64,000 bases of DNA, from positions 1-64,000 of the IMG/VR virus record IMGVR_UViG_3300011115_000233; one strand, given 5' to 3'. The notes beneath the pieces were generated by a model. That model was not told where the DNA came from, searched no databases, and saw only the letters and a program-made list of their open reading frames with translations. Numbering within the stretch: position 1 is the stretch's first letter; the number at the start of each line of letters is the position of its first letter. Position numbers and translations under genes: made by a program. Below, piece by piece: positions 1 to 64,000 of the stretch. This DNA is from a virus.

Positions 1-1233
1 GTAAACAACGTTGGACGCAGATGCAATGCAACGTGGCGAAGCCACAGAGATATTGTCCGCATACTCCTGAAGCCCGAACACATCTGTCGTGCCGAGATAC
101 TGGAGTGTGTAGAGGTTGGTGTCGGTCCAGACCAAGACTTCCTGCCGGGTTGGTAAACCACGGACAATACGCGAACCACGAGACACACGGATATCACCAG
201 CCGAACTAAAATTAGATGGTGTCCAATCGCCGGGGCTATCCTGCGAAGCCCAGCGGATAAGAAGTGGGTCAAAATCAGTGCTTAGGTAAGGCGAAGCACC
301 AAGAGCAACGAGGTGTTTGTCCTGCTGGGAAACCAGCAACTGCATAATCTGGTCGGGGACCGCAGCAGGGTCCTTGGTTTGAGATGTAGCGTATTCCTTA
401 AGCGTAATGGCATGTTTAGCTAGGTTAGTACTAGGGTCAGCAAGCGTACCGCGCTCCCACCAGTAGCCAGCGCCATTGCGAATATTCATCACAAGGTCGT
501 TATCGAAGTTGTCGAACCACCAGTCCCGTTGCGGGAGCAGAAGTGGCTTGCCTTTAGTACCCACACCCCAAGCACTTGGAGGAGGTGCAGTAGGTGTAGC
601 AGGAATATACCCGCCCCATGGGCCGACACCCCAACCATAACCACCTACAGCGATGGGGTTTCCCGGCGAAATTTCAAACTGCACGGTGTACCCATCGCCA
701 CTTACAGAGGTAGGCGCTGTAGAAGTTGCCGTTGTCGTTGTGGTAAACGTAAAGGAATTAAGCCCGGTTACCGTGACTTCGTGTATACCGTTAAGCTCCG
801 CGATTGGAATGTCGCCAATGGGCACAGTGAAGCCAGCAATCTTTACCAGTTCGCCAGTGCTAATGTATTCAAGGATTGCTGTCCCCGTGGTCACTGTAAC
901 TACCTTGGTACCACTTGCTGTTGCAAATGTGTTCGACCCACTCAGCGCCGTGTTGAACGGGGTGATGTCGTAATAGTTACCACCAGCTTCGATGTAGACG
1001 CGCTCATTCGTACCCAGTGCGAGGAAGTTGTCGCTATAGGTCGTTATCCAATTCCACATCTGGCGGCACACGCCGATGAATGCAGCAGGCGCAGCTTTTG
1101 TCCAGCCACCGATCTTCTGCGGGTAGCCGGAACGAAACCTGATCTTGTCGCACTCATACCAGCCACCCTCGTTGGAGTAGTCAGTCTGGTCGCGGTTCAC
1201 ACCGGGCTTAAACTGGAGCTTGATAAACGGCAT
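1..1233 (-). CDS. gp10-like tail/DNA-stabilisation protein, N-terminal part (cut by window edge)
   Basis: The open frame starts at ATG 1233 and reads leftward without a stop to position 1 (411 codons), so the C-terminus is missing. The N-terminus begins MPFIKLQFKPGVNRDQT and soon has a GGWYECDKIRFRSG stretch, which I recognise from tail proteins of uncultured podoviruses related in role to P22 gp10. Such proteins close the portal and connect it to the rest of the tail. The remaining C-terminal part of the same family is found at the right edge of the window (63578-64000), so the gene probably spans the contig junction. It lies just downstream of the glycine-rich gene ending at 1247. Family assignment is from memory; position and reading frame are seen directly. 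Confidence 0.8.
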   Translation of the reverse strand, partial: MPFIKLQFKPGVNRDQTDYSNEGGWYECDKIRFRSGYPQKIGGWTKAAPAAFIGVCRQMWNWITTYSDNFLALGTNERVYIEAGGNYYDITPFNTALSGSNTFATASGTKVVTVTTGTAILEYISTGELVKIAGFTVPIGDIPIAELNGIHEVTVTGLNSFTFTTTTTATSTAPTSVSGDGYTVQFEISPGNPIAVGGYGWGVGPWGGYIPATPTAPPPSAWGVGTKGKPLLLPQRDWWFDNFDNDLVMNIRNGAGYWWERGTLADPSTNLAKHAITLKEYATSQTKDPAAVPDQIMQLLVSQQDKHLVALGASPYLSTDFDPLLIRWASQDSPGDWTPSNFSSAGDIRVSRGSRIVRGLPTRQEVLVWTDTNLYTLQYLGTTDVFGLQEYADNISVASPRCIASASNVVY

Positions 1234-1246
1234 CAGCTATTTACCC

Positions 1247-1861
1247 CTAGGTATACGCAAATGTGATTTGGCCAGCAGCGCCTGCACCACCAGCACCTGA
1301 TGTTTGACTACCTGAACCACCACCACCGGGTGCTGTACCAGCTACACCTGCGCCACCACCTGTACCACCTGCTCCACCTCCGGGGGAAGCGCCAGCGCCA
1401 CCCGCACCACCGCCCGCTGAGTTAGTGCCAGCGGTGCCTGTGGTATTTGTGTCGCCGCCAGCTCCAGTCCCGCCAACACCAGCAACGCCACCTGAGAAGC
1501 CATTCAGACCGGGACCGCCGCCGCCAGCATTTAGTGAGAAGGTGGTTCCAAATGTTCCATTTGATGAAGTGCTTGCGTTGCCCGCCCCTCCAGAGGAAGC
1601 GCTTGCAGCAACTGCGTAGTTAAGCGTCAGCCCCCCGCTACCAGCAACCGAAATAGTTTTTTCAACACGTGCGCCACCGCCACCGCCGCCGCCGCCGCCA
1701 CCCGCATACGCACCGCCGCCGCCACCGCCGCCCCAGAGCGTCACGACAACCTGAGTTGCGCCCGATGGGATAGTGTCAGTGCCGCTGCCGGAGTTGTAAG
1801 TGTTCGTGACCGGTACAAAACTTGATCCCGCCGCCAGCAAAGCCATTTGAATACCGCTCAT
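1247..1861 (-). CDS. Glycine-rich tail protein
   Basis: A 204-residue protein starting MSGIQMALLAAG. A longer frame begins at 1891, but ATG 1861 overlaps the stop of the upstream gene as TAATG, which fits the coupling used throughout this block, so I chose 1861. After residue 40 the chain is dominated by glycine tracts (runs of 7 and 10 Gly near residues 44-62) and Gly-Ala-Gly segments to the C-terminus. Glycine-rich domains of this kind occur in phage tail tips and adhesins, where they can pack as polyglycine II bundles. The context between tail proteins supports a tail role; receptor binding is inference. The GCC-repeat DNA at about 1676-1735 is simple sequence and may vary in length. Confidence 0.75.
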   Translation of the reverse strand: MSGIQMALLAAGSSFVPVTNTYNSGSGTDTIPSGATQVVVTLWGGGGGGGAYAGGGGGGGGGGARVEKTISVAGSGGLTLNYAVAASASSGGAGNASTSSNGTFGTTFSLNAGGGGPGLNGFSGGVAGVGGTGAGGDTNTTGTAGTNSAGGGAGGAGASPGGGAGGTGGGAGVAGTAPGGGGSGSQTSGAGGAGAAGQITFAYT

Positions 1862-3321
1862 TATGCCAAACCTCCGCCAGAAATTACGCAATCTGTTGCG
1901 CTATTAAACCAAATAGTAGCCATACCCCGCTGGGTTAGCGTCCTGTCACCCGTCGTAGCAGTGCCGACTTTGTACATGGTCAAGCCTGACCCCTGCGTGA
2001 TTGTGATAGTTGAACCGCTGTTATTATAGATCGAGACCGCATCCCCACCCGCAAAGATAGAAGCAGGGATGGCGATGTTGGCAGAAACAGCAATGCACTT
2101 ACCAACGTCAGCTATGTTAGCCGTGGTAGTCGTCGTAGAGCGTGGGATGCTCCGGTAGCCGATAAGGACGCTGTTAATTGTAGCCGAAGCATTTACCGAA
2201 GTGATGTCACCACCCAGCGTCAGGCTACCTGTAGTAGTAACCGTGCCAGTAAGCGTAAGGCCGTTGACCGAACCTGTACCGTCAACCTGCGAGACTGTAC
2301 CTGAGGACGAAGCAGATGACCAGATAGGTGCAGCGCCAGACCCCTGTGAAGTGAGGACCTGACCAGTGGTGCCGAAGTTTGAACCGCCGACGCCAAATGC
2401 TCCCGTAGTGTTAAACCGAAGGCGTTCAGCATTGCTCGACCCAAGAAGAAGGGACCCTGCGGATGCCTGAATGAAGCCCTGCGCGCTGCTACCAGTGCTG
2501 GTGTACAGAGACACCTTACAGTCTGTAGTGCTGCTCTCAATAAGGGCAGGTACAGAACTTGCAGAAAGCACGGAAAATGTACGGGCAGGAGTAGGCGTTC
2601 CGACCCCTACGCTGCCGCCACCACGGGCCAAATATACGTTACCGCTGGTTATCGCCAAGTCCGCGCCATTGTCCGACTGGATTTGACCGTTGCCCGAGGT
2701 GGTTGTGCTGCCGATCAGGAGTTCGCCTACCGCCGTAAGCCGCATTTTCTCTACGTTGTTGGTAGCAAAGAGCATGGGGTATGCACCGATACTCGCCAGA
2801 TACGGCGAGTTGGACGTAACTTGTAGCTTTAACTCGCCAGTACCGCCGGTTACCGAAACATAGTTAGTTGCCGAAACAGAGTTGGCAGCGACTGCACCAG
2901 CAACCGAAAGCGACGTAAGGGCAGTCACTACATCGACGACATTGGTGCCGTTTGCGTAGACCCACATGGTCTTGCCAGTAGGGACAGCGATGCCAGTACC
3001 CGTGGGGTGTTTTACCGTTATTGTTCCGCTAGTGGCGTTGTTGATGATATACGGCTTACCCCCCGTAATGACTGGGACAATAAGGTTAAACCCACCGGTA
3101 CCAGTTAGGTTAAGGCGTAGGTAGCGAGCATCCTGCGCAGCGTTGGTATTCGTCCAGTCAAGAGTACGGTCAGCAGTGGTAAACGCAATATTAACCGAGC
3201 TAGCTATAGCTGCGCCCAGTGCTGCGCCGATATTAGTGTTAGTGACGTTACCCCATGTGGTCGCATTCTGGCCTGTCACCATAAGTTCGATTTTGAGGTC
3301 ACTATAATTGCTGTCTGCCAT
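1861..3321 (-). CDS. Tail fibre-like structural protein
   Basis: A 486-residue Ser/Thr/Gly-rich protein without long hydrophobic or charged segments, as expected for beta-structured fibres. The N-terminus (SDLKIELMVTGQNATTWGN, then a WTNTNAAQDARYLRLNL region) matches a family common in aquatic phages and probably marks the virion attachment domain. The middle part has short repeats containing SVGVGTPTPARTFSV and LLGSSNAERLRFN, typical of fibre shafts. The last about 90 residues resemble the end of the 6752-7483 protein (ATIWF...VISGGGLA against ATWLK...VSGSGLS). It is translationally coupled to the glycine-rich gene by TAATG at 1861. Host recognition is inferred. Confidence 0.75.
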   Translation of the reverse strand: MADSNYSDLKIELMVTGQNATTWGNVTNTNIGAALGAAIASSVNIAFTTADRTLDWTNTNAAQDARYLRLNLTGTGGFNLIVPVITGGKPYIINNATSGTITVKHPTGTGIAVPTGKTMWVYANGTNVVDVVTALTSLSVAGAVAANSVSATNYVSVTGGTGELKLQVTSNSPYLASIGAYPMLFATNNVEKMRLTAVGELLIGSTTTSGNGQIQSDNGADLAITSGNVYLARGGGSVGVGTPTPARTFSVLSASSVPALIESSTTDCKVSLYTSTGSSAQGFIQASAGSLLLGSSNAERLRFNTTGAFGVGGSNFGTTGQVLTSQGSGAAPIWSSASSSGTVSQVDGTGSVNGLTLTGTVTTTGSLTLGGDITSVNASATINSVLIGYRSIPRSTTTTTANIADVGKCIAVSANIAIPASIFAGGDAVSIYNNSGSTITITQGSGLTMYKVGTATTGDRTLTQRGMATIWFNSATDCVISGGGLA

Positions 3322-3335
3322 ATTTCGTTTCCAGT

Positions 3336-4997
3336 CTAAGAGCTGTTAACAGCCTGCCATACCGGCGTTTGTGCATCATCTATATCAGACCATGTACCTG
3401 TTTGGCTATCATTAACCGCTTGCCAATTCGGGCTTTGCGTGGGGACGACTGGGGACCATTTAGGTACCTCTACATTGCCGATGTTTCCGGTCGCTGCTAC
3501 ACCTGTAACTGCAAGGATAACTTTGCCGCTGACGGTAACAGTGCCGACAGATGCAGCCGCAGAAACACCCGTTACCGACGTAAACTTACCTGTGACTACC
3601 TCCGCAGTACCTATATTTCCAGCAGCAGAAACACCCGTCACAGGGACAAATGTACCTTGGGCGATAACGTTTCCGGCAGCACCATCCGCAGATACACCTG
3701 TTACTGCTACAAACTTACCTGCAACAACACCTACAGTGCCAGCGCTACCAGTGGCAGGAACACCTGTCACAGAAACGGATTGCGAGAATATAACCGTGCC
3801 TACATAGCCCGTGGCTGATACACCAGTTACTACTGCTTCATACCGTTGAGGTGTTTCGACCCCTGAGAAGGGCACGACTGAGAAGCCAGAGAAGCCGAAG
3901 AGGCTCCCATTATATGTATTGCCTACACTCTCATTAACATCCCCAATGTAGCCGGTAGCCGAAACACCCGTAAGGTAGACGGCCTCTGTTGAAGTTCCGA
4001 CCGTACCTACATAGCCAGTGGCTGACACGCCGGTTACTACGACGCCCTGACGGGGAGTAATCTCTGCTCCAGCAAATGGGGCTGACGAAAAGCCTGAGAA
4101 CCCAAATAGGTCTAGGCCACTTGCGTTGCTTACGGCTTCAGAAACATCACCGATATAACCGGTAGCCGATACACCAGTGACACTTACCCCCACATTCGGG
4201 AGTAGGATTGTACCGACAGAACCAGTGGCTGACACGCCATCGACTGAAACATTCAGGCGTTGAGCAATCTCTGCCCCGGCAAAGGGAGCCACGGAAAAGC
4301 CCGAGAACCCGAATAGGTCAAGGCCACTTGCGTTGCTTACACTCTCACTGACGTCCCCGATATAGCCGGTAGCTGAAACCCCGGTGACATTTACCCCATT
4401 ACTAGGAATTATAACTGTTACTGTGCCAGTAGAACCAGTGGCTGTTACTCCTGTTGGGGATACGTTAGCTTTAGCTGAAACCGTAGCTGTGCCAATGGAA
4501 CCAGTGGCTGAGACGTCCGTGACAAACACAGTCTCAACAGAGGTCCTAACAGTGCCAACTGCACCTGTGGCAGATACACCCGTAACGCTTACATTCGCAT
4601 TTCCCGGAGGTGCAGTTTCAATCCCAGAGAATGGCACAACTGAGAAGCCAGAGAAGCCGAAGAAGTCTGTGTTGCTGGAGTTACCTACAGATAGCGTAAT
4701 ACTCTCAATAGCACCGGAAGCAGAAACGCCAGTGACAGCGTAGCTGGACTTGAATGTAGGTGTGCCGACAGAGCCAGTGGCTGAGACACCAGTGACCGAT
4801 ACGGGGATGACTAGCTGGGCCGTTACAGTCCCGATAGAACCAGTGGCAGAGACACCAGTAATAGCAAACGAAGTTGGTATAGAAGCAACTACGGTGCCAA
4901 TGGAACCAGTGGCTGAGACGTCCGTGACGCTTACGTTCTGGCGGGTTTCGGTAGTAGCACTGAAGGGTATCGTGGAGAGAGGGGTAAAACCGAACAT
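3336..4997 (-). CDS. Repeat-rich tail-associated protein with 18 VTGVSATG units
   Basis: A 553-residue protein built almost wholly from a short unit of the form VTGVSATGxxGTV; I count 18 copies, some degenerate. A second, longer repeat, LFGFSGFSVVPFSGxE, occurs four times plus a variant at the very N-terminus, and splits the short units into groups. The C-terminal 45 residues differ: tryptophan-containing repeats of the type TxxWQAVN. Similar VTGVSATG units occur in the 10845-14405 protein and once at the end of the 9632-10066 protein. The position directly after the spanin genes and before the fibre gene suggests a virion or tail surface role. No catalytic motif is visible; the function is not known to me. 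Confidence 0.75.
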   Translation of the reverse strand: MFGFTPLSTIPFSATTETRQNVSVTDVSATGSIGTVVASIPTSFAITGVSATGSIGTVTAQLVIPVSVTGVSATGSVGTPTFKSSYAVTGVSASGAIESITLSVGNSSNTDFFGFSGFSVVPFSGIETAPPGNANVSVTGVSATGAVGTVRTSVETVFVTDVSATGSIGTATVSAKANVSPTGVTATGSTGTVTVIIPSNGVNVTGVSATGYIGDVSESVSNASGLDLFGFSGFSVAPFAGAEIAQRLNVSVDGVSATGSVGTILLPNVGVSVTGVSATGYIGDVSEAVSNASGLDLFGFSGFSSAPFAGAEITPRQGVVVTGVSATGYVGTVGTSTEAVYLTGVSATGYIGDVNESVGNTYNGSLFGFSGFSVVPFSGVETPQRYEAVVTGVSATGYVGTVIFSQSVSVTGVPATGSAGTVGVVAGKFVAVTGVSADGAAGNVIAQGTFVPVTGVSAAGNIGTAEVVTGKFTSVTGVSAAASVGTVTVSGKVILAVTGVAATGNIGNVEVPKWSPVVPTQSPNWQAVNDSQTGTWSDIDDAQTPVWQAVNSS

Positions 4998-5018
4998 ATG
5001 TAAGCCCTCCTCTCTACG

Positions 5019-5366
5019 TTATTTTACAGCTACTGCGTCTTCCCATGCTTTAACCGTCAAGCGATGCTTTACACTACAATCCGTATATTTTGCAATGATA
5101 TCGGCTTCCCAGATAGAGCGCTCAGGGTCGATTAAAGATATTGGTGGGGCTGGAAGTGTTGGACACTTCGCCGCTAGGTTTGCCGGTGGAAGCGGCATTG
5201 GCGTCACGGATACTGCCTTCGAGCAGCCTGCGCACAGAGTCAGGAGCAGAACAATCAACAGAAGCGGCAGGTAGCGTTTTATAAATCTCACGAATGGTGT
5301 TGATGCGCTCGGTTGCCACGACATCGGCTTGATCGCGTTCCGCTTCGTACGTTTGCGAAATATCAT
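5019..5366 (-). CDS. Outer-membrane spanin lipoprotein (Rz1-like)
   Basis: A 115-residue protein (101 if the Met at residue 15 is used). A basic N-terminus is followed by a hydrophobic segment at about residues 33-44 and a lipobox-like LCAGC ending at Cys48, so the mature protein would be an outer-membrane lipoprotein. A proline-rich stretch follows (MPLPPANL, LPAPP), typical of Rz1. Its 5' two-thirds lies in another frame inside and beyond the Rz-like gene (5122-5529), the classical overlapping spanin arrangement. Together the two proteins would fuse inner and outer membrane in the last step of lysis. The residue at lipobox position -3 is Cys rather than Leu, which is slightly unusual. Confidence 0.85.
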   Translation of the reverse strand: MIFRKRTKRNAIKPMSWQPSASTPFVRFIKRYLPLLLIVLLLTLCAGCSKAVSVTPMPLPPANLAAKCPTLPAPPISLIDPERSIWEADIIAKYTDCSVKHRLTVKAWEDAVAVK

Positions 5367-5529
5367 ATACTACCTCTTGCTTCTTGGCCCGAAGCTTCTC
5401 AGCCTTCTCCAGAGCCTTTGCATATGCAGCATCACACTGCCAGTCGCGGACCTTATACCCTGCGGCTACGCCAACAATAAGAGAGCCTGCCGCCACATAC
5501 ATCACCAAAGGGTTAGGGATCAGGCCCAT
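5122..5529 (-). CDS. Inner-membrane spanin (Rz-like)
   Basis: A 135-residue protein with one N-terminal transmembrane segment (about residues 6-25) and then a long charged helical region rich in Lys, Glu and Ala, expected to form the periplasmic coiled coil of an i-spanin. Its start overlaps the end of the GH19 endolysin gene by 10 bases, and the Rz1-like gene is embedded in another frame. Two cysteines occur, at about residues 32 and 92. Order and overlap (endolysin, Rz, Rz1) match lambda-like lysis cassettes, so the assignment rests on architecture as well as sequence. Confidence 0.85.
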   Translation of the reverse strand: MGLIPNPLVMYVAAGSLIVGVAAGYKVRDWQCDAAYAKALEKAEKLRAKKQEVVYDISQTYEAERDQADVVATERINTIREIYKTLPAASVDCSAPDSVRRLLEGSIRDANAASTGKPSGEVSNTSSPTNIFNRP

Positions 5530-6131
5530 GTTGCGAACTTGTAGGTCTTGGTGCGCCGGTCATCCAGACCATGCGTCCCGCCGTTGATGCGCTTTGTCAG
5601 CGCGAGGATGGCAGCGTCGTTGACGCCCTGATCGCAGATGCCCCAGAGTTTGTTCTTGTCGAAGAACCAGAGTGCGCTCTCAAAGCAGAGTTCGCCAGAA
5701 ACCAGATCAGGGTTGTCCATGATGTCGGGACGACCGATGTAGTTTGCAAAGGCTTCGTAGTTGTCCTTGCCGGTCAGTTGGAGCGCGCCGCGCCCACGAT
5801 ACCTCCACCCATCGCCGCTGGACATGTCTCCGTTACCCATGCGATTGGCATAGACGCGGTTGGCTATTCTCTGTGGCTGGCGCGCACACATCTGCGCTTC
5901 CAGATCGGTCCTGAAATACTTGCCAAAGGTGCCGCGCAGGCCCTTGGCGCTGTAGTTAAGGTTCTCACTGAACGTCTTGAAGCCGCCGCTTTCATGCGCC
6001 GTTTGAGCAAAGAAATGCGCAGCCCGAGAAGGCGACAGCTTATAGAAAGACGCAGCGCGCTTATACGTGCCCGGACCAAACGCACCATCTGCCGTCACCC
6101 CGATCTTCTGCTGAAGGTTAATCAAGCTCAC
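5520..6131 (-). CDS. Endolysin, GH19 chitinase/lysozyme-like
   Basis: A 203-residue single-domain protein. The AQTAHESGGF segment near residues 42-51 contains the likely catalytic glutamate of glycoside hydrolase family 19. YRGRGALQLTGKDNY (about residues 110-124) and a downstream CFESALWFF segment also match phage GH19 endolysins. It would cut the glycan strands of peptidoglycan. The start is GTG at 6131, overlapping the upstream stop as GTGA; no ATG fits better. There is no signal peptide, so export should depend on a holin. It is followed by overlapping Rz and Rz1 genes. Confidence 0.9.
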   Translation of the reverse strand: MSLINLQQKIGVTADGAFGPGTYKRAASFYKLSPSRAAHFFAQTAHESGGFKTFSENLNYSAKGLRGTFGKYFRTDLEAQMCARQPQRIANRVYANRMGNGDMSSGDGWRYRGRGALQLTGKDNYEAFANYIGRPDIMDNPDLVSGELCFESALWFFDKNKLWGICDQGVNDAAILALTKRINGGTHGLDDRRTKTYKFATWA

Positions 6132-6292
6132 TTGTCTTTTCCCTTATTCCAAAGCTCAAAGAGCGTCTTGATCTTTTCCTCAACCACAGCAAGGCGCACG
6201 TCCATCTTTGCGAGGATGATCGTCAGCGTAATGAATGCCAGAACGATGGGCCAAAGCTGGCCAATCAGTTCAACTGTGGAGAGTTCGCCCAT
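6128..6292 (-). CDS. Small membrane protein of the lysis cassette (holin or holin-accessory candidate)
   Basis: A 54-residue reading frame begins at ATG 6292, two bases after the upstream stop, and ends in TGA overlapping the GTG start of the endolysin. Residues 8-28 (LIGQLWPIVLAFITLTIIL) form one hydrophobic helix, followed by an amphipathic basic tail that includes VRLAVVEEKIKTLFELW. Size, topology and position directly before the endolysin resemble XhlA-like or small class III holin partners. Pore formation is inference; the neighbouring 151-residue protein is an alternative holin. Confidence 0.7.
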   Translation of the reverse strand: MGELSTVELIGQLWPIVLAFITLTIILAKMDVRLAVVEEKIKTLFELWNKGKDK

Positions 6293-6294
6293 CC

Positions 6295-6750
6295 TTATGC
6301 CTCCGGGTTGCGCCAGTCAGGGAAGTCAGCTTGGTCAACCACACCATCGCCGTTTACATCCCAGCGCAGGTCATGCCGATACTTCTCCCAAGGGGCCATG
6401 TCGTCATCGTCTTCGACCGGGGCAGCTACAGGCACAACAGGTTCAGGCTCCAGTTCAGGCGCAACTTCCGTCAGTTCCAAAGGCTCCTCTTTGTCCCGCG
6501 CATTGGCGTTCAGGCTCAAACCTCCAAGAAGACCGACGAACGCGCCGATAACGGTTTGGAAGGCAGGGTCGATTGTCTGAAGAATAGCAGTGCTATCCAC
6601 CAACTCATTTGGCACAAAGAGGCCAACAACCAGTGCCAGAACCACCACAAGGATAACAGCGGAAAGCGTGACGATAGCCACGCGGATTACGAACTCGACG
6701 GTATCATTAACGCCGTCAAGTTTGCTTTCGAAGTCGCTCAAAAAACTCAT
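6295..6750 (-). CDS. Two-segment membrane protein with C-terminal EF-hand-like loop (holin candidate)
   Basis: A 151-residue protein. Two hydrophobic segments (about residues 20-46 and 60-82) suggest a membrane hairpin. Then comes an acidic Pro/Glu/Val-rich linker. The C-terminus holds a calcium-binding type loop DVNGDGVVDQAD (residues 131-142) with Asp/Asn/Asp/Asp/Asp at the EF-hand/dockerin ligand positions. Its place at the head of the lysis cassette, before the small membrane gene and the endolysin, makes a holin role plausible. A cytoplasmic or periplasmic calcium-binding tail on a holin is unusual. No homologue is recognised with certainty. Confidence 0.65.
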   Translation of the reverse strand: MSFLSDFESKLDGVNDTVEFVIRVAIVTLSAVILVVVLALVVGLFVPNELVDSTAILQTIDPAFQTVIGAFVGLLGGLSLNANARDKEEPLELTEVAPELEPEPVVPVAAPVEDDDDMAPWEKYRHDLRWDVNGDGVVDQADFPDWRNPEA

Positions 6751-6751
6751 A

Positions 6752-7483
6752 TTAGCTTAGTCCTGATCCAGATACAAACCAAGTGTCCGTGCCAACCTTA
6801 AGCCAAGTCGCCAAACCGCGAATAGCAAGCGTACCACCCGATGCCCATGCAGTAGACGTCCCCGCCTTATAGACCGTTGTTGATGTGGTCGTGAAGGTAA
6901 TAGCCGTTGTGCCGTTGTTAACGACAGTGACTGAGAACCCGATAGGGAGGGAAACTGATGCGTTTGTGGGGACCGTAATGGTCTGAGCACCGCTGTTGGT
7001 TGAGTAGACATGCTTGCCGCCGTCAGTTGCAGCATACGTCATATTCCCACTCTGCGCGTTCTGCGGGATGTTCTTATACCCAACAGCGTCGGCAAGATTT
7101 GGAGATGTCACAACGCCTGTGGACGACAGCGTGAGGAGGCTGCTGCCAATAGTGATACCGCCCGTGGTATCAAGATTGATTGACTTACCGGCAGGGTAGG
7201 TGACGAAGACGTCCTTGGTACCCGCAGAGAACGTGACGAGCGAACCTGCTGCTGAAGAGGAAAGCACGGTAGTACGGGACAGCGTGGTGCCAGCAGAGGT
7301 GTAAGTACCAATGCCCACTTCCCATTCCGACCCAGCCGTGATGGTGTAGTAGGTGTTGTTACCGTTACCGACAGCCGAACCAAAAGTCTGGTACCCAGTA
7401 GGCGCAGTGCCGCTAAGGGTGATCGTACCTGTACCAGTTGTCGTCGTTGTGTCTTTGACACGATCTGCGAGTACAAATGCCAT
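6752..7483 (-). CDS. Tail fibre or spike-like structural protein
   Basis: A 243-residue Ser/Thr/Gly-rich protein. The start at 7483 overlaps the preceding stop as TAATG. The N-terminal part (MAFVLADRVKDTT...) contains alternating small and aromatic residues, and a TTVLSSSAAGSLVTFSAGTKDVFVTYPAG segment (about residues 70-98, quoted here only as landmark TTVLSS and VFVTYPAG) is common in phage tail proteins that follow a G-T-Y-T-S motif. The C-terminal 90 residues look like a beta-rich domain that recurs at the end of the 1861-3321 protein. Probably part of the tail or of a capsid-tail decoration; the function beyond that is unknown. Confidence 0.7.
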   Translation of the reverse strand: MAFVLADRVKDTTTTTGTGTITLSGTAPTGYQTFGSAVGNGNNTYYTITAGSEWEVGIGTYTSAGTTLSRTTVLSSSAAGSLVTFSAGTKDVFVTYPAGKSINLDTTGGITIGSSLLTLSSTGVVTSPNLADAVGYKNIPQNAQSGNMTYAATDGGKHVYSTNSGAQTITVPTNASVSLPIGFSVTVVNNGTTAITFTTTSTTVYKAGTSTAWASGGTLAIRGLATWLKVGTDTWFVSGSGLS

Positions 7484-7845
7484 TACATTAGGTTCCGTAG
7501 TTTGTAGATTGTGGTTAGGTACGTATCAGTAACGCTATCAACTAGATTGCCTACAGCCCGATTACCCCGACAAATCTTCTCGTGGTTCTTCTCAATCCAG
7601 TCTGCATCTTCAGTTAGGACCAAGAGGATTTCCGAAGCCTTTGTCGGAGTTTTAGGGATCGTGCCAATCAGTTCAAACGCGCCTTGGTACGCTTCAACCA
7701 GCTTATCTATATTGTCGATAACGCCATCGTAGAACTCGCCAAGTGCAATATGCCGCGCATAAGCACCGACGCCATTGGCCCGCCAGTGCTCAAAATGCGC
7801 GAGATTACGAGCGTAAAACACCCGACTGACGAGTTCTTCGATCAT
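7483..7845 (-). CDS. Small helical phage protein (possible ferritin-like fold, unknown function)
   Basis: A 120-residue, mostly helical protein with heptad-like hydrophobic spacing. It contains NLAHFEHW, a YARHIALGEFYDGVIDNID segment, and a C-terminal VDSVTDTYLTTIYKL segment. The His and Glu residues at helix positions (AHFEHW, EFYDGVIDNID) recall four-helix ferritin-like or DUF5856-type phage proteins, but this is memory-based and weak. Start and stop are both coupled to neighbours by TAATG. It lies among tail genes, so it may be virion-associated or an assembly factor. Confidence 0.6.
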   Translation of the reverse strand: MIEELVSRVFYARNLAHFEHWRANGVGAYARHIALGEFYDGVIDNIDKLVEAYQGAFELIGTIPKTPTKASEILLVLTEDADWIEKNHEKICRGNRAVGNLVDSVTDTYLTTIYKLRNLM

Positions 7846-8318
7846 TACGAAATCCGGATGATCGCGCTAGTTGCATCGGCTGTCGGGAAGATGATGGTGA
7901 AGTCACCCGCCGTCGAGGTCTTGTCCGAGCCGAAGTCCAATGCACATACCGCAGCGTTGGTCAGCGTAGCACCAGCATTTGAGGTAGCGGAAGGCGTGGT
8001 GTTATAGATCAACGCGCCACGGGCCGTGATTGTAGCTGCGGTAAACGTGAGGTCCGAGAAGTCGGTGAAACCCGTACCCGCTGAAGCGCTTGTGTTAGTC
8101 GTACCAACACCGAGACGCGTCAGTGTGCCGCCGCCAGCAGTGTAGTTCGTACCTGTGACTTCGTTAGTTGCGGTATACGCCGTTGTGTTCGCATCAATCG
8201 TAGCCGTGGAAGTATATAGCGCCAGCTTGAAAGTATCACCACTGGTAACCCGGAAATCATGGACAGCAAGGAGGATTTCCGCCTTAAAGCTGCTGCACAT
8301 CGCTTGTGTAATAGCCAT
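7845..8318 (-). CDS. Phage structural protein, paralogue of the 14586-14990 product
   Basis: A 157-residue Thr/Ala/Gly-rich protein with a helical N-terminus (MAITQAMCSSFKAEILLAVHDF) and then beta-rich sequence. DTFKLALYTSTATIDANT and FSDLTFTAATITARGALIYN mark a family frequent in tailed phages, in which a short polypeptide chain is followed by the pattern T-F-T-x-A-T-x-x-A-L-I-Y. The same layout is seen in the 134-residue product at 14586-14990. Probably a tail or neck protein. It ends in TAATG overlap with the next gene. Confidence 0.65.
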   Translation of the reverse strand: MAITQAMCSSFKAEILLAVHDFRVTSGDTFKLALYTSTATIDANTTAYTATNEVTGTNYTAGGGTLTRLGVGTTNTSASAGTGFTDFSDLTFTAATITARGALIYNTTPSATSNAGATLTNAAVCALDFGSDKTSTAGDFTIIFPTADATSAIIRIS

Positions 8319-8328
8319 TATGGCCTCC

Positions 8329-8613
8329 TTACGTGTTTAGGATCGGGATCAACTCTGGATGCCCCGCCTGAGTGAATTTATTGACCAGAGTGACGTTATT
8401 AGACCGGATAGCCTCGTGCATGTAATGAACTAGCACCTGACGGATGTTGTCTTTGAAGGCTTCGGCCTGATCGCGGATAGCCGGATGCGTCTGGCTACCC
8501 ACGTAGATGATTTTGTCGAGAGCGCGCTCAGCGATTTCTTCAGGCGTAAACCCACGGTGGTCCGTGGTCATAACCTTAACGCTGCCGATATCACCCATTG
8601 CTAAGTCTAACAT
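8329..8613 (-). CDS. Conserved small phage protein of unknown function
   Basis: A 94-residue protein starting MLDLAMGDIGSVKVMTT, with RGFTPEEIAERALDKI and an HPELIPIL C-terminus. I recognise this pattern from many aquatic phage genomes, always near the adaptor and portal-vertex genes, but no function is assigned. It may start at Met6 (MGDIGSV), which is the usual N-terminus in the family. The sequence is predicted helical and soluble. Confidence 0.7.
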   Translation of the reverse strand: MLDLAMGDIGSVKVMTTDHRGFTPEEIAERALDKIIYVGSQTHPAIRDQAEAFKDNIRQVLVHYMHEAIRSNNVTLVNKFTQAGHPELIPILNT

Positions 8614-8614
8614 A

Positions 8615-9298
8615 TTACCTCACTGGGTACCGGGCCTGTGGAGTCCGGTACATGTCCTGACGGTTCTTACCTTCACCAAGCTGTTTCAGCATAGCCAATG
8701 CTTCGCCATACCGCTGCTGGTAATTGTTAATAACGTCCTGTTCGCCCTTCATGAATGTATACGCTTCAAGCAACGATCCGTAAAGTAGGACGCTATCGAA
8801 ATTGTCCCCAAGCCATGTCGTACCAGCAGTTACAATCGACTCTGGATAATAGAAGTAGTGTAGCTCAACCCCGTAGCTCGAATCCGGTGTAGGACCAAGG
8901 ATATACGAGTTCTGGTCAAAGAACGCATAATGAGTAGGGAGGCCCGTGACGCTTGGGTTCGGGAATGACTCGCGGATGAAGTTTACATCCTTGTCGAGCA
9001 GGTAGTGGTATTTCCCATCTGTATCAATCACAGCTATCGAGAAGTTGGCAAGCCAGTCTGATGGTACCGAGAGATACTTATTCCCGGAGGTCAACGCCCC
9101 TGTAACGTTTTTGCGTAGGTCCAGAAGCTGGACCATGTTGAAGATGCGCTGCTCTGCCTGCTCAATGAACGTATTGATCTGTTCGGTAGACGTAAGCGTC
9201 ACGGTCGCTGGTAACCCGGCAGGGGCACCCCACGTAGTATCGGGGAAGTCGTTTTCGACGTACCCTTTAATGGTCTCGAACAGAGTAGCGTAGTTCAT
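8615..9298 (-). CDS. Head-tail adaptor-like protein
   Basis: A 227-residue protein. The N-terminal helix region (TLFETIKGYVEND, INTFIEQAEQRIFN) followed by a short LRKNVTGALTSGNKYLSVPSDWL beta segment (landmarks RKNVTG and VPSDW) is characteristic of phage adaptor or connector proteins. A C-terminal helical part contains LLYGSLLEAYTFMKGE. Such proteins sit between portal and tail. It is translationally coupled (TAATG at 9298) to the short gene upstream and lies two genes from the gp4-like adaptor, so the two may form successive rings of the neck. Confidence 0.75.
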   Translation of the reverse strand: MNYATLFETIKGYVENDFPDTTWGAPAGLPATVTLTSTEQINTFIEQAEQRIFNMVQLLDLRKNVTGALTSGNKYLSVPSDWLANFSIAVIDTDGKYHYLLDKDVNFIRESFPNPSVTGLPTHYAFFDQNSYILGPTPDSSYGVELHYFYYPESIVTAGTTWLGDNFDSVLLYGSLLEAYTFMKGEQDVINNYQQRYGEALAMLKQLGEGKNRQDMYRTPQARYPVR

Positions 9299-9501
9299 TA
9301 GCCCATCTTCGTGCTGCTGCTGTTCCCACGGGTGGTGTTCTTAGTACCACGGGTACGCAGCGTTTGAGTGTTGGCGATCTTGTTCGGATAGCCGTTGTTG
9401 CCTAGATTAGCCTGCGTGTAGTCCATGGGCTGCTTTGCACGCGACGGCAGCGGGTTTTCACCAGCGCCGAGAAACGGCCACGTTGCAGTATCATTAGCCA
9501 T
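9298..9501 (-). CDS. Small conserved phage protein
   Basis: A 67-residue hydrophilic protein, rich in Asn, Thr and Gly, starting MANDTATWPFLGAGENPLP and ending in a Ser/Thr/Lys tail. It overlaps both neighbours: its ATG lies inside the end of the 9494-9622 gene, and its stop overlaps the adaptor start (TAATG). I do not recognise a function; the position among neck genes suggests a minor virion or assembly protein. Confidence 0.6.
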   Translation of the reverse strand: MANDTATWPFLGAGENPLPSRAKQPMDYTQANLGNNGYPNKIANTQTLRTRGTKNTTRGNSSSTKMG

Positions 9502-9622
9502 TTTTCACCACCTTTACTTCGTTCTTAGGAACCGAGCGCACGGGGCGCTTTTGGTTTGCAACCTTAGCAAGATTGCGTCCCAGCTTGAGCATCTGCTCGT
9601 TGGTCTTACCACCCTTAGCCAT
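9494..9622 (-). CDS. Very small basic protein, 42 residues
   Basis: The frame starts ATG 9622 (MAKGGKTNEQMLKLGRNLAKV) and ends at TAA 9494-9496, overlapping the next start. A GGAG-type ribosome site (TAGGAGTAAGTT) precedes the ATG. The product is short, helical and strongly basic (about ten Lys/Arg). I know the MAKGGKTNEQML start as a recurrent small phage protein next to adaptor genes; the function is unknown. Confidence 0.65.
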   Translation of the reverse strand: MAKGGKTNEQMLKLGRNLAKVANQKRPVRSVPKNEVKVVKNG

Positions 9623-9631
9623 AACTTACTC

Positions 9632-10066
9632 CTATGTATCTACCGTTACCGTACCTACACTACCTGTAGCTAATAGCGTATTTGGGAGGTCAGGCAAAGC
9701 TAAAGCGTTATTAAGCCCGACAGGTGCCCACCCCCACTGGATAATGCGGCTACCGTCAGACGGTGTACCGAAGGCCAGCGAGTTACTTGATGGCACTTCC
9801 CCACGGATTAGCACCTTAAGCCCAGTCATACCTGCTTGCCAATAACTGACGTCAGGGCGTGGGTTACGCAGTGCCTGCGGGTCATCGACCGGGTACATAC
9901 CGATCTGAAGCTGCGGCTGGTCAGGCTCCCAACAAGTCGGGCATACGAGGATATTCGTACTCTTGGTCTTGATGGTGAGCTTCTTAAGCTGCTTGAGTTT
10001 ATACCTGAAGCCACAGCGATCACATTCCGCAATGGCCTTTTTACCTGAAGCATACGGATTGGGCAT
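9632..10066 (-). CDS. Zinc-ribbon neck/tail protein with a terminal VTGVSATG-type unit
   Basis: A 144-residue protein. Two cysteine pairs, CDRCGF (residues 15-20) and CPTCWEPD (about residues 42-49), form a probable zinc ribbon. The central part has NPRPDVSYWQAG. The last residues read LLATGSVGTVTVDT, a single copy of the repeat that fills the 3336-4997 and 10845-14405 proteins, so this small protein seems to have acquired or retained one unit. The location between the two adaptor genes suggests a structural zinc site in the neck rather than a nucleic-acid enzyme. Confidence 0.7.
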   Translation of the reverse strand: MPNPYASGKKAIAECDRCGFRYKLKQLKKLTIKTKSTNILVCPTCWEPDQPQLQIGMYPVDDPQALRNPRPDVSYWQAGMTGLKVLIRGEVPSSNSLAFGTPSDGSRIIQWGWAPVGLNNALALPDLPNTLLATGSVGTVTVDT

Positions 10067-10074
10067 CGTACCTC

Positions 10075-10788
10075 CTAGATAAACATCTGACGCGGAGCGA
10101 TCCGCAGAGGAGCCTTTTCACGGTCTTCATCAGAAGCCTGCTGCCAAGCTTCATCATACATCTGCTTAAGTAGCCCTACACGGTCCATAGCGTTCGGGAG
10201 TTTAAGCGCTAGATGGTACGCCAACCCAGCCACCATGCAGGGCAGGAAGCGGAACGGGATGTCCTGCGTGTTTATACCATCGCCTGTGTCTTGGATGCGG
10301 CGAAGCCGCCAGACAACAAGAGTATAATAGTTGTTCTGATCCGGCACAGGCCAGACGTTAATCGTAGGATACTGCACACCACTGGGATCAGTCTGACCTC
10401 CAAGCCGATTATACCACAACTGGATCGGACGCCCCTGCGCGTTCTTGTTCGGTATCGTTGCGTAGGTATCGGCGCTGATGCGGTTGATGTTGATATCAAG
10501 CTGGTTTGAAGTCGTACCTGCATTCGTGCGCACTACGTGCTCAAATAGGTCAACCGTATCAATGGGCATACCATATTGGCTAACTCCCTGAACCATTGGT
10601 ATAGAGCCTTCATCAAGCGTCCATAGGTTGATGCCACGGTTTGCCCATTCAAGTGCCATCAAGTTGAGGCTACGCCGTGCAGTACGTAGGTCGTAACCCG
10701 TGCGAAGCTCAGCGCCACAGCGCTCGAATGCCTCTTCCACGATGGCATTCAGATCAAGGTTAAAACTTGTTAGCCCACTCGTGGTCAT
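10075..10788 (-). CDS. gp4-like head-completion/tail adaptor protein
   Basis: A 237-residue protein resembling P22 gp4 tail accessory factors. It has an N-terminal helical region with EEAFERCGAELRTGYDLRTARRSLN (landmarks EEAFERCG and ARRSLNLM), then WTLDEGSIPMVQGVSQYGMP, the typical L-x-x-G-x-x-x-Y turn of this family, and a C-terminal helix with EDREKAPLRI. It should bind beneath the portal after packaging and form the first neck ring. No lysozyme active site is visible. The gene is separated by a 56-base gap from the large gene on its 5' side. Confidence 0.8.
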   Translation of the reverse strand: MTTSGLTSFNLDLNAIVEEAFERCGAELRTGYDLRTARRSLNLMALEWANRGINLWTLDEGSIPMVQGVSQYGMPIDTVDLFEHVVRTNAGTTSNQLDININRISADTYATIPNKNAQGRPIQLWYNRLGGQTDPSGVQYPTINVWPVPDQNNYYTLVVWRLRRIQDTGDGINTQDIPFRFLPCMVAGLAYHLALKLPNAMDRVGLLKQMYDEAWQQASDEDREKAPLRIAPRQMFI

Positions 10789-10844
10789 AAGGTTACGTCC
10801 TGCCTAATTGCTTGCACATACCATGCTACCATGGACACATCAAG

Positions 10845-13800
10845 TTACTGCTGAATCCAGTCAGGCACCGCTATCTGGCTGTCTAAAGTGAAGTTCGGTG
10901 TCGGTGAGGTCGGTACCAGTGTCCAGCTAGGGTTAGCGATCATATCAATCCCCGCAAAGTTTTCGTCCCCAGCAGTTGCTTCGCGGTGCCAGTTGGGTGT
11001 TGGCGCACCCCGGTATACCACTGGTGAGAAAAACTGATTGCTGCTCGGTATAGTTCCGGGAAGCAGCGACCAGTACTGGTATGTGGAGGCTGTAAAGAAC
11101 TGGTTTACATTCTGAAGCAGCGCAGGTGTAAGCGGATACGTCGATAAGGCAGTAGCCGCATAGAACGCATTTTGGTTCGTAAATAGCGCAGGTGCGATAT
11201 CAACTGAACCGGGGTCTACCGTAGTTGAATAGAACGTATTTTGGTTTACAAACAGCGCTGGGAATAGGGTAGCCGCAGTAGCAACCGTCGATGTGCCAAT
11301 AGCACCAGTCGCAGACACACCCGTGAGCGTGACCGATTTAGGTATAGAAACTCTAACAGTGCCGACAGCACCAGCCGCAGACACACCCGTGGGCCTTACC
11401 GACGCGCCGAGGGCAAAGGTAACTGTACCGACAAAGCCAGTAGCAGAGACCCCAGTAAGTGTAACTGACGTAGGTATAGAAGCGGTAGCAGTGCCAACCG
11501 AACCAGTCGCAGACACACCCGTGAGCGTGACATTTGCCAGACCTGTAGTCGCAACTGTGCCTACGGTGCCTGTTGCCGCATTACCAAAAACATCAACGGA
11601 AATACTGCCACCAGCAGAGACACCGACGTCACCAATGGTAGCTATAGCAGACACACCAGTAAGCGTGACATTAGCCACGCCGGTAGTCGTAACTGTGCCT
11701 ACATCGCCCGTTGCCGGGGGGCCTGTGGTTAGGATGTTTGCTGCTGCGGCTACTGTAGCCGTCCCTACGACACCACTGGCAAAGACCCCAGTTACATTGA
11801 CGTTTACACCCCCACCGGGTGGCGCGGTGAAAATCCAGCCTGTGTTGCTACCGCCATTAAAGCTATTTGCGCCTGCGTACCAAGAGGCACCACCAGTGGC
11901 AGTGGAATTGGAAATAGACAGATAGTCGCACGAGACCGTGCCTGATGCCTTTGAAAGCGTACCACCCAAAACAATAACTAGGTTGCCCGCCGTGCCGTTC
12001 AAATTGAAGTTATTGAACGTGGTCGTATAGCCCGTACAGGAAAACGACGTGGGCTGCACCGTGTTCGTGATGTTGTTGAACGTGTTTGATCCAGTGACCG
12101 AAAGGCCACCTGCACCGCCTAGGTTCAAGGTACAGTTGTATGTCGAACCACCACCCACAAAGGTTTTGGAGGTAGCAGCAGTCATGGAAATCGTGCCGGT
12201 GCCAGTGCCTGCTGTTGTCGTAAAGCCTGTCGGGACTGCGTTGTTGAATGCAGTTATTGAAGCCGTTGGGCAAACCAGCGTCCCGCCGTTGAATGTCAGG
12301 TTCTTGGTTCCAGTGGCAGTTGTATACGCAGTGCCAACAGTCAGCGTCTTACCATTGAGGTCAAGCGTACCATTTGCGTGCGTAAGTGTACGGGCCGACC
12401 CCATTGTTAGAGCATCTTGCAGCACCCATGACCCGCCGACACCATCGAAGGTCAATGGGAAGTCCATTGTTTTGGCGTTGGAGGTGATCGTGCGGGGTGT
12501 TCCCGACGTTGACGCAAAAATCCAGCCACTTGCGCCAGCGGTATACGTGGCGGTCGAACCCAAGTTCAGGTCGCCGTAAATCGTTTGTGACGTGTTGCTA
12601 ACCGTACCAGCAAAGCCCGTAAAGTTTAGGTTACGTTTTGACCCAGCGTTGTGTGTGAGGGCATATGTCCCAGTGGTGAAGTTGAAGCTAATGGAGTTGG
12701 CTTCGGTGGGTGAACCAGACGAAACAGTTGTGGCTGTTGCAGAGTTGTTTGACACATTAACAACTGGAGTACCAGTTACAGTTAGGTTTGTAAGGGTACC
12801 CGTATTCCACACAGTTCCAGTACCATTCACAGTGATGTTGCCGGTGCCAAAAGCAAGGGTGCGGGTATTTGTGCTGCTGCTGGTGAATATACCCGTCGTC
12901 AGCGTGTAGCTTTGAAGATCGAGCGTACCGTTGGTCAGGATGGACGTAACTGTGGAGGCAATTGTAACCGCACCTGTGAGTTGTACTGTACCCCCGATAT
13001 TTTGAACGGTTATGCCGTTTGGAAAAGTAGCGCCGTTACTAGCAATTTGCTGGGTATTTCCACGCCCGACGAAGGTTATCGAAGCACTATAAGTAAGTGT
13101 CACCCCCGACCCTAAAAAGAAACTGCCATAATGGCCCGTAGGGTTTGAAGAGAAGGCCAGTGTCATGGCGGAAGTCCGCGCAGACATATCAATCGTACCA
13201 AGGTTCCATACCGCAAAAGACCCGCCGTTTACCGTCCCCGCTGCCCCTGTGTTATTGAAGATGGCGGTATCTTGAGCCAAAGGAAAGTTGGCCGCAGCGG
13301 GTGTACCCCCGCTAGATGTTGCCCAGCCAGTCGCTGACCAGTTCTGCGTTCCCGCAAGGTTCCAATAGACCGTTTTGGGCGTAGAAAACGTAATGTTCGT
13401 ATTACCGCCACAGTTTCCACCGCTACTTGTTGCAGTGATTGCATTGGTCGCCGCCGTGATATCGCGGATGTCCACATTGCTTAGTGTGGTAGGGTTGGCG
13501 AGTGTGAGTGTGCGCGTGGTGCCAAGCGTGTCAGACCGAAGGAAGACACGGCGAATTTCAGTTGCGCCTGATGCAGACAGCGTACCATTAATGGTCTGGT
13601 TCGCGCTAAAAATGGCTGTTTGTACCGTGCTTATGCTTGGAGAAGCAAAGCTAAGGTTATTAAACAGGTTCACGCCAGTTATGGTCGCTGTTGTATTTGA
13701 GGCCCCGGAGCCGGTAAAAGCTACGTTATAAAACGTGCGACCCGACGATGAGAGTGAAGGGCTTGCTGTACTAGTAAAGTTGATCTGCGACGTGCCAGCA

Positions 13801-14405
13801 TTAAGCGTAAGCCCTGCACCTGTAAAAGTAGATGCAGAAAAACTTGATATAGTTACCGTCGATGCGTTTAAATTTAGCACACAAGTAGATGCACTGGCGC
13901 ACAACATCTGAGTACAACTGACCGCATAACTTGAAGCAGCAGACGTATCAAACGTCCCCGCATTTAGCGTAATTGTAAAAGTGCTGGTCAATGCACTGCC
14001 AAGTGTCCAACCGCCCCCAACACCGTTAAAAATGATAGCCCCGCCAATTGTTTGCCCTATTGTGAGCGTCTTACCTGTTGTCGTGGCTACGAATGTCATC
14101 GTACCATTATGCGTTCGCGTGATCCCCGTGGCAGCAACGGTCATGCTTCCGGCGACATTAAGCGCCCCAGCCCCCGCCCAAGTCACGTTACCAGATGCAG
14201 GGCCAGCCATCGTCATATCGGCGCAAGAAGCTGTACCAGTGACGGTTACAGTGTAGAGCGTTGCGTTCGATGCGCTGTTAAAGAATACGTTATCGGCTGT
14301 CGTAGGCGCAGACGCACCGCCAGCACCGCCAGAAGAAGCGGACCAGTTTGTCGTGGTTGTTGCGTCCCACGTCCCTGTTCCGCCTACCCAATAGCGGTCA
14401 GCCAC
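10845..14405 (-). CDS. Large beta-structured tail/spike protein with C-terminal VTGVSATG repeats
   Basis: A 1186-residue protein with three regions. It opens MADRYWVGGTGTWDATTTTNWS and continues for about 830 residues as Thr/Ser/Gly/Asn-rich repeats with regular NxTF, TLTxG and LNLxxST motifs, like a right-handed beta-helix or autotransporter passenger. From about residue 860 to 1040 come eight VTGVSATGxxGTV-type units related to those in the 3336-4997 protein. The last about 140 residues have four repeats of the type PALFxNQNxFY and a Trp-containing end. The first residues match a family of phage and bacterial proteins starting RYWVGGTGTWD. Probably a tail spike or appendage; no catalytic residues are identified. 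Confidence 0.75.
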   Translation of the reverse strand: MADRYWVGGTGTWDATTTTNWSASSGGAGGASAPTTADNVFFNSASNATLYTVTVTGTASCADMTMAGPASGNVTWAGAGALNVAGSMTVAATGITRTHNGTMTFVATTTGKTLTIGQTIGGAIIFNGVGGGWTLGSALTSTFTITLNAGTFDTSAASSYAVSCTQMLCASASTCVLNLNASTVTISSFSASTFTGAGLTLNAGTSQINFTSTASPSLSSSGRTFYNVAFTGSGASNTTATITGVNLFNNLSFASPSISTVQTAIFSANQTINGTLSASGATEIRRVFLRSDTLGTTRTLTLANPTTLSNVDIRDITAATNAITATSSGGNCGGNTNITFSTPKTVYWNLAGTQNWSATGWATSSGGTPAAANFPLAQDTAIFNNTGAAGTVNGGSFAVWNLGTIDMSARTSAMTLAFSSNPTGHYGSFFLGSGVTLTYSASITFVGRGNTQQIASNGATFPNGITVQNIGGTVQLTGAVTIASTVTSILTNGTLDLQSYTLTTGIFTSSSTNTRTLAFGTGNITVNGTGTVWNTGTLTNLTVTGTPVVNVSNNSATATTVSSGSPTEANSISFNFTTGTYALTHNAGSKRNLNFTGFAGTVSNTSQTIYGDLNLGSTATYTAGASGWIFASTSGTPRTITSNAKTMDFPLTFDGVGGSWVLQDALTMGSARTLTHANGTLDLNGKTLTVGTAYTTATGTKNLTFNGGTLVCPTASITAFNNAVPTGFTTTAGTGTGTISMTAATSKTFVGGGSTYNCTLNLGGAGGLSVTGSNTFNNITNTVQPTSFSCTGYTTTFNNFNLNGTAGNLVIVLGGTLSKASGTVSCDYLSISNSTATGGASWYAGANSFNGGSNTGWIFTAPPGGGVNVNVTGVFASGVVGTATVAAAANILTTGPPATGDVGTVTTTGVANVTLTGVSAIATIGDVGVSAGGSISVDVFGNAATGTVGTVATTGLANVTLTGVSATGSVGTATASIPTSVTLTGVSATGFVGTVTFALGASVRPTGVSAAGAVGTVRVSIPKSVTLTGVSATGAIGTSTVATAATLFPALFVNQNTFYSTTVDPGSVDIAPALFTNQNAFYAATALSTYPLTPALLQNVNQFFTASTYQYWSLLPGTIPSSNQFFSPVVYRGAPTPNWHREATAGDENFAGIDMIANPSWTLVPTSPTPNFTLDSQIAVPDWIQQ

Positions 14406-14408
14406 CGT

Positions 14409-14573
14409 TTATGCTCCCGGTTCTGCGGGGTTCTCGATGATAGCAATCCAGTTGTCCAGACGGCGCTGCTTCTCAGCCTCGACCTCTTCGTCCGTCATGG
14501 GCGCGTCGTCAGGAAACCAGATCGCGTCAGCGAACTTGCCATATTTGGTCTCAAATTCAAAGTCGATCTTCAC
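14409..14573 (-). CDS. Small acidic phage protein, 54 residues
   Basis: The frame starts at GTG 14573, nine bases after a GGAG, and ends at TAA 14409-14411. The product reads KIDFEFETKYGKFADAI, then an acidic segment PMTDEEVEAEKQRRLDNW and a short tail. I recognise the pattern from tailed phages in which it sits beside tail genes, but no function is known to me. The non-ATG start is supported by the ribosome site and by family-like length. Confidence 0.6.
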   Translation of the reverse strand: MKIDFEFETKYGKFADAIWFPDDAPMTDEEVEAEKQRRLDNWIAIIENPAEPGA

Positions 14574-14585
14574 TGTGTTAGCTCC

Positions 14586-14990
14586 TTAGAGCGCAAAGAT
14601 ACCTGAACCGCTCCATGTGATCGTGATATTACCACCGTTAGGAGTAACAGGCAATCCAGTCACATCAGAGTCGATGTACGCTACCAATGGTGATGTGGCG
14701 TCAGTGCCCGTGTCGATATAGATAATAAGGGCTTCGACCGAAGCGCCGCTAACCGAAGTAAACGTAACATTGCTACCGCTGAACACGCCGTTGGTGAATG
14801 TCTTGGAGCCGATGGTCTGCGGCGTACCCACCACTGCGCTAACAGCAGATGACCAGAACTGGTTCGTGGAGTTATAGGTGTACGTGCCGGTGTCAATCAA
14901 CGCGACTTTAACCGTGCCCGTGGAGAGGTCATTGTTCGCAGCGAACTGGAGCAGTTGCTGCTTCCACTTAGGGTAAAGTGCATTGGCCAT
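14586..14990 (-). CDS. Phage structural protein (paralogue of the 7845-8318 product)
   Basis: A 134-residue protein starting MANALYPKWKQQLLQFAANN. It has a short basic N-terminal helix and a beta-rich body containing TVKVALIDTGTYTYN, VEALIIYIDTGTDAT and a terminal GNITITWSGSGIFAL. This is a familiar tailed-phage family found near tail genes, function unassigned. The Y-x-x-x-x-x-F to A-L-I-I-Y layout parallels the 157-residue protein at 7845-8318, suggesting an ancient duplication. Confidence 0.7.
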   Translation of the reverse strand: MANALYPKWKQQLLQFAANNDLSTGTVKVALIDTGTYTYNSTNQFWSSAVSAVVGTPQTIGSKTFTNGVFSGSNVTFTSVSGASVEALIIYIDTGTDATSPLVAYIDSDVTGLPVTPNGGNITITWSGSGIFAL

Positions 14991-14999
14991 ATGGTATCC

Positions 15000-15398
15000 T
15001 TACCTGTAATTAGCTGTCTTCTTGGCGATGGTTTTAGGCTGCTTGACGAACTGTTTGCCCGCCTTTGTGCCTTCGCGCTTCGCCTTGGTTGTAGCAGCAT
15101 ATTCAGAAGATGTCAGTGCCTGCCGTGCCTTCTTTGGTAGGTAACGTTCACCAGTGGCCTTTGCCCCCTGCGTAGATGGCTTGCCCGACTTGGTTCCCCA
15201 GTCCTCCTTAGTCCACTTGGACAGGGATTTCTGCGCTTCAGTCTTCGGGCCGCTATAGCTACCGCCAGACTTTTTGTACCGCTGGGTAGCAAGTTGAGCT
15301 TTACGTGCAGACCATTGCCCTGCGTCACCGCCCTTGGTTCCAGCTTTTACACTAGCTACAATGCGCTTCCACTTGGGTTCGTCAGTGTGCCCAGCCAT
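15000..15398 (-). CDS. DUF5872-like basic protein
   Basis: A 132-residue, highly basic protein (Lys-rich; pI certainly high) with KWKRIVASVKAGTKGGDAG at the N-terminus, QWSARKAQLATQRYKKSGG, LSKWTKEDWGTKSGKPS and ATGERYLPKKARQAL. These blocks match the DUF5872 family as I remember it, found in phages, giant viruses and some cellular genomes. The highly basic composition fits DNA or capsid-interior binding. It is the first of a run of small basic genes (15000-17598) between head and tail genes. Confidence 0.75.
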   Translation of the reverse strand: MAGHTDEPKWKRIVASVKAGTKGGDAGQWSARKAQLATQRYKKSGGSYSGPKTEAQKSLSKWTKEDWGTKSGKPSTQGAKATGERYLPKKARQALTSSEYAATTKAKREGTKAGKQFVKQPKTIAKKTANYR

Positions 15399-15399
15399 A

Positions 15400-15654
15400 C
15401 TACTTCTTCTTAAAACCCTTCAGGACTTCTGCGAAGCGGGCGCGCTGGCCCAGTTTACCGGGAGCCTTAGCAGCCTTAGCAAGTGCCTTGGCCGGGATTT
15501 TCTTACCCTGCGGGATACCCATCTGTTCGTGCAGGGCACCGGGCTTCTTGATGGCTTTGGCGATATTCAACTTACCGCCTTCGGCCATACCAATAGCTTC
15601 GCCCTTAGGCATCTTGGACTTCTTCATGTCCCCCATACCACGTGATGGACGCAT
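15400..15654 (-). CDS. Small basic virion-type protein
   Basis: An 84-residue protein with about a quarter Lys/Arg, beginning MRPSRGMGDMKKSKMPKGE and ending EVLKGFKKK. No known domain. The start ATG overlaps the previous stop (TAATG at 15654). Together with its neighbours it forms a cluster of Lys/Gly-rich proteins whose function may be to bind packaged DNA or assist head assembly; this is inferred from composition only. Confidence 0.6.
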   Translation of the reverse strand: MRPSRGMGDMKKSKMPKGEAIGMAEGGKLNIAKAIKKPGALHEQMGIPQGKKIPAKALAKAAKAPGKLGQRARFAEVLKGFKKK

Positions 15655-16067
15655 TAGCAGGAGCCGCCTTTTTTCATGGTGACTTGCTTACCCTTGGTCT
15701 TGCCCTTGACGGCGCAGCCGTCGATGGAACCGCCCTTGGCGAACTTCGGCATCGCACGGCCCTTGGTATCAGCCGACTTCTTCATCATGGCAGCGCCGAA
15801 CTTGGTTGCTGCAAAGGGATTACCTTTACCCTTAGCTGCTGGCTTACCCTTAGCTTTTCCACCCTTAGCCATACCCATATTCCCCATTTGATCTGACGTT
15901 GGCATTTCCTTCGTGACGCCGCCCTTGGCGAAGCGCTTGGCCCCACCCTCCGAACGGTTCGCACTATCGATGACCTTGCCTTCTTTCGGCGTGACCTTGG
16001 CCTTCTTGAGGCGTTCATCCTGTGCTTTAGATGCTGCACGTTCTGCTGCTGTTGGCTGAGGGGGCAT
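15654..16067 (-). CDS. Lys/Gly-rich protein with C-terminal KGGSIDG tag
   Basis: A 137-residue protein rich in Lys, Ala and Gly, with several 'MAKGGKAKGK'-type segments. The C-terminus carries FAKGGSIDGCAVKGKTKGK followed by a short Gly/Ser/Cys tail. Closely related tags end the products of 16069-16839 and 17272-17598. Low complexity prevents fold prediction. The gene is coupled to 15400-15654 by TAATG. A virion role is inferred from the neighbourhood. Confidence 0.6.
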   Translation of the reverse strand: MPPQPTAAERAASKAQDERLKKAKVTPKEGKVIDSANRSEGGAKRFAKGGVTKEMPTSDQMGNMGMAKGGKAKGKPAAKGKGNPFAATKFGAAMMKKSADTKGRAMPKFAKGGSIDGCAVKGKTKGKQVTMKKGGSC

Positions 16068-16068
16068 C

Positions 16069-16839
16069 TTACTTACCTTTCTTCAATGGGGCGCGGGTCT
16101 TGCCGCGCTGAGCAATACCGTCGATGGAACCGCCCTTGGCACGCTTCAGAGGGAACTTTACAGTATCCTTCTTAGGTTCGTCACGCTTTAGGAGGAGTGA
16201 GCCGGGTTTTGGCTTAGGTGGCTCCGCACGCTTTACTGGTGCATTTGCAGAAGGCTTGTTTGCCTTGCTCCAGTCAACTTTTTTCGGGCCGAGATTCGCG
16301 GCTGGAATGTTAGGTTTTGGGGCCGCGAGTTTCGTAGCGGATGCAATACCAACGCGGCCTTTAGGCTTAGGAGCCTCAGTCTTAGTAGGTTTAGAAGCCG
16401 GAGTAGCCGATGTGCTCTTAGATGGCATCAACGGAAGCTTAGAAAGAAACTTGCTGGTATTTGCACTGACCGAGGGAGCCGCAGCCTTAACAGGAGCGGA
16501 AGCCTTAGAAGCCGGTGCGGGAGTGGAAGACTTAGCAGCCGTAGAAGAGCCAGTGCCGGAGCGGCCAGTAGAGACTGAGCGCTTTGCGCCTTCACCAGCA
16601 GTCTTAGTCGTGAACGTAGTGCCGGGTTTGCCCGCCCATGAGAACGTCTTCTCGCCCGCCGCACGGGCAGCTTTAAACGCTTCACCAAATGTCTGGGCTT
16701 TCTTAGGGGCAGTAGCCGCCTTTAGCTCTTCGTCGCCACCCTTCATGTCGAGCTTTGGTGCAGACTTGAGGATATTGTCGATACCCGCTTGGGTTGCTTC
16801 CATGGCCCTGCGGCCAATCTTATTCGAACTCATTACCAT
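16069..16839 (-). CDS. Low-complexity Ala/Lys/Pro-rich protein with C-terminal KGGSIDG tag
   Basis: A 256-residue protein. It has an N-terminal helical part, a conserved-looking block TFGEAFKAARAAGEKTFSW (about residues 50-68) that recurs in other phage head-region proteins I have seen, then a long Ala/Ser/Pro/Lys linker and a C-terminal RAKGGSIDGIAQRGKTRA tag. A short internal start (residue 3) is possible. The tag is shared with two neighbouring proteins. The function is unknown; it may be a flexible capsid-associated protein. Confidence 0.6.
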   Translation of the reverse strand: MVMSSNKIGRRAMEATQAGIDNILKSAPKLDMKGGDEELKAATAPKKAQTFGEAFKAARAAGEKTFSWAGKPGTTFTTKTAGEGAKRSVSTGRSGTGSSTAAKSSTPAPASKASAPVKAAAPSVSANTSKFLSKLPLMPSKSTSATPASKPTKTEAPKPKGRVGIASATKLAAPKPNIPAANLGPKKVDWSKANKPSANAPVKRAEPPKPKPGSLLLKRDEPKKDTVKFPLKRAKGGSIDGIAQRGKTRAPLKKGK

Positions 16840-16842
16840 AGC

Positions 16843-17016
16843 TTATTCCTTACCCAACCAACCCTGCACAGTGTCCGTCTCGTATATACGGATTCCCGTC
16901 CAGATAATAGTGAACAACGCTGCAACTGCGGGGAGCATAGAAGTGATCGTCCCAATGACCGTGAAGAACGACGCTGCGTCTACGATATACTTAAAGGTTT
17001 CGTCATGGTCAGTCAT
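16843..17016 (-). CDS. Small membrane protein, holin-like
   Basis: A 57-residue protein starting MTDHDETFKYIVDAASFF. A longer frame starts at 17067, but ATG 17016 lies one base after the upstream stop, so I use it. It has two hydrophobic stretches separated by a Pro (about residues 14-30 and 31-45, including TVIGTITSMLPAVAALFTIIW), then IRIYETDTVQGWLG. The same pattern occurs as a small conserved membrane protein in aquatic phages. It may be a holin encoded away from the lysis cassette. Function inferred from size and hydropathy. Confidence 0.6.
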   Translation of the reverse strand: MTDHDETFKYIVDAASFFTVIGTITSMLPAVAALFTIIWTGIRIYETDTVQGWLGKE

Positions 17017-17017
17017 A

Positions 17018-17272
17018 TTAGCAATCCCATGCCCGGAGTGATTTGTTGATGCGGCTGTTCGGATCATTTGCTGTCTTGGCCGAAGTCAGCTTCTTCTTCA
17101 TGCCCGACATACGAGCGCAGAATGACTTCTTACGTGAGCCGCCTTCTGGTTGCGGAGCCTTAAGCCCCGGCTTCCCCGGATTGGCTTTGTTGTAGGACGC
17201 ACGACCCTTGGCGTTCAAGCCGCCCTTGGGGTTCTTGCCTTCCTTACGTGTCCAAGCTGGAGATTTAGCCAT
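17018..17272 (-). CDS. DUF6321-like small basic protein
   Basis: An 84-residue basic protein beginning MAKSPAWTRKEGKNPKGG, with LNAKGRASYNKANPGKPG and SFCARMSGM and a terminal INKSLRAW. These blocks match DUF6321 as I know it, a family common in tailed phages and often near head genes; its function is unassigned. The start overlaps the upstream stop (TGATG at 17272). Confidence 0.7.
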   Translation of the reverse strand: MAKSPAWTRKEGKNPKGGLNAKGRASYNKANPGKPGLKAPQPEGGSRKKSFCARMSGMKKKLTSAKTANDPNSRINKSLRAWDC

Positions 17273-17598
17273 CAGACGAACTTCCCCTTGGTCTTCCCCT
17301 TGGTAGCGCAGCCATCAGCACGCTTGGAGGCAGTGGAGCCGCCCTTAGCCATCTTCTTGACCTTGCCACCCTTCTTCTTGCTCATCATGCGGATGTCGCT
17401 TCCGGGGCCTGCGCGGCCAAAGCTACCATCTTCGTCCATTGGACGGCGTACTTCATCACGGCGCTTCTTTGCGGCAAGCATACCGACAAGACCGAGACCA
17501 CCGTTACGGGCAATATCACCGAGGCCGACGCCCCCAGCTTTGGCAGCGCCAAGTAGGCCACCGTTCAAGCCGCCTTTAAGAATTTTGCCGATGCTCAT
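17272..17598 (-). CDS. Small Gly/Lys-rich protein with KGGS...GKTKGK tag
   Basis: A 108-residue protein with a Gly-rich N-terminus (MSIGKILKGGLNGGLLGAA), an acidic middle (RRPMDEDGSFGRAGPG) and a basic end KMAKGGSTASKRADGCATKG that resembles the tags of the two proteins at 15654-16839. Role unknown; the surrounding genes suggest a minor head component. It is coupled to the DUF6321-like gene by TGATG. Confidence 0.6.
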   Translation of the reverse strand: MSIGKILKGGLNGGLLGAAKAGGVGLGDIARNGGLGLVGMLAAKKRRDEVRRPMDEDGSFGRAGPGSDIRMMSKKKGGKVKKMAKGGSTASKRADGCATKGKTKGKFV

Positions 17599-17619
17599 TA
17601 TGCGGTTTCCTTCCGTATA

Positions 17620-17907
17620 TTACCCATAAAAGATAGTAATACCCGCACTAGCAGGAAGTACTACATATGCACCGTTATAAAAAAGGATACCCTCTCCCGG
17701 AATTAGCGTAGAGATGATTGCAGTGTTTGTGCTGATATCAATCGACAAACGTGCAGTACCACTATTGGTTGTACTATTATCGTAAAAATCAATCTGACCT
17801 GCGGTACCACCCGGTAGAATTTGGTAGCCCTTAATGCGAGTACGAGAAGGCACAGCTACACCACTTGCATTGAGATGTGCTGATTTAACATCAGTTTGCG
17901 TAGCCAT
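17620..17907 (-). CDS. Small beta-rich structural protein
   Basis: A 95-residue protein starting MATQTDVKSAHLNASGVAV, with RIKGYQILPGGTAGQIDFYD and an alternating hydrophobic pattern to the end. It resembles small decoration-type phage proteins that follow the major capsid gene. No enzyme motif. A GGAGGG-type ribosome site precedes the ATG. Confidence 0.65.
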   Translation of the reverse strand: MATQTDVKSAHLNASGVAVPSRTRIKGYQILPGGTAGQIDFYDNSTTNSGTARLSIDISTNTAIISTLIPGEGILFYNGAYVVLPASAGITIFYG

Positions 17908-17933
17908 AGGAAGGCCCTCCTATTTAGCAGCTA

Positions 17934-18461
17934 TTACGAAGTGGCGAACGGAGTAGCCAGCGTGCCCGAACCGATCAACTTGCCCATAACCATATAGGTA
18001 TTGGCAGCTACAGCAACGATGGTGACATACGTACCAGCGATACCACCAGTGGTCGTGCCGTTCAGATTGACCGAGCGAGTAGCCGAACCGTCAGCATAGA
18101 ACATACTTGCAGCGCCGCCAGCGCTGGGGCCGAGGATAACCTGACCGAGCAGGAAGTCACCCGTGCCGGTGATGATCTTAACTGAAGTCGCCGTCGAAGG
18201 CAGGAAGAAGGTATAGCTAGCGCCGAAGTTATTCAGTGTGTTGGGGTCTTGGCCCGGACCCGAAGAAGTCGGGTTAGCCGAAGCGTTAACCGCAGGCAGC
18301 GTGATGACCGTCGTAGCGGCAGTGATCTTGGTGATCTTGCCAGCATAGTTAGCGACATCGATGGTGGCCGTCGCGGTCGAAATCGTCGAAACGGCGTTCG
18401 GACCTTGCGAGATGAAGCCGCTCAGCGAACGGACGGGACCCTGAAAAGTGGACTGTGCCAT
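17934..18461 (-). CDS. Capsid decoration-like or structural protein
   Basis: A 175-residue Ala/Ser/Thr/Gly-rich protein without charged clusters. Landmarks are FQGPVRSLSGFISQGPNAV near the N-terminus and NTYMVMGKL near the C-terminus. It follows the major capsid gene, with a terminator and hairpins between them, suggesting a separately tuned, abundantly made virion protein. Similar proteins follow capsid genes in aquatic podoviruses; a decoration role is inference. Confidence 0.65.
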   Translation of the reverse strand: MAQSTFQGPVRSLSGFISQGPNAVSTISTATATIDVANYAGKITKITAATTVITLPAVNASANPTSSGPGQDPNTLNNFGASYTFFLPSTATSVKIITGTGDFLLGQVILGPSAGGAASMFYADGSATRSVNLNGTTTGGIAGTYVTIVAVAANTYMVMGKLIGSGTLATPFATS

Positions 18462-18486
18462 GTAATATCTCCGTGTAGTAGCACTA

Positions 18487-18559
18487 ACTCACACCGTCTC
18501 TACTACGTCTGCTAGGTCAGTCGGTGTGAGTAAAACCCTAGTAGGTGTAAGCATACACC
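18487..18559 (-). repeat. Two inverted repeats downstream of the major capsid gene
   Basis: A perfect 10-base inverted repeat ACTCACACCG/CGGTGTGAGT (18487-18496 and 18522-18531, 25-base loop) and a 6-base hairpin GGTGTA-AGCA-TACACC (18544-18559) lie between the terminator at 18562-18600 and the start of the 17934-18461 gene. They could be an RNA processing or regulatory element in the leader of that gene. They have no clear T-run on the minus strand, so they are not terminators themselves. Confidence 0.5.
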
Positions 18560-18561
18560 AG

Positions 18562-18600
18562 ATAAATAAAAAGGGGAAGAGGTTTCCCCCTTCCCCTTCT
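18562..18600 (-). terminator. Rho-independent terminator after the major capsid gene
   Basis: On the minus strand an 8-base stem AAGGGGAA/TTCCCCTT (18591-18598 with 18571-18578, 12-base loop) is followed by TTTTTATTTAT. It lies seven bases past the capsid stop. It would trim transcription after the most highly needed product while allowing some read-through to the rest of the late block. Confidence 0.8.
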
Positions 18601-18606
18601 AGGTTC

Positions 18607-19515
18607 TTACGAACCCGATGAACCGAACATACCGAGCGGGTCAGACCAGCCGAACGAATAACGTTCGCGGGCCTTGTAGCGCACGTTGCCAGTATCGAAG
18701 TCACCGTCCATGCCCGTGCTCATCGGAGTACGAACAAAGTGCTTCAGACCATTTGGCACGTCGGTGGTCAGGAACCAGCCGTTCGTGTCGGTCAAGAAGT
18801 GGTTAACGGTGTAACCTTCGGGGATCGAGCCGTTGTTCTTGATGGCGTTGATATCGTTATCTGCCGTACCGACGCGGAGTTCGGTTTCGAGCAGGCGAGT
18901 AGCAACGAACATCAGGTTCGGCGGAACGACCAGCTTACGCGGCTTCGCAGCGATGAGCAGACCACGTTCGTCAGTCCAAGCAGCAATCTGGATGACTGCG
19001 GCTTCAAGCGACGTTTCGTTAAGGTCGGTATCCGTTGCGGGCTTGTTCGAGTTGACACCACCGGAAACCAGCGGGTGCGTGGTCGAGAACAGCGGCTTGC
19101 CGTCGCCACCGAGGTAGCTGGTGCTGAAGCCGTTGTTGAGGACCGAAGCAGCCTTGGTCTGCTTGGTGTAGGACATCGCACGGGCAAGGGCCTTAGTATA
19201 ACGAGCCGAGAGGCTGTCATACAGGTTGTCTTCAATGGCTTCTTCCGTGAGCGAGAACCCGAGGGCAATCGTTTCATGGGTGTAGCGGGCCGTGAAGACT
19301 TCCTGACCGTTGTCGTATGCGATGGCCGAACCTTCGTTCTTAACCGGAGCAGCGGAGAAGCCCGACAGCTTGGTTTCTTCTTCGAACGAACGTTCCGACG
19401 TTTCGGTGTCAAAGATTTCCTTATGCTCTTCGCCGTAGCGTGCATACTCCAGACCGAACAGAGCGTTCAGGCCGGGAAGGAGTTCTTTGAGGAGCTGTGC
19501 GCGTGAAATTGCCAT
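18607..19515 (-). CDS. Major capsid protein
   Basis: A 302-residue protein starting MAISRAQLLKELLPGLNALF, with TKQTKAASVLNNGF, PLFSTTHPLVSG and RKLVVPPNL segments. These match the Mu gpT/HK97-like major capsid family as I know it: the central VPP...FVATRLLETE part corresponds to the A-domain/P-domain core. It is preceded by the scaffold-like gene and a decoration-like gene and followed directly by a strong terminator. No N-terminal delta domain is obvious, consistent with a separate scaffold at 20612-21550. Shell formation is supported by both context and sequence. Confidence 0.9.
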   Translation of the reverse strand: MAISRAQLLKELLPGLNALFGLEYARYGEEHKEIFDTETSERSFEEETKLSGFSAAPVKNEGSAIAYDNGQEVFTARYTHETIALGFSLTEEAIEDNLYDSLSARYTKALARAMSYTKQTKAASVLNNGFSTSYLGGDGKPLFSTTHPLVSGGVNSNKPATDTDLNETSLEAAVIQIAAWTDERGLLIAAKPRKLVVPPNLMFVATRLLETELRVGTADNDINAIKNNGSIPEGYTVNHFLTDTNGWFLTTDVPNGLKHFVRTPMSTGMDGDFDTGNVRYKARERYSFGWSDPLGMFGSSGS

Positions 19516-19530
19516 GTGTTAATACTCCTC

Positions 19531-20154
19531 TTAGATGCCAGTCGCTTGGCGATACTGGTGACCACCGGTAGCACCGGTCGTCGGCTCATTCCACTTAACG
19601 ACAACTTCCGTGTACTGTACCGGAGATGCAGCCGCGTTTGCGGTTTCAGCGATGACGTCAATGATGCGGATCGGATACGTGTTAGTCGTAGCCGTGGTTG
19701 CATTGATAGCAACACCGGAGTTACCCGTAGTGCTATTACCAGCGTTCTGGACCAGAGCAGCGTTTTCACCAACGTTTGCACGGGTGACATAGCTGATTGT
19801 GGTGCTACCGGCAGTGCAGACAGCGGCCTTAAACAAAGCGTCTGGGTCATCCTGCACGTATGCAACGATGTCCGAAGCCACAGTGTTAGCCGTGTAGGAC
19901 TGACGGAACGTCTTACCGTAGACCGGATCGGTATACGCACAACCAAGGAAAACACCAACCGGCGTTGCAGCAGTCGTACCAGTATCCTTAATCAGAGTAC
20001 CATCGGTCGTCAGCTTAACAACATCGCCAAAAAAGACGTTTGCGCTGTATGCTGAAGCAATAGGAATCTGACGTGTAGCACTAGCAAAAACCTGACCACC
20101 GATCAGGTTAATTGGGATGAGGCCATATGGCCCCGAAACAGTGGGGTATGCCAT
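19531..20154 (-). CDS. Head protein, decoration or capsid-accessory candidate
   Basis: A 207-residue protein with a beta-rich, low-charge composition. It starts MAYPTVSGPYGLIPINLIGG and includes FFGDVVKLTTDGTLIKDTG, TPVGVFLGCAYTDPVYGKTF and a WNEPTTGATG tail. The first blocks resemble lambda gpD-like or capsid-fibre proteins that precede the capsid gene in aquatic podoviruses. It lies 15 bases upstream of the capsid gene. Precise role unknown, but virion location is very likely. Confidence 0.7.
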   Translation of the reverse strand: MAYPTVSGPYGLIPINLIGGQVFASATRQIPIASAYSANVFFGDVVKLTTDGTLIKDTGTTAATPVGVFLGCAYTDPVYGKTFRQSYTANTVASDIVAYVQDDPDALFKAAVCTAGSTTISYVTRANVGENAALVQNAGNSTTGNSGVAINATTATTNTYPIRIIDVIAETANAAASPVQYTEVVVKWNEPTTGATGGHQYRQATGI

Positions 20155-20169
20155 TATTAAGCTCCTAGC

Positions 20170-20619
20170 TTATTTGCCTGAACCAAATGACGTCTTAGAC
20201 CTACGCTCCGAAAAGAGCGGCATCCTCGGGTCATTCTCTCGCATGAAGTTGCTATCCACGGACTCATTCTGAGCTTGGGTCAGACGGTCGAAATGTGCTC
20301 GACGCTGATCCATAAAGTCAGAAGGAATCTTGCAAAGCAGCAGACCTGCGACTTCGATGTTATCCTTATACCGGCTATCTGGGTCGGTCAGATTTTGGAA
20401 CTTGGGTTGTTCCTCAATACGAACTGGTTCCCAGCCTTCACGGAAAGCCGATGAAGCATTACGAGGGTCACTCTGTCCCAGTGTCGATACGCGTACCCAA
20501 CGGTAGTTGTATCCGTCTAGCTTATCAGGCTCGGGCAGCGTTGAAGCTGGTTGCCAAGCCTTAGGCCGTTCGGCCAGTTCACGAGTTTCCATCTCACGTA
20601 CGATACGATTCTCAGCCAT
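20170..20619 (-). CDS. Conserved head-region protein of unknown function
   Basis: A 149-residue hydrophilic protein beginning MAENRIVREMETRELAERP. A longer frame starts at 20643, but ATG 20619 follows an AAGGAG site and overlaps the previous stop (ATGGCTGA). Conserved-looking parts are WQPASTLPEPDKLDGYNYRW and an RRAHFDRLTQAQNESVDSNF segment (landmarks YNYRWVR and RRAHFDRL) before an MPLFSERRS end. I recognise it as a common neighbour of scaffold and capsid genes in aquatic phages; no function is known to me. Confidence 0.65.
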   Translation of the reverse strand: MAENRIVREMETRELAERPKAWQPASTLPEPDKLDGYNYRWVRVSTLGQSDPRNASSAFREGWEPVRIEEQPKFQNLTDPDSRYKDNIEVAGLLLCKIPSDFMDQRRAHFDRLTQAQNESVDSNFMRENDPRMPLFSERRSKTSFGSGK

Positions 20620-21550
20620 TTTTGTTCTCCTTAGCAACTTCACGAGCGTACTGCTCGGCGGTTAAACCCAACTTCTTGGCGATTGCCAGTTGGGACTGTC
20701 TCAACACGATCTTTTTGGAGGATGTGCTTCGTGACGCTGAGGCGACAACGGCGGATTTGTTTGTACGCGCAGCAGGTTTCGTGTCACTGCTAGCCTGTTC
20801 AGAATCCCCGAAATACTCAGGAAAACGACGACGCATCGTTGTGTCGATAGCGCCCCAATATTCGTCAGTACCGATAAACTTGTTACCGTACTGTTTTTCG
20901 AGCTTCTGATGAAGCCCTAGAGCCGAGGCGGTCATTTCCTCATCCAGACCGTACCACTGATTACGCTCTTGCCACGCAACCGTTTTCTGATCCGGACGCG
21001 GGATTTGAACCGCTTCTGGAGCAATTTGTACTTCAGTTTCTTGAGCTTGTAAAGTGGGTCGATAGTCAGAAAGTTGTTCGAGCCTGTAAGCAGCCTTATT
21101 CAGCTTCTCTTGGGCTTCGAGTACTTTGTCCGTATCCCCCGCTTCATAAGCATCGCGATAAGCCCGACGAGCTTCCGCAAGTTCAAACTCTACGTTCTGC
21201 TTAACGCTGCCAACCAGCGACTCTCGCCCTTCAGCCATTGCTTTACGAAGCTGTTCGGCTTCTTGGCGGTAACGCTGTGCGGCAGTAAGAGCTTCGTTCT
21301 GTTCACGCTGATAGCGTTCTTTCTCACGGCGCTCGTCATGCCAGACCTTCTTCATCTGTTTCAGACGGAGTTTGACTTTCTCGGAATACTCTTCGAGTTC
21401 GTCAGCTTCGAGTTCGTCAACAATCTCCTTCGGCATCGGCTCACGGCCTCGGTCGGCCTCCGGAGTATCGTCTTCTACCTCAATCTCGGGTTTGCTGCTT
21501 GCAGCATCGTCTTCGACTTCCCACTGGAAATCGTCATTTTCTTCACTCAT
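20612..21550 (-). CDS. Scaffolding-like protein
   Basis: A 312-residue acidic and helical protein. The first 60 residues are very rich in Glu and Asp. Residues about 60-170 form a long charged coiled coil (KLRLKQMKKVWHDERREKERY, then EAEQLRKAMAE). A short Trp/Tyr-rich globular part (about residues 195-245) and a basic C-terminal segment (KKIVLRQSQLAIAKKLGL) follow. Size, coiled coil, basic C-terminus and position upstream of the capsid gene all fit a separate scaffolding protein, whose basic tail would bind the inner capsid surface. No protease domain is seen. Confidence 0.75.
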   Translation of the reverse strand: MSEENDDFQWEVEDDAASSKPEIEVEDDTPEADRGREPMPKEIVDELEADELEEYSEKVKLRLKQMKKVWHDERREKERYQREQNEALTAAQRYRQEAEQLRKAMAEGRESLVGSVKQNVEFELAEARRAYRDAYEAGDTDKVLEAQEKLNKAAYRLEQLSDYRPTLQAQETEVQIAPEAVQIPRPDQKTVAWQERNQWYGLDEEMTASALGLHQKLEKQYGNKFIGTDEYWGAIDTTMRRRFPEYFGDSEQASSDTKPAARTNKSAVVASASRSTSSKKIVLRQSQLAIAKKLGLTAEQYAREVAKENKNG

Positions 21551-21566
21551 TTGTGCCTCCTAGGCT

Positions 21567-21977
21567 CTATGCGCGCTTAATGCCGCGAGGGTCTTCAACC
21601 ACCGCTTCGACAGCATCATCGTTAAGGATACGGAACTCACGCCCGTGGATTTTGACGCGGGTACCGGCGTGTGGGCGTACAAGGATGAAATCACCCTCTT
21701 TGCACCATGGGCCGCTTGGGAACCGTTTCTCGTCCTTGTAGCAGTCTGGACCCAGTTTCATGACGAACAGTGTAACCGTCAGCAGTTCTTCGTGCTGGAG
21801 GGTGATGTCCGCCTTGATAATGCCGCCATCAGTAGTTTTCTCGACATCCGGAAGTGCACACAAGATGCGGTATCCAGAAGGGTCAGGAAGCTGCTTAGGC
21901 CGCTCTTCGATGGGGATTTCAGACGCTGCACCCACTTTGGGGATGGGTTTGCCAGCTAGATCAATAAGATTAGTCAT
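21567..21977 (-). CDS. GroES-like co-chaperonin
   Basis: A 136-residue protein. I chose ATG 21977, which overlaps the upstream stop (ATGACTAA), rather than the longer frame at 22082. Residues about 33-130 match the Cpn10 fold: PSGYRILCALP, the mobile-loop region EKTTDGGIIKADI, the short VKEGD-like segment CKEGDFILVRPHAGTRVKIHG and the C-terminal REFRILNDDAVEAVVED. The N-terminus extends about 30 residues past bacterial GroES. Phage Cpn10s such as T4 gp31 replace host GroES in GroEL-assisted capsid folding. Here the gene sits inside the head operon, two genes from the scaffold, which supports that role. Confidence 0.85.
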   Translation of the reverse strand: MTNLIDLAGKPIPKVGAASEIPIEERPKQLPDPSGYRILCALPDVEKTTDGGIIKADITLQHEELLTVTLFVMKLGPDCYKDEKRFPSGPWCKEGDFILVRPHAGTRVKIHGREFRILNDDAVEAVVEDPRGIKRA

Positions 21978-22161
21978 CGTCAGCCTCCATGCGTTCTGCG
22001 GTTTCCATGAGGATATTGTTGGCGATGAGAAGCCCACGGTAGATGCCGCAAGCATACTTATAAGCCCCAAAATCTTCCGCATGGCCCATGGCCATATCTG
22101 ACTCGATAATCTTCAACTCTTCCTGCATCTTTTTTGAGAGATGCCTGAGTAGGTCACTCAT
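21970..22161 (-). CDS. Small helical conserved phage protein
   Basis: A 63-residue protein beginning MSDLLRHLSKKMQEELKII, with MAMGHAEDFGAYKYACGIYRG, an amphipathic helix pattern, and an acidic end. It overlaps the portal stop by ATGA and the GroES-like start. I recognise it as a portal-adjacent family of aquatic phages; the function is unknown. Confidence 0.65.
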   Translation of the reverse strand: MSDLLRHLSKKMQEELKIIESDMAMGHAEDFGAYKYACGIYRGLLIANNILMETAERMEADDD

Positions 22162-24656
22162 TTACTTTCCTCTTGCTTTGTAGGAGAAGCCGGTGCGGCT
22201 TCCTTTGGTTGCTGAGCTTGAGACATACTGTCGCGGGCAATTTCTATACCCATACGCAAGCCCTCAGCCTCTTGTTTGGCGTCCAAGTCATTCTTGGCCG
22301 TCGCAATCTTTGCACCGACCTGTAGGCCAGCGATTTCCTTCTGTGCTTCAATACGCGCCTGTTCGAGTTCAAGGCGGTCGTTCTTCTCGGCAGCGTCAAC
22401 CTGAAGTTTCTGCTTCTTAAGGTCGAGTTCTCCCTGCTTGATCTCAAGCTCCTTCATCTGCATCTGGACGATTGGGTCCTGTGCAGCCTGCTGGTTCTGT
22501 TGCTGTTGCGCCTCAGCCTGCTTCTTCTGTGAAAGCTGCTGTGCAGCGGCGGCTGCAAGGCGTGAAATCTGAAGCTCAATATCTTCGCTCATTGTGGCAT
22601 CTGGCGGCGGAAGTGGGACGCCAGCCTGCTCTTCAATCTGCTTGCGGTACGAGAATGCCAAATGTTCCTGCATATGGGCCTGCATAGCCGCCATGACAGC
22701 CTGACCCTGTGGGTTCTGACCAATCATCGCTGCAACCTGCGGGTCCTGCATCATAGTTGTGTGCACAGCTATATGTGCTTCGTGGTCTTGGTAGATAAAC
22801 GCCTTGACCGGCTTACCATTGATGACATCCATGTTCTCGGACACAGGGTCACGTGGTTTCATGTCGTCGCCGTCCTTGAGCGGGACAAGCTTCTCGGCGT
22901 TCTTAATACCCAATACGTCCAGCATCTGGCGGTGCAGATAGGGCAAATCGTAAAGCTGTGGCGCACCCTGAGCCAGTTGGAGAACTGCTTGATATTGCAC
23001 GATTTTCTGTGCCATCGTCGCAGCGTTGGGGTCCGAAACCGGGATAACAGCGACCATATCATAGTCAGCTTGCTTGGCTTTACGGCTACCTTCCACTGGG
23101 TCGTAGCTATATGTCGCTGGCGTATAGTCGCGGATGATGCCCTTGAGGAGTCGGAACTCCTGCTTCTGAGCGTAATGAACGCGTGCCTGAATAGCAGACA
23201 TGGACTTAAGCGTACGCTCAAGGATCGCCAATGTGGTGCCGACAGGTGCCTGACCAGACATATCGCTGATCTTCATATCCGCTGCGCCAGCGAAACGACG
23301 GCCTTCCTCTACGATGGTACCCAGAAGGCTGTAGAGGACCTGTGACGGCTCCTTATAGGGCAACGGCATGATGTTGTCACGCATTGTCCCCGAGGCTACG
23401 TCTACATCGCGCCATTCAGCCGGAGCGATGGGTGTGTCGTCACCCTTTACACGAAGACCTTTAGTTTTAAACCCACCCGGTAGGTTAGATAGAGTACCAG
23501 CATCAACAAGCTGACGAATAAGACTGGTGCCAGACTTAGCAAAAGCACCAATAAGGTGAATAAGGCCAAAAGCATAGAAGCCAAAGCCCGGAACATACGG
23601 ATAATGTACGAAATGCTGGCGCTTAAGCTTTTTCTTGTCATCAGGGTCCCAGTTACGACGGATAGACAGAATAGTCTGCGTCGATTTCTCAATGGTTACA
23701 ATATACGGAAGGGCTATACCTTCATCATCGTCGTCGCGGAAATCGTCATCGTCAAGCTCAAGCTCGACCTGCATTTCGAGCAACTTGTACCGGTCGTCCG
23801 TCGAGGCCCTAAAGCCCATGCGTTCAGCGATGGCCGTCTCAATTTCGTCGAAGGAATCGACTGGATCGTCAAGTTCGATATCACGGTAGAACCCCGCTGC
23901 CTGTAGTTTAGCGACCTCATTGGGCGTCTTGCGCATCACGTGGGTGACGCGGGGACTGGTCTCCAGATTAGAGGAACCGTAGGGCACCACAACGTCCTCA
24001 GCGGGCACGTACATGGATGTCTGGCGTCCAAGTGCCGGATCATAGTAGACCTTCTTAAATGCGTTCCCTGACAGCCCCAGACCCCACAGCATACGCTCAT
24101 GCTCGGGGCGATATTCGATCATCACGTCGGTAAGCTGGTAGTTCATGTCCGCTTCGACACGCTGTGCAGCTTCTTTCTTCTCTGGCGTCTCTTTACCAAT
24201 GATCTCCGTACGCACAGGCCCACGGGCCGGGAACGTCTCCATCATGGTCTCAGCTTGGAACTTAACCAGCGCTTCGCTCAACAGCGGGTGGTATACACCG
24301 CACGCACCGGGCCACGGCTCAGTGCGGTCATCAACCTTCATACCCAGAAGCTCAAGGCCGTCTACGTAGGTCTGCATCCAATCCTTGCGGCTGGAGATAT
24401 CTTCATCAAACTCACCAAGCAAATCACCGGCAAGCTCAGTAAGAGCGCCTTCATCCATGTCTTCTGCAAGGTTTTCAGAGAACTCGTCGTCCTCTTCCGC
24501 ATCCGGATCAATTTCGATCTCGACGTCACCCGTGCGGAGCGTTACCTCTTCCGGGTCTTCGATCTCAATCTCCAACGCAGGCTCGTCGTTGAGCATATCT
24601 TCATCTTCTGCGGAAAGGCCAAGCGGAGCTTGGTTCAAAGCTTTATCAACGGCCAT
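22158..24656 (-). CDS. Portal protein (P22-like)
   Basis: An 832-residue protein. The first 90 residues are an acidic extension with several Glu/Asp runs. The core begins about residue 100 with DWMQTYVDGLELLG and PWPGACGVYHPLLSEALVKFQ, recognisable in P22-like portals of aquatic phages. GNAFKKVYYDPALGR, DVVVPYGSSNLETSPRVTH and GTTLAILERTLKSMSAIQAR are further landmarks. The last 130 residues form a long Gln/Lys/Glu-rich coiled coil that resembles the portal barrel of P22 in role. The portal dodecamer is the packaging motor channel. Position after terminase and before scaffold is canonical. Confidence 0.9.
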   Translation of the reverse strand: MAVDKALNQAPLGLSAEDEDMLNDEPALEIEIEDPEEVTLRTGDVEIEIDPDAEEDDEFSENLAEDMDEGALTELAGDLLGEFDEDISSRKDWMQTYVDGLELLGMKVDDRTEPWPGACGVYHPLLSEALVKFQAETMMETFPARGPVRTEIIGKETPEKKEAAQRVEADMNYQLTDVMIEYRPEHERMLWGLGLSGNAFKKVYYDPALGRQTSMYVPAEDVVVPYGSSNLETSPRVTHVMRKTPNEVAKLQAAGFYRDIELDDPVDSFDEIETAIAERMGFRASTDDRYKLLEMQVELELDDDDFRDDDDEGIALPYIVTIEKSTQTILSIRRNWDPDDKKKLKRQHFVHYPYVPGFGFYAFGLIHLIGAFAKSGTSLIRQLVDAGTLSNLPGGFKTKGLRVKGDDTPIAPAEWRDVDVASGTMRDNIMPLPYKEPSQVLYSLLGTIVEEGRRFAGAADMKISDMSGQAPVGTTLAILERTLKSMSAIQARVHYAQKQEFRLLKGIIRDYTPATYSYDPVEGSRKAKQADYDMVAVIPVSDPNAATMAQKIVQYQAVLQLAQGAPQLYDLPYLHRQMLDVLGIKNAEKLVPLKDGDDMKPRDPVSENMDVINGKPVKAFIYQDHEAHIAVHTTMMQDPQVAAMIGQNPQGQAVMAAMQAHMQEHLAFSYRKQIEEQAGVPLPPPDATMSEDIELQISRLAAAAAQQLSQKKQAEAQQQQNQQAAQDPIVQMQMKELEIKQGELDLKKQKLQVDAAEKNDRLELEQARIEAQKEIAGLQVGAKIATAKNDLDAKQEAEGLRMGIEIARDSMSQAQQPKEAAPASPTKQEESK

Positions 24657-24922
24657 TATTTAGTTCCCTTGAGCGTAGCCCGGTTGGTTTGGGGGTTATA
24701 AGTGTACTTCTTCGCGGGTTTGCCGCTTAGTTTAGCCGCCCGATCAATCGCACGCTCTTCAGCAGTCATAGCGTTACGCTCACGGCCCTTTGCAGTAAGT
24801 GTTCCGTCGGAGTTCATAAGGCCACGCTTCTTCAAAATCTCATGGGCAAGCTTCTCGCTACCGACCTGTGCGGCCAGCCTGTCTACGATCTGATTGCGTC
24901 CCATGTGCTTCTGGGTAGCCAT
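24656..24922 (-). CDS. Small basic phage protein between terminase and portal
   Basis: An 88-residue basic protein with MGRNQIVDRLAAQVGSEKLA, GLMNSDGTLTAKGRERNAM and a C-terminal YNPQTNRATLKGTK. It overlaps the terminase stop and the portal start (TAATG). The position suggests a packaging or connector accessory, and the T-A-K-G-R-E-R-N-A-M-T block is repeated in similar phage proteins. No function is known to me. Confidence 0.65.
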   Translation of the reverse strand: MATQKHMGRNQIVDRLAAQVGSEKLAHEILKKRGLMNSDGTLTAKGRERNAMTAEERAIDRAAKLSGKPAKKYTYNPQTNRATLKGTK

Positions 24923-26475
24923 TAATAATACCCTTGGTTGCGGTTACGCTTGAAATACTGGATTTCCTCCGGTTCGTCTAGCATAGTAGTCACATAGCCT
25001 CCACGACGAAAACGGTGCATGGCCATAGACACCGTATCGACATAGTCATCGTTTTGACCGGCAGGAAACTCGGCTACTTCGTCAATCACCTCTTCGGCCC
25101 ACCGAGAAGCAGGTGCCCAGACCCGACCGGAAGCGAAGAGGTCGGAGACCGCGTTGAGCCTGCTGATCTTGTCATTACCTCTGGTGGGAGTGAATTCCTG
25201 CACAGGAATACCCATGGCCCTCATCTCGTAGATCAAAGGCGCACCTGAAGCCTTTTTCTCGATGATGACGCTGTCCGGTTCCCACTCGCGGTACTCCTCA
25301 ATGGCCACTTGCTTCAGTTCCGGGAACTCCATGCGGTCCCGGAAGGCATTTAGGAGGATGATGTTAGCCTGCTCAGTGCCCGTATCATCAGGATGGTAGA
25401 AGACACCCCACGTCGTACACGCCGAATAGTCAGCACGTTGCGTCTTTTCAAACGCCGTATCCCACGATTGAAGGATGAAATCACACTTCGGAGGCCGATC
25501 ACTCTCCCATTCCTTCCACCATTCACGCTTAACAATAGCAGCGCTCTCAGAAATCGGGTTCTGCTGGTACTGCGCCATCCACTTGGAGTTCGGGACGTCG
25601 CGTTTGACCTTCTCAAGCTCTTCGAGCTTCCAAAATTCGGGCCAAAGTGGCTTTTCAGAGGGTAGAATGGCAGGAAATTCAATGACTTCCCACTCACTAA
25701 GGCTCTCGTTAGCCAGTGCATCCTTAAGGATTTGCCCCGTCAGGTCTCGCTTCGACCACCGTGTCATGACGATGACGATAGCACCCCCCGGTTGCAGACG
25801 CTGACGGGGACCGGAAGTATACCACTCGTACGTTTTGTCGTAAATATCTGGATTTACTTCCGCAATGGCAGCTTCCTGCTCTGAGTGCGGGTCATCAATG
25901 ATGAGCACATCAGCGCCTTTACCGGTAACAGCACCGCCGATACCGATAGCAAAGTAATCCCCGCCCTTACTTGTGTTCCATCGGCCAGCCGCCTTGGAGT
26001 CCGAGGCCAGAACAAGGTCGGGGAAAATGTTGTGGTAGACCTCCGTATCGACGAGGTTACGCACTTTACGGCCAAACCCTACAGCTAGTTCAGCCGTGTG
26101 GGATGCCTGAATGATCTTCTTGCCGGGATATTTGCCTAGGAACCACGCTGGTAGCAGGTAGCTGGCGAACTCAGACTTAGTGTGTCGTGGCGGCATGTTG
26201 ATGATGAGGCGCTTACAAGTACCATTAGCCACACGCTCAAACGCATCAGCCATTTTGGCATGATGTCTTCCTCCGATGAATGATGGCCAGACTTCCTTAA
26301 CAAAGCCAAGGAACTTGTTCTGCGCAAGGCTCTTCTTCTTAAGCTCTTCGAGCTTCTCAAGCTCAGCTAGCAGCTTTTCCTGCTCAGCTAGGCTGAGTTT
26401 GGGTAGCACCTTTGTGATATCACGGAGTGATATGTTGTTAAGGTTGATGCTTGTGGGGTTGGTCGGAGCGGCCAC
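24922..26475 (-). CDS. terL: Terminase large subunit
   Basis: A 517-residue packaging ATPase and nuclease. The ATPase part has the adenine/Walker A-like NMPPRHTKSEFAS (about residues 92-104), VLIIDDPHSEQEA (Walker B with coupling residue, about 190-202) and a VIVMTRWSKRDL motif III. The RNase H-like nuclease follows, with SWDTAFEKT (about residue 335), IIEKKASGAP and a distal NDDYVDTVSMA acidic residue. It resembles Terminase_6-type subunits of podoviruses. It lies directly after the small subunit gene (3-base gap) and upstream of the portal. Confidence 0.93.
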   Translation of the reverse strand: MAAPTNPTSINLNNISLRDITKVLPKLSLAEQEKLLAELEKLEELKKKSLAQNKFLGFVKEVWPSFIGGRHHAKMADAFERVANGTCKRLIINMPPRHTKSEFASYLLPAWFLGKYPGKKIIQASHTAELAVGFGRKVRNLVDTEVYHNIFPDLVLASDSKAAGRWNTSKGGDYFAIGIGGAVTGKGADVLIIDDPHSEQEAAIAEVNPDIYDKTYEWYTSGPRQRLQPGGAIVIVMTRWSKRDLTGQILKDALANESLSEWEVIEFPAILPSEKPLWPEFWKLEELEKVKRDVPNSKWMAQYQQNPISESAAIVKREWWKEWESDRPPKCDFILQSWDTAFEKTQRADYSACTTWGVFYHPDDTGTEQANIILLNAFRDRMEFPELKQVAIEEYREWEPDSVIIEKKASGAPLIYEMRAMGIPVQEFTPTRGNDKISRLNAVSDLFASGRVWAPASRWAEEVIDEVAEFPAGQNDDYVDTVSMAMHRFRRGGYVTTMLDEPEEIQYFKRNRNQGYY

Positions 26476-26478
26476 GGT

Positions 26479-27111
26479 TTACTCTTCGCCCTCTTCGTCC
26501 CGGATGTCGTCGTCATCCGCTAGGGCGTCGTATGTTTCTTCTTCTTCCTCGTACGGGTTGAATACCGCCAGTTCTTCCTCGATGGTCTGGCCAAGGGGTG
26601 TGATATCAATAATGTCGGCGTTCAGCAGGCGCTTGACGCGCTCCTTGATCGCATTCTCCAACTCTTCGGGGTTCTTGTAGTTGATCGTGATCTCGGACTT
26701 GGAGGTGAACAGGCCAATGTCGCTGTGCTTACCGAGAAGCTCCAATGCCTTAAGCTCGTACTTAGTTTCGCCACAATTGGCGATCTCCAGCAGCTTGAAC
26801 GTAAGGGCTGCACGAACCTCGTTGGCATCAAGAGCCATACCTTGTCCGTACTGGCGCAGGAACTGCGCTGCACCATAGGCAGTTGATACTTGCTTTAGGT
26901 TCTTAGTCTGTCGTTTAGATACGACATCGGCCAGCTTCTTGGCCTCTTTCTCTTCGCTCTCGGAAAGCTCTAGCGGAGCACCCATCTCCACGAGCAGTTC
27001 TGCGGTATTTCCTGCAATCGCAATCTCTTCAAGGAGCGAACTGGGCTTTGATTCCGCAGTGTCATAAGGCACTGGGTGTGCTTTAGTAGGCTCAACTTTG
27101 ATTACGGGCAT
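26479..27111 (-). CDS. Terminase small subunit (candidate)
   Basis: A 210-residue protein three bases upstream of terL. It has a helical middle (SEEKEAKKLADVVSKRQTK, then AAQFLRQYGQGMALDANEVR) and an acidic C-terminal tail. The position and size fit a small terminase subunit, which recognises the packaging site, although the DNA-binding helix is not obvious by eye. The highly acidic tail (FNPYEEEEETYDALADDDD as landmark) may contact TerL or portal. A possible promoter lies at 27147-27176. Confidence 0.7.
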   Translation of the reverse strand: MPVIKVEPTKAHPVPYDTAESKPSSLLEEIAIAGNTAELLVEMGAPLELSESEEKEAKKLADVVSKRQTKNLKQVSTAYGAAQFLRQYGQGMALDANEVRAALTFKLLEIANCGETKYELKALELLGKHSDIGLFTSKSEITINYKNPEELENAIKERVKRLLNADIIDITPLGQTIEEELAVFNPYEEEEETYDALADDDDIRDEEGEE

Positions 27112-27146
27112 GTGGCGCAGCGTCCGGTTTGAGGGAGCAGGCGCAC

Positions 27147-27176
27147 CTTATAAGCGTGTAGTAGGGTAGGAGTAAA
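27147..27176 (-). promoter_or_regulatory. Weak sigma-70-type promoter upstream of terminase small subunit
   Basis: On the minus strand TTTACT (27176-27171) is followed after 18 bases by TATAAG (27152-27147), 36 bases before the start codon at 27111. Four and five positions match consensus. It may be redundant with the stronger promoter at 27744-27772. Confidence 0.35.
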
Positions 27177-27194
27177 GAGGGGAAGAACCTTTAA

Positions 27195-27548
27195 TTAGCC
27201 TCTATGCGTGTGCCCTGCATCTCGGTAGGTCTTTTTCCTGTGGCAGTTGGCACAGCGGACCTCGCACTTAGCCACTTCCAACTTCACGCGCTTCAGTGAT
27301 GCACCGACGCTTGCGGCTTCCCCGACGTTGAACTCCTTATCCCGGAAGTGGTCAAATTCTAGAATTATGGGGTTGGTCTCGCCACAGTCTAGACAGGGGT
27401 GTTTGAGGAGGTAGTCGTGCAGCCATTCTCGGATGATGTTGCGCGTAGCGCGGGTGTGCGCACGGGCCTTGGCTTTCACCTTATCCTTGTTCGCCTCATA
27501 ATAGCGGCGCTTGGCTTCTTGCTGCTTGATTGGATCGCGGCCTGCCAT
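27195..27548 (-). CDS. HNH endonuclease upstream of terminase
   Basis: A 117-residue protein from ATG 27548 (a 6-residue longer start exists at 27566). The N-terminus is basic (MAGRDPIKQQEAKRRYYEANK). The HNH core contains the zinc pairs CLDCGE and CEVRCANCHR, with EFDHFRDKE supplying the central His. HNH proteins encoded next to terminase genes are known to take part in DNA packaging in many phages, but a homing-type nuclease is also possible. The position directly upstream of the terminase small subunit in the same direction favours the packaging role. Confidence 0.8.
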   Translation of the reverse strand: MAGRDPIKQQEAKRRYYEANKDKVKAKARAHTRATRNIIREWLHDYLLKHPCLDCGETNPIILEFDHFRDKEFNVGEAASVGASLKRVKLEVAKCEVRCANCHRKKTYRDAGHTHRG

Positions 27549-27558
27549 GAGCGGCGCA

Positions 27559-27576
27559 TATAGCACAAATGCTATA
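27559..27576 (-). promoter_or_regulatory. Inverted repeat and extended -10-like element before the HNH gene
   Basis: A perfect 7-base inverted repeat TATAGCA-CAAA-TGCTATA lies just upstream of the HNH start. On the minus strand it contains TTTGTGCTATAT, like the extended -10 regions TTTTGTGCTACATT and CATTGTGCTATAAC of the plus-strand promoters at 30879 and 33787. A good -35 is lacking. It could be a promoter overlapped by an operator. Confidence 0.35.
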
Positions 27577-28028
27577 GTTTAGTGAAACGTAAAGGGGGTG
27601 ATGCAGCCGAGAACCCCCAACCCAAACACCACCCCCTTATCTACGTCGTGAACGACGTAAGGTGTAAAGACTCCCCCAGTGTGCTTCACTACTTGGTCGA
27701 TCAAGCCTTTCACATCGAGAGGCCGGGGGAGTGCGATGCATTTTTTATACCCCCCACCCTGTTTTGCGTCAAGGTACCATTGACGGGGGGTCTTCCTGAG
27801 TGGCGGCTAAGCGCATAGTGGCACAGAAAAATAGGGGGTACCCCTCCGCAATCCGACTTAACCCTGCCGGGGGGGGTGTCTAATGACAGGGTTTTTTAAA
27901 ACCACGTAATCGAATGTGCAAAATAGTATGTATGTAGGCGGACCTCCCCTTAATACCTGCTTTGGGGGGTCGGGGATAGGTGGGTTGGGAACAAATAGGG
28001 ATCAAACCCCCCTCCCCTATCTTTTTGT
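27577..28028. other. Gene-free divergent control region with G/C runs and hairpins
   Basis: About 450 bases with no convincing gene separate the leftward late block from the rightward early block. It has at least eight runs of five or more G or C, an 18-base near-perfect palindrome at 27642-27659 (TACGTCGT-GA-ACGACGTA), 8-base arms ACTCCCCC/GGGGGAGT (27670-27677 and 27725-27732), CGTCAA/TTGACG arms at 27767-27785, and a stem AACCCTG/CAGGGTT followed by T's (27860-27896) that may be a weak terminator. Its location beside the terminase genes also makes it a candidate packaging site. A 78-codon frame inside it looks like a shadow. Confidence 0.5.
27744..27772 (-). promoter_or_regulatory. Strong leftward sigma-70-type promoter for the late block
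   Basis: Reading leftward, TTGACG (27772-27767), exactly 17 bases, then TATAAA (27749-27744), followed by A's. The spacer contains a run of six G. The -35 overlaps one arm of a CGTCAA/TTGACG inverted repeat, which would place an operator over the promoter. It points at the HNH and terminase genes with a leader of about 190 bases. Confidence 0.6.
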
Positions 28029-28057
28029 TTGACATTCTAATCTTAGTGTGAGACATA
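28029..28057 (+). promoter_or_regulatory. Early promoter P1
   Basis: TTGACA (28029-28034), 17 bases, GACATA (28052-28057), with TGTGAGAC over the -10 region. P2 (28755) and P3 (29783) show the same layout: TTGAC(A/T), 17 bases, GACA(A/T)A. The predicted start falls just at the leader hairpin at 28064. The -10 is not canonical, so the assignment leans on the three-fold conservation. Confidence 0.6.
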
Positions 28058-28063
28058 TTGATC

Positions 28064-28076
28064 GTCGAAGAACGAC
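28064..28076 (+). promoter_or_regulatory. 5'-terminal leader hairpin of P1 transcript
   Basis: GTCG-AAGAA-CGAC begins about at the predicted +1 of P1, followed by an unpaired CACCACACACTAGGGAG ribosome-binding region before ATG 28101. P3 has the same stem with loop GAGAA, and P2 a longer stem. Such 5'-terminal stems protect mRNA from decay. Confidence 0.5.
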
Positions 28077-28100
28077 ACCACACACTAGGGAGTAACAAAC

Positions 28101-28322
28101 ATGAGCATGGTTTATCTGGCAAATGTCCAGAGCATCGAGACGAACAAGGGTCTCAACTTCTACACAGTCAACGAGCACGTGGCTGTAGATTTCCCCACCG
28201 AGGATCGCCCCAACTACTTGGTCCTCTCGCTCTTCCATCACCTCGACCTCGTGGCAACCAAGGACTTCGCCACAGCGATGGACACCGCAGCCCGTTGGCT
28301 CAAGCAAGCCGAACCAGCCTAA
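28101..28322 (+). CDS. First early protein, 73 residues, unknown function
   Basis: A small soluble protein starting MSMVYLANVQSIETNKGLN, with VAVDFPTEDRPNYLVLSLF and a helical, Ala/Trp-containing end (AARWLKQAEPA). The first Met pair leaves a choice of start at residue 1 or 3. It is preceded by a GGGAG ribosome site and promoter P1 and followed by a GNRA-loop hairpin, so it is the first gene transcribed rightward. First genes of phages are often host-takeover or anti-defence factors; no homologue is recognised. Confidence 0.6.
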   Translation: MSMVYLANVQSIETNKGLNFYTVNEHVAVDFPTEDRPNYLVLSLFHHLDLVATKDFATAMDTAARWLKQAEPA

Positions 28323-28329
28323 CAACCAA

Positions 28330-28349
28330 GGGGGAGCGCAAGCTCCCCC
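28330..28349 (+). promoter_or_regulatory. Intercistronic hairpin with GCAA tetraloop
   Basis: Stem GGGGGAGC/GCTCCCCC with loop GCAA (a GNRA tetraloop), between the 28101 and 28371 genes. No T-run follows, so it is more likely an mRNA-stabilising or processing element than a terminator. Three similar hairpins follow at 28634, 29341 and 30330. Confidence 0.6.
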
Positions 28350-28370
28350 ACCCAACCCAAGGAGCACACT

Positions 28371-28625
28371 ATGTTGTATCGTGTTAACATCTCGACTGAC
28401 TGCGGCTTCGGCCTCCCAATCTACGGCAGGACACTCTTCGAGATAATGACTCTGGCATGGCCACTCATCCAGACATGGAAGCGCAAGTATAAGAAGGACA
28501 AGCCGCTGGCCCTGCTCCAGATAGAGTATCAAGGCTTGGTCATGGAGAACTACTTCCACCACATCAAGCAGGACGATGTCTCTGACTTCCTCTTCGATGC
28601 CATGGGATACCAACGAGCAAGCTAA
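28371..28625 (+). CDS. Early protein, 84 residues, unknown function
   Basis: The frame follows an AAGGAGCACACT ribosome site. The product starts MLYRVNISTDCGFGLPIYG, has a hydrophobic/Trp segment TLFEIMTLAWPLIQTW and an acidic C-terminal part. No recognised domain. It is transcribed from P1 behind the first hairpin and is followed by another hairpin. Probably an early host-interaction protein by position only. Confidence 0.6.
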   Translation: MLYRVNISTDCGFGLPIYGRTLFEIMTLAWPLIQTWKRKYKKDKPLALLQIEYQGLVMENYFHHIKQDDVSDFLFDAMGYQRAS

Positions 28626-28633
28626 GGCGGGAC

Positions 28634-28653
28634 GGGGAGGCGGAAGCCTCCCC
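28634..28653 (+). promoter_or_regulatory. Hairpin with GGAA tetraloop after 28371 gene
   Basis: GGGGAGGC/GCCTCCCC stem with loop GGAA, another GNRA loop. An outer pair GACGGGG/CCCCGTC (28631-28637, 28662-28668) could extend or compete with it. No T-run. Confidence 0.6.
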
Positions 28654-28670
28654 CAACGCTGCCCCGTCGA

Positions 28671-28692
28671 TGATAGTAATTCCGTGCGGACC
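28671..28692 (+). repeat. GATAGT...CCGTGCGGAC repeat, copy 1
   Basis: TGATAGTAATTCCGTGCGGAC; the TCCG-TG-CGGA part is an inverted repeat. Copies lie at 29686 and 30367, and a shorter CATGCGGACAGCC at 30470. Each full copy follows a gene-end signal (a GNRA-loop hairpin for copies 1 and 3, the intrinsic terminator for copy 2) and precedes a promoter or candidate origin. Role unknown; a protein-binding site is likely. Confidence 0.5.
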
Positions 28693-28727
28693 GCCTCTAG
28701 TTTCATCACGCGGACAGCTAAAAGCCT

Positions 28728-28740
28728 CTAACTTTGTTAG
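28728..28740 (+). promoter_or_regulatory. Palindromic site CTAAC-TTT-GTTAG
   Basis: Perfect copy of the dispersed 13-base palindrome, ending 14 bases before the -35 of promoter P2. The placement is that of an operator or activator site. Confidence 0.6.
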
Positions 28741-28754
28741 TATTACGATTTATG

Positions 28755-28783
28755 TTGACATTCCGGTCAGATTGTAAGACAAA
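28755..28783 (+). promoter_or_regulatory. Early promoter P2
   Basis: TTGACA (28755-28760), 17 bases, GACAAA (28778-28783), with TGTAAGAC across the -10 region. Upstream are the palindrome at 28728 and the CCGTGCGGAC repeat; downstream the leader hairpin. It drives the 165-residue early gene. Confidence 0.6.
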
Positions 28784-28791
28784 CAAGGGGT

Positions 28792-28809
28792 CAGCGGGAC
28801 ACACCGCTG
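28792..28809 (+). promoter_or_regulatory. 5'-terminal leader hairpin of P2 transcript
   Basis: CAGCGG-GACACA-CCGCTG starts about two bases after the predicted +1. It differs in sequence from the P1 and P3 leader stems but holds the same place, and is followed by the same ACCACACACACTAGGAGG ribosome-binding region. Conservation of structure without sequence supports function. Confidence 0.55.
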
Positions 28810-28835
28810 GCAACCACACACACTAGGAGGCCATC

Positions 28836-29333
28836 ATGGCTGTTAAGACTGTTACTACTCCCGTTGCAAAAGCACGGGCCGCTTACCTCACCTCGACCGC
28901 TTCGACCTACGGCGCTCTGCGTAAGTATGCTGAGGCCCTCACGGACAAGTTTGGCGAAGGCTGGTGGAAAATCCCGATGAAGGGTCCGCTGTCTGGCAAT
29001 CAGGCGAAGGTCCGCGACGATATCCGCGCCGAGAAGGCCCTCGTCAAAGAGGGTGCCGAGAAGAAGCAGAAGGTCAACCCCAAGTATAACATCTACAAGC
29101 CTTGGAGCGACGTTCTGGCCTACGTCGATGAGTCGAAGCAGAAGAAAGGGGCCGGTGCTAATGCGGCCCGCGAAATCCGCGAGCGGCTCAAGGTGGAGCT
29201 TACCAAGCTCTACAAGGCGGTGAAGTCGGATGATGGCGCGGACGATGCCGACCTCGCACAGGCCAACTGGAATGTTGGCGCGGCTCTTACCGCCCTCGGT
29301 GTGGACCTCACCGACCTCAACATCGAAGCCTAA
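28836..29333 (+). CDS. Early protein A, paralogue of 29855-30319
   Basis: A 165-residue basic, helical protein. It shares long blocks with the 154-residue protein at 29855: STYG near residue 23, FGEGWWKIPMKGPLSGN (about residues 39-55), LVKEGAEK, YKPWSDVLAYV and KKGAGANA, then RLKVELTKLYKAV. About 60% of positions look identical by eye. No known domain. Two tandem copies, each with its own promoter, 5' hairpin and 3' hairpin, suggest a strongly expressed early product. The GWW-IPMKGPLSGN block may be a ligand or nucleic-acid site; this is a guess. Confidence 0.7.
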   Translation: MAVKTVTTPVAKARAAYLTSTASTYGALRKYAEALTDKFGEGWWKIPMKGPLSGNQAKVRDDIRAEKALVKEGAEKKQKVNPKYNIYKPWSDVLAYVDESKQKKGAGANAAREIRERLKVELTKLYKAVKSDDGADDADLAQANWNVGAALTALGVDLTDLNIEA

Positions 29334-29340
29334 TCGGGAA

Positions 29341-29360
29341 GGGGAGGCGCAAGCCTCCCC
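29341..29360 (+). promoter_or_regulatory. Hairpin with GCAA tetraloop after early gene A
   Basis: GGGGAGGC/GCCTCCCC with loop GCAA starts seven bases after the stop of the 28836 gene. No T-run follows, and the next small gene begins 26 bases later. Confidence 0.6.
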
Positions 29361-29386
29361 GACCTCCCAAACTGGAAGGAACCAAA

Positions 29387-29566
29387 ATGGAAGACACGCT
29401 CAACAAAATCGGCTTCACCGCCATGCAATTCGAAAACCTCATCCACGACCTCGCGATGGAGGCTTGCAAGAACCAGTCGCCAAGCAGCGTCCACTGGATC
29501 ATGGCCGAGCACGACAAAATCCACCGCATCGTCCGCAGGCTCAATCAGGTGGCCACAGGCAACTAG
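29387..29566 (+). CDS. Small early protein, 59 residues
   Basis: The frame starts ATG 29387 after a GGAAGGAACC ribosome site and ends TAG 29564-29566. The product MEDTLNKIGFTAMQFENLIH... is helical and mildly charged, with an HWIMAEHDKIHRIVRRL helix. No recognised family. It is the last gene before a strong terminator at 29591. Confidence 0.65.
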   Translation: MEDTLNKIGFTAMQFENLIHDLAMEACKNQSPSSVHWIMAEHDKIHRIVRRLNQVATGN

Positions 29567-29590
29567 CCCCTACCACATCCCTAGTAACTA

Positions 29591-29615
29591 GCCCCGCTTC
29601 GGCGGGGCTTTTTTT
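29591..29615 (+). terminator. Rho-independent terminator
   Basis: GCCCCGC-TTCG-GCGGGGC followed by seven T's, a textbook intrinsic terminator with a UUCG loop, closing the P1/P2 early transcription unit. Confidence 0.92.
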
Positions 29616-29664
29616 GTGCCTCGTTCTGGCCATGCCCCGTTTGGGTCGCACCTAGTTAAATCGT

Positions 29665-29677
29665 CTAACAAAGTTAG
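29665..29677 (+). promoter_or_regulatory. Palindromic site CTAAC-AAA-GTTAG
   Basis: Perfect copy, between the terminator at 29591 and promoter P3. An imperfect copy (GTCAC-TTT-GTTAG, 29763-29775) lies seven bases before the P3 -35. Confidence 0.6.
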
Positions 29678-29685
29678 GGGCGCTG

Positions 29686-29708
29686 ATGATAGTTAATCCG
29701 TGCGGACA
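29686..29708 (+). repeat. GATAGT...CCGTGCGGAC repeat, copy 2
   Basis: GATGATAGTTAATCCGTGCGGACAGCC, 75 bases upstream of the P3 -35. The inverted TCCG-TG-CGGA core is kept although flanks differ from copy 1 by one insertion. Confidence 0.5.
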
Positions 29709-29782
29709 GCCATTAAGCAAGTAGGCGGATAGCCGCTAAGGCGACAGAAACGACGTAAATACGTCACTTTGTTAGATTTATA

Positions 29783-29811
29783 TTGACTTACGCTTTAATA
29801 TGTAAGACAAA
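29783..29811 (+). promoter_or_regulatory. Early promoter P3
   Basis: TTGACT (29783-29788), 17 bases, GACAAA (29806-29811), with TGTAAGAC over the -10 region, as in P2. It drives early gene B (29855). Confidence 0.6.
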
Positions 29812-29817
29812 GAGAGC

Positions 29818-29830
29818 GTCGGAGAACGAC
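29818..29830 (+). promoter_or_regulatory. 5'-terminal leader hairpin of P3 transcript
   Basis: GTCG-GAGAA-CGAC falls at the predicted +1 and is followed by ACCACACACTAGGAGTAACA before ATG 29855, nearly identical to the P1 leader. Confidence 0.5.
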
Positions 29831-29854
29831 ACCACACACTAGGAGTAACACGAA

Positions 29855-30319
29855 ATGCAGAACGTATCTAAAGCCCGCGCCGCCTTCCTGACGGCTTCCT
29901 CCAGCACCTACGGTAAGCTTAAGGCCTACGCTCTCGCTCTGGAAGAACAGTTTGGCGCAGGATGGTGGAACATCCCCATGAAGGGGCCGCTGTCGGGCAA
30001 CGAAGCCAAGGTGCGGGAAGCCATCCGCATCGAGAAGGGACTGGTCAAGGAAGGGGCCGAGAAGCGCAAGCTGTCCAACGTCTACAAGCCATGGTCGGAT
30101 GTGCTGGCCTACGTCAAGGGAGAGAAGAAGAAGGGTGCAGGTGCTAACGCACCACGTGACATCCACGACCGGCTGAAGATCGAGTTGACCAAACTCTACA
30201 AGGCAGTGCGCAACGACGATGCTGCAGACACCAAGGTGCTGGCACAGACCAACTGGCACGTTGGGAAGGCACTGGAAGAACTGGGTGTCGATCTGACCGA
30301 ACTCAACATCACAGAGTAA
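29855..30319 (+). CDS. Early protein B, paralogue of 28836-29333
   Basis: A 154-residue protein, shorter at the N-terminus than protein A, with the same core blocks: STYGKLKAYALAL, FGAGWWNIPMKGPLSGN, LVKEGAEK, VYKPWSDVLAYV, KKKGAGANAPR and LKIELTKLYKAV. The charged middle is shortened by a few residues. Codon choice differs enough that the duplication is not recent. It has its own promoter P3 and 3' hairpin (30330). Function unknown; high expression early in infection is inferred from signals. Confidence 0.7.
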   Translation: MQNVSKARAAFLTASSSTYGKLKAYALALEEQFGAGWWNIPMKGPLSGNEAKVREAIRIEKGLVKEGAEKRKLSNVYKPWSDVLAYVKGEKKKGAGANAPRDIHDRLKIELTKLYKAVRNDDAADTKVLAQTNWHVGKALEELGVDLTELNITE

Positions 30320-30329
30320 CCACAGGGAC

Positions 30330-30349
30330 GGGGAGGCGAAAGCCTCCCC
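30330..30349 (+). promoter_or_regulatory. Hairpin with GAAA tetraloop after early gene B
   Basis: GGGGAGGC/GCCTCCCC with loop GAAA, 10 bases past the stop of the 29855 gene. The fourth of the GNRA-loop hairpins; no T-run. Confidence 0.6.
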
Positions 30350-30366
30350 CAACCGCCCCGCCTTTC

Positions 30367-30390
30367 GTGATAGTAACTCCGTGCGGACAG
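30367..30390 (+). repeat. GATAGT...CCGTGCGGAC repeat, copy 3
   Basis: GTGATAGTAACTCCGTGCGGACAGCC, followed 47 bases later by the palindrome at 30437 and then by the candidate origin. A shortened fourth copy (CATGCGGACAGCC) lies inside the origin region at 30470-30483. Confidence 0.5.
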
Positions 30391-30436
30391 CCTCTGACTT
30401 GAAGGCGTAAAGCTTACAATACCTACGTCGATAGGT

Positions 30437-30449
30437 CTAACTTAGTTAG
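30437..30449 (+). promoter_or_regulatory. Palindromic site CTAAC-TTA-GTTAG
   Basis: Perfect copy at the left border of the TGTAAG repeat cluster (candidate origin). Confidence 0.6.
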
Positions 30450-30458
30450 AGGTTCTTA

Positions 30459-30819
30459 TTGTAAGGAAACCATGCGGACAGCCACCCTCTGTAAGGGAAT
30501 TTTGCTTTGTAAGGAAACTACCCCCTATTGTAAGAAAAAAACCCTAGGGTTTCTGCGCTTTGTACGGGTTGTAAGGAATGTAAGGCGTTTTTCTTACAGA
30601 CTCGACCAAGCAAGCCTCCTCGCACATGCGTAACCAATGTCAGGAAATCCCTATTATTATTATTATTTTTATTAACTTTCTTACACTACACCCCATTTTC
30701 CTTCCGAGACCCGCAGACTTCTGCCGTTTCCGATTGTAAGGTTTTACCCTAAATTTCCCTTACAAAAGGCCCATTTCCCTTACATTGCCACCATTTCCTT
30801 ACAGAGATTTCCCTTACAA
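30459..30819. other. Candidate replication origin: TGTAAG iterons around an AT-rich core
   Basis: A 670-base stretch without a gene (30320-30989) holds 13 copies of a repeat close to TTGTAAGGAAA. Plus orientation: 30459, 30489, 30507, 30528, 30569, 30578, 30734. Reverse orientation (TTTCCCTTACAA-like): 30591, 30677, 30754, 30774, 30794, 30808. A variant TTGTACGGG is at 30560. The main gap between the two groups contains the most AT-rich stretch, TATTATTATTATTATTTT, at 30652-30675. Several copies are spaced about 20 bases, two helical turns. This is the layout of iteron origins. No initiator (RepA/DnaA-like) is recognised, so the role is inferred. Confidence 0.6.
30539..30552. repeat. 14-base palindrome inside the candidate origin
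   Basis: AAACCCTAGGGTTT, a perfect palindrome between two iteron copies. It may be a protein-binding site or an extrusion point. Confidence 0.45.
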
Positions 30820-30838
30820 CCCCCATGCCCTCTCACGC

Positions 30839-30851
30839 CTAACCAAGTTAG
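30839..30851 (+). promoter_or_regulatory. Palindromic site CTAAC-CAA-GTTAG
   Basis: Perfect copy 27 bases upstream of the -35 of the 30879 promoter; together with the copy at 30963 it brackets that promoter. Confidence 0.6.
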
Positions 30852-30878
30852 GTCTCGTTGCTCTCCTGCCCACATCGC

Positions 30879-30907
30879 TTGACATAAAGAGGTTTTTGTG
30901 CTACATT
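30879..30907 (+). promoter_or_regulatory. Extended -10 sigma-70-type promoter
   Basis: TTGACA (30879-30884), 17 bases ending TGTGC, TACATT (30902-30907). The TGC before the -10 is an extended -10. The preceding CCACATCGC is also found before the 33787 promoter, and both are followed by GAAAAGAAAAAA-like sequence. Palindromes at 30839 and 30963 flank it. Confidence 0.75.
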
Positions 30908-30962
30908 GAAAAGAAAAAACTGCGACGACGGCCCCGCGCCCGACCCGCACGAGTGAGAAGCA

Positions 30963-30975
30963 CTAACAAAGTTAG
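30963..30975 (+). promoter_or_regulatory. Palindromic site CTAAC-AAA-GTTAG before the 30990 gene
   Basis: Perfect copy directly followed by AAGGAGC and ATG 30990. Here a bound protein would block transcription just after initiation, or the RNA hairpin would sit next to the ribosome site. Confidence 0.6.
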
Positions 30976-30989
30976 AAGGAGCAGATCAT

Positions 30990-31235
30990 ATGACGCAGAT
31001 TATCCAGACCACCCAACTCGACCATTGCGACCTGTGCGCTGTGCGCGATGCAATCCAAATCCGTCAGCTTGCCCACATCAATCGCCTTCGTCGCTTTGCC
31101 ATTTCTGAAGTAGGTGTTGTCATCGACATCCTTGAGAGCGACCTGCCCAAAGACGCAGCCATCGACTCCCTGCGCACCATCCTGCGCCTACTCGACAAGA
31201 TGCCGACCGACCTCCAGCAGCCAAAGCAGGTTTAA
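30990..31235 (+). CDS. Small helical early protein
   Basis: An 81-residue protein with MTQIIQTTQLDHCDLCAVRD at the N-terminus (a CxxC pair at residues 13-16) and two amphipathic helices, including VGVVIDILESDLP and IDSLRTILRLLDKM. Preceded by an AAGGAGC ribosome site. First gene of the 30879 transcription unit. No recognised function. Confidence 0.65.
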   Translation: MTQIIQTTQLDHCDLCAVRDAIQIRQLAHINRLRRFAISEVGVVIDILESDLPKDAAIDSLRTILRLLDKMPTDLQQPKQV

Positions 31236-31240
31236 CTATC

Positions 31241-31432
31241 ATGCGCTGCGATTGCGGAACCAAGATCAACCCTAAGCGCGTAGCCCTTGGCTACCAAACA
31301 TGTCCTGTGTGTGGGGACTTGGAGGCGAGGAAGGTAGTCAGGTGCATAGCACCGCTCAACAAGAGCAACTACGTCCTCGTCTCCAACTACACCGAACTGA
31401 AACAACTGAACCCAAAGAACGTCAACGGCTAA
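31241..31432 (+). CDS. Small zinc-ribbon protein
   Basis: A 63-residue protein with CDCG at residues 3-6 and CPVCGD at about 21-26, spaced as a zinc ribbon, followed by YVLVSNYTELKQLNP. Proteins of this build (MRC-x-CG...) are frequent in tailed phages and may bind nucleic acid or host proteins. It sits five bases after the previous stop and before a palindrome site at 31438. Confidence 0.7.
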   Translation: MRCDCGTKINPKRVALGYQTCPVCGDLEARKVVRCIAPLNKSNYVLVSNYTELKQLNPKNVNG

Positions 31433-31437
31433 TAGGC

Positions 31438-31450
31438 CTAACAAAGTTAG
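31438..31450 (+). promoter_or_regulatory. Palindromic site CTAAC-AAA-GTTAG
   Basis: Perfect copy directly upstream of AAGGAGC and the micropeptide gene at 31463. Confidence 0.6.
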
Positions 31451-31462
31451 AAGGAGCAAAGC

Positions 31463-31549
31463 ATGACCAAGACCGACCTCATCTTCAACCTCGCCATGCG
31501 CGGTGGCCTCATCGCCGCAATCATCCTCTACGCCCTACTCGCAGCATAA
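31463..31549 (+). CDS. Membrane micropeptide, 28 residues
   Basis: ATG 31463 follows GAAGGAGCAAAGC and the frame ends TAA 31547-31549. The product MTKTDLIFNLAMRGGLIAAI... is one hydrophobic helix with a charged N-terminus. A good ribosome site and tight packing between neighbours support it as a real gene; its role (perhaps inner-membrane modulation) is unknown. Confidence 0.55.
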   Translation: MTKTDLIFNLAMRGGLIAAIILYALLAA

Positions 31550-31560
31550 GGAGCAAACCA

Positions 31561-31749
31561 ATGCGTATCACCAGCAACACCTACTACAGCCACGTGAACT
31601 TCGTGAAAGGTGGACGGTGGCTGCAAGCCCACACTGCCACACCCGTGCTTAACTACGGCCCCTTGTGGATAACAGAGTTAGACGGCGAGGCGCTACTTGC
31701 CCACTCGCTCAAAGAGATCGACGACACCATCGCAGCCATAACAAAGTGA
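31561..31749 (+). CDS. Small early protein, 62 residues
   Basis: The frame is open further upstream, but ATG 31561 follows a TAAGGAGCAAACC site and begins MRITSNTYYSHVNFVKGGRW, typical of a real N-terminus. It ends LAHSLKEIDDTIAAITK. A palindrome with one mismatch (ATAAC-AGA-GTTAG, 31669-31681) lies inside the gene. No domain recognised. Confidence 0.6.
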   Translation: MRITSNTYYSHVNFVKGGRWLQAHTATPVLNYGPLWITELDGEALLAHSLKEIDDTIAAITK

Positions 31750-31763
31750 GAAGGAAACGCAGT

Positions 31764-32003
31764 ATGGATAAGCAAGCAGACACAGATACCATCGCGCTAC
31801 TGCGCAAGGTGGAGGAGATGCGTAAGGAACTACGCACACTGGAGACCATGCTGTCTCATGCGTGTAACGAGTATGGCAAGCGGCGCGGTATGTCCCTGTT
31901 CCGCGAGTGGCACGTGAACAACCAGCATGAGATCGAAACCAAACAGATGGAGCGGCTCGAAGAAGCAGCAGACCGCGATGCGTGGGAGAAGGCCAATGCT
32001 TGA
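31764..32003 (+). CDS. Small coiled-coil protein
   Basis: A 79-residue charged helical protein beginning MDKQADTDTIALLRKVEEM, with a heptad pattern over residues 9-30 and an RRGMSLFREWHVNNQHEIE middle. Similar coiled-coil proteins occur in phage early regions. A partial palindrome overlaps the region just upstream (31738-31750). Function unknown. Confidence 0.6.
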   Translation: MDKQADTDTIALLRKVEEMRKELRTLETMLSHACNEYGKRRGMSLFREWHVNNQHEIETKQMERLEEAADRDAWEKANA

Positions 32004-32067
32004 ACTGGGCATCGGGATGTTAGCCGCTACGTTTGCAGCCCTGCTGTGGGTATTGGAAGATGAGTAA
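31996..32067 (+). CDS. Membrane micropeptide, 23 residues
   Basis: ATG 31996 overlaps the previous stop, and the frame ends TAA 32065-32067 inside the next start. The product (MLELGIGMLAATFAALLWVL then EDE) is one hydrophobic helix with an acidic end. Overlap on both sides and the absence of other starts support it moderately. Confidence 0.45.
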   Translation: MLELGIGMLAATFAALLWVLEDE

Positions 32068-32332
32068 GGTGAAAGGCCCGCGCATCATTAGCGTGTTTGA
32101 GGCAACGGACTTTGGCGGTGGATACCTAGAGGACAGACCGAAGCAGTTTCACGTGACCATAACGTTCAAGCAACTGCGCGCACTACCGGACTGGGTGCAG
32201 GAGCAACTGCACTGGGGTTACACATACACTAATAACAAACACTGCGAGATAATCATCCATGCCAAGGACGAACTGGAAGCAGCGATGCGCTTCAAGAAAC
32301 TGTGGGCAGCAATAACAAAGTTAGGAGAATGA
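32060..32332 (+). CDS. Small early protein, 90 residues
   Basis: From ATG 32060 (a longer frame has no fitting start signal). It begins MSKVKGPRIISVFEATDFGG, has FHVTITFKQLRALPDWVQEQ, and ends with KDELEAAMRFKKLWAAITKLGE. The KDELEA block recurs in the 34963 product (AKDELEAWQKF), suggesting a shared small fold. A one-mismatch palindrome (ATAAC-AAA-GTTAG, 32312-32324) covers its last codons. Confidence 0.6.
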   Translation: MSKVKGPRIISVFEATDFGGGYLEDRPKQFHVTITFKQLRALPDWVQEQLHWGYTYTNNKHCEIIIHAKDELEAAMRFKKLWAAITKLGE

Positions 32333-32333
32333 G

Positions 32334-32552
32334 ATGAGTAAGATGAAGCAGGTGTTCATTGCCTTTGGCAATTGCCCCGACCACGGGGCGCAGTATTTCT
32401 ATGCGTTCGATGATCCCGACGAGGCTATGCTGTTCGTAGAGAAGGCAGAAGCCCACGACGATGACGCAGTGAACGACTGGACTATCATCACACTAACCAA
32501 CAAAACCGCAGAGGGAGCCTATGCCGAACACCGCGCATGGGTAGAGGAGTAA
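32334..32552 (+). CDS. Small acidic early protein, 72 residues
   Basis: It begins MSKMKQVFIAFGNCPDHGAQY, then an acidic segment (DDPDEAMLFVEKAEAHDDD) and TEGAY-like end. Starts one base after the previous stop, with TTAGGAGAATGAG as ribosome site. Unknown function; a small alpha/beta fold is likely. Confidence 0.6.
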   Translation: MSKMKQVFIAFGNCPDHGAQYFYAFDDPDEAMLFVEKAEAHDDDAVNDWTIITLTNKTAEGAYAEHRAWVEE

Positions 32553-32556
32553 GCAC

Positions 32557-32730
32557 ATGGCATCCGAATACAACCCGTTGCGGGATCGCAGCTACTACCG
32601 CATGATGACGGACGATGAACTGCTGGAACTGGCTAAGTCCGTGAAGACCACGGAACTGGAACTGGTGCTGGCCGAACGCCTCAAGAAGGCGAAGAACGAG
32701 CAGATCGTGCGCGACTGCGACTGCTATTAA
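32557..32730 (+). CDS. Small charged helical protein, 57 residues
   Basis: ATG 32557, four bases after the previous stop, to TAA 32728-32730. The product MASEYNPLRDRSYYRMMTDD... is a charged helix with two Cys near the end (DCDCY). No family recognised. Followed by the palindrome at 32750. Confidence 0.55.
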   Translation: MASEYNPLRDRSYYRMMTDDELLELAKSVKTTELELVLAERLKKAKNEQIVRDCDCY

Positions 32731-32749
32731 AGAATCACAACAACTAGTC

Positions 32750-32762
32750 CTAACTAAGTTAG
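32750..32762 (+). promoter_or_regulatory. Palindromic site CTAAC-TAA-GTTAG
   Basis: Perfect copy 10 bases before the AAGGAGC ribosome site of the 32787 gene. Confidence 0.6.
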
Positions 32763-32786
32763 GCATATCAAAGAAGGAGCAAGACT

Positions 32787-33758
32787 ATGGCATGGGGTAA
32801 CAGCCTTACATCATACCGCACATGGGGTTTTCCCACGATAACGGATTACGACCATGCGGCACGCCGCGAAGCTGAGACTAAGCCTATCAGAGGAGACGCA
32901 AACGGCACAAAGCCGCTGGGTGACCGCAAGAAGAAATACGTCAACATCCGCACGGATGCACCAGACCCCAACACCAAGAACCCCGACATCGTATGTCGCA
33001 TGGGTAACACTGACATTGTGCGCTACAAGCCCAATGGGGATGTGGTGGTCAACATCGGCGGCTGGGCATCGGCTACGATCAACGACTTCCTGTGGCACCT
33101 GCTCGGCTTGCCCGCACGGACCTATGACAACAAGACATGGGTGAAGTGCTTCTACAAGGCGCTGCCCAACGAGACAGCCGTCAGTGGTGAGTATGTGCTG
33201 CCTAACAACAGGGACGTTACGTTCCGCAAGGATGAGGTCGCTCGTGTGTGGCTTTCGTGTGACGTAGCACCAGCAATGACGCACAAGGTGATCCGTGAGA
33301 AGTCTAACTTAGTTAGGAAGTCCTACCCAGCCTTCACACAATACCTACGCAATATGGTCAAGCTGCGCACGGAGACCAAAGAGACCAAGCACTGGACGGG
33401 TGAGATCAATGTCGAGCGGGTTATTACTGTCACAGTGGATGAGATGAAGGCTTTGAACATCGACGCCCGCATACCCAATCTGGAGTTCCGCAAACGGGGA
33501 GAGCCTGCTGCTATGAACCTACGTGTAATGATGCTTAGCGACGATCCAGCGCAGCACTACCTCGCCTTCATCCTTATCATCCGTGGTGCTTACGCATGGA
33601 GTTACGTCCCTGCGGCTGGGCTTAGCGTCTTCGACCACGTGGTCACCGACTTCTATAACAAGCTGCTGTTATTCATCCACAAGAACGAGGTGCTTGAAGA
33701 AGTCCCAACAGACACCAACACGGCGAAGCGCGACACATATCGGCGTTGGTTCGAGTAG
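32787..33758 (+). CDS. 323-residue protein of unknown function at the head of the AAA+/VWA module
   Basis: A basic soluble protein beginning MAWGNSLTSYRTWGFPTITD. Landmarks are CRMGNTDIVRYKPNGDVVVNIGG, FYKALPNETAV, an EEINVERVITVTVDEMKAL-like segment and a C-terminal TDFYNKLLLFIHKNEVLEE helix. No known domain is visible. A perfect CTAACTTAGTTAG palindrome at 33304-33316 lies inside it, read as S-N-L-V. It belongs by position to the block that includes the MoxR-like ATPase, the VWA protein and two other large unknown proteins (32787-38470). Confidence 0.65.
   Translation: MAWGNSLTSYRTWGFPTITDYDHAARREAETKPIRGDANGTKPLGDRKKKYVNIRTDAPDPNTKNPDIVCRMGNTDIVRYKPNGDVVVNIGGWASATINDFLWHLLGLPARTYDNKTWVKCFYKALPNETAVSGEYVLPNNRDVTFRKDEVARVWLSCDVAPAMTHKVIREKSNLVRKSYPAFTQYLRNMVKLRTETKETKHWTGEINVERVITVTVDEMKALNIDARIPNLEFRKRGEPAAMNLRVMMLSDDPAQHYLAFILIIRGAYAWSYVPAAGLSVFDHVVTDFYNKLLLFIHKNEVLEEVPTDTNTAKRDTYRRWFE
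33304..33316 (+). promoter_or_regulatory. Palindromic site CTAAC-TTA-GTTAG inside a gene
   Basis: Perfect copy within the 32787 gene, where the codons read Ser-Asn-Leu-Val. Confidence 0.55.
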
Positions 33759-33786
33759 AGGGTAGCCACCCGCCTGACCACATCGC

Positions 33787-33815
33787 TTGACATGAGCATT
33801 ACATTGTGCTATAAC
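33787..33815 (+). promoter_or_regulatory. Strong extended -10 promoter of the AAA+/VWA unit
   Basis: TTGACA (33787-33792), 17 bases, TATAAC (33810-33815) with TGTGC before it, giving an extended -10. CCACATCGC precedes it as at 30879. Five or six of six consensus positions match. The palindrome at 33870 follows. Confidence 0.85.
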
Positions 33816-33869
33816 TAAAAGAAAAAAGAGCGGAAAACCGCCACTAATACCAAGCCTAACCATCAACGT

Positions 33870-33882
33870 CTAACAAAGTTAG
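33870..33882 (+). promoter_or_regulatory. Palindromic site CTAAC-AAA-GTTAG between promoter and 33899 gene
   Basis: Perfect copy 54 bases downstream of the -10 of the 33787 promoter and just before the CTAGGAGC ribosome site. A protein bound here would act as a roadblock. Confidence 0.6.
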
Positions 33883-33898
33883 AAACTAGGAGCATACT

Positions 33899-34966
33899 AT
33901 GTCTATTGATTTCGGTTCAAACATCTCCCTTGACGAAGCTGCCAGCCTCATCGTTTCCATCCCCGACAACATCTTCCTGCTCGAAGGTGAACCCGGCATC
34001 GGCAAGTCCAGCATCATGAAGGCACTCAAGGCCAAGCTTGGTGACGGCTACGCCTATGCCTACTTCGATTGCGCCCAGAAGGATTTGGGTGACATCGCAA
34101 TGCCCAGCCCGAACCGCGACTTGCGGGTAACAGAGTATTTCCCCAACGCGGCGCTCCAACTGCAATCGGGCAAGCCCGTGGTCATCATGCTTGACGAGTT
34201 CGCCAAGGCTCCTCCGCCTGTGCAGAATATGCTGCATCCGCTGCTCGAAGAACACAACCGCCGCTTGGGTGACGTAGCTTTGACCGACGGGTCTATTGTA
34301 TTCCTCACCTCTAATCTTTCGACTGATGGCGTGGGTGACGTAATCAAAGGCCATACACTCAACCGCGTGACCAAGGTGCGCGTGTCCAAGCCGGATAGCG
34401 ACCAGTGGCTGGGCTGGGCTGTCAACAACAACATCGACCCTGTTGTGATGGCGTGGGTGAAGCAGTTCCCTCAAGCACTATCATCATACACCGATGGGAC
34501 GCAGACCGAGAACCCATACATTTATAACCCCAAGGCTATGCAGAAGTCTTACGTCTCGCCTCGTTCGCTGTCTCGCGCATCTAACATTGTTAGCAAGCGT
34601 GAGAATATCTCGTCCAACGCTCTTACTGCTGCGCTGTCAGGCACAATCGGTGAAGCGGCAGCCCGCGATATGCAAGCGTTCATCGCCTATCAGGACCAGT
34701 TGCCGTCGTGGGATAGCATCATCGCAAGTCCCAAGACTGCTGGGCTTCCGTCATCCGCTGGGGCGTGTGCCGTGTTGATCTTTGGTGCAATCGCCAAGGT
34801 GACTAAAGAAACGATGACCCCGCTGATGGCGTATCTCGACCGCTTCGAACCAGAATGGCAGGCGACCTTCGCCATCAACATTGCCAAGAACCCGCAGAAG
34901 CAGAGCATCGCCTTCACCTCCGCAGCATTTGGTAACTGGATGCAGGCGAACGAAGACCTGCTGTGA
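33899..34966 (+). CDS. MoxR/CobS-like AAA+ ATPase
   Basis: A 355-residue ATPase. Walker A is LLEGEPGIGKSS (about residues 27-38), Walker B VVIMLDEFAKAPP (about 95-107), and a sensor 1 region VFLTSNLS (about 136-143). An IIYNPKAMQKSYVSPRSLSRA segment (landmark YVSPRSLSRA) follows, as in MoxR/CobS proteins where sensor 2 arginines lie near a S-P-R-S pattern. Such ATPases act with VWA-domain partners as chaperones or metal chelatases. The VWA gene follows at 35180. A palindrome at 34581-34593 lies inside the gene. Confidence 0.85.
   Translation: MSIDFGSNISLDEAASLIVSIPDNIFLLEGEPGIGKSSIMKALKAKLGDGYAYAYFDCAQKDLGDIAMPSPNRDLRVTEYFPNAALQLQSGKPVVIMLDEFAKAPPPVQNMLHPLLEEHNRRLGDVALTDGSIVFLTSNLSTDGVGDVIKGHTLNRVTKVRVSKPDSDQWLGWAVNNNIDPVVMAWVKQFPQALSSYTDGTQTENPYIYNPKAMQKSYVSPRSLSRASNIVSKRENISSNALTAALSGTIGEAAARDMQAFIAYQDQLPSWDSIIASPKTAGLPSSAGACAVLIFGAIAKVTKETMTPLMAYLDRFEPEWQATFAINIAKNPQKQSIAFTSAAFGNWMQANEDLL
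34581..34593 (+). promoter_or_regulatory. Palindromic site CTAAC-ATT-GTTAG inside the ATPase gene
   Basis: Perfect copy; the codons read Ser-Asn-Ile-Val. Confidence 0.55.
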
Positions 34967-35244
34967 GTATTGAAATATTGGGAGTGAAGCTGTGGGGGTT
35001 AGCGTCTCTGGATGAGACGCGCCTACGGCGATACGCAGTCTACTACAAACGTGAAGGGGCTATGTGGCGTGGTCTCGTGGATGCCAAGGATGAGTTGGAA
35101 GCTTGGCAGAAGTTCCACGGGCAAGTCGATAGCGCCGCACGTATCAATTACCGCCTAACAGAACAGGAGCAAAAGCAACATGGATATGCAGAAAGCAGAA
35201 CGCAAGTTGAAGAAGGTCAAGATCGGCCTGATGCGCAACCCTAA
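34963..35244 (+). CDS. Small protein between the ATPase and VWA genes
   Basis: Starts at GTG 34963, overlapping the ATPase stop (GTGA), and overlaps the VWA gene by 65 bases. The product MSIEILGVKLWGLASLDETR... has a basic middle and a VDAKDELEAWQKFHGQVD block also seen in the 32060 product. It could be a small linker protein in the complex. The overlap with the next gene is long, so its last 20 residues should be treated with caution. Confidence 0.55.
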   Translation: MSIEILGVKLWGLASLDETRLRRYAVYYKREGAMWRGLVDAKDELEAWQKFHGQVDSAARINYRLTEQEQKQHGYAESRTQVEEGQDRPDAQP

Positions 35245-36394
35245 GTTTGCGCTGTGGTCCGGTGTCATGATGGTCGGCAAGACCAGCGTGGTCGAGGGTA
35301 TTCCCACGGCTTGCACCAATGGCCGCGACGAGATGTATGGCTTGGAGTTCGTAACAAAGTTAGATGAGAAGACCCTTGGCTTCGTCATCCTGCATGAGAA
35401 CCTCCACAAAGCCTTCCGTCATCTGACCACATGGGAGAAGCTGTATAAGGAGAACCCTCGCCTCGCCAACATCGCGTGTGACCATGTTATCAACCTCATG
35501 CTTGTGGATATGGACGCAGGTGAGACTATCATAGCATTCCCGCGCAACGACGATGGTTCCCGCATGGGCTGCTACGACCCCCGCTTCAAGGGGATGCACA
35601 CCAAGCAGGTCTACGATCTACTCAAGAAGGAGCAGAAGGAGCGCGGCGATGAAGGCGGCGAAGGTAACGAGGGCTTCGACGAACACGACTGGGAAGGTGC
35701 CAAGGAACTGGACGCCGAGGAGAAGAAGGAACTCGAACGCGAGATTGACCAAGCGTTGCGTCAAGGCGTCATCGCAGACCAGAAACTGAATGGCAAGGGC
35801 GGGGGTAGCCTCAACCGTGAACTGGGCGACCTGCTTCAACCGCAGATCGACTGGCGCGAGGCGCTGCGTGAGTTTGTCTCGTCCTTCTGCAATGCCAAGG
35901 ACACTTCGTCATGGCGCAGGGTCAATCGCCGGATGCTCGCACAAGATGTGTATATGCCTAGCCTAGTAGGTGAGAAGGTAGGCCACATCGCTATCGGCAT
36001 CGACACATCCGGCTCTATCGGTGCGCATGAACTGAGCGTGTTCCTGTCCGAGGTTAAGTCTATCGTAGAAGACGTTCACCCCGATGCGCTCGATCTTATC
36101 TATTGGGACGGCGAAGTGGCGGGGCATGAGGTCTACGACATGGCAACCATGTCTAACCTTGTTAGCTCTACCAAGCCAGTAGGAGGGGGCGGCACCGACC
36201 CCCGCTGTATGATGAAGTATCTCAAAGAGAAGCAGATCAAGCCAGAGTGCATCATTCAACTGACTGACGGATATATCGGGAGTGCATGGGGTGACGAATG
36301 GGAAGCGCCAATCATGTGGGTCATCACTGAGAACCGCTATAGCAGCAGCAAGATCGTCGCGCCTGTTGGCAAGACTGTTCACATCAAGGGTTAA
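35180..36394 (+). CDS. VWA-domain protein with HExxH motif (DUF2201-like)
   Basis: A 404-residue protein starting after CAGGAGCAAAAGCAAC. The N-terminal part has an intact HENLH zinc-metallopeptidase-type motif (residues 72-76) followed by ACDHVINLMLVD, the pattern of the DUF2201 N-terminal domain. A highly acidic Glu/Lys-rich linker (about residues 150-200) comes next. The C-terminal VWA-like domain has the MIDAS start IGIDTSGSIG (about residue 275) and a GGGGTDPRCM and LTDGYIG (about residues 335-375). Partner of the AAA+ ATPase by adjacency. A palindrome at 36153 lies inside. Function in the phage is unknown. Confidence 0.8.
   Translation: MDMQKAERKLKKVKIGLMRNPKFALWSGVMMVGKTSVVEGIPTACTNGRDEMYGLEFVTKLDEKTLGFVILHENLHKAFRHLTTWEKLYKENPRLANIACDHVINLMLVDMDAGETIIAFPRNDDGSRMGCYDPRFKGMHTKQVYDLLKKEQKERGDEGGEGNEGFDEHDWEGAKELDAEEKKELEREIDQALRQGVIADQKLNGKGGGSLNRELGDLLQPQIDWREALREFVSSFCNAKDTSSWRRVNRRMLAQDVYMPSLVGEKVGHIAIGIDTSGSIGAHELSVFLSEVKSIVEDVHPDALDLIYWDGEVAGHEVYDMATMSNLVSSTKPVGGGGTDPRCMMKYLKEKQIKPECIIQLTDGYIGSAWGDEWEAPIMWVITENRYSSSKIVAPVGKTVHIKG
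36153..36165 (+). promoter_or_regulatory. Palindromic site CTAAC-CTT-GTTAG inside the VWA gene
   Basis: Perfect copy; the codons read Ser-Asn-Leu-Val. A one-mismatch copy (GTAAC-AAA-GTTAG) lies upstream at 35351-35363. Confidence 0.55.
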
Positions 36395-36404
36395 GGAGCA
36401 AGAC

Positions 36405-36650
36405 ATGACCAAAGCAATCGTTCGCATGGGCTACGACAAGTATGTCATGGACGCAGAGGATGCACTGGCCATCCACGAAATTCTCGCCAAGGCAGAACAC
36501 TATAGCAGCAAATACCAAAGCAAGGATGACGGCGGCACACTGCACTACGTCTACCCGCAGGATGCAACCGACGAGATGCGTAGCTTCGAGTTAATGCCCG
36601 ACGCCCTCTACCGCATGGCCAAGCTGGCGGGGAAACCCGACAATAAATAA
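36405..36650 (+). CDS. Small protein in the AAA+/VWA unit
   Basis: An 81-residue protein from ATG 36405 after TTAAGGAGCAAGAC. It begins MTKAIVRMGYDKYVMDAEDA and contains AIHEILAKAEHYSSKYQSKDD and HYVYPQDATDEMRSFELMP (landmarks IHEILAKAEHY and YVYPQDATDE). A similar N-terminal pattern exists in small phage proteins beside MoxR-like genes, as far as I recall. Function unknown. Confidence 0.6.
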   Translation: MTKAIVRMGYDKYVMDAEDALAIHEILAKAEHYSSKYQSKDDGGTLHYVYPQDATDEMRSFELMPDALYRMAKLAGKPDNK

Positions 36651-36712
36651 AAACCGGATAGCAAACCGGACGACCTAACTAAGTTACATATAGCAAAGAA
36701 GGAGCAATACTA

Positions 36713-37564
36713 ATGTCTATCTCATCATCCTCGGTTCTTGTCGAACTGAACATCTCCGTCTGGACCGCCAACAAGCTGGACAAGGACGCGACCAACAAGC
36801 TGACTGCTGATAACCGAGCAACCGTAGACGCAGCGCAGGTGCGTAAGAACCTGATGGCTGGCACCACACTCCGTAAGGACATCGCAGACTTCGCTGCTGG
36901 CTGTCGCCTGTGGCACAATGCACGGACATTGCCGTGGTCTGATCGTGGTCCTCGACTGCTACCCACAAGCTTGTTCCTCCCATACAAGACAGAAGCCAAT
37001 CAGCGGCGGGATACGTTCCTGCGGATGAAGGACAAGTTTCGCACGGAATACCCCAAGCTGCTGGAGACACGGGAACTGGCAATGGGCGACCTGCATAACC
37101 CCAACGACTACCCGCCTGTTGACGAGGTGATGGACAAGTTTGGCTTCCGCCTTGTGTTTTCCCCCGTCCCCGAATCCGGCGACTTCCGCTTGGACATACC
37201 GCAGCAGGAGTTGGAAGAAATCCGGCAGGAATACGATGCTAACTTTGTTACACGCATTGAGGAAGCCATGCGTTCCCCATGGGAGAAGCTGCACGATATG
37301 CTGGCGGGCATGAGTGCCAAGCTGACCGAGAGTGACGACGAGACCAAGAAGCGGTGGCACGACACGTTCGTTACCAATGCGCAGGATATGTGCGCAATGC
37401 TGACCCATCTCAACATCACAGGCGACCCGAAGCTGGAAGCCGCACGGCGGCAACTGGAACAGGCGCTCATCAACATCGACATCGACGACATTAAGGAAGA
37501 AGTGGGTGTCCGCGTAGACCTAAAGCAGAAGGTCGATAACATCCTCAAGGGCTTTGACTGGTAA
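36713..37564 (+). CDS. 283-residue coiled-coil-rich protein, possible DUF3150-like partner of the ATPase/VWA pair
   Basis: An acidic, helical protein beginning MSISSSSVLVELNISVWTAN, with LKFD-free segments, long charged helices in residues about 90-180, and a C-terminal helical bundle (LEAARRQLEQALINIDIDD). The N-terminal pattern L-V-x-L-N-I-S-x-W-x-A and predicted helices recall DUF3150 proteins that neighbour MoxR/VWA genes in other phages and plasmids, but I am unsure. It is preceded by a near-perfect palindrome (36675-36687) and contains another (37239-37251). Confidence 0.55.
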   Translation: MSISSSSVLVELNISVWTANKLDKDATNKLTADNRATVDAAQVRKNLMAGTTLRKDIADFAAGCRLWHNARTLPWSDRGPRLLPTSLFLPYKTEANQRRDTFLRMKDKFRTEYPKLLETRELAMGDLHNPNDYPPVDEVMDKFGFRLVFSPVPESGDFRLDIPQQELEEIRQEYDANFVTRIEEAMRSPWEKLHDMLAGMSAKLTESDDETKKRWHDTFVTNAQDMCAMLTHLNITGDPKLEAARRQLEQALINIDIDDIKEEVGVRVDLKQKVDNILKGFDW

Positions 37565-37576
37565 GGAGCAACTATC

Positions 37577-38470
37577 ATGATGGACTACAACAACTACGAA
37601 TATATCGAACTCGTCGGCTACAAGAACGTATTCAGGCGTGAGCATAAGTCGATGGTTAACCCAAACGCGCAACCGGCTGTGCTGCATCCCATCCTTGTGC
37701 CGTTCATAGATGCGCTAATAGAGAAGCGCCCCAAGTGGAAGTTTGTGGCTACGCAGCGACAGGGTATGGTCAGACTCGACGACGGGACACCTGCGCCTTC
37801 GTATAGCTTTCTCAAAGTCTACGACAGCAACGAGATACTGGGGGAGATCGACTTCAGTTACACCTACCGTAACAACGAGAGCCAGACTAGCTACGCCTAT
37901 GACAACGAGAGGCTGGCTGCGAAGCGGCAGCGTGGAAGCTGGACCAAGACGACAAAGCTGGACAAGGCAGTCAAGGACGTTCTCAAGGCATTCCGCCCGA
38001 AGGACACAACCGAGATTGTGCGGGACCGGATGAAGCTTGTGGGTAGCACCGTGAACAATACGGTGGATGCAGAAGCCCGCAACTTTGGCTTCGCGTATGG
38101 CAGGCTGAACGGGCAGATGACTAACTTTGTTATGTCTAACTGGGCGATGCTTTCCTCTATGATGCTAGAAGCAGGTCTCCAATTCGACCCTACGCTACCT
38201 GAACTTTACGAAGCCGCCGAGGTGGCTAAGGCTATGGGGGAATCCATCGGGCAAAACGGAAGTGGCCTGTCCATAATCGTGCGACCCAACGATTATCTTG
38301 TAGTGCGCACATCTGGTGATGTAGAGATAAAGACATCGGAGGAACTGCCACCCGAAGTGCGACGCAAACTGGGTATGCTCAAGCTGACGGAGGTTAAGCA
38401 GTATATCCCCGACATGGGTATCCGCTGTGCGGAAGACACCTACTTTATTACCGGAAAGGACATGATGTGA
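37577..38470 (+). CDS. 297-residue protein of unknown function
   Basis: Begins MMDYNNYEYIELVGYKNVFRR, with WKFVATQRQGMVRLDDG, FSYTYRNNESQTSYAYDNERLAAKR (landmark YRNNESQTSYAYD) and a C-terminal part with a NYLVVRTSGDVEIKTSEELPPEVRRKLGML-like sequence (landmark ELPPEVRRKLG). No recognised domain. It ends four bases before the overlapping start of the RHH-like gene and shares the transcription unit of the ATPase. A one-mismatch palindrome (CTAAC-TTT-GTTAT, 38121-38133) lies inside. Confidence 0.6.
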   Translation: MMDYNNYEYIELVGYKNVFRREHKSMVNPNAQPAVLHPILVPFIDALIEKRPKWKFVATQRQGMVRLDDGTPAPSYSFLKVYDSNEILGEIDFSYTYRNNESQTSYAYDNERLAAKRQRGSWTKTTKLDKAVKDVLKAFRPKDTTEIVRDRMKLVGSTVNNTVDAEARNFGFAYGRLNGQMTNFVMSNWAMLSSMMLEAGLQFDPTLPELYEAAEVAKAMGESIGQNGSGLSIIVRPNDYLVVRTSGDVEIKTSEELPPEVRRKLGMLKLTEVKQYIPDMGIRCAEDTYFITGKDMM

Positions 38471-38643
38471 CTGAAGAAACAAAACGCTATCGCGGACAAC
38501 GCGGGCCGGGCAAGCGCCCTGCCATGACCCTTACGAACTTGCGACTGCGGACGGATGTTCTCGACTTCTACAAGACGCACCCTAGCTACACGGCGAAGAT
38601 GCGTGAAGTCCTAACAGAGTATGCAGAAGCCAACAAATCCTAG
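38467..38643 (+). CDS. Ribbon-helix-helix-like small protein (BrnA-antitoxin-like)
   Basis: A 58-residue frame starts GTG 38467, overlapping the previous stop (GTGA), and ends TAG 38641. The N-terminus is basic (VTEETKRYRGQRGPGKRPAM). MTLTNLRLRTDVLDFY and MREVLTEYAEAN then match the strand-helix-helix pattern of BrnA-like RHH antitoxins (I-S-L-R-L-D-x-D-V-L-D-W-F type). RHH proteins bind short inverted repeats, and this gene is followed after 12 bases by a perfect copy of the CTAACNNNGTTAG palindrome. It is my first candidate for a protein that reads these sites. No BrnT-type toxin is adjacent. Confidence 0.55.
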   Translation: MTEETKRYRGQRGPGKRPAMTLTNLRLRTDVLDFYKTHPSYTAKMREVLTEYAEANKS

Positions 38644-38655
38644 ACCCAGTTACTC

Positions 38656-38668
38656 CTAACTTGGTTAG
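38656..38668 (+). promoter_or_regulatory. Palindromic site CTAAC-TTG-GTTAG
   Basis: Perfect copy between the RHH-like gene and its terminator. Confidence 0.6.
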
Positions 38669-38672
38669 AACT

Positions 38673-38700
38673 GACCGCCCTTCGGGGCGGTCTTTTTTTT
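38673..38700 (+). terminator. Rho-independent terminator
   Basis: GACCGCCC-TTCG-GGGCGGTC followed by eight T's closes the AAA+/VWA unit. Confidence 0.92.
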
Positions 38701-38710
38701 GTTTTGACGT

Positions 38711-38738
38711 TTGACAATGTAAAAGTGCGGTGTATGTT
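38711..38738 (+). promoter_or_regulatory. Promoter of the replication gene block
   Basis: TTGACA (38711-38716), 16 bases, TATGTT (38733-38738), directly after the terminator and 26 bases before the VRR-NUC start. A second TTGAC lies at 38704. Confidence 0.6.
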
Positions 38739-38763
38739 GGGGGGCCTAACAAGGAGCAACCCA

Positions 38764-39084
38764 ATGGCAAAGACCCCTGAAAAAGTGGTCAAGGATAAAG
38801 TCGTCTCCGTTCTAAAGAGCGAGGGCGTCTACTATTTTTTCCCCGCAACGCACGGCTACGGACGCAGCGGCGTCCCTGATGTTATCGCCTGTGTGAATGG
38901 CCACTTCCTTGCCATTGAGTGCAAGGCAAACGGTAACAAGCCGACCGCCCTTCAAATCCATGAGATCGAAAAAATCCGTGCGTGTAACGGCGTAGCCGTG
39001 GTGGTCGATGAGACCAACTGGGAGATGGTGCGCGACCTAGTGCGGAAGCTCAAGGCGGTTACTGTCATAGGAGAAATAATATGA
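38764..39084 (+). CDS. VRR-NUC domain nuclease
   Basis: A 106-residue protein from ATG 38764. It has the PD-(D/E)XK layout of VRR-NUC enzymes: GVPDVIACVNGHFLAIECK, with Asp at residue 39, Glu52 and Lys54, then NGNKPTALQ with the conserved Gln64. Standalone VRR-NUC proteins in phages are structure-specific nucleases that cut Holliday junctions or flaps. It opens the replication operon. Confidence 0.9.
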   Translation: MAKTPEKVVKDKVVSVLKSEGVYYFFPATHGYGRSGVPDVIACVNGHFLAIECKANGNKPTALQIHEIEKIRACNGVAVVVDETNWEMVRDLVRKLKAVTVIGEII

Positions 39085-39212
39085 AGAAATGGATCGCACA
39101 GCGCCTGATCCTTTTGGCAATCTGGCTCGATGTTGAGACGGTGGTTTACGCATCCATCGACATCTTCAAGGCGTTGCTCGAATACGCAGAAAAGGAGGAA
39201 GGTAATGGCTGA
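39081..39212 (+). CDS. Small helical protein, 43 residues
   Basis: ATG 39081 overlaps the VRR-NUC stop (ATGA), and the frame ends TGA 39210-39212. The product MKKWIAQRLILLAIWLDVE... starts with a basic amphipathic or membrane-associated helix and ends KALLEYAEKEEGNG. No recognised family. Confidence 0.5.
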   Translation: MKKWIAQRLILLAIWLDVETVVYASIDIFKALLEYAEKEEGNG

Positions 39213-39294
39213 CCTACCACTGTTCTTCGTAATCATCGCAATTGTGGTCACGACCGTCTACCTGATCGTCACGAATGGAGATGCAAATGACTGA
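39205..39294 (+). CDS. Membrane micropeptide, 29 residues
   Basis: ATG 39205 overlaps the previous stop, preceded by an AAAGGAGGAAGGTA ribosome site. The product MADLPLFFVIIAIVVTTVYLI then a short polar tail is one membrane helix. It ends TGA 39292-39294, overlapping the next start. The very strong ribosome site supports it. Confidence 0.55.
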   Translation: MADLPLFFVIIAIVVTTVYLIVTNGDAND

Positions 39295-39550
39295 CACACC
39301 ACCGGACTGGGTGCTGATCGAAGCCGCGAAGCGGTGCGGGTGGGAGTGTGGCACCGCCGAACTCTACTATGATAACCCCGTATACGGCGCTCTCTGCGAC
39401 ATGATCGCCAAGCACGAACAGAAGCCGGTTGATCGCAAGCTGCTGTGTGTGGAGCAAGCGAGGCATGAGTTTGGGTGGGATAAGGGCTGGATGGGGACGA
39501 GTGCCTGCATCCGCGCCATCGAACTTTATTTGGAAGGATATGGAGAATGA
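39287..39550 (+). CDS. Small protein, 87 residues
   Basis: From ATG 39287 (a start at 39275 is less likely, since AATGGAG spaces correctly to 39287). It begins MTDTPPDWVLIEAAKRCGWE and has an HEFGWDKGWMGTSACIRAIEL segment. The MTDxPPxWV start is common in phages of alphaproteobacteria, which mildly hints at the host. Function unknown. Confidence 0.6.
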   Translation: MTDTPPDWVLIEAAKRCGWECGTAELYYDNPVYGALCDMIAKHEQKPVDRKLLCVEQARHEFGWDKGWMGTSACIRAIELYLEGYGE

Positions 39551-39846
39551 CTAAGAACTTTAACAATCTTATTGAGGCTCTTGAAGAACGCGCAGAGATT
39601 TTGCGTGCAGAAAATGAAGCGGATTTGCTTTGGGTGTTGCTGGATGACGCAGCAGATGCACTTAAGATTTCGAGTGGCCAGCGGCATCTTGACCGCCTCT
39701 TGTCACATGGAACCGCTGACCGTCTCACTGAAACCCTTGACCGTTTAACATTCATCAACAACATCATCGACAGCGACCCTGATGTGTCCCGTCAATGGAT
39801 ATATACCGAGATCGAACAGCTTTTGTCGGGAAAAAATAATGACTGA
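39547..39846 (+). CDS. Small acidic helical protein, 99 residues
   Basis: It starts in the stop of the previous gene (ATGA) and begins MTKNFNNLIEALEERAEILR. Repeated Leu/Ile heptads suggest a helical bundle. Base composition in this gene is somewhat more AT-rich than that of its neighbours. No family recognised. Confidence 0.55.
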   Translation: MTKNFNNLIEALEERAEILRAENEADLLWVLLDDAADALKISSGQRHLDRLLSHGTADRLTETLDRLTFINNIIDSDPDVSRQWIYTEIEQLLSGKNND

Positions 39847-40120
39847 CGACGACAAGGCGCTGGTAGAGCGTCTGCGGGGCGACTTGCCCGATAAGAAGGT
39901 GGAGAGCCACTGGATTACGGATTACACCGCTGTTGAGATGCAGAACCGTGAAGCCGCCGACCGCATCGAAGCCCAAGCGGCAGAGATTGAGCGGCTGCGG
40001 GAGCATTTGGAAATATGGATATTCCACAATCAGCGGGCGATGGGGCAGAAGCCTGACGATGCCCGCGCCTATGCCAAGGCTTGGCTTTTCCGCAATGCAG
40101 GTGGGGAGGAACCGGAATGA
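39839..40120 (+). CDS. Small coiled-coil phage protein, 93 residues
   Basis: ATG 39839 overlaps the previous gene. The product begins MTDDDKALVERLRGDLPDKK and contains ADRIEAQAAEIERLREHLEI, a coiled-coil block very common in small phage proteins of unknown function. It ends in a Gly/Glu-rich tail. Confidence 0.6.
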   Translation: MTDDDKALVERLRGDLPDKKVESHWITDYTAVEMQNREAADRIEAQAAEIERLREHLEIWIFHNQRAMGQKPDDARAYAKAWLFRNAGGEEPE

Positions 40121-40446
40121 CCGACAGGACAAAAGCAATGGACAGCCTGATTGCACAGGACGCAGACTTGATCGACGTACCATCAAGGGTGACGGAGGCA
40201 GATCGTGAAGTGCTTATCCGCCTCAGCAATCCAGATGACGAAACTGCCCAGCGTATTCGGCGCGGCCTGATCTATACGTGGGAGGCTAGGCAGATCGCCA
40301 ATCACCGCGAACAGGCAGCAGCAGAGGAGCGCGCCAAGATCGTGGCGTATCTCCTGAACGAGCAGCGGGAATACCCCCGCACTGAATACTCAGGGTTCGC
40401 AGCGATGATCGCGGAAATGATAAGCGCAAAGGAGCATTTAAAATGA
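40117..40446 (+). CDS. Small phage protein, 109 residues
   Basis: Starts in the previous stop (ATGA). It has MTDRTKAMDSLIAQDADLID, TEADREVLIRLSN and a REQAAAEERAKIVAYLL block typical of small phage proteins, followed by YSGFAAMIAEMISAKEH. Function unknown. Its neighbours are equally small, so this part of the operon may supply host-modifying factors. Confidence 0.6.
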   Translation: MTDRTKAMDSLIAQDADLIDVPSRVTEADREVLIRLSNPDDETAQRIRRGLIYTWEARQIANHREQAAAEERAKIVAYLLNEQREYPRTEYSGFAAMIAEMISAKEHLK

Positions 40447-40625
40447 TGATCGAGATAGACCCATCCATGCTCGATGGTCTTGTCCGCGCATGGCTTAAAG
40501 ATACGCTCAAGACGTTAGAGATGAACCTTGCCCATGAGTACGTTCACCCAGACGACGAGAAGATGTACAAGAAAGACATCAAGGCCATCAAGCGGGTGCT
40601 GGATTATGTGGGTGAGGCGATATGA
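40443..40625 (+). CDS. Small protein preceding the DNA polymerase, 60 residues
   Basis: Begins MMIEIDPSMLDGLVRAWLKD with HPDDEKMYKKDIKAIKRVLDY. Starts by ATGA overlap and ends by overlap with the polymerase start. Predicted as two amphipathic helices. It could bind the polymerase, as small partners often do, but nothing shows this. Confidence 0.6.
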   Translation: MMIEIDPSMLDGLVRAWLKDTLKTLEMNLAHEYVHPDDEKMYKKDIKAIKRVLDYVGEAI

Positions 40626-42442
40626 ACGTCATCACCATTGACTTCGAGACCTACTACGACCAGCAATACTCCCTGTCCAAGATGACAACGGAGGAATACA
40701 TCCGTGACGAGCGCTTTGAGGCTATTGGCGTAGCGGTTAAGGTCAATGGTGGCGAGACGCAGTGGTTCAGTGGGACCAAAGTAAAAACCAAAGAGTGGCT
40801 GGACCAATTCCCGTGGGACGATGCCGTGGCCGTGGCGCATAACGCTGTGTTCGACATGGCTATCCTTAACTGGCATTTCGACATCCGACCCAAGCGCATT
40901 GTGGATACTCTATCTATGGCACGAGCCATACACGGCACGGAAGTGGGCGGTAGCCTCAAGGCGCTGGCGACTCATTACCAGTTGGGAGCGAAAGGCACTG
41001 AGGTGTCCAACGCGCTAGGTAAACGGCGACTAGATTTCACACCGGAGGAACTGGCCCGCTATGGGGAATACTGCGTCAACGATGTAGACCTCACCCATAA
41101 GTTATTTGAGCGGCTTGCTGCGGGCTTCCCGCTGCTAGAGTTGCGGCTGATCGACCTGACCATACGCATGTTCTCTGAGCCTGTGCTGGAACTGGATAGG
41201 TGGTCATTGGTGGCTCATCTAGCCAAGGTGAAGGACACGAAGAACCAGCTACTGGGTAAGGCGCTAGTGGACAAGGCGGACATTATGTCCAACCCGAAGC
41301 TGGCCGACCTGCTGCGCAAATGTGGCGTGGAGCCACCGATGAAGATCAGCCCTACCACTGGCAAAGAAGCGTTCGCCTTCGCTAAGTCGGACGAGGCATT
41401 TAAGGAGTTATTGGAGCATGAGAACCCTGTCGTTCAAGCGATTGTGGCGGCGCGTCTTGGTGTCAAGTCTACGCTGGAAGAGACGCGCACTCAGCGGTTC
41501 ATTGATATTGCCAACCGTGGGACCCTGCCCATCCCCCTACGTTACTATGCAGCGCACACCGGACGCTGGGGAGGCGACGACAAGGTCAACATGCAAAACC
41601 TCCCACGGAAGTCGCCGCTAAAGAAAGCTGTGCTGGCACCCAAAGGCTATACCTTTATCGACTGCGATAGCAGCCAGATCGAAGCGCGCACCTTGGCGTG
41701 GCTGGCAGGGCAGAATGATTTGGTTGAAGCATTTGATAGGGGGGAAGATGTGTACAAGATCATGGCGTCCGCTATCTACGGTAAGCCGGTCGAAGAAATC
41801 TCGGACGACGAGCGGTTCGTCGGGAAAACCACCATCCTCGGTGCCGGATACGGCATGGGAGCAGCAAAGTTCAAAGCCCAGCTAAAGACATTCAACGTCG
41901 ATATGGAACTAGAAGAGTGTGAGCGTATCATTCGGGTGTATCGTGAAACCTACCCCAAGATACCAGAGTTGTGGCGTGAGGCTGGCGATGCGCTGGATGC
42001 AATGGCTAACAATCAGACGGCACCACTGGGACTGGCCGGTGTGCTTACGGTGTGCGGTACAGACGGTATCAAGCTGCCCAATGGGCTAAGCCTCAAGTAC
42101 CCTAACCTGCGCTGGGTATATAACGAGAAGAACAAGCCGGAAATGCTCTACGATCAGAAGAAGGGCAAAGCCGTCATCCCTACCCGCATCTACGGTGGGA
42201 AAGCAGTTGAGAATATCTGCCAAGCACTGGCCCGCATCGTGATCGGTGAGCAGATGTTGATGATCGCACGGCGCTACCGTGTGGTGATGACCGTGCATGA
42301 CGCCGTGGGGAGCCTTGCTCCTACGGAAGAAGCTGAAGAGGCACGGAAGCATGTCGAAGCGTGTATGCGTATTCGGCCAAAATGGGCGGCGCAATTGCCG
42401 CTGAATTGTGAGAGCAAGATGGGAGCAAGCTATGGCGGGTAG
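40622..42442 (+). CDS. Family A DNA polymerase with 3'-5' exonuclease
   Basis: A 606-residue replicase. Exonuclease motifs: TIDFETYY (residues 4-11), AHNAVFDMAILN (about 71-82) and YCVNDVDLT (about 156). Polymerase motifs: A, DCDSSQIEAR (about 347-356); B, KTTILGAGYGMG (about 401-412), with the O-helix Lys and Gly/Tyr; C, MTVHDAVG (about 555-562). There is no 5'-3' exonuclease domain. Length is below that of T7 polymerase, so the thioredoxin-binding insert is probably absent. It works with the primase-ATPase at 49313 and the helicase at 46107. Confidence 0.95.
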   Translation: MNVITIDFETYYDQQYSLSKMTTEEYIRDERFEAIGVAVKVNGGETQWFSGTKVKTKEWLDQFPWDDAVAVAHNAVFDMAILNWHFDIRPKRIVDTLSMARAIHGTEVGGSLKALATHYQLGAKGTEVSNALGKRRLDFTPEELARYGEYCVNDVDLTHKLFERLAAGFPLLELRLIDLTIRMFSEPVLELDRWSLVAHLAKVKDTKNQLLGKALVDKADIMSNPKLADLLRKCGVEPPMKISPTTGKEAFAFAKSDEAFKELLEHENPVVQAIVAARLGVKSTLEETRTQRFIDIANRGTLPIPLRYYAAHTGRWGGDDKVNMQNLPRKSPLKKAVLAPKGYTFIDCDSSQIEARTLAWLAGQNDLVEAFDRGEDVYKIMASAIYGKPVEEISDDERFVGKTTILGAGYGMGAAKFKAQLKTFNVDMELEECERIIRVYRETYPKIPELWREAGDALDAMANNQTAPLGLAGVLTVCGTDGIKLPNGLSLKYPNLRWVYNEKNKPEMLYDQKKGKAVIPTRIYGGKAVENICQALARIVIGEQMLMIARRYRVVMTVHDAVGSLAPTEEAEEARKHVEACMRIRPKWAAQLPLNCESKMGASYGG

Positions 42443-42875
42443 ACCAAAATACGAAAGCGCGGCTGACCGTGGGAACCAGTATTATGTCCTTAGTAAGTTA
42501 GAACGAGCATTTGGTGTGGCAGCAGCGCACCTACCCACTGAGGAATATGCGTTCTACGATGGGGTATTCACCATTGGCGGTACCAAGTGCGTGGTCGAGG
42601 TAAAGGTTAGGAAGAACGAACGTAGCCGATACCCTACGTACATGCTTAGTAAGATGAAATACGATACGCTGTGTAGTGTAACCAAGCAGGGGGCGGACGC
42701 CCTTTTAGCAGTCCAATGGACTGACCAGCTTGGTGTTATCCAACTACCAACTGAGCATACTGTTAGCACTGGTGGCCGGTATGACCGGAACGACCCACGG
42801 GATGTAGAACAGGTAGTCCTCATACCAGTTAATAAATTCAAACGAGTACCAGAACAGGAGCAAAACGATGAGTGA
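42432..42875 (+). CDS. PD-(D/E)XK-like nuclease candidate
   Basis: A 147-residue protein from ATG 42432, overlapping the polymerase end. The core YDGVFTIGGTKCVVEVKVRK supplies Asp about residue 41 and Glu-Val-Lys at 57-59, which suit the PD-(D/E)XK fold of Holliday junction resolvases or restriction-type nucleases. An N-terminal QYYVLSKLERAFG helix and KYDTLCSVTKQGADALLAVQW follow the expected order. A two-mismatch palindrome site (42489-42501) lies in its start. Catalytic role inferred. Confidence 0.65.
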   Translation: MAGRPKYESAADRGNQYYVLSKLERAFGVAAAHLPTEEYAFYDGVFTIGGTKCVVEVKVRKNERSRYPTYMLSKMKYDTLCSVTKQGADALLAVQWTDQLGVIQLPTEHTVSTGGRYDRNDPRDVEQVVLIPVNKFKRVPEQEQNDE

Positions 42876-43356
42876 ACCACACGCGGTAGTAAAGCTACTG
42901 GTAGCGCGGATGGAAAGCCATCCAGAAGAATTTGAGCGTAGCTTGGAAAGCCGCTGGTATGACACCATAGGTGAAATAAACGCATGGGGTAACGAGGCCG
43001 ACAAGGCTGCAATTGCCGTAGGCCTACGCGAAATCCGGCTTAGAGAAGCCCATGAAGATGCGATGGACGAACTGCTCAACGGCCCCGAACGCCGCCGCAA
43101 GCAGGCGGAAGAAGCTGAGTACGAGCGTAACCTGATTATGCAGCAAGCAAGGGCGCAGCGGAACACATCCATTCAGCAGCAAGCAGCGCAGTCTTATGCA
43201 CAGCAATATCAGAACGCCGCAAGGGCATTCACTCCGGGCTTTCCTATTACGCCGCTAACCACCACGGGTACCACCTCGATGGCGAACGCCCTGCAACTGG
43301 GCAGCGAGAAGCTGGACGAAACCCTACTTAAGAAACTGAAAGGACTGATTAAATGA
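42868..43356 (+). CDS. Gln/Ala-rich protein, 162 residues
   Basis: Begins MSEPHAVVKLLVARMESHPE, with a charged helix (REIRLREAHEDAMDELL), then a long Gln-rich helix (MQQARAQRNTSIQQQAAQSY) and a C-terminal KLDETLLKKLKGLIK. Starts by ATGA-like overlap. Unknown family; possibly an assembly or DNA-associated protein. Confidence 0.6.
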   Translation: MSEPHAVVKLLVARMESHPEEFERSLESRWYDTIGEINAWGNEADKAAIAVGLREIRLREAHEDAMDELLNGPERRRKQAEEAEYERNLIMQQARAQRNTSIQQQAAQSYAQQYQNAARAFTPGFPITPLTTTGTTSMANALQLGSEKLDETLLKKLKGLIK

Positions 43357-43532
43357 TGGACTATTTTATCGTGGCTGTGCTTGTCGCCATTTGTATGGCG
43401 TGTTTGATGGCCTCATGGATTATTAGTGAAGGGCGGCTTGCAAGCCTTAAAGCCGAAAACGAGCGCCTGAACCAGAAGCTGCAACGCCACAACCCCCGTG
43501 ATGCACGTGGGCGTTTCACAAAGGATAAGTAA
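43353..43532 (+). CDS. Small membrane-anchored coiled-coil protein, 59 residues
   Basis: ATG 43353 to TAA 43530-43532. An N-terminal membrane helix (FIVAVLVAICMACLMASWII) is followed by a short leucine zipper-like stretch (LASLKAENERLNQKL) and an RDARGRFTKDK tail. The layout, TM plus coiled coil, is common in small phage proteins. The start codon overlaps the previous gene. Confidence 0.6.
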   Translation: MMDYFIVAVLVAICMACLMASWIISEGRLASLKAENERLNQKLQRHNPRDARGRFTKDK

Positions 43533-43693
43533 TGGGAAAGCCAAAGGGCAAAGCCAAGACTGCCGCTGGGCAGATCAAGGTCATTCCGAAGCGGGCACCG
43601 TTCCGCAAGGTGTGCAGCACCTGTCGCTCAAGCTGGCTGGGTGATCTAGTCTATAGCTGTGGTCACGATACAATCACAGAGCAGGACATCTAA
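43532..43693 (+). CDS. Small basic zinc-finger-like protein, 53 residues
   Basis: ATG 43532 overlaps the previous stop (TAATG) and the frame ends TAA 43691-43693. It is basic (MGKPKGKAKTAAGQIKVIPK) with CSTCRSSWLGDLVYSCGHD, a Cys-x2-Cys...Cys-x-His set that may bind zinc. Function unknown. Confidence 0.55.
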   Translation: MGKPKGKAKTAAGQIKVIPKRAPFRKVCSTCRSSWLGDLVYSCGHDTITEQDI

Positions 43694-43869
43694 TGCCATT
43701 CATAAGGAGGGGGGTGTTCAAGTGGACACCCGAACTGGAAGCCAAGCTGATCGGCCTGTTCGACTATGGTCTTAGGGCTACTGACGTAGCTGAACAGATG
43801 GGCATCACCATCGCTGCCGCCGAGGCGCGGTATCGCAAACTTAAGAAAGCACAGCAAAATGACGGATGA
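43693..43869 (+). CDS. Small HTH protein (GcrA/Myb-like)
   Basis: A 58-residue frame from ATG 43693 (TAATG coupling). A GTG at 43714 with AAGGAGG before it is an alternative start. The product reads FKWTPELEAKLIGLFDYGLR and then ATDVAEQMGITIAAAEARYRKL, a helix-turn-helix of GcrA or SANT type. A regulator or terminase-like DNA-binding role is possible. Confidence 0.6.
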   Translation: MPFIRRGVFKWTPELEAKLIGLFDYGLRATDVAEQMGITIAAAEARYRKLKKAQQNDG

Positions 43870-44620
43870 AATTAAACGCCCCAAGATCATGATCGCCACC
43901 CCTATGTATGGCGGGATGTGCACGGGGATGTATGTGATGGGCTTGCTTACCACCATGAGTAAGATGCGCGAACTGGGTGTCCAAGTGCGTTGGTCGCACA
44001 TGACTAATGAGAGCCTTATCACCCGCGCACGTAACGAACTGGCCCGCGCCTTTTTGGCTACAGATAACGATTACCTTATGTTCATTGACGCCGACATCGG
44101 GTTTGATGGGGAAGCTGTGGCTCAGTTGCTAGCTGTAGACGATGACATCGTGTGCGGCATCTACCCCAAGAAGGGCATTAACTGGGATAGCGTGAAGCGC
44201 GCTGCCCAATTGAACCAAAAAGACATCGCTGATTACGCAGGTGACTTTGTGTTTAACATGGTGGGGGACAAACATGCCGAGACTGACGAGCGTGGTGTCG
44301 TTGAAGTACGGCACGGCGGCACGGGCTTTATGCTCATCAAGCGTGGGGTATTCGATTACCTTGCGCCGCACGTACCGACCTATCGTGTTTCCTCAGAGCA
44401 AGACCCTGAAACTGGGGAATATGTGAAGCCGCTGACGCATGAGTTCTTTGCTACCAGCATCGACCATACCGGTGCTCTGCTGTCGGAAGATTACCACTTC
44501 TGCGAACTGTTTCGTAAACATGGAGGGAAGATTTACGCGCATCCCTTCGTAAAGCTGGAGCATGTGGGCACACATGTCTTTGGCGGTGACATCCTAAAGT
44601 CGCGTAGCAATCTCAAGTAA
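43859..44620 (+). CDS. Glycosyltransferase family 2-like protein
   Basis: A 253-residue protein with a GT-A type fold. The PKIMIATPMYGGM segment opens the nucleotide-binding strand, and DYLMFIDADIGFDGEAV (about residues 75-90) holds the DxD metal site. RHGGTGFMLIKRGVF and an acceptor-side ALLSEDYHFCELFRKHGGKI follow. The start overlaps the HTH gene. Phage glycosyltransferases in replication blocks usually modify DNA bases or the host surface. Which it is here is unknown, but no base-hypermodification pathway is seen nearby. Confidence 0.75.
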   Translation: MTDEIKRPKIMIATPMYGGMCTGMYVMGLLTTMSKMRELGVQVRWSHMTNESLITRARNELARAFLATDNDYLMFIDADIGFDGEAVAQLLAVDDDIVCGIYPKKGINWDSVKRAAQLNQKDIADYAGDFVFNMVGDKHAETDERGVVEVRHGGTGFMLIKRGVFDYLAPHVPTYRVSSEQDPETGEYVKPLTHEFFATSIDHTGALLSEDYHFCELFRKHGGKIYAHPFVKLEHVGTHVFGGDILKSRSNLK

Positions 44621-44631
44621 GGAGCAACACA

Positions 44632-45135
44632 ATGGTTAAAAAGAAACTAGGATACGGCCAAAAGGCCACCGCTATCATGGAACTGCTGAATGCCGACCCT
44701 ACGGCTACAGACAAGGCTATCGCTCGACGCCTTGGGTGCAACTCCAACTACGTCTACTCACTGCGCAAGAAGATGGCGCACAGGGCGGCAGAGGAAACAC
44801 CGCAGGCCAAAGTGAAGGAAGCATTTCCCGACTTCGCCCACATGCTATCGCAGGGTAAGGAGCGGAATGTCGATGCAATCCTCGATGAGCGCGCTTCCAG
44901 CTACGGAAGTTTTATCGACCTAGCGCGCATCGCACAGCGGTTGAAGAACACGGCGCATCAGTTTTGCTCAGACAATGAAAAGCGGTTTGATGTCGATCAG
45001 GCTGAGGCACTGGACATGATTTTCTCCAAACTTGCCCGCATCCTGAACGGCGATCCAAACCATGCTGATAGCTGGATTGACATTGCTGGCTATGCTAAGC
45101 TGGTCTCTGATCGTCTAGAAGGAAAGAGCAGGTAA
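44632..45135 (+). CDS. HTH protein with DUF6378-like C-terminal domain
   Basis: A 167-residue protein. The N-terminal KATAIMELLNADPTATDKAI, then ARRLGCNSNYVYSLRKK, forms a helix-turn-helix. The C-terminal ERASSYGSFIDLARIAQRLK, LARILNGDPNHADSWIDIAGYA agrees with DUF6378 as I recall it, a family found as a stand-alone protein in many phages. A fusion with an HTH suggests a DNA-binding regulator. Preceded by TAAGGAGCAACACA. Confidence 0.75.
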   Translation: MVKKKLGYGQKATAIMELLNADPTATDKAIARRLGCNSNYVYSLRKKMAHRAAEETPQAKVKEAFPDFAHMLSQGKERNVDAILDERASSYGSFIDLARIAQRLKNTAHQFCSDNEKRFDVDQAEALDMIFSKLARILNGDPNHADSWIDIAGYAKLVSDRLEGKSR

Positions 45136-45136
45136 C

Positions 45137-45808
45137 ATGACAGCGTGGTCCTATAGTAGCATTAAGACCTTCGACCAGTGCCCGAAGAAGTACTTTCACC
45201 TTAAGGTTGTAAAGGACGTTAAGGATACGCCGGGAGAGGCTGCTGACTATGGGACCGCAGTCCATGAAGCTGCCGAGTTGTTCATCAAAGATGGCACCCC
45301 GATACCGGCTAAGTTTGGTTACATGAAACCCATCGTGGAGTCTCTTGCCGGTATCGACGGTGAAAAGTACACCGAGTTGAAGCTGGGTGTCACCAAGACG
45401 GATGCTGGTTACGAGCCGTGCAGCTTCTTCGCCAAGAATGTCTGGTGGCGTGGCATCGTCGATCTGGTCATCATCAATGGGCACAAGGCTTACATGGTGG
45501 ACTACAAGACGGGTAAGAGCGCTAAGTATGCTGATACCAAGCAGCTTGACCTGATGGCGGGCGCGTTGTTCGTGCATTATCCGGGACTTAAAGTGATTAA
45601 GTCTGCTCTAGCATATGTAGTGAGCAACGAATTTATCAGAAAGGTCCATGTCCGAGAGGAGATGGATACATACCTAACCGTGTTCGCCGACGAACTGGGC
45701 CGCTTGGAACATGCCGAACTCAGTGGCGTGTGGAACCCCAAGAGTGGCCCTTTATGTGGCTGGTGCCCTGTGGTAGAATGCGAACACCACCGCCCACGGA
45801 GACGATAA
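45137..45808 (+). CDS. Cas4/RecB-like PD-(D/E)XK exonuclease with Fe-S cysteines
   Basis: A 223-residue protein. AVHEAAELF (about residue 42, catalytic-region His), RGIVDLV with Asp about 105, and VDYKTG with Asp/Lys about 121-123 fit the RecB-type nuclease core. CPKKYF with Cys15 and the C-terminal CGWCPVVEC (Cys207, 210, 215) give four Cys in the Cas4/AddB iron-sulfur spacing. Such phage enzymes act in 5' end processing and recombination. It lies directly between a DNA-binding protein and the helicase gene. Confidence 0.85.
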   Translation: MTAWSYSSIKTFDQCPKKYFHLKVVKDVKDTPGEAADYGTAVHEAAELFIKDGTPIPAKFGYMKPIVESLAGIDGEKYTELKLGVTKTDAGYEPCSFFAKNVWWRGIVDLVIINGHKAYMVDYKTGKSAKYADTKQLDLMAGALFVHYPGLKVIKSALAYVVSNEFIRKVHVREEMDTYLTVFADELGRLEHAELSGVWNPKSGPLCGWCPVVECEHHRPRRR

Positions 45809-46086
45809 TGGCCCGCGACTATAAGAAGGAAGCCAAGTACGAAGCCCAGCCACAGCAGGTGAAGAACCGCGTGGCGCGCAACGCAGCACGGCGCAAGCTT
45901 ATGAAGGAAGGCAAGGTTCACAAGGGCGACGGCATGGATGTCGCGCACGTAAAAGCTTTCGATAAGGGTGGTAGCAATAAGAACGGAGTGCGTGTAGAAA
46001 GCGCCTCAGCCAACCGCTCGTTCAAACGGGACAGCAAGAAGAACCTTGTGTCTGAAACCAGCAAGCGGGAACGCAAAAAGAAGTAA
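45808..46086 (+). CDS. HNH-like basic protein (divergent)
   Basis: A 92-residue, very basic protein from ATG 45808 (TAATG coupling to the nuclease gene). The RNAARRKLMKEGKVHKGDGMD and VAHVKAFDKGGSNKNGVRVES, then ANRSFKRD order resembles small phage HNH proteins, where D-H-K and N-x-x-N occur. Here the first Asp-His pair reads Ala-His, so catalysis may be altered. Could be a DNA-binding relic or a minimal nuclease. Confidence 0.6.
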   Translation: MARDYKKEAKYEAQPQQVKNRVARNAARRKLMKEGKVHKGDGMDVAHVKAFDKGGSNKNGVRVESASANRSFKRDSKKNLVSETSKRERKKK

Positions 46087-46106
46087 CTCATAGGTGGAGA
46101 TACACC

Positions 46107-47657
46107 GTGCAAATTATAGATAACAAAGCGCTGGTCGTAGAGACCAGCAACCCAAGCCTAATTACCCAGAGCATCCAGAAAAGCACGATAATCGGGGAAA
46201 ACCAAGTGGCCGTCAGGTGGGGGCTGCAAGAAGTGCAGACCCTTGCTAACCTAGGTTACAAGGACGCCCCGTCGCCTATCAAGCGTGACTATAAGTGGAC
46301 CGGCAAGCATACGCCGTTCGCGCACCAAGAGACCACCTCATCCTTCCTTACAGCTAACAAGCGGGCCTTCTGCTTCAACGAGCAGGGTACGGGTAAGACG
46401 GCCTCAGTCATCTGGGCAGCGGACTATCTGATGAAGCTGGGTAAGATTAAGCGCGTCCTCGTGCTATGCCCTCTGTCGATCATGAAGTCCGCATGGCAGC
46501 GCGACCTGTTTACTTTCGCCATGCACCGCTCATGCAGTGTGGCTCATGGGGATGCCAAGGCCCGCAAGAAGATCATTGAGGCCGGTTCCGACTTCGTCAT
46601 CCTAAACTTTGATGGTCTAGCTATCGTAGAGGATGTGATCCGTGACGGCGACTTTGACCTGATCGTAGTGGATGAGGCTAACGCCTACAAGAACGCACAG
46701 ACCAATCGCTGGAAGGTGCTGGCTCGTATGGTGAAGGACCTTGACCCTTACCTGTGGATGCTAACGGGTACACCCGCAGCACAAAGTCCTGTAGATGCCT
46801 TTGGTCTGGCAAAGCTGGTTAATCCCAACAACTGCCCAAGCTACTACGGCCTGTTCCGCGATCAAGTCATGTTTAAGGTGACCCAGTTCAAATGGGCACC
46901 GAAGCCCAATTCAGATCGTGTCGTCCACCGTGTGTTGCAACCTGCTATCCGGTTTGAGAAGAAGGACTGCCTTGATCTACCGGAGGTCACGTTCACTGAG
47001 CGCGAGGCACCGCTTACAGCGCAGCAGAATAAGTACTACCTGCAACTTAAGAATGAGATGCTGATTGAGGCAGGCGGCGAAGAGATTAGTGCCGTCAATG
47101 CAGCAGTCAAGATCAATAAGCTGCTCCAGATCAGCGGAGGTGCGGTCTATTCAGATACTGGAGAAGTCATTGAGTTTGATGTCTCCAACCGCCTGAACGT
47201 GGTGCTGGAGGTCATTGAGGAGGCTGCAAACAAGGTGCTGGTCTTCGTGCCCTTCACGCACACCATCGAACTGTTGCGCGCCAAGATAGAGAAGGCTGGT
47301 GTCACCTGCGATGTCATCAATGGTAAGGTGCCACTGAATAAGCGGTCTGAGATCGTCGATAACTTCCAGACTCGCAAAGACCCGCATGTGCTTATCATCC
47401 AGCCACAGGCTGCATCGCACGGGCTTACGCTTACGGCAGCAGATACAATCATCTGGTACGCCCCGGTAACGAGTGTTGAGACCTACCTACAAGCCAACGC
47501 CCGTATCAACCGTCCGGGCCAGAAAAATGCAATGACCATCGTGCACATCCGTGGCAGCGAAGTGGAGGACCGCCTGTTCTCCATGCTGCGGGGCAACATA
47601 AAAAACCACGAAAAGATTATTGATCTGTACCGGCAGATGATGATTGATGCTGCTTGA
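46107..47657 (+). CDS. SNF2-type DNA helicase/ATPase
   Basis: A 516-residue protein starting GTG 46107 after GGTGGAG. Walker A NEQGTGKTAS (about residues 90-99), a DEAN box in VVDEANAYK (about 187-195), motif III MLTGTPAAQS (about 216-225) and C-terminal motifs with IIWYAPV, QANARINRPGQKN (about 470-485) define a superfamily 2 Snf2-like helicase. Phages use such proteins for fork remodelling or to displace bound proteins. The C-terminal part ends before the promoter-like TTGACA at 47654. Confidence 0.9.
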   Translation: MQIIDNKALVVETSNPSLITQSIQKSTIIGENQVAVRWGLQEVQTLANLGYKDAPSPIKRDYKWTGKHTPFAHQETTSSFLTANKRAFCFNEQGTGKTASVIWAADYLMKLGKIKRVLVLCPLSIMKSAWQRDLFTFAMHRSCSVAHGDAKARKKIIEAGSDFVILNFDGLAIVEDVIRDGDFDLIVVDEANAYKNAQTNRWKVLARMVKDLDPYLWMLTGTPAAQSPVDAFGLAKLVNPNNCPSYYGLFRDQVMFKVTQFKWAPKPNSDRVVHRVLQPAIRFEKKDCLDLPEVTFTEREAPLTAQQNKYYLQLKNEMLIEAGGEEISAVNAAVKINKLLQISGGAVYSDTGEVIEFDVSNRLNVVLEVIEEAANKVLVFVPFTHTIELLRAKIEKAGVTCDVINGKVPLNKRSEIVDNFQTRKDPHVLIIQPQAASHGLTLTAADTIIWYAPVTSVETYLQANARINRPGQKNAMTIVHIRGSEVEDRLFSMLRGNIKNHEKIIDLYRQMMIDAA

Positions 47658-47681
47658 CATTGTCAAATAGCATTGTAAGAA
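47654..47681 (+). promoter_or_regulatory. Promoter-like site overlapping the helicase stop
   Basis: TTGACA (47654-47659), then ATTGTAAGAATAC, with TAAGAA 16 bases after the -35. It shares the TGTAAGA word with P2, P3 and the candidate origin. TTGACATTGTCAA is also a 13-base palindrome. It may drive the 47708-52340 genes. Confidence 0.45.
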
Positions 47682-47707
47682 TACCGGTGTCTAATAAGGA
47701 GCAACCT

Positions 47708-48112
47708 ATGATTACAGACAAATCCGTTGAGGATATGGTGGCTGCGTATCGCAAGATACGTGATGCTATATCGGAGAAAGAAGAGGCCCACAAAGCAGAC
47801 GTATCTGGACTGCGTGAGCAACTCGATGTTGTCAGCGATGCACTGCTGGGGATTTGTAATTCCCTCCAAGCTGACAGCCTACGCACAGCGGCGGGTACAG
47901 TTAGCCGCCGTGTTACTACCCGTTATTGGACCACTGACTGGGAGAGGATGTATGAGTTCATTCGTGAGAATGACGTACCGTTTCTCCTTGAGCAGCGCAT
48001 CCATAACGGTAATATGAAGCAGTTTCTGGACGATAACCCAGAGATGCTTCCGGTCGGTCTTCAAGCTGATCGCAAGTTCGTCGTCCAAGTCCGTAAACCA
48101 ACAGCAAAGTAA
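47708..48112 (+). CDS. Coiled-coil phage protein, Gp157-like candidate
   Basis: A 134-residue protein from ATG 47708 after TAAGGAGCAACCT. The N-terminal half is helical (VAAYRKIRDAISEKEEAHK, then SLREQL type repeats). The second half has TAAGTVSRRVTTRYWTTDWE and a short FLLEQRIHNGNMKQFL segment. This order (coiled coil, then TxxG-T-x-x-x-T-x-W) matches a family of phage proteins related to Gp157 that sit next to ssDNA-binding proteins. Role unknown. Confidence 0.65.
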   Translation: MITDKSVEDMVAAYRKIRDAISEKEEAHKADVSGLREQLDVVSDALLGICNSLQADSLRTAAGTVSRRVTTRYWTTDWERMYEFIRENDVPFLLEQRIHNGNMKQFLDDNPEMLPVGLQADRKFVVQVRKPTAK

Positions 48113-48124
48113 GGGGATATACCC

Positions 48125-49024
48125 ATGTCAAACGAAGTTTCTATCTTTAAGCAGTCCGGTGCCGTCTCGACGGCGGGTAAACGTGAACTCAGCGAACTCG
48201 CTAAGTCACTCGCATCTAGTGGCACCACTTCCCGCCGTATCCAGACCAACACCAATGGCACGTTCAAGCGTCTCATCAACGGTGAGCAGGTCGGCAATGC
48301 CGTCCGTGGTGACATCAACGTCATCATCATTCACGCGCTGCCCAAGGTAAGCCGTGTGTTCTACGCTGGGGCTTATGACCCTAATGCAAAGCCCACCCTG
48401 CCCGATTGCTGGTCCAACGGCGGTGATAAACCCGAAGCATCTGCGGGCAACAAGCAATCCTCTAGCTGCGCAACATGCGAGATGAACGTAGTAGGCTCGG
48501 GCCAGAATGGTAAGGGTCGCGCTTGCCGCTTCCAGCGCCGCATCGCAGTTATGCTCGAAGGCGATATGACTGGTGAAGTCTACCAGTTCAACGTGCCAGC
48601 TAAGTCGCTGTTCGGTAAGGGCACTGGCAACGTGCACCCATTCGAAAGCTATGTGAAGTACCTGCTCGGACATCACGAAAGCCCAGATACGGTGGTCACC
48701 AACATCAGCTACGACTTGAACGCTGACTCTATGGAACTTCTCTTCACGCCTATCCGTGGTCTGAACGACGATGAGTATGCTCTCGTGAAGGAAGCGCAGA
48801 AGGACCCAGCTACAAAGCGTCTGTGCGAACTGACCGTAGCCGCACAGGATGGGGCCAAGAAGCAGCAGGCGGCACCTGCCCCTGCCCCGCAGGTCACTCG
48901 TTCGGATGAACCCGACGAAGAGATCGAAGAACCCAAAAAGCGTGTTGCACCTAAGGCCGAAACTGTGGCACCTTCGGCAAGCCTCGCGTCTGTTATCAGC
49001 GCATGGGGCGATGGGGACGACTAA
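48125..49024 (+). CDS. Candidate phage ssDNA-binding protein
   Basis: A 299-residue protein with a beta-rich body and an acidic C-terminal tail (EEIEEPKKRVAPKAE then LASVISAWGDGDD). A zinc-like set (SCATCEMNV and GRACRFQRR) lies near residues 115-140. Acidic tails of this kind are found in phage SSBs such as T7 gp2.5, where they bind replication partners. It follows the Gp157-like gene and precedes a regulator and the primase. Assignment by context and tail, moderate certainty. Confidence 0.6.
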   Translation: MSNEVSIFKQSGAVSTAGKRELSELAKSLASSGTTSRRIQTNTNGTFKRLINGEQVGNAVRGDINVIIIHALPKVSRVFYAGAYDPNAKPTLPDCWSNGGDKPEASAGNKQSSSCATCEMNVVGSGQNGKGRACRFQRRIAVMLEGDMTGEVYQFNVPAKSLFGKGTGNVHPFESYVKYLLGHHESPDTVVTNISYDLNADSMELLFTPIRGLNDDEYALVKEAQKDPATKRLCELTVAAQDGAKKQQAAPAPAPQVTRSDEPDEEIEEPKKRVAPKAETVAPSASLASVISAWGDGDD

Positions 49025-49257
49025 TGAGTTACGGCTACAGCGTTAAGCTGGTAGAAGCCAATCAACAGGCTGACGAGGCGCACTTGGGGGTGCAGCTAGG
49101 GAGGAAGTGCATTGAGCATGGTATCCCTGTGAGCAAAGCTGCCGATGACCTCGGTGCTACTCGTCAGACTGTATACAACTGGTTCTGTGGGGGTAGCATC
49201 CCACAGGGCGAGTTCGTTGGGCTGATCCATAATTACATCGCTCAACTGCCTAATTGA
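49024..49257 (+). CDS. HTH regulator, 77 residues
   Basis: ATG 49024 overlaps the previous stop (TAATG). The product has a Cro-like helix-turn-helix in GIPVSKAADDLGATRQTVYN, with VYNWFCGGSIPQGEF. Small Cro-type proteins bind operators as dimers. It is the second candidate, with the RHH-like protein at 38467, for recognising the 13-base palindromes. Confidence 0.65.
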   Translation: MSYGYSVKLVEANQQADEAHLGVQLGRKCIEHGIPVSKAADDLGATRQTVYNWFCGGSIPQGEFVGLIHNYIAQLPN

Positions 49258-49312
49258 GCCTCCCAAGATGTAAGTTAATGGGCGGGTAAACCCCGCAACA
49301 GAGAGTGATGCC

Positions 49313-52165
49313 ATGGAGAACTTCGACCTATTATCCACTGTACAGCCACCTGATGGGTGGTTCGCAATCGTGGGTATCAAGGATGATATCGTAAAACAGA
49401 CACTGGTTCAGACCCGCGAGGAAGCCGACCGTGTTGTAACCCAGTATCTAGCCCAAGAGCGTAACGTGTTCTTCGGGGTGGCTAAGTATAAGACCGATGC
49501 CGGTCGCACCAAGGATAACGTCCAGTCGCTTCGCGCCTTATGGCTCGACATTGATTGTGGTGAAGCCAAGGCTAAGCCGAATGAGAAGACCGGACGCCCA
49601 GATGGCTATGCCACGCAGCGTGATGGTGCCGTTGCACTGCTTGAGTTCCGCAACCTTGTCGGTCTACCCAAGCCTATCATCGTAAGTTCAGGACGCGGCA
49701 TACACGCATACTGGGCGCTTGATCGGGACGTAACCCGTGAAGAGTGGGAGCCTGCATCCGAGCGGCTACGTGACCTGTGCTATACCCATAACTTCTACGT
49801 GGACCCAGCCGTATTTGATGCGGCGCGCATCCTGCGTGTGCCCGGCACTTTGAACTTTAAGGATGATCCTCCTAAGCCAGTAGAGGTAGCCCGACCCGCT
49901 GACCCAGTTAACTTCGAAGAGATCGTCAAGATTTTGGGTGTCAAACAGACGGCACCTAAGGAGAAGTGGGAGCCGACAGAACTTGGTAAGGCTATGATGG
50001 CCAGCACCCAGTTCAACTTCAGCAAGATCATGCAGCGCAGCGCCAAGGGCGATGGCTGTAACCAGCTTCTTCATGCCTATACCAACCGAGCCACGCTGGA
50101 CTATTACGACTGGTTCCACGCTATCTCGGTCGCCGCCATGTGCGAAGATGCGGACAAAGCGGTGCATATGATGTCCGATGGACACGCAGGATATGACCGT
50201 GACACAGTGGATGCCAAGGTAGCCACCATCAGGGGCGCAACTAGCTGCGCCAAGTTCGAGGGTAAAAACCCACCCTTGTGCCAAGGCTGTAAGTGGAAAG
50301 GGCAGATACTAGGCCCGAAATACCTAGGGAAAATTGTTAAGGAAGCGTCCTCCGAACTCGTTGATGTCATTCTAGATACGCCAGAAGGACCAAGGTCGGA
50401 GACGCTCACGATACCACAATACCCATTCCCTTATTTTCGCGGTGAGGGTGGGGGTATCTGGCGCAAAGGCGTAAAGGGGGAGGACGGTACTGAGGCAGAC
50501 CCTACCCTCGTGTACCCTTATGATTTTTATGCTCTCAAACGTATGAAGGACGCGAAAAATGGTGAAATCATCGTCTTCCGTCGCCATCTACCACAGGATG
50601 GTGTGGAAGACTTCTTGGTGCCTCTCAATGAGGTAACGTCCAAAGACATGCTTCGTAAGGCTATCTCTACCTACAGCATCGTTGCTGCGGGTAAGACCTT
50701 CGACGTGCTGATGGACTACACCCTCAAATCAGTAATCAAAATGCAAGACAAAAGGAAAATGGAAATAATGCGTAACCAATTCGGATGGGCTGACAATCAC
50801 AGCAAGTTTATCATCGGAGATCAGGAGATCAGCAAGGACGGGGTGCTCTATAGTCCTCCGTCGAACATCACGGCCAACATGGCAAAGCAGATGGGTCCTG
50901 TAGGCTCACTGGATAAGTGGAAGGAAGTCTGGGCACTCTATGGGCGTCCGGGCATGGAAGGCCACGCATTCGCCGCCTTGAGCGCATTTGGTGCGCCTCT
51001 GCTTCGTTTCCTGCGTCAGACAGGTGCAGCTATTAACCTTGTTAGCCCTGAGAGCGGCACGGGTAAGACCACCGCCCTGCGTATGGCCATGAGCGTATAC
51101 GGACACCCCACGGAACTCATCGCCAAGAAGGCGGACACTCTGAACGCTAAGATGCAGTGGCTAGCCATCATGCGTAACCTGCCGTTCTGTGTGGACGAAA
51201 TCACCAACATGCCAGCGGAAGAGTTCTCCGAACTGGTCTACGGTATGTCCCAAGGTAAGGGCAAAGAGCGCATGACAGCGGGGGGCAATGAACTCCGCAT
51301 CAACGACACGACATGGCAGACAATCTCGCTCTGCTCGTCCAACGCTTCCTTCTACGAGAAGCTGACCACCTTGAAAGGCTCACCGGATGGGGAAATGATG
51401 CGTCTCATCGAGTACCGTATTCGCCCCACGGATGCGATCCCGACGGATGTTGGCAAGGCTATGTTCGACCAGCAGCTTATGGAGAACTACGGCCACGCAG
51501 GTCCTATCTTCATCAAGTACGTACTGGAGAACTTGGAAGAGATTGAGGAAGCCTGCATGACGCTCCAAGCCCGTCTGGACCGTGAGTTGCAGTTGACGCA
51601 GCGTGAGCGCTTCTGGTCTGCGGGTGTGGCGGCTAACCTCACTGCTGGCTTCGTGGCCAAGATGCTCGGCCTTATCGACTGGGATATGAACCGCCTCTAC
51701 CAGTGGGCTTGCAGCATGGTTGTCGGTCTGCGTGAGGAAATCGAAGCGCCAGCCACCAACACGGCCCAGATCATCGGTGACTTCATCAACCGCTACATGC
51801 AGAACATCCTCGTCGTTGACGACGTAGTGGACCAGCGGAGCAACATGCAGACCATCCCGCGTATGGAGCCACGTGGGGAACTGGTGATCCGCTACGAGCC
51901 AGACACCAAGCTGATGTTCATCGCAGCCAAGAAGTTCAAGGAATACTGCGTTACCTACCAGATCAACTACAAGGAAACGCTAAAGAAGCTAAAGAACGAA
52001 GGCGTCTTCCTGCGCTCTGACGTCAAGCGTATGACCAAGGGCATGAAGATCACTACCACTGGTGTGCAGGCGCTCATCTTCGATACGTCCATCGGTGGCT
52101 TCCTCGACATAGCCAACATCATCCCAGAAAAATCCGAGACAACTGATGTTGGTGGAGGGAGTTAG
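49313..52165 (+). CDS. Primase-polymerase (AEP) fused to DUF927-like ATPase
   Basis: A 950-residue replication protein. N-terminal AEP-type primase: RALWLDIDCGEAK (about residues 72-84, catalytic Asp-x-Asp), SGRGIHAYWALDRD (about 125-138), and FDAARILRVPGTLNFK (about 168-183). A PriCT-like linker contains CNQLLHAYTNRA. The C-terminal ATPase has NLVSPESGTGKTTAL (about 576-590) and LPFCVDEITNM (about 622-632), matching DUF927-type helicases, then a long alpha-helical tail. It would prime and unwind DNA ahead of the family A polymerase. A one-mismatch palindrome (51033-51045) overlaps the Walker A region. Confidence 0.9.
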   Translation: MENFDLLSTVQPPDGWFAIVGIKDDIVKQTLVQTREEADRVVTQYLAQERNVFFGVAKYKTDAGRTKDNVQSLRALWLDIDCGEAKAKPNEKTGRPDGYATQRDGAVALLEFRNLVGLPKPIIVSSGRGIHAYWALDRDVTREEWEPASERLRDLCYTHNFYVDPAVFDAARILRVPGTLNFKDDPPKPVEVARPADPVNFEEIVKILGVKQTAPKEKWEPTELGKAMMASTQFNFSKIMQRSAKGDGCNQLLHAYTNRATLDYYDWFHAISVAAMCEDADKAVHMMSDGHAGYDRDTVDAKVATIRGATSCAKFEGKNPPLCQGCKWKGQILGPKYLGKIVKEASSELVDVILDTPEGPRSETLTIPQYPFPYFRGEGGGIWRKGVKGEDGTEADPTLVYPYDFYALKRMKDAKNGEIIVFRRHLPQDGVEDFLVPLNEVTSKDMLRKAISTYSIVAAGKTFDVLMDYTLKSVIKMQDKRKMEIMRNQFGWADNHSKFIIGDQEISKDGVLYSPPSNITANMAKQMGPVGSLDKWKEVWALYGRPGMEGHAFAALSAFGAPLLRFLRQTGAAINLVSPESGTGKTTALRMAMSVYGHPTELIAKKADTLNAKMQWLAIMRNLPFCVDEITNMPAEEFSELVYGMSQGKGKERMTAGGNELRINDTTWQTISLCSSNASFYEKLTTLKGSPDGEMMRLIEYRIRPTDAIPTDVGKAMFDQQLMENYGHAGPIFIKYVLENLEEIEEACMTLQARLDRELQLTQRERFWSAGVAANLTAGFVAKMLGLIDWDMNRLYQWACSMVVGLREEIEAPATNTAQIIGDFINRYMQNILVVDDVVDQRSNMQTIPRMEPRGELVIRYEPDTKLMFIAAKKFKEYCVTYQINYKETLKKLKNEGVFLRSDVKRMTKGMKITTTGVQALIFDTSIGGFLDIANIIPEKSETTDVGGGS

Positions 52166-52340
52166 TTATAACGTAAACTGGAAAACATTCAGGCGGGGGA
52201 CGTCCATCTTCGTCCCCTGCTTGGACCCTAGACGCGCCAAGGCACAAGTCCTTGTGGTCACCAACCGCCTCCGCATCAAGATATTGACAAAAGTTGTCAT
52301 CGAGGATGGGATTAGGGGTTTACGTATTTGGTCAATATGA
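52146..52340 (+). CDS. Small conserved phage protein, 64 residues
   Basis: Starts at ATG 52146, overlapping the primase end by 20 bases; no later start fits. The product MLVEGVSYNVNWKTFRRGTS... has FRRGTSIFVPCLDPRRAK and a terminal VIEDGIRGLRIW. This pattern (W-x-x-F-x-x-G-x-S-x-F-x-P-C-L-D) belongs to a common phage small-protein family of unknown function that I recognise. Last gene of the early block. Confidence 0.7.
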   Translation: MLVEGVSYNVNWKTFRRGTSIFVPCLDPRRAKAQVLVVTNRLRIKILTKVVIEDGIRGLRIWSI

Positions 52341-52385
52341 TACTAATTGGAACGGAAGTTTGCTCCTTCCGGTTAGGCATCACTC

Positions 52386-52415
52386 GGCCCCCACCTCTCC
52401 GGTGGGGGCCTTTTT
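52386..52415 (+). terminator. Rho-independent terminator between convergent blocks
   Basis: GGCCCCCACC-TCTCC-GGTGGGGGCC followed by TTTTT and more T's. On the minus strand no T-run follows the stem, so it mainly stops rightward transcription before the leftward late genes. Confidence 0.92.
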
Positions 52416-52418
52416 CTT

Positions 52419-55400
52419 TTAGCGGTTGTCTTCTAACATCCCACGGACATACGGCGCGTATTTATCCGGCACCCGCAGCCCCTGCATAGACCCAGCGCGG
52501 TCTTCTGCACGAGTCTTAAGGCTATCACCGACGTTCTCAAACTCAATCGTATGAATGTAACCCGTCTGTTTGTGCCATTTATCAATATCACGCCAAATGG
52601 CATTGACCTTATCTTGGGCCTGCTCACCAGTGGTGCGGCCAAGGTCGATATCCCGATACGCCTTATCCAGCTTGTCGAGGTAGTCAGATCGTTCCTTTTC
52701 GATCTGTGTGACCACTTTCTTAGCAATGAGGTTGCTCTTCTGCATATCAGCCACGTCGGTACGGCCAAAACCAGCAGCCTGACCGACAAGCAGACCCCAT
52801 GTATACTCCTCCACTGGGGCGACAACATCCTGTGTGGTCGGCGTGACATAACCCTCGGACCCTAAACGCTTCGCTATAAGTACGTTGCGGAATGGAGCAG
52901 GGGTAATGTTCTCAGCAGCCCGCTGCCACTCACCATCGCGCATATATTGCCCACCGCGCACTAAGTTTCGAACCACTGAACCGGTCGCACCGAGAGACAT
53001 CGTGTACCACAACGACCGCAGAGCTTCCTCATCGGTATCCACTGGTGTGTCGTCGCGGAAGAACAGCCCATCAAGACCGACCGATGATCCGAAGTTCAAC
53101 CCCGTAGCAGAAGAAATCGGACCCATCTTAACCGCACGAGTAAGTTCTTGTGCCTGTTCCTTGTCGAGACCCAAATCATTTGCGAGGTCGCTATCGGGAC
53201 CAAAGTATTCTGGCAGGAACTTCTCACGGAACCATAGGTCGAGATTGCGTGAGTTCAGTGGGTTGTATTCGTCATCGTCGTCATCATCACCGAGGCCAGC
53301 CGCTGCAAGAAGCGACGTCATAAGCCCCATCATGAAGCTATAACCGGGCATACCTACAGCACCAGCGAACATCCATGTCATACCGAGAGTGCCGAACAAC
53401 TGCTTAGCTGCGACCTTGCGCTCTGGGTTTGGCATTAGCGATATAGTGCCCAGTGCAGTGCGGGTAAGCATCGACGTTATCTGGATCGGGAAAGACCAGA
53501 ACTGAAGTGCAACACGACCAATCGGCCCCTTCATCGCACGTGGCTTACTGCTCTCAGCGTAGTCAAACATTACTTCAAGCGTCAGGTCAGCGGCGGTATC
53601 CGCAGCAATTGCCATAGCCGTTTTGGGGTCCATGCCACTCTTACGACGCTTAGCGTAGTCCAACTCAAATGCCGACATGTACGCAATTTCACGCGCAATG
53701 CGCTCCGCATGGTGGATACCGCCAGTGAAGAAGTCAAAGCCCCACTTAGCCATTCTCTGTGGGCGGGTCTTATACTTATCGCTAGGCCCTGACTTACGGT
53801 CCACCATCTCACCAGCATAGGTCGTGCCAAGGATGCCGCGCTCTTCAGCATCTTTCCAAGCGTACTGCAACGCGTCACGCATCTCGGGGTCTTTGTTCTC
53901 ATTGATGTACTTACTGTCGCCCATGGTGGGCTGACCCCAGTTAGTGACGACATTCCCACCTTCATCGACCTTAGTGGTACCGAACTTATTACCAATGGTA
54001 GCCATATATCGAGCAGCCACAGCCGCTGTTTGAGGATACCCGTAACGTGCGCCTAAGGCGGGTAATGCAATGGTCGGAAGCTGGAAGAACTGCACCATGG
54101 CTGATTTGAGGGATGTCAGCAGGTAGAAGAACGTCGCCTTGTTTGCCAAGCGTGCCATCGTGTCCAGCTTACCAGTATTTGGGTTGAAAGTTTCAGCTAC
54201 GCGGATAGCCATCTCATCAACATATGGCTGAAGCTGGTCACGATTCGGGTTCTTAGACATGAGGCCATACGCCTCACCAATGGTCCGACGGATATCTGAA
54301 GCATACTTTAAGTGCGTCAGACGGTTAATTGTGGACGTTTGGGTATCTACGTACGCACGTAGCGTATCCGCCGAATAGCCGGAAATATTTTGACGGTGTT
54401 GCCAATTCTCAAGGTTAGAACCCTTGGGAAGTGATGCGACATAAAGCTGAAAGACCATATCCTTGACCATCTTAGCATCAGCCATGCCGCCCTTATCAAT
54501 CTCTATAAGTACGTTCTTCAGAACGGCAGAAGGCTCCGAACGCATGAAGTCAGCTTCCAACCCTTCAATATCTTCGCCGTAGCTAAAGACACTATCATCT
54601 GCCCTAATCTCTTCAGCGCTGCGCTTGTCGCCACGCCGCTGTAGCTCCCTGATCCCGTCCTTAATAAGCTGTTGATAAGCAGCCCCATTTTCAACGCGCT
54701 TAACGTCACGGTTCTTACCCTTACCGATACGCACCCAATAGTTACCGGCACGGAATAGCGGGGCATACGGAGCATTCTTTTTAGCTGCGTCGTACCTTTT
54801 TTTGAGTTCATCGACAGCTTGCTTGATGCGATCCGCAGGCAAACCAGAGCTAGTAATGGTAGCCACCGTAGCGTTATACTCATTCTCGAACGAACGCTCG
54901 TAACCGCCCATCACCATTTCGTATAGGCGCTGGCCCTCACCGTTACCCATCTCAGGGGTACCGAGTTTTTCGTACCTATCGTAAACACGCTTGATTGTAG
55001 CTTTACGGTTGTTAATCCTCTCGTCGGACGCACCTTCCTTGATTAAGTCAATAAGCTTAGGGTCAGCAGCCATTGCGGCTGCGAGTGATGGATGGCGTGG
55101 GTCCACCGAGTTTTCGGTAGAACTATTAATCAAATCAGCTAGTAGGTTGCCACCGTCCTTAAACTTAGCGTTAAACTTGGTGTAGCGCAGGTGGTTATAA
55201 GTTAGGTCCTTAAGCATCTTATTACGGAAGCCATCCATCCGGTTCAGAAGCTCGTTTATATGGCTCAGCTTACGCGCAACAGGCGGCGACAGCTTGCTAA
55301 CCATACGGATAAGGTCCCTACTGTAAGTAAGGTATCCCAGAATGAACCGACGCGATTTGTCCGTCATATTCTTCCAGTTAGAGTCTAGGGCATCAAGCTT

Positions 55401-58400
55401 ACCCGCAATACCCCGAGCTTGGAAAAACATAGCTCCGCCCGTGATATTGATCTCAGCCGCCGTGTGGCTACTCGCCAGTTTCCGCTCCTCGCGCCTTGCG
55501 CTTGCCTCTTGACGCTTATTCTTCTTATTGGCCTTACCAGCCATGTACTTGTTAGGGACCGATGGCATGTACTTTGACATGTCGGGTTGCGGGAATTTGA
55601 TAGCTTCTGAACCCTCAGGTGCCCATGCAGCAAGCCTGCGGGACATGAAGTAGTCCATCCACTCTTGGTCGATCCCAATGCGGCTTGCACGACTAGAAGC
55701 TTCATCGGGGTCCATGGCCATGAGTTCACGGTTGGTGTACAGACCGAGTTCTTTCAGGAACGTCTTAGCCGCATCTGCGGGCACACGAATGCGGTCAAAG
55801 CCCGCCATGTAGCGCAGGCCCTTGATGACCGTGCTTTCGCGGTTTTCGTCTATAACGCGGTCATGAGCCATAGCCAGAATGGAGCGCACTTCGGCGTCGG
55901 AGTAGTCCAGCGTCATACCGATGCGGCGACCGAAGTCCTTGATGACAGCGGCGATCTTAGCCCAGACAGACGCATTTACACGGCCATCTTCCGACTGCTC
56001 TGCGAGCACTTCTTCCAACGCACGCAGGTTAGGGTTGCTATCGTTAGCGTAGACACCGGGATTGTCCGCAAGCCACTGGTCAGCCTGCTCGCGCAGGGTC
56101 TTGTTACCCTTGTAAATCTGGGAGAGAACGTCGTTAAGGCGCGTGTTGAACAGCGCACGGAGGCCAAGGTGGCCCAGTGCCTCATGGTAGATAGCAGAGT
56201 TTGCATCTTCCAGCGTATCGATGTTGCTGGCGATGAAGTAGATTGTGCCATCTGGGGACACAAAAGCAGGCACGCCTCCCATACCATCGCGCTCAAGCGC
56301 ACGGCGCAGCTTCGCCGGAAGCTCGTCAATCGTACCAATAACCTTGGTACCGATCTTAGCGCGCCAGTTCTTCGTGATGCTCTTGATGTGATCTACAAGG
56401 GCATCGACGGCCATACCGGCAGTGGCCTTTCCACTGCGGCTGGCTTGGTAGACATTAGCGCCGATAGCTTCGTCTAGATCGTTCTCGATTTCCTCAAGAG
56501 TTCCGCGCTTAGTGCTAAGCTTAAACTTCAGTGCGTTATACGCAGCCTTAGTGATGGAGGGCTTAACCTGCTCCTCAGTATCTTCATCGAAATACCCCAG
56601 ACCAGCACGGTCGATTTCAGCCTTTAGCTTGGCTTCCTTGTCTTCTGGTGCCTCTTCGAGTTCTCCCTCGGGTGCAGTTTCAACGGGTGCTGGCGCAGCT
56701 TCAGGCGCAGCTTCCGCTACCGCAGGCGCAGCTTCAGGCGCAGCTTCAGGCGCAGCTTCAGGCGCAGCTTCAGGCGCAGCTTCAGGCGCAGCTTCCGCTA
56801 CCGCAGGTGCCCCTTGCAGGCTGCTTGCCCAGCCTGCTCCAGACTTATAGGCTTCAAGGAATGCAGGACCTTGTTTCTCAAGGATCAACTCATCCGGCAG
56901 GAAGTCACGCCCCTGCATTACATCCCGTGCACCCTCAGTGAACATCCCATCATCGAGGCCACGCTGAGCGGCTTCTTGCCGTGCAAATAGCATGGGGTTC
57001 GCCATGATCTCTTCACGTGTCGGCGCTGGTGCGGGCGTCGGTGCAGGTTCTACCGCGACATCTTCGGGTGTAATGTCTGCTACAGTATTAGCAGGTAACG
57101 GAGGTAGCGGAGGTAGCTCTTCCGGCACAGGTGCAGGTGCAATGGTGGGTGCAGGTTCGGGAGCAATACCCAAGTCCTTGGCCGCAGCTTCTGCAACGGA
57201 CGGCACCACACTAGCAGGGTCAGGCTGTACAGCAGCCTTGATAGCATCAGCCACAGGAGCTTTAGCTTGTTCCTCAACGGTTGGACCCGTAGGCGCTGCT
57301 GGCACGGGGGCGACGGTGGGAGCCGCCTTGGTTTCACCGCGCAGAGTTGCACCGCGCTGGAGAACATTGTCGATAGCGTCATAGGGATCAACTCCCTCAA
57401 CTACCATCTTTGCAGCCTGCCTCTTCTGCACATCATTAAGTGCATCGACATTGTAATCTTCGAAGTCGAAGTAGTTGTCGGCAAACACTTTCTCGACGGT
57501 CGGGATAGCAGCCGTGACCTCTTTAGCGGTAGCCTTCTTCAGTGGACGCTGCTGAACTCCTTCGCCCCCAATATCTGGTCCAGCAGTAGTGTCACCAGCT
57601 CCCACTGGTCCAGTGTCAGTTTCCCCAACGCCTCCGGCCACATCAAGGGGTCCTGCCCCCACACCACCAGAAACGCTTGGCTCAGCTCCTCCGGTGTTAG
57701 TTGTATCGTCTGTGCTAGGCTCATTGGTATTCCTCCGCGCTGCCATAAAGTCTTCGACATCTCGCCGTGCTTTTAGGTTAGCTTCGTTTTCGGATAAGCC
57801 TTCGGATTTATACCGTGCAACAGCCTTTTCATAAGCTTCCCCCACGCCACCGGAGGCAGCATCGAACTCGGCATTACGGCGCTCTTCTTCGTCAATCCGC
57901 GCTTGGCGCTCGTCCGTAACTTGCCTACGCCCAGCCATGGCGTCAATACCGCCACCAAAGATACCACCAAGCGTGCCTTCATAAGCAGCCTGTTCAAGCA
58001 CACCCTTCCAAGTGTCGGTCGGGAAGCCAGCGCGCTCTTGAGCGAGGTTCTGTGCAAGCCGTTCCTGCCCAGCCTGAACACCTTCAGGGATACCTTCGAC
58101 AATAGCACCTTCTGCTGTGCGGCGAAAAATACCCTTACCTGCTTCTTCAGCTACTTCCTGCCCTGCTGCCTTCGCAGCCACACGGGCCGCAGCTTGTTCA
58201 GCCAAATCTTTTGCAACCGTACCACCAAGCCACTTACCAAGAGCAGGACCGGCACCAGTTGCGTTAGCGATACCCCCGATGACACCGCCAAGGGCAATCA
58301 TATCAAGGTTCTTGCCGCCGTAGGACTGTGCGTCATCTGCAATCTTTTGAGCCTGTGCATCGGAAAGACCAGCCTGTTTGGCACGTGCAAGCGTAGCGTC

Positions 58401-59057
58401 GTAGATGTCGCCCTTAATCATACCAGCGCCTGAGACGGCACCCACGGCTCCAAGTGCAGCGAGAGGAGCACCAGCGGCAGCGGCAGCGGCAAACGGAGCA
58501 GCAGTACCTAGCAAGTTAGACGCAACGTCAATAGGATGGCGCAAGAACGCCTTACCCGCAGCACCAGCGCTTTCGAAGAAGCCTTCGGCCTTAGCCATTT
58601 CCTCTGCGTCTTTGGCAGTATCTGCACGGGCTTCAGCGGAGCGCATTTCGTCTGCGGCTTTACCAAAGTCAGCAATCCCACGGGACACGGCGTTGTTAGC
58701 ACCGGCAACATCGCTGAAAGTCTTACCGATGGTAGCCACACCCGACATAAGACCAAGCGGAACGTCCGCTATACCCGACAGCACACCCCCAACGACAGGG
58801 ATTTCCTCAATCGGGCTAGGAGCAAACTTCTCCTCTTTTTTCTTCTGTTCAGGTGCGGGAGCAGGCGTAGATGCAGCCTCTACTGGCTTCCAGTTCTTCT
58901 GCTCGTTAGGGTCGCCACCCTTAAAGACATACCCACCCGAAACCGTACCGGGCTTAGGCACAGGGACGGGAGCAATTTCCCAGTTCTTCTGGTCGTTTGG
59001 GTTACCACCTTTAAACCGGTATCCATCGACGACTGCGCCAACCTTAGGTACCGGCAT
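52419..59057 (-). CDS. Giant internal virion protein (polyvalent type) with zincin motif
   Basis: A 2212-residue protein, the largest here, at the end of the leftward late block. It starts MPVPKVGAVVDGYRFKGGNP with two repeats of a GGYxFKGGxPNxQKNW motif. The first 380 residues are Ala/Gly-rich and amphipathic (GGVLSGIADVPLGLMSGVAT). Residues about 700-860 are a Pro/Ala/Glu linker with APEA repeats. Near residue 955 YHEALGHLGLRALF holds an intact HExxH zinc-protease motif. The rest is helical and basic. This build matches phage polyvalent or ejection proteins injected with DNA. The peptidase role is inferred from the motif. Confidence 0.8.
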   Translation of the reverse strand: MPVPKVGAVVDGYRFKGGNPNDQKNWEIAPVPVPKPGTVSGGYVFKGGDPNEQKNWKPVEAASTPAPAPEQKKKEEKFAPSPIEEIPVVGGVLSGIADVPLGLMSGVATIGKTFSDVAGANNAVSRGIADFGKAADEMRSAEARADTAKDAEEMAKAEGFFESAGAAGKAFLRHPIDVASNLLGTAAPFAAAAAAGAPLAALGAVGAVSGAGMIKGDIYDATLARAKQAGLSDAQAQKIADDAQSYGGKNLDMIALGGVIGGIANATGAGPALGKWLGGTVAKDLAEQAAARVAAKAAGQEVAEEAGKGIFRRTAEGAIVEGIPEGVQAGQERLAQNLAQERAGFPTDTWKGVLEQAAYEGTLGGIFGGGIDAMAGRRQVTDERQARIDEEERRNAEFDAASGGVGEAYEKAVARYKSEGLSENEANLKARRDVEDFMAARRNTNEPSTDDTTNTGGAEPSVSGGVGAGPLDVAGGVGETDTGPVGAGDTTAGPDIGGEGVQQRPLKKATAKEVTAAIPTVEKVFADNYFDFEDYNVDALNDVQKRQAAKMVVEGVDPYDAIDNVLQRGATLRGETKAAPTVAPVPAAPTGPTVEEQAKAPVADAIKAAVQPDPASVVPSVAEAAAKDLGIAPEPAPTIAPAPVPEELPPLPPLPANTVADITPEDVAVEPAPTPAPAPTREEIMANPMLFARQEAAQRGLDDGMFTEGARDVMQGRDFLPDELILEKQGPAFLEAYKSGAGWASSLQGAPAVAEAAPEAAPEAAPEAAPEAAPEAAPAVAEAAPEAAPAPVETAPEGELEEAPEDKEAKLKAEIDRAGLGYFDEDTEEQVKPSITKAAYNALKFKLSTKRGTLEEIENDLDEAIGANVYQASRSGKATAGMAVDALVDHIKSITKNWRAKIGTKVIGTIDELPAKLRRALERDGMGGVPAFVSPDGTIYFIASNIDTLEDANSAIYHEALGHLGLRALFNTRLNDVLSQIYKGNKTLREQADQWLADNPGVYANDSNPNLRALEEVLAEQSEDGRVNASVWAKIAAVIKDFGRRIGMTLDYSDAEVRSILAMAHDRVIDENRESTVIKGLRYMAGFDRIRVPADAAKTFLKELGLYTNRELMAMDPDEASSRASRIGIDQEWMDYFMSRRLAAWAPEGSEAIKFPQPDMSKYMPSVPNKYMAGKANKKNKRQEASARREERKLASSHTAAEINITGGAMFFQARGIAGKLDALDSNWKNMTDKSRRFILGYLTYSRDLIRMVSKLSPPVARKLSHINELLNRMDGFRNKMLKDLTYNHLRYTKFNAKFKDGGNLLADLINSSTENSVDPRHPSLAAAMAADPKLIDLIKEGASDERINNRKATIKRVYDRYEKLGTPEMGNGEGQRLYEMVMGGYERSFENEYNATVATITSSGLPADRIKQAVDELKKRYDAAKKNAPYAPLFRAGNYWVRIGKGKNRDVKRVENGAAYQQLIKDGIRELQRRGDKRSAEEIRADDSVFSYGEDIEGLEADFMRSEPSAVLKNVLIEIDKGGMADAKMVKDMVFQLYVASLPKGSNLENWQHRQNISGYSADTLRAYVDTQTSTINRLTHLKYASDIRRTIGEAYGLMSKNPNRDQLQPYVDEMAIRVAETFNPNTGKLDTMARLANKATFFYLLTSLKSAMVQFFQLPTIALPALGARYGYPQTAAVAARYMATIGNKFGTTKVDEGGNVVTNWGQPTMGDSKYINENKDPEMRDALQYAWKDAEERGILGTTYAGEMVDRKSGPSDKYKTRPQRMAKWGFDFFTGGIHHAERIAREIAYMSAFELDYAKRRKSGMDPKTAMAIAADTAADLTLEVMFDYAESSKPRAMKGPIGRVALQFWSFPIQITSMLTRTALGTISLMPNPERKVAAKQLFGTLGMTWMFAGAVGMPGYSFMMGLMTSLLAAAGLGDDDDDDEYNPLNSRNLDLWFREKFLPEYFGPDSDLANDLGLDKEQAQELTRAVKMGPISSATGLNFGSSVGLDGLFFRDDTPVDTDEEALRSLWYTMSLGATGSVVRNLVRGGQYMRDGEWQRAAENITPAPFRNVLIAKRLGSEGYVTPTTQDVVAPVEEYTWGLLVGQAAGFGRTDVADMQKSNLIAKKVVTQIEKERSDYLDKLDKAYRDIDLGRTTGEQAQDKVNAIWRDIDKWHKQTGYIHTIEFENVGDSLKTRAEDRAGSMQGLRVPDKYAPYVRGMLEDNR
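56725..56796 (-). repeat. Tandem 12-base repeat inside the giant virion protein gene
   Basis: Six nearly perfect copies of GGCGCAGCTTCA on the plus strand encode Ala-Ala-Pro-Glu units in the linker of the 52419-59057 protein. Copy number may vary between isolates. Confidence 0.8.
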
Positions 59058-59060
59058 TTA

Positions 59061-60713
59061 CTACCCCCCGTAATTCTGTTCCCAAGGCTTACCGCCCTGT
59101 GCACCTGCACCTGCACCACCAGCACCGCTCTGCGCCATTTTCAGATATATCGCAAGGAGCTGATTTGCACGGTCTTGTAGCATCTTATCCTTAACGGCTT
59201 GATCCGGCTCTTCACGATACTTACCGTTCTGGACCAGTTCCGCTTGGGCAGACTCCCAAGCTTTTCCGACTGCTCCCTTATATATTGCATTTTCTTGTGC
59301 GCTGCTATTGGCCACGGCTGCGTCGTAGCCCTTATTTGCATTATAGACACTAGCGTCATAAGATAGCTTCTGACCACTGCGCTGCGTCTCGTCCTGCATC
59401 TTATTGGTAGCCCAAGAGAGGCCGCGTGTGAGGTCCTTATCCTTAAGGTCGAGTTCCGTCTTTCCAAAGTCGATCATGAACTTAACGCGTTCACGGGCTT
59501 CGGCGTTCTCGATACCTTCGATCTCTGCATACTGGGTAAGCAGCTTATCGGCACGTGCTTCACGATCTTTCTTAGCCTGCCTAGCACCCGGAAGGGCGGC
59601 ACTCGCAGCAGCACCAACAGCCTGCAAGAAGTTCGGTGAATTGGAGCCAGCGATGTTGAACCCAATCTCAGCCAGAGTGGACCACTTGTCGTAGTCCTTT
59701 TCCTTCTTCTGGCTTTCTTCTGACATCTGCTCTTGGACACGTGCCTTCATCTTATCCCGAGCCTCGGTCTTGGGCTTAGGCATAAACTTGTCGTAGAACT
59801 CACCAGCATGTTCATATGCAAGGGGCATCTGGTCTGCAAGCTTACCACCGGGCACATCCATAGGAGCTTGTGGGTTAGCTGCTTGTGCGGGATTAAGAAG
59901 CGTAGGACGACCGGACTTAGCTATCCCCGGACCCGGTTCAATATGCACATGGTCGCCTTCATTAATGACGTCGTACTGCGAACCAAACTGGCCTTTAAGC
60001 TTACTATGCAGCGCAGCCATGCTCATGCCGGGAGGTGGCACAAAGTCACGGGCGTCATCCGTTAGGTGGTAGCTATTCGATGTTCCGCCTACTTCCGCAT
60101 TTTTAGCAGCCGAGCGCTGGCGGCTTGTAACCCCAAGACCGGGAATAGCCTTAGTAGCTGTATCTTCAAAGTAGCTACCAAAACCGCCGCCAGCAAAAGC
60201 AACGATACCGCCATTAGCATAGCTGCCGTTGTCAGGTTCATCGAACATACCTGACGGAATGGGGACATCAGAAAGCCCACCGCCCATAGCATATGGAGGG
60301 ACCATACCACCTTCGGCCATACCCATCGGCGCTTCTTCAGCGGGCATCTCAGGCGCAGCCATCTCAGGTGCGGGCATGTCGGGCATAGGAGCCATCTGCG
60401 CAGCTTCCGGCGTAGCGCCAAGACCAGCAGGAGCACCACCCATAGGAGGAGCACTCATGGGGGCAGGTGGAAGACCACCTTGCGGAGGTGCAGGCGGAGC
60501 GGGGGGTGCAAACGTCTTCTGGGCTACCGTCTGTTGAGGAGCCTGTTCTGCCTGCGCAGCCGACCGCATACGGTCAATAAACATACCCGCCAACGTGCCA
60601 GCCGTGGGGTCAATGATCCCCATCTGCATGGCTTCAGCGATCTTCTGCTTATTGCCCCCATAGTCCTTGGCAATCTGCTCTGGGGACTGAAGGTTGTATG
60701 GCTTAGTTTCCAT
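59061..60713 (-). CDS. Internal virion protein with M15-like peptidase domain
   Basis: A 550-residue protein. N-terminal helices are followed by a Pro/Ala/Met/Gly-rich linker (about residues 70-170). Residues about 200-255 contain NSYHLTDDARDFVPPPG and GDHVHIEPGPG: the S-x-H-x6-D and H-x-H patterns of M15-type D-Ala-D-Ala peptidases, though the usual G-x-A-x-D reads D-D-A-R-D. The C-terminal half is a long charged helical region. It would cut peptidoglycan cross-links during genome ejection. It lies between two other internal virion genes. Confidence 0.75.
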   Translation of the reverse strand: METKPYNLQSPEQIAKDYGGNKQKIAEAMQMGIIDPTAGTLAGMFIDRMRSAAQAEQAPQQTVAQKTFAPPAPPAPPQGGLPPAPMSAPPMGGAPAGLGATPEAAQMAPMPDMPAPEMAAPEMPAEEAPMGMAEGGMVPPYAMGGGLSDVPIPSGMFDEPDNGSYANGGIVAFAGGGFGSYFEDTATKAIPGLGVTSRQRSAAKNAEVGGTSNSYHLTDDARDFVPPPGMSMAALHSKLKGQFGSQYDVINEGDHVHIEPGPGIAKSGRPTLLNPAQAANPQAPMDVPGGKLADQMPLAYEHAGEFYDKFMPKPKTEARDKMKARVQEQMSEESQKKEKDYDKWSTLAEIGFNIAGSNSPNFLQAVGAAASAALPGARQAKKDREARADKLLTQYAEIEGIENAEARERVKFMIDFGKTELDLKDKDLTRGLSWATNKMQDETQRSGQKLSYDASVYNANKGYDAAVANSSAQENAIYKGAVGKAWESAQAELVQNGKYREEPDQAVKDKMLQDRANQLLAIYLKMAQSGAGGAGAGAQGGKPWEQNYGG

Positions 60714-60716
60714 CTA

Positions 60717-61832
60717 CTATGGTCCCCCGAACATTTTAGCAGTGCTGTATATACCAAGCCCCGCACCCATAAGCTGCTGACCGATACCCGGCGCTGGCGC
60801 ACTGGATGTTGCCGTACTGTTTGTAGCCTGCGGCACAGCACCTAGGATGTTCATATACTGCTGAAGCCGCTGGTATGGATCGTTAGCTGCCTTCTGGAAG
60901 TCTGCATAATCAAGATCGCGCTGCTGCTGGTTAAGTGCTTGTTCCTGCGCCGCCGTTGACTGCTGCATCCCAAGGCGCTGGGCATCCGCCTGCTGCTGGG
61001 CCGAACCAATGTTCGATAGTGTCTGAGCCATGTTACCCGCAGCTTCGTAACCCTTAAGGCCAAGCTCAGAACCGAACTGACGAGACTGCTCACTGAGGCG
61101 CTGCTGCTCAAGGTCAGTTTTCTGGTTGGCAAGGGCAGCTTCAAGACCCGACTTGGTCCCTAGCTCCTGCACACCAAGTGCTGCATTAAGATTAGCTTGG
61201 TTAACGTTAAAGCCCGCTGCGCGGTCACGTTCGAACTGCTGCTGCGCATTCTCGTACGCTTCTTGCTGGCCCTTAGCCTGAATGTCACCCATCAAGCGGC
61301 CAAGATCACGCTCACGACCAAGACCGGCAATAAGCTGACGGCTACCACCGTAGGTGCCCTGACGTGCTGCACCCAAGTTCTGCATCAACTGGGTCTGCTG
61401 GGCATCTTCTTGGGCACGACGCTTTTGAACATCCAGAACATTCTGGAAGTAAGGCGACATATACTGCTGGGCTTGGTCGTTACCGAACTTCTCAGCTTGG
61501 TTCATCTGGTACATGTTAAGGTTCGGGTTTTGAACCGTCTGCATGTTGAACTGCGTAGGGTCGTAGTTACCAGCATTGAGCGCCCCAACCCCAGCCTGAT
61601 TTGCTAGGTTGGTAGCCGAACCAAACTGGCCCGGTGTCTGCATTCCAGCGACTTCGCCCTGAAGCTTCTTCTGCTGGTCTGTGAACCCTTCTAGACGATC
61701 ACGGTCATAGATAGGCGTTGGGGCCGTGAGCAGCCCCTGCGCAGTCTGCATCGCAGTGTTATAATATGGAAGCTGTGCCGCACCGATGTTCGATGTGGTC
61801 TGCGTTATCTGTTGTACTTGTGGCTTACCCAT
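60717..61832 (-). CDS. Gln-rich internal virion/ejection-type protein
   Basis: A 371-residue protein, about one-sixth Gln, with a long helical middle (QYMSPYFQNVLDVQKRRAQE, then NAQQQFERDRAAGFNVNQAN). The segment ARQGTYGGSRQLIAGLG is a recognised landmark in similar proteins of aquatic podoviruses, which follow the M15- or lysozyme-bearing ejection proteins. No enzyme motif. Probably a component of the ejected core. The upstream gene is 42 bases away. Confidence 0.7.
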   Translation of the reverse strand: MGKPQVQQITQTTSNIGAAQLPYYNTAMQTAQGLLTAPTPIYDRDRLEGFTDQQKKLQGEVAGMQTPGQFGSATNLANQAGVGALNAGNYDPTQFNMQTVQNPNLNMYQMNQAEKFGNDQAQQYMSPYFQNVLDVQKRRAQEDAQQTQLMQNLGAARQGTYGGSRQLIAGLGRERDLGRLMGDIQAKGQQEAYENAQQQFERDRAAGFNVNQANLNAALGVQELGTKSGLEAALANQKTDLEQQRLSEQSRQFGSELGLKGYEAAGNMAQTLSNIGSAQQQADAQRLGMQQSTAAQEQALNQQQRDLDYADFQKAANDPYQRLQQYMNILGAVPQATNSTATSSAPAPGIGQQLMGAGLGIYSTAKMFGGP

Positions 61833-61874
61833 TACAAACCCCTACCATATGAGCGATAACGCGTCACTTACAAA

Positions 61875-63266
61875 TCACGCCAACCCGCGAACTAGCTTGG
61901 TGTCCTGCCCACGCCCTGCCTTCTTACGTGCCTTATGTGCTTTGTCCATAAGAGCGTAGAGCTTATCTGCACCACGCTGAGGGTTGCCTTTACCAATACG
62001 ACGTACGGCATCTGCTGGCACAATCACTTCATCCCGAGCGACACGAGCAGGCTGATCCCTACCAATACGAGCAGGTACGCTATCACTGACTCCATCGCCC
62101 TGACCTTGTACTGGGCGACCACCAATGCGACGGAGAGCTTCCATACCTGCATTGCTGCTACCATTCCCGATTTCAGACACCGTGCGGGCGTCGAGCACAA
62201 AGGCTCCATCGGACAATTCAACTTCACCCCCATGGGCATAGCCAGTGTTGGGGTCAATGCCCCCCTGATACTCAACCGGCACATAGTTGTACATCGGCTG
62301 ACCCTTCTTGGCCTTCGGGTTTAGCATAGGCTGCATGATCTGTGTGCCGCGCACGGTGTGTGACCCCGGCTGTACGACCTGACCCATAGTGTTATAGGTC
62401 TCGGGCATATCTACTTCGAAGAAACGACGCTGCTTCGACGAAAGAGGACCGTTAGGGTCCATGATTTGCTTTCTATCCTGCGTGTAGTACGGACCCTGAT
62501 AAGAGTTGTCGATTGCCTCAGACGACGTGCCGCCCGCACCGGGCCTAGACATTGCGCCACTCACACCCTGCATAAGCCCTGATGCAGCCAGCATGGGAGC
62601 GGCCTTGGAAATAAAGCCCGGAGTACCCGCAGGAAGGCCAGCACGAGCAGCCTGACCAAAGCGCTGAGCGAGACCAGCAAGACCAGTCTTAGCCGCAACA
62701 GTACTAGCAGCCGTGGCAGGTGCAACCGAAGCTGCAAGGCTAGGAGCCGCAGCACTAGCAATGTTCATAGCCGCAGGCGCGGCATTAGCGGCAACACCCC
62801 CTGCAATATTTAGCGGAGCAGCGGCACCTAGACCCGCAGCAGTCGAAGTGGGAATTGCAGTAGCGCCAGCAGTCGAAAGCCCAGTAGCAGCAGTTTTGGC
62901 AAGAGCGCCCGTAGCCGTTGGGAACGCAGCGCCAGCGAGAGACGCGCCGCCATAAGCCTGAAGACCAGCCATCAGACCCTTCTTGAGGCTACCTGTGGCA
63001 GCGGTAGAGCCAGCAGCAACGAGACCCGCAGACAGAAGCGGTCCAACACCGGGGATAAAATTAAGCCCAATACCAAGCAGTGTAGGTAGAAGCTTCTTAA
63101 GGAACCCGGCTTCTGGGAGACCCGTGTGCGGGTTAATAGTCAAGGAGCCACCATGCGCCAGAGCTAGACCCTGAAGGCTGTTCACCTCATTGGGTGTCAT
63201 GTGCACGAGCATGGTATCTTCGCCGCGTCCCTGCGACTGGATATGCTGCGCCATCTGATGGTTCAT
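61875..63266 (-). CDS. Ala/Gly-rich internal virion protein
   Basis: A 463-residue protein. The N-terminus (MNHQMAQHIQSQGRGEDTML) is followed by VHMTPNEVNSLQGLALAHGG, a conserved phage pattern. A hydrophobic Ala/Gly-rich region (about residues 55-200) contains amphipathic or membrane-active stretches such as LLPTLLGIGLNFIPGVGPLL. The C-terminal part has ELSDGAFVLDARTVSEIG and a basic end (ADKLYALMDKAHKARKKAGR). Such proteins form membrane channels in ejection machines; this is inferred from composition and context. Confidence 0.7.
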   Translation of the reverse strand: MNHQMAQHIQSQGRGEDTMLVHMTPNEVNSLQGLALAHGGSLTINPHTGLPEAGFLKKLLPTLLGIGLNFIPGVGPLLSAGLVAAGSTAATGSLKKGLMAGLQAYGGASLAGAAFPTATGALAKTAATGLSTAGATAIPTSTAAGLGAAAPLNIAGGVAANAAPAAMNIASAAAPSLAASVAPATAASTVAAKTGLAGLAQRFGQAARAGLPAGTPGFISKAAPMLAASGLMQGVSGAMSRPGAGGTSSEAIDNSYQGPYYTQDRKQIMDPNGPLSSKQRRFFEVDMPETYNTMGQVVQPGSHTVRGTQIMQPMLNPKAKKGQPMYNYVPVEYQGGIDPNTGYAHGGEVELSDGAFVLDARTVSEIGNGSSNAGMEALRRIGGRPVQGQGDGVSDSVPARIGRDQPARVARDEVIVPADAVRRIGKGNPQRGADKLYALMDKAHKARKKAGRGQDTKLVRGLA

Positions 63267-63275
63267 CGTTAATTC

Positions 63276-63578
63276 CTATACCGAAGTCACGGTCTGCCAA
63301 GCAGAGCCACTATATACACAAAGTTTACCGAGGTCAGTATCAAAAACTACCCATCCCGCGCTAGGAGTAAGCGCGTTCTTTTCTACCGTGGTCACGTTCT
63401 TTGTGGCGGCAATACCATTGAACGTATCTGCTGTATATTTTTGAGCGTTGTTAGGTGTACGCGAGTCAAGCTGGGAGAAGTAGTTCTCTATAACGCGCAG
63501 TACCTGCCGCATATACTGTGCATCCCACTTGGGTGGTGGGTTAGGCAACGGCGGAAACCGGAACTTGTCCATAGCCAT
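63276..63578 (-). CDS. Small tail-region protein, 100 residues
   Basis: ATG 63578 overlaps the stop of the gp10-like gene (TAATG), so I use it rather than the longer frame to 63629. The product begins MAMDKFRFPPLPNPPPKWDA, then YMRQVLRVIENYFSQLDS, and ends in a SGWVVFDTDLGKLCVYSGSA-like segment (landmarks VVFDTDLGKL and WQTVTSV). The proline-rich start and the 'W-V-x-F-D-T' end recall phage proteins between tail and ejection genes. Function unknown. Confidence 0.7.
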   Translation of the reverse strand: MAMDKFRFPPLPNPPPKWDAQYMRQVLRVIENYFSQLDSRTPNNAQKYTADTFNGIAATKNVTTVEKNALTPSAGWVVFDTDLGKLCVYSGSAWQTVTSV

Positions 63579-64000
63579 TAGCGGGTACCATCCTGACGGG
63601 CATCGAGACGTGGCGCACCAAGCTGCCATTGCACACCAAGCCCAGTAGACTGGATTTTAAACGCCATCTGGCGCGCACGTGCGCGCATGAAGACCTGATC
63701 GGTATAGGTACCGAGCGTACTTTCAACAACACGCTGGCTATCCGCAGGGTCAGATTGGGCCGAGCCACCGGGGAAATTCCGTGGGACCACCGTAAGCGTA
63801 GCCGCTGCATCCGTTGCAGTAGATGTAGCAAAACTAACGTCTGGGATAATACGACGGATCAACATGAAGTTATCGCCATCACCGAGATCAAACGGTGACG
63901 ACTGAATGTAGCTGTCCATTGGGAGGACGTCGTCATCCAGACCATTCTCATGCTCATAAACATAGCCACTACCCGTAGTGGTCGCACCTGTGCTGATATC
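63578..64000 (-). CDS. gp10-like tail protein, C-terminal part (cut by window edge)
   Basis: Open to the right edge. The segment reads GYVYEHENGLDDDVLPMDSY, IQSSPFDLGDGDNFMLIRRI and later RARARQMAFKIQSTGLGVQW, ending RLDARQDGTR. This is the C-terminal pattern of the same tail family whose N-terminus begins at 1233. If joined directly the protein would have 551 residues; family members as I recall them carry additional residues in the gap, so a short stretch is probably missing from the window. Confidence 0.75.
   Translation of the reverse strand, partial: DISTGATTTGSGYVYEHENGLDDDVLPMDSYIQSSPFDLGDGDNFMLIRRIIPDVSFATSTATDAAATLTVVPRNFPGGSAQSDPADSQRVVESTLGTYTDQVFMRARARQMAFKIQSTGLGVQWQLGAPRLDARQDGTR

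Follow-up and report, generated by a model that had tools for sequence, protein, structure and literature searches.

A conserved promoter joined to a 5′ stem-loop leader, repeated at the start of the right arm of an uncultured phage

We analysed a window (the whole stretch of DNA under study) of 64,000 of the 64,461 bases in a metagenomic virus record, and found that three sites in it, P1–P3, are probably copies of one conserved early cassette, in which a sigma70-type promoter for the host holoenzyme is joined to a leader with a protective stem-loop at its 5′ end. The initial annotation had described these cassettes, and they stand at the coordinates it gave, exactly as written: TTGACA-N17-GACATA at 28029, TTGACA-N17-GACAAA at 28755 and TTGACT-N17-GACAAA at 29783. 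It had also placed a stem at the predicted +1 of each, and we recovered all three (28064, 28790 and 29818). The left arm of the window (to about 27.6 kb), on the minus strand, carries terminase, portal and head genes. The right arm runs on the plus strand from 28 kb, with small family-less genes followed by genes for an ATPase, a VWA/metallopeptidase-type protein (DUF2201), DNA polymerase A, exonuclease, helicase and primase/helicase. We call the cassettes early because they stand at the start of this arm, so their presumed timing follows from position. The core promoters and the genes around them are as follows.

28029..28057, plus strand: P1 core promoter, with −35 TTGACA (28029-28034), TGTGA (28047-28051) and −10 GACATA (28052-28057); rank 3 in the window by a matrix built from relatives only
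28101..28322, plus strand: 73-aa first gene, without a family match
28371..28625, plus strand: 84-aa open reading frame after the first gene, likewise without a family match
28755..28783, plus strand: P2 core promoter, with −35 TTGACA, TTGTAA and −10 GACAAA (28778-28783); rank 1 in the window
28836..29333, plus strand: 165-aa gene behind P2, no family match
29783..29811, plus strand: P3 core promoter, with −35 TTGACT, ATGTAA and −10 GACAAA (29806-29811); rank 2 in the window
29855..30319, plus strand: 154-aa paralogue of the 165-aa gene (68% identity), behind P3

The pattern TTGAC(A/T)N17GACA(A/T)A occurs three times in the 64 kb, every time on the plus strand and at P1–P3; 200 dinucleotide shuffles gave a mean of 0.03 occurrences and a maximum of 1. 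Similarly, the 11-base sequence CACACACTAGG has exactly three occurrences in the window, only at the cassettes (shuffle mean of 0.04). Alternative −10 registers with a spacer of 16 or 18 (AGACAA, ACAAAC/ACATAT) were tried and rejected, as they fit more poorly than GACAAA.

Related metagenomic phages have the cassettes in the corresponding position. P1 and P2 cassettes are present in contigs L016, L028 and L060, a single cassette stands before the same gene in L018, L019, L021 and L024, and outside the window we found the P3 copy in the close contig L015 alone. We aligned 14 early-promoter sites, gap-free, from eight contigs including the window. TTG, TGT (−17 to −15), GACA (−12 to −9), the 17-base spacer and TC at +2/+3 occur without variation in 14/14 sites, although the sites share descent and these counts overstate their independence. 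When the window was scanned with a matrix made from the 11 outside sites, with its own sites left out, the top three places were P2 (36.2 bits), P3 (32.7 bits) and P1 (25.4 bits); the next best score was 18.9 bits and belongs to the reverse of P3. More distantly, scanning a viral collection for the pattern turned up TTGACA-N17-GACAAT, followed by a hairpin at +1, in L068, L080 and L082, where it is an operon promoter. In the more distant L010, L011 and L014, a protein possibly of the same family (the family alignment is weak) comes first, followed by the 73-aa gene without a promoter of its own. This gene arrangement suggests that a cassette was gained by the 73-aa gene in the window's lineage. 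Among cultured phages, we found no DNA relatives for the cassette region and no relatives of the 210-aa flanking protein.

Since P2 and P3 stand before paralogous genes, these two cassettes represent a duplication rather than independent repeats, a point that adds to the initial annotation, which made no mention of gene duplication. The P1 and P3 leaders are also 86% identical over 43 bases. Both observations would be expected if the likeness of the cassettes were merely the residue of recent duplication, with a promoter under no functional constraint. We consider this very improbable, since orthologous positions keep the elements in phages with differing flanks, hairpins and −35 sequences, and the invariant positions in L016, L018, L019, L021, L024 and L060 largely refute it. 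Under the conserved-cassette reading, duplication would instead be the way in which a functional unit spread, P2 and P3 with their paralogous genes and P1 through the leader that it has in common with P3.

Each core promoter is followed by a short leader, for which we predicted the fold.

28064..28100, plus strand: P1 leader, with predicted +1 at 28064, hairpin GUCG-AAGAA-CGAC (28064-28076) and an unpaired ribosome region CACACACTAGGGAG, from folding
28790..28835, plus strand: P2 leader, with 8-pair hairpin GUCAGCGG-GACACA-CCGCUGGC (28790-28811) and ribosome region CACACACTAGGAGG
29818..29854, plus strand: P3 leader, with hairpin GUCG-GAGAA-CGAC (29818-29830) and ribosome region CACACACTAGGAG, from folding

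We placed the predicted +1 seven bases past the −10 hexamer, and it is G or A in 14/14 sites. Counting from this predicted start, on which the result hinges, the best-folding hairpin begins at +1 in all 14 leaders, with a mean pairing probability of 0.83 for bases 2-5 and a mean folding z of −2.85. The last 22 bases of these leaders are 82-99% unpaired. Taken singly, the P2 stem alone clearly beats shuffles (z −3.3 and −3.7), and those of P1 and P3 are weak, so the case for these two rests on the comparative set, in which the orthologous leaders L015P1, L016P1 and L060P1 fold like that of P1. The stems vary in sequence and length (GUCG/CGAC, the P2 stem, AUCGAG/CUCGAU and AUCGG/CCGAU), and paired changes keep them intact (closing pair G-C to A-U, fourth pair G-C to A-U). 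The P2 stem, as had been noted, differs in sequence and keeps its place, with 8 pairs versus the GUCG/CGAC common to P1 and P3. In deeper lineages, a stem lies at the start in 3/4 equivalent leaders (L010 is without one), and in two further lineages (L045 and L059) it begins at most a few bases from the start. A search of Rfam returned no match near a gathering score.

Stem-loops at the 5′ terminus stabilise mRNA and slow 5′-end-dependent decay (Emory 1992 and Bouvet and Belasco 1992, as cited in PMC3997798). In the cassettes, the RNA would begin exactly with the hairpin, continuing into a CA-rich unpaired stretch for ribosome loading and a purine-rich ribosome site. The terminal hairpin would most likely shield the first mRNAs from 5′-end-dependent decay and leave the ribosome site open, and the CACACAC stretch, which is invariant in the leader alignment, most likely keeps that site unpaired. 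A different role, with the hairpin acting chiefly in transcription (promoter escape or early pausing) or binding a phage RNA-binding regulator, is consistent with a position at +1 that is kept despite changes in stem sequence, and with the invariant CACACAC motif that follows. Neither loop nor stem is conserved in sequence, which speaks against a partner that recognises the stem by its sequence, and we regard such a role as unlikely compared with a barrier to decay.

For the promoter itself, most features are those of sigma70. The −35 elements of P1–P3 match TTGACA at 5-6 of 6 bases, TTGAC is present at −35 in 10/14 sites, and the spacer of 17 (14/14) falls inside the sigma70 range of 16–18. 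The −10 hexamer has A at −11 in 14/14 sites, and its −7 base is A, C or G, with T in 0/14 (T is present in L068). As this T is missing, we filed the sites as working like sigma70 promoters, with reserve on their membership; its absence is also why a standard sigma70 scan misses P1–P3. The base at −14 is G in 6/6 weak sites (four with a poor −35, TTGCAA or TTGTGT, and two with a poor −8 base) and A in the other 8, a link with p = 0.0003 on the assumption of independent sites, which holds only in part. As read from the alignment, this trade-off between TGn and −35 corresponds to the mix-and-match pattern of sigma70 promoters. We therefore picture, from register and composition, that a host sigma70-type holoenzyme would read the −35 TTGACW, the 17-base spacer, TGT at −17 to −15 and the −10 GACAWA. 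The −10, weak through its G at −12 and A at −7, would be offset by a near-consensus −35, or by TG at −15/−14 if the −35 or the hexamer is poor. Full invariance of the −10 G and C is nevertheless more than plain sigma70 recognition demands.

For comparison, we considered the promoters of downstream operons.

30879..30907, plus strand: operon promoter P4, TTGACA-N17-TACATT with TGC, of the ordinary class
33787..33815, plus strand: operon promoter P5, TTGACA-N17-TATAAC with TGC

The operon promoters of the window (30879 and 33787) and of L016, L018, L024 and L060 have the −35 and TGT of the early class. Their −10 is TACATT, TACAAT, TACAAA or TATAAC, mostly with TGTGC before it, and their start is A-rich; what mainly distinguishes the early promoters is a G at −12 and an A at −7, each in place of T. 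Operon transcripts of the window, L016, L060, L018 and L024 have no hairpin start (0.00-0.20). These two substitutions consistently distinguish the early promoters from the majority of operon promoters in those phages. Together with the unvarying GACA, this might be expected if a dedicated factor (an alternative host sigma or a phage helper) read GACAAA and so parted the early class from the TACAWT operon promoters. On the other hand, the −35, spacer and TGT are identical in both classes, the TGn/−35 trade-off obeys sigma70 rules, and the operon promoter of L068 has GACAAT, with T at −7. In addition, the first genes read cannot need a factor made by the phage unless the virion brings one in. 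The Sigma70_r2 domain had no match in the virus record (the control worked). A dedicated factor seems rather improbable to us. As for a phage polymerase, no RNA polymerase was found among the early proteins scanned, and PF00940 (single-subunit RNA polymerase) gave 0 matches in the record, as it also did in the control genomes. The initial annotation had suggested that the unusual −10 might need a helper or another sigma factor. Its promoter and its leader with a stem at +1 stand, conserved in related phages, and the special factor becomes possible and not required, given that register, spacer and trade-off fit normal sigma70 geometry.

Palindrome-type sites lie upstream of P2 and P3, as first annotated, the one at P3 being imperfect. 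The P2 site proved perfect, and P1 has none.

28728..28740, no strand assigned: perfect palindrome CTAACTTTGTTAG upstream of P2, centre at −56
29763..29775, no strand assigned: imperfect palindrome GTCACTTTGTTAG upstream of P3, 2 mismatches, centre at −49

The P2-type palindrome is also present at −56/−57 in L015, L016 and L060, and the early promoters of L018–L024 have CTCAC(T/C)TTGTTAG at −62 to −73. This variable distance (−48 to −73) argues against an activator bound on a fixed face.

Downstream of the third cassette is a set of repeats that look like a replication origin.

30416..30818, both strands: 14 origin-type repeats TTGTAAGGAAA flanking an AT-rich stretch

The −10 regions of P2 and P3 (TTGTAAGACAAA and ATGTAAGACAAA, respectively) are close to the origin-type repeats TTGTAAGRAAA. 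This raises the attractive possibility that TTGTAAGACAAA doubles as a site for a putative origin-repeat-binding protein, which on accumulating would cover the −10 of P2 and P3 and silence the early cassettes, thereby tying the onset of replication to the close of early transcription. A matrix of the 14 repeats places the P2 −10 first and that of P3 fourth among all matches in the 64 kb outside the origin, and the pair of early promoters takes ranks 1 and 2 in L016 and ranks 2 and 3 in L060. The repeats of L011 and L014 read TTGTTAGTAAA, and their best non-origin match falls on the early-promoter −35, barely above background. Against this, P1 ranks only 63rd, and the early promoters of L018 and L024 rank 80th and 22nd, though the repeats are unchanged there. 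Copies within a lineage are homologous, so these ranks represent few independent events, and the protein that would bind the repeats is itself putative. We consider the double use of TTGTAAGACAAA doubtful. The broader proposal, that early promoters in this phage family carry an origin repeat inside the −10 box, so that the replication initiator itself would turn early transcription off, we likewise judge improbable. If true, it would explain the invariant non-consensus −10 and the possible joint shift of repeat and promoter sequences between lineages.

The transcription units begun by the cassettes, which we still read as host-polymerase promoters with a protective leader, end in further structure, as the early genes are trailed by strong GC hairpins with a G-N-A-A tetraloop.

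28330..28349, plus strand: 3′ hairpin GGGGGAGC-GCAA-GCTCCCCC after the first gene, without a T run on the plus strand (−19.3 kcal/mol, z −5.3)
28634..28653, plus strand: 3′ hairpin GGGGAGGC-GGAA-GCCTCCCC
29341..29360, plus strand: 3′ hairpin GGGGAGGC-GCAA-GCCTCCCC
29590..29616, plus strand: intrinsic terminator between the P2 unit and the P3 unit
30330..30349, plus strand: 3′ hairpin GGGGAGGC-GAAA-GCCTCCCC

A scan against PHROGs and Pfam left the genes behind P1, P2 and P3 without a family. The 165-aa protein gave an all-helical model (pLDDT 75) with no significant fold match in the PDB or among viral models, and a PDB sequence search returned nothing above noise. A route to the host through prophages yielded two matches in metagenome-assembled genomes, neither of which was used: first, a chromosome record with N runs and unlike upstream gene content, and second, a short contig. 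Our literature search found no work that brings iterons together with early promoters and the host RNA polymerase, none that links stoperators with early promoters, and no transcription data for the phage family that bears the cassette. The transcriptome paper on HTVC027P, a phage with a shared terminase, does not discuss promoters.

The combination TTGACW-N12-TGTRRGACA, +1 hairpin, CACACAC and ribosome site amounts to a base-level definition of early expression for an uncultured phage family, with promoter and leader moving as one unit together with duplicated first genes. It lends itself to the annotation of early regions, and the cassette is a possible strong expression part as well as natural test material on how far sigma70 tolerates G at −12.

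A host-polymerase promoter with a 5′ stem-loop leader is a known general kind; the −10 core of the cassettes is unusual and strictly kept. Within the window, P4 and P5 share the −35, spacer and TGT with P1–P3 and most probably use the same holoenzyme. They differ in the −10 (TACAWT/TATAAC), in having TGTGN versus TGTRR, in an A-rich start versus a hairpin, and in a palindrome downstream versus upstream. The strong phage early promoters T7 A1 and lambda PR have spacers of 17 bases. Both are non-canonical at −12, and in Pminor, with a −10 of GAAAAC, the G at −12 is offset by the −35 and a G at −14 with the ordinary holoenzyme (PMC2613000). The cassettes resemble these three promoters in their near-consensus −35, non-T base at −12 and compensating TG or T at −15/−14 (PMC2613000), and in the 17-base spacer, but they also lose the T at −7 and fix C at −10, their GACA core is invariant in the phage family, and the promoter is tied to a fixed leader. 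Like the ompA and papA mRNAs, the cassette leaders have a hairpin at the extreme 5′ end and then a single-stranded ribosome region. In contrast to those mRNAs, the P1 and P3 hairpins are short (4 pairs), the stabilisation is one we infer, and the hairpin in the phage is part of a cassette repeated before several genes.

The palindrome CTAACNNNGTTAG is present in 18 copies spanning 28728-38668 of the window, many of them immediately upstream of ribosome sites in the right-arm operon, and similar positions in related phages are occupied by a different palindrome (GTTACN3GTAAC, GTAGCGTNACGCTAC, CGTGGTACRTACCACG, AACATTGAATATTCAATGTT, CCTACAN3TGTAGG, CGTGGCACGTGCCACG or TTTGTGTATRACTTATACACAAA). 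The right-arm palindromes are a putative operator array whose specificity has diversified among these phages.

Two further features recur around the early promoter-leader cassettes P1 (28029), P2 (28755) and P3 (29783):

28670-28695, repeated element GATGATAGTWAWTCCGTGCGGACAGCC, upstream of P2
29686-29711, the same element, upstream of P3
30367-30392 and 30471-30484, the same element, near the origin-like region
28330, 28634, 29341 and 30330, GC hairpins with a GNAA loop, at the ends of early genes

The repeated element is kept in relatives as TGATAGT- or GACAGT-type versions. All four hairpins lack a T run; in the related records L004 and L005, some of the hairpins at early-gene ends have one. 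The region at 30416-30818 looks origin-like: an AT-rich stretch near 30651 is flanked by 14 TGTAAG repeats, those on its left mostly in plus orientation and those on its right mostly in minus. The repeat sequence is lineage-specific too (TTGTTAGTAAA in L011 and L014).

One match fell in a bacterial chromosome record: the product of 26479-27111 shares 58% identity with a phage protein encoded in the Dehalococcoidia MAG CP070693.1. Runs of N lie close to this gene, which is probably there through misassembly or contamination.

Among the relatives, the lineage of L010, L011, L041 and L014 has TTGTTC-N17-SATAAC as its early promoter, and a GUC-starting hairpin still follows the promoter in three of the four leaders tested.

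Follow-up and report, generated by a model that had tools for sequence, protein, structure and literature searches.

The repeat array and its genome setting

A dense array of the hexamer TGTAAG surrounds an AT-rich core in an intergenic stretch (30320-30989) of the early and replication block of a phage genome. The window, the whole stretch of 64,000 bases that was analysed, takes in positions 1-64000 of a virus record that is 64,461 bases long. The two ends of this record share an overlap of 158 bases, in which 3 are mismatched, and the map is therefore circular with a length of ~64.3 kb; several relatives likewise close, having been opened at other points. The - strand carries the structural genes, one group of which, with those for terminase, portal and major head protein, lies left of ~28 kb and another right of 52.4 kb. 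The early and replication block lies on the + strand from 28.8 to 52.3 kb and includes a family-A DNA polymerase (40622-42442, + strand). Among named phages, this polymerase is closest to those of Rhizobium phage RHph_TM3_14A and its kin and of Pseudomonas phage KPP25. The array region itself has no DNA similarity to named phages, and a host search in genome contigs matched only MAG contigs of mixed assignment. An earlier note on this DNA held that the only other long gene-free stretch was at 27.6 kb, which is wrong, as the stretch is one of several (27567-28835, 31433-32333, 38771-39274 and 43357-43858 are the others).

Several further genes of the block were recorded. The interval 33899-36394 holds a gene for a MoxR-like AAA ATPase (phrog_1297) and, after it, a DUF2201 gene of VWA/metallopeptidase-like type; both are conserved in most relatives. 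Two small conserved genes (45730-46086 and 47654-48112) lie between an exonuclease and the primase-helicase described below; the PHROG matched by the second bears the label minor head protein, despite the location of this gene in the replication block.

Thirteen TGTAAG copies lie within 30460-30818, seven on the + strand and six on the - strand, as previously claimed. The left set (30460-30584) holds six + strand copies reading toward the core, starting at 30460, 30490, 30508, 30529, 30570 and 30579, with the extended form TTGTAAGGRAA and a lone reversed copy at its inner end (30593-30598, - strand). The right set (30680-30818) holds five - strand copies, also reading toward the core (30680, 30759, 30779, 30798 and 30813), and encloses a single + strand copy at 30735. 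A 14th copy (30413, - strand) lies just beyond the array. Successive spacings are 30, 18, 21, 41, 9, 14, 87, 55, 24, 20, 19 and 15 bases, so the spacing of about 20 that the earlier note gave for several copies describes 5-6 of the 12 steps.

Between the two sets lies the AT-rich core (30652-30675), a candidate DNA unwinding element. All 24 of its bases are A or T, which makes it the genome's only pure-A/T 24-mer, and nearest-neighbour stability reaches its genome minimum here at 30, 50 and 100 bp. A conserved block, CTCGCACATGC, precedes the core (30619-30629), and a conserved CCCGCAgaCTTCTGCC element occupies the interval between the core and the right iterons (30710-30725). The array is flanked by the palindromes CTAACTTAGTTAG (30437-30449) on the left and CTAACCAAGTTAG (30839-30851) on the right. 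To the right, a sigma70-like promoter, TTGACA-17-TACATT (30879-30907, + strand), reads into the early and replication genes. The 14-base palindrome of the earlier note is present (AAACCCTAGGGTTT, 30539-30552) and is not conserved in relatives. Rfam and tRNA scans gave no match.

Only the clustering of TGTAAG is exceptional, because the whole window holds merely 37 copies against 27 expected, a mild enrichment. When the window was shuffled 300 times, no stretch of 361 bp held more than 4 copies, against the 13 seen here; 5000 local shuffles likewise gave no more than 4, against the 14 copies of the intergenic stretch. In 20 shuffled windows no 6-mer formed a cluster of more than 6, and no other 6-mer matches the clustering of TGTAAG. 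The earlier note had let its case for an origin depend on a density above that of other AT-rich DNA, and on this point the origin reading stands. The repeats of one short sequence far above chance and the adjoining AT-rich unwinding element that characterize iteron-type origins are both found here, the first in the array and the second in the core. The mark of a DnaA-dependent origin was not found, there being no TTWTNCACA box in 30320-30990. GC skew, which had been suggested as a further check, has its minimum at 34.9 kb and tracks gene strand, as does fourfold-site skew by block; neither switches at the array, and the check is uninformative about it.

Conservation among relatives

Contigs covering the array region were obtained via relatives of the polymerase and the ATPase. 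Seventeen related contigs that span the region have the array at the matching position, and in most of them the ATPase gene follows 2-3.5 kb downstream. In 17 of the 19 contigs tested, no window is denser in TGTWA than the array, the exceptions being G015, whose array uses AGTTAG, and G004, which ends before the region. From left to right, relatives keep an order of right-pointing iterons, a CGCAnnTGC-like block (CTCTCGCAGATGC, CTCCGCAAGTGC and similar), an AT-rich run and left-pointing iterons. A CCGCA-n-TTCTGCC-like block with one right-pointing iteron is also conserved, and most of the relatives read have a TTGACA-type promoter at a comparable place.

The inward orientation of the iterons recurs across 18 arrays, with 98 + against 26 - copies left of the core (p 5e-11) and 91 - against 34 + copies right of it (p 3e-7), both values being overstated because the relatives are not independent of each other. 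In 14 of 18 contigs the core ranks first for lowest 30-bp stability, and in the others it ranks 2nd to 5th. The spelling of the iteron drifts among relatives while the architecture and place of the array persist. The closest relatives use TGTAAG, G005 uses TGTAAT/TGTAAG and G006 uses TGTAAA; G012 and G014 have TGTTAG/TGTTAT, G016 and G018 have TGTTAT/TGTTAC, and others such as G015, L199 and L207 have AGTTAG or AGTTAT.

More distant phages were also considered. In a distant Rhizobium phage, of which 32 kb was examined, the 24-mer richest in A and T falls in the matching intergenic gap, as does a TTGACA site that resembles a promoter, and the repeats are too degenerate to call. No array was found in Pseudomonas phage KPP25, whose polymerase is related and which is absent among the listed matches of the primase-helicase. 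Phage Rollin has a related primase-helicase (28%) and no comparable array in its partial record.

Dispersed palindromes and leader modules

The flanking palindromes belong to a set of 12 copies of the 13-bp palindrome CTAAC-N3-GTTAG, located only in 28.7-38.7 kb (28728, 29665, 30437, 30839, 30963, 31438, 32750, 33304, 33870, 34581, 36153 and 38656), where ~0.06 would be expected in the genome. Two flank the array, many lie just 5' of ribosome-binding sites and three lie within genes. Many relatives have 9-21 such palindromes confined to the same block, in some cases with changed sequences (CTAACAnTGTTAG, CTAACATGTTAG, GTAAC-N4-GTTAC or GGTTAC-N5-GTAACC). The set looks like a system of operators resembling stoperators.

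Outside the array, two paralogous genes (28836-29333 and 29855-30319) are preceded by promoter-like leaders of the form TTGACN-N12-TGTAAGAC, each with a single TGTAAG site (28773 and 29801). A similar leader is kept in G001-G003. The leaders at 28640-28730, 29665-29720 and 30330-30400 share the module TGATAGTnAnTCCGTGCGGACnGCC with a neighbouring palindrome, and a GGGGAGGCnnnAGCCTCCCC hairpin follows some genes; the arrangement looks like duplicated gene cassettes.

Candidate initiator proteins

The presumed initiator is a 950-aa PrimPol-helicase fusion (49313-52165, + strand) that joins an AEP/PrimPol N-terminus to a DUF927 AAA+ helicase and ends, according to its structural model, in a winged-helix-like domain at about residues 855-930. 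A profile search of the PDB with this protein returned two matches only, SCCmec Cch (E 3e-18) and SaPIbov1 Rep (E 2e-14). A fold search with the full-length AlphaFold2 model, which is of moderate confidence (mean pLDDT 73), again placed Cch (2e-18) and SaPIbov1 Rep (2e-14) first, followed by PrimPol structures and, more weakly, SaPI5 PriRep1. The best PDB match of the DUF927-type helicase is 5dgk, and the N-terminal half matches PrimPol/RepB' primases by fold. When the C-terminal 139 residues were modelled alone (pLDDT 78), the two best fold matches were once more Cch and SaPIbov1 Rep, at a weak E of 0.02-0.04, and the next was a DNA-bound accessory protein of the pCW3 relaxosome, also weak (listed E-values 0.02-0.06). 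The product of a Rhizobium phage gene labelled 'putative integrase' (MN988472.1 42239-45322; 28240-31323 of L122) is related to the primase-helicase (25% over 90%), and the label is probably a misannotation.

Array-bearing relatives in which the region is sequenced share, among other genes, those for the polymerase, a RecB-like exonuclease, a SNF2 helicase, a 299-aa protein, a 76-aa helix-turn-helix protein and the 950-aa primase-helicase. The MoxR-like ATPase was rejected as an initiator, as G006 has the array and lacks this gene. Comparison of iteron dialects with protein distances placed the replication-block genes above most structural ones, with no single gene standing out, and the PrimPol-helicase tree tracks iteron dialect no better than those of other replication-block genes.

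The 76-aa helix-turn-helix protein (49027-49257, + strand) is an alternative candidate for binding the iterons or the palindromes. In all relatives with the region its gene immediately precedes that of the PrimPol-helicase, and the protein is 47-96% identical; the C-terminus of the primase-helicase is rather conserved even though the iterons vary. An origin read by this or another early protein, which would then recruit the helicase in the manner of lambda O or DnaA, is a possible but less likely arrangement. Against it, the recognition helix of the helix-turn-helix protein is likewise conserved across the dialects, and Cch2 and SaPI Rep themselves bind their iterons (PMC7581432). Candidate targets for protein binding are the TGTAAG, TGTTAG and AGTTAG arrays and CTAACnnnGTTAG; candidate binders are residues 812-950 of the primase-helicase and the 76-aa protein.

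Comparison with known replicons

PICI origins consist of an AT-rich region between two sets of iterons, as described in a paper that also mentions P4 alpha and its ori (PMC6092414). SaPI Rep and Cch2 read iterons through a C-terminal domain, and the isolated domain of Cch2 binds its putative origin (PMC7581432). Like the PICI/SaPI replicon (SaPIbov1, SaPI5, EcCICFT073), in which a Pri-Rep is paired with an iteron-AT-iteron origin, the phage has two iteron sets flanking an AT-rich core and a helicase of the Cch/SaPIbov1-Rep type with a C-terminal domain, its primase fused as in PriRep1. In contrast to PICI/SaPI origins, which lie directly 3' of rep, the phage array is at 30.6 kb and the helicase gene at 49.3-52.2 kb, and a search for a second dense array elsewhere in the contig found none. 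The phage replicon further differs in having a family-A polymerase in the block, an adjacent early promoter and flanking palindromes. Whereas a PICI is a small island that uses helper-phage capsids, this ~64-kb phage encodes a terminase, a portal and a major head protein of its own within a large structural block. It is thus not a PICI and departs in one aspect of layout, the distance of 19 kb between gene and origin, yet by analogy we infer that its replicon works like that of a PICI.

The SCCmec Cch/Cch2 module shares the DUF927-type helicase, and the C-terminal domain of Cch2 binds short iterons (PMC7581432); its putative origin differs in comprising three AAGTG iterons in direct orientation next to the helicase gene, without a large inverted double array. 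Iterons and a primase-helicase fusion with a putative origin-binding domain also recall satellite phage P4 (alpha, ori/crr). P4 alpha is a fusion of primase, helicase and origin-binding functions and reads iterons, and the P4 origin is split into two separate sites. The origin of lambda type, with iterons for the O protein, resembles the phage array in placing iterons beside an AT-rich region. Lambda iterons are direct, lie within the initiator gene and serve to recruit the host helicase, whereas the array here is intergenic and inverted and is accompanied by a phage helicase.

A candidate replication origin

The repeat cluster is most likely the place where the phage starts copying its DNA. 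We consider that 30460-30818 is probably the replication origin and that its reader, going by the comparisons above, would most likely be the PrimPol-helicase; the best reading is an origin like those of PICI/SaPI elements that belongs to a family of phages and lies ~19 kb from the presumed initiator gene. This distance from the helicase gene counts against the reading, as do the GC skew with no switch at the array, the failure of iteron dialect to follow the PrimPol-helicase tree better than other replication-block genes, the weak similarity of the C-terminal domain and the moderate confidence of the full-length model. A plain transcription control array is the main alternative function, in which sites for a phage regulator would govern the rightward promoter at 30879 and the early operon without any role in replication. 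The promoter abuts the repeats here and in relatives, single TGTAAG sites occur in two promoter-like leaders (28773 and 29801), and a helix-turn-helix protein is conserved, all of which would suit such a function. We regard it as improbable, and an origin is favoured because the inward symmetry extends over 18 relatives and in 14 of 18 contigs no site is less stable than the core, because the location is fixed while the iteron sequence drifts, and because the same genome encodes a helicase resembling the self-loading initiators Cch and SaPI Rep. Moreover, at least 13 sites in both orientations within 360 bp, arranged as mirror images about the weakest duplex of the genome, would be unusual for operators, which do not need a core of such extreme AT content, and the separate set of palindromic sites already resembles an operator system. 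A packaging (pac) or partition site, to which the terminase genes 3-5 kb away and the ability of repeat arrays to act as centromeres might point, is very improbable, since neither requires a melting core, no ParA/ParB-like gene was found among the early-block genes tested, and the location of the array follows the replication block.

For an origin at the array, a mechanism can be proposed from the PICI-like layout and the Cch/Rep-type helicase with its fused primase, which together lead us to infer that the primase-helicase binds the iterons, melts the core and loads outward. The initiator, most likely the PrimPol-helicase acting through its C-terminal winged-helix-like domain, would bind both iteron sets as two oligomers, melt the AT-rich core and load itself as two helicases facing outward. 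The N-terminal PrimPol would then prime synthesis and the phage family-A polymerase would extend the primers, while the small helix-turn-helix protein may assist or may be the actual reader of the iterons. As the sigma70-like promoter abuts the array, an additional role in transcription is possible, and the promoter probably couples early transcription with opening of the origin.

Biological significance

Origins of tailed phages are mostly unknown outside a few models. The double iteron array, the least stable site of the genome and the type of helicase are three independent marks, and they therefore provide an origin and initiator pair that can be tested across a family. With its series of iteron dialects, the family offers a natural, ready-made experiment on the joint divergence of initiator and origin. 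Since the iterons and the dispersed palindromes both change dialect among relatives, they could act as compatibility groups for replication and regulation, and such phages may be the source from which satellites acquired their replicon; we offer this only tentatively. The finding links the replication of these phages to the replicon of phage satellites and SCCmec-type elements.
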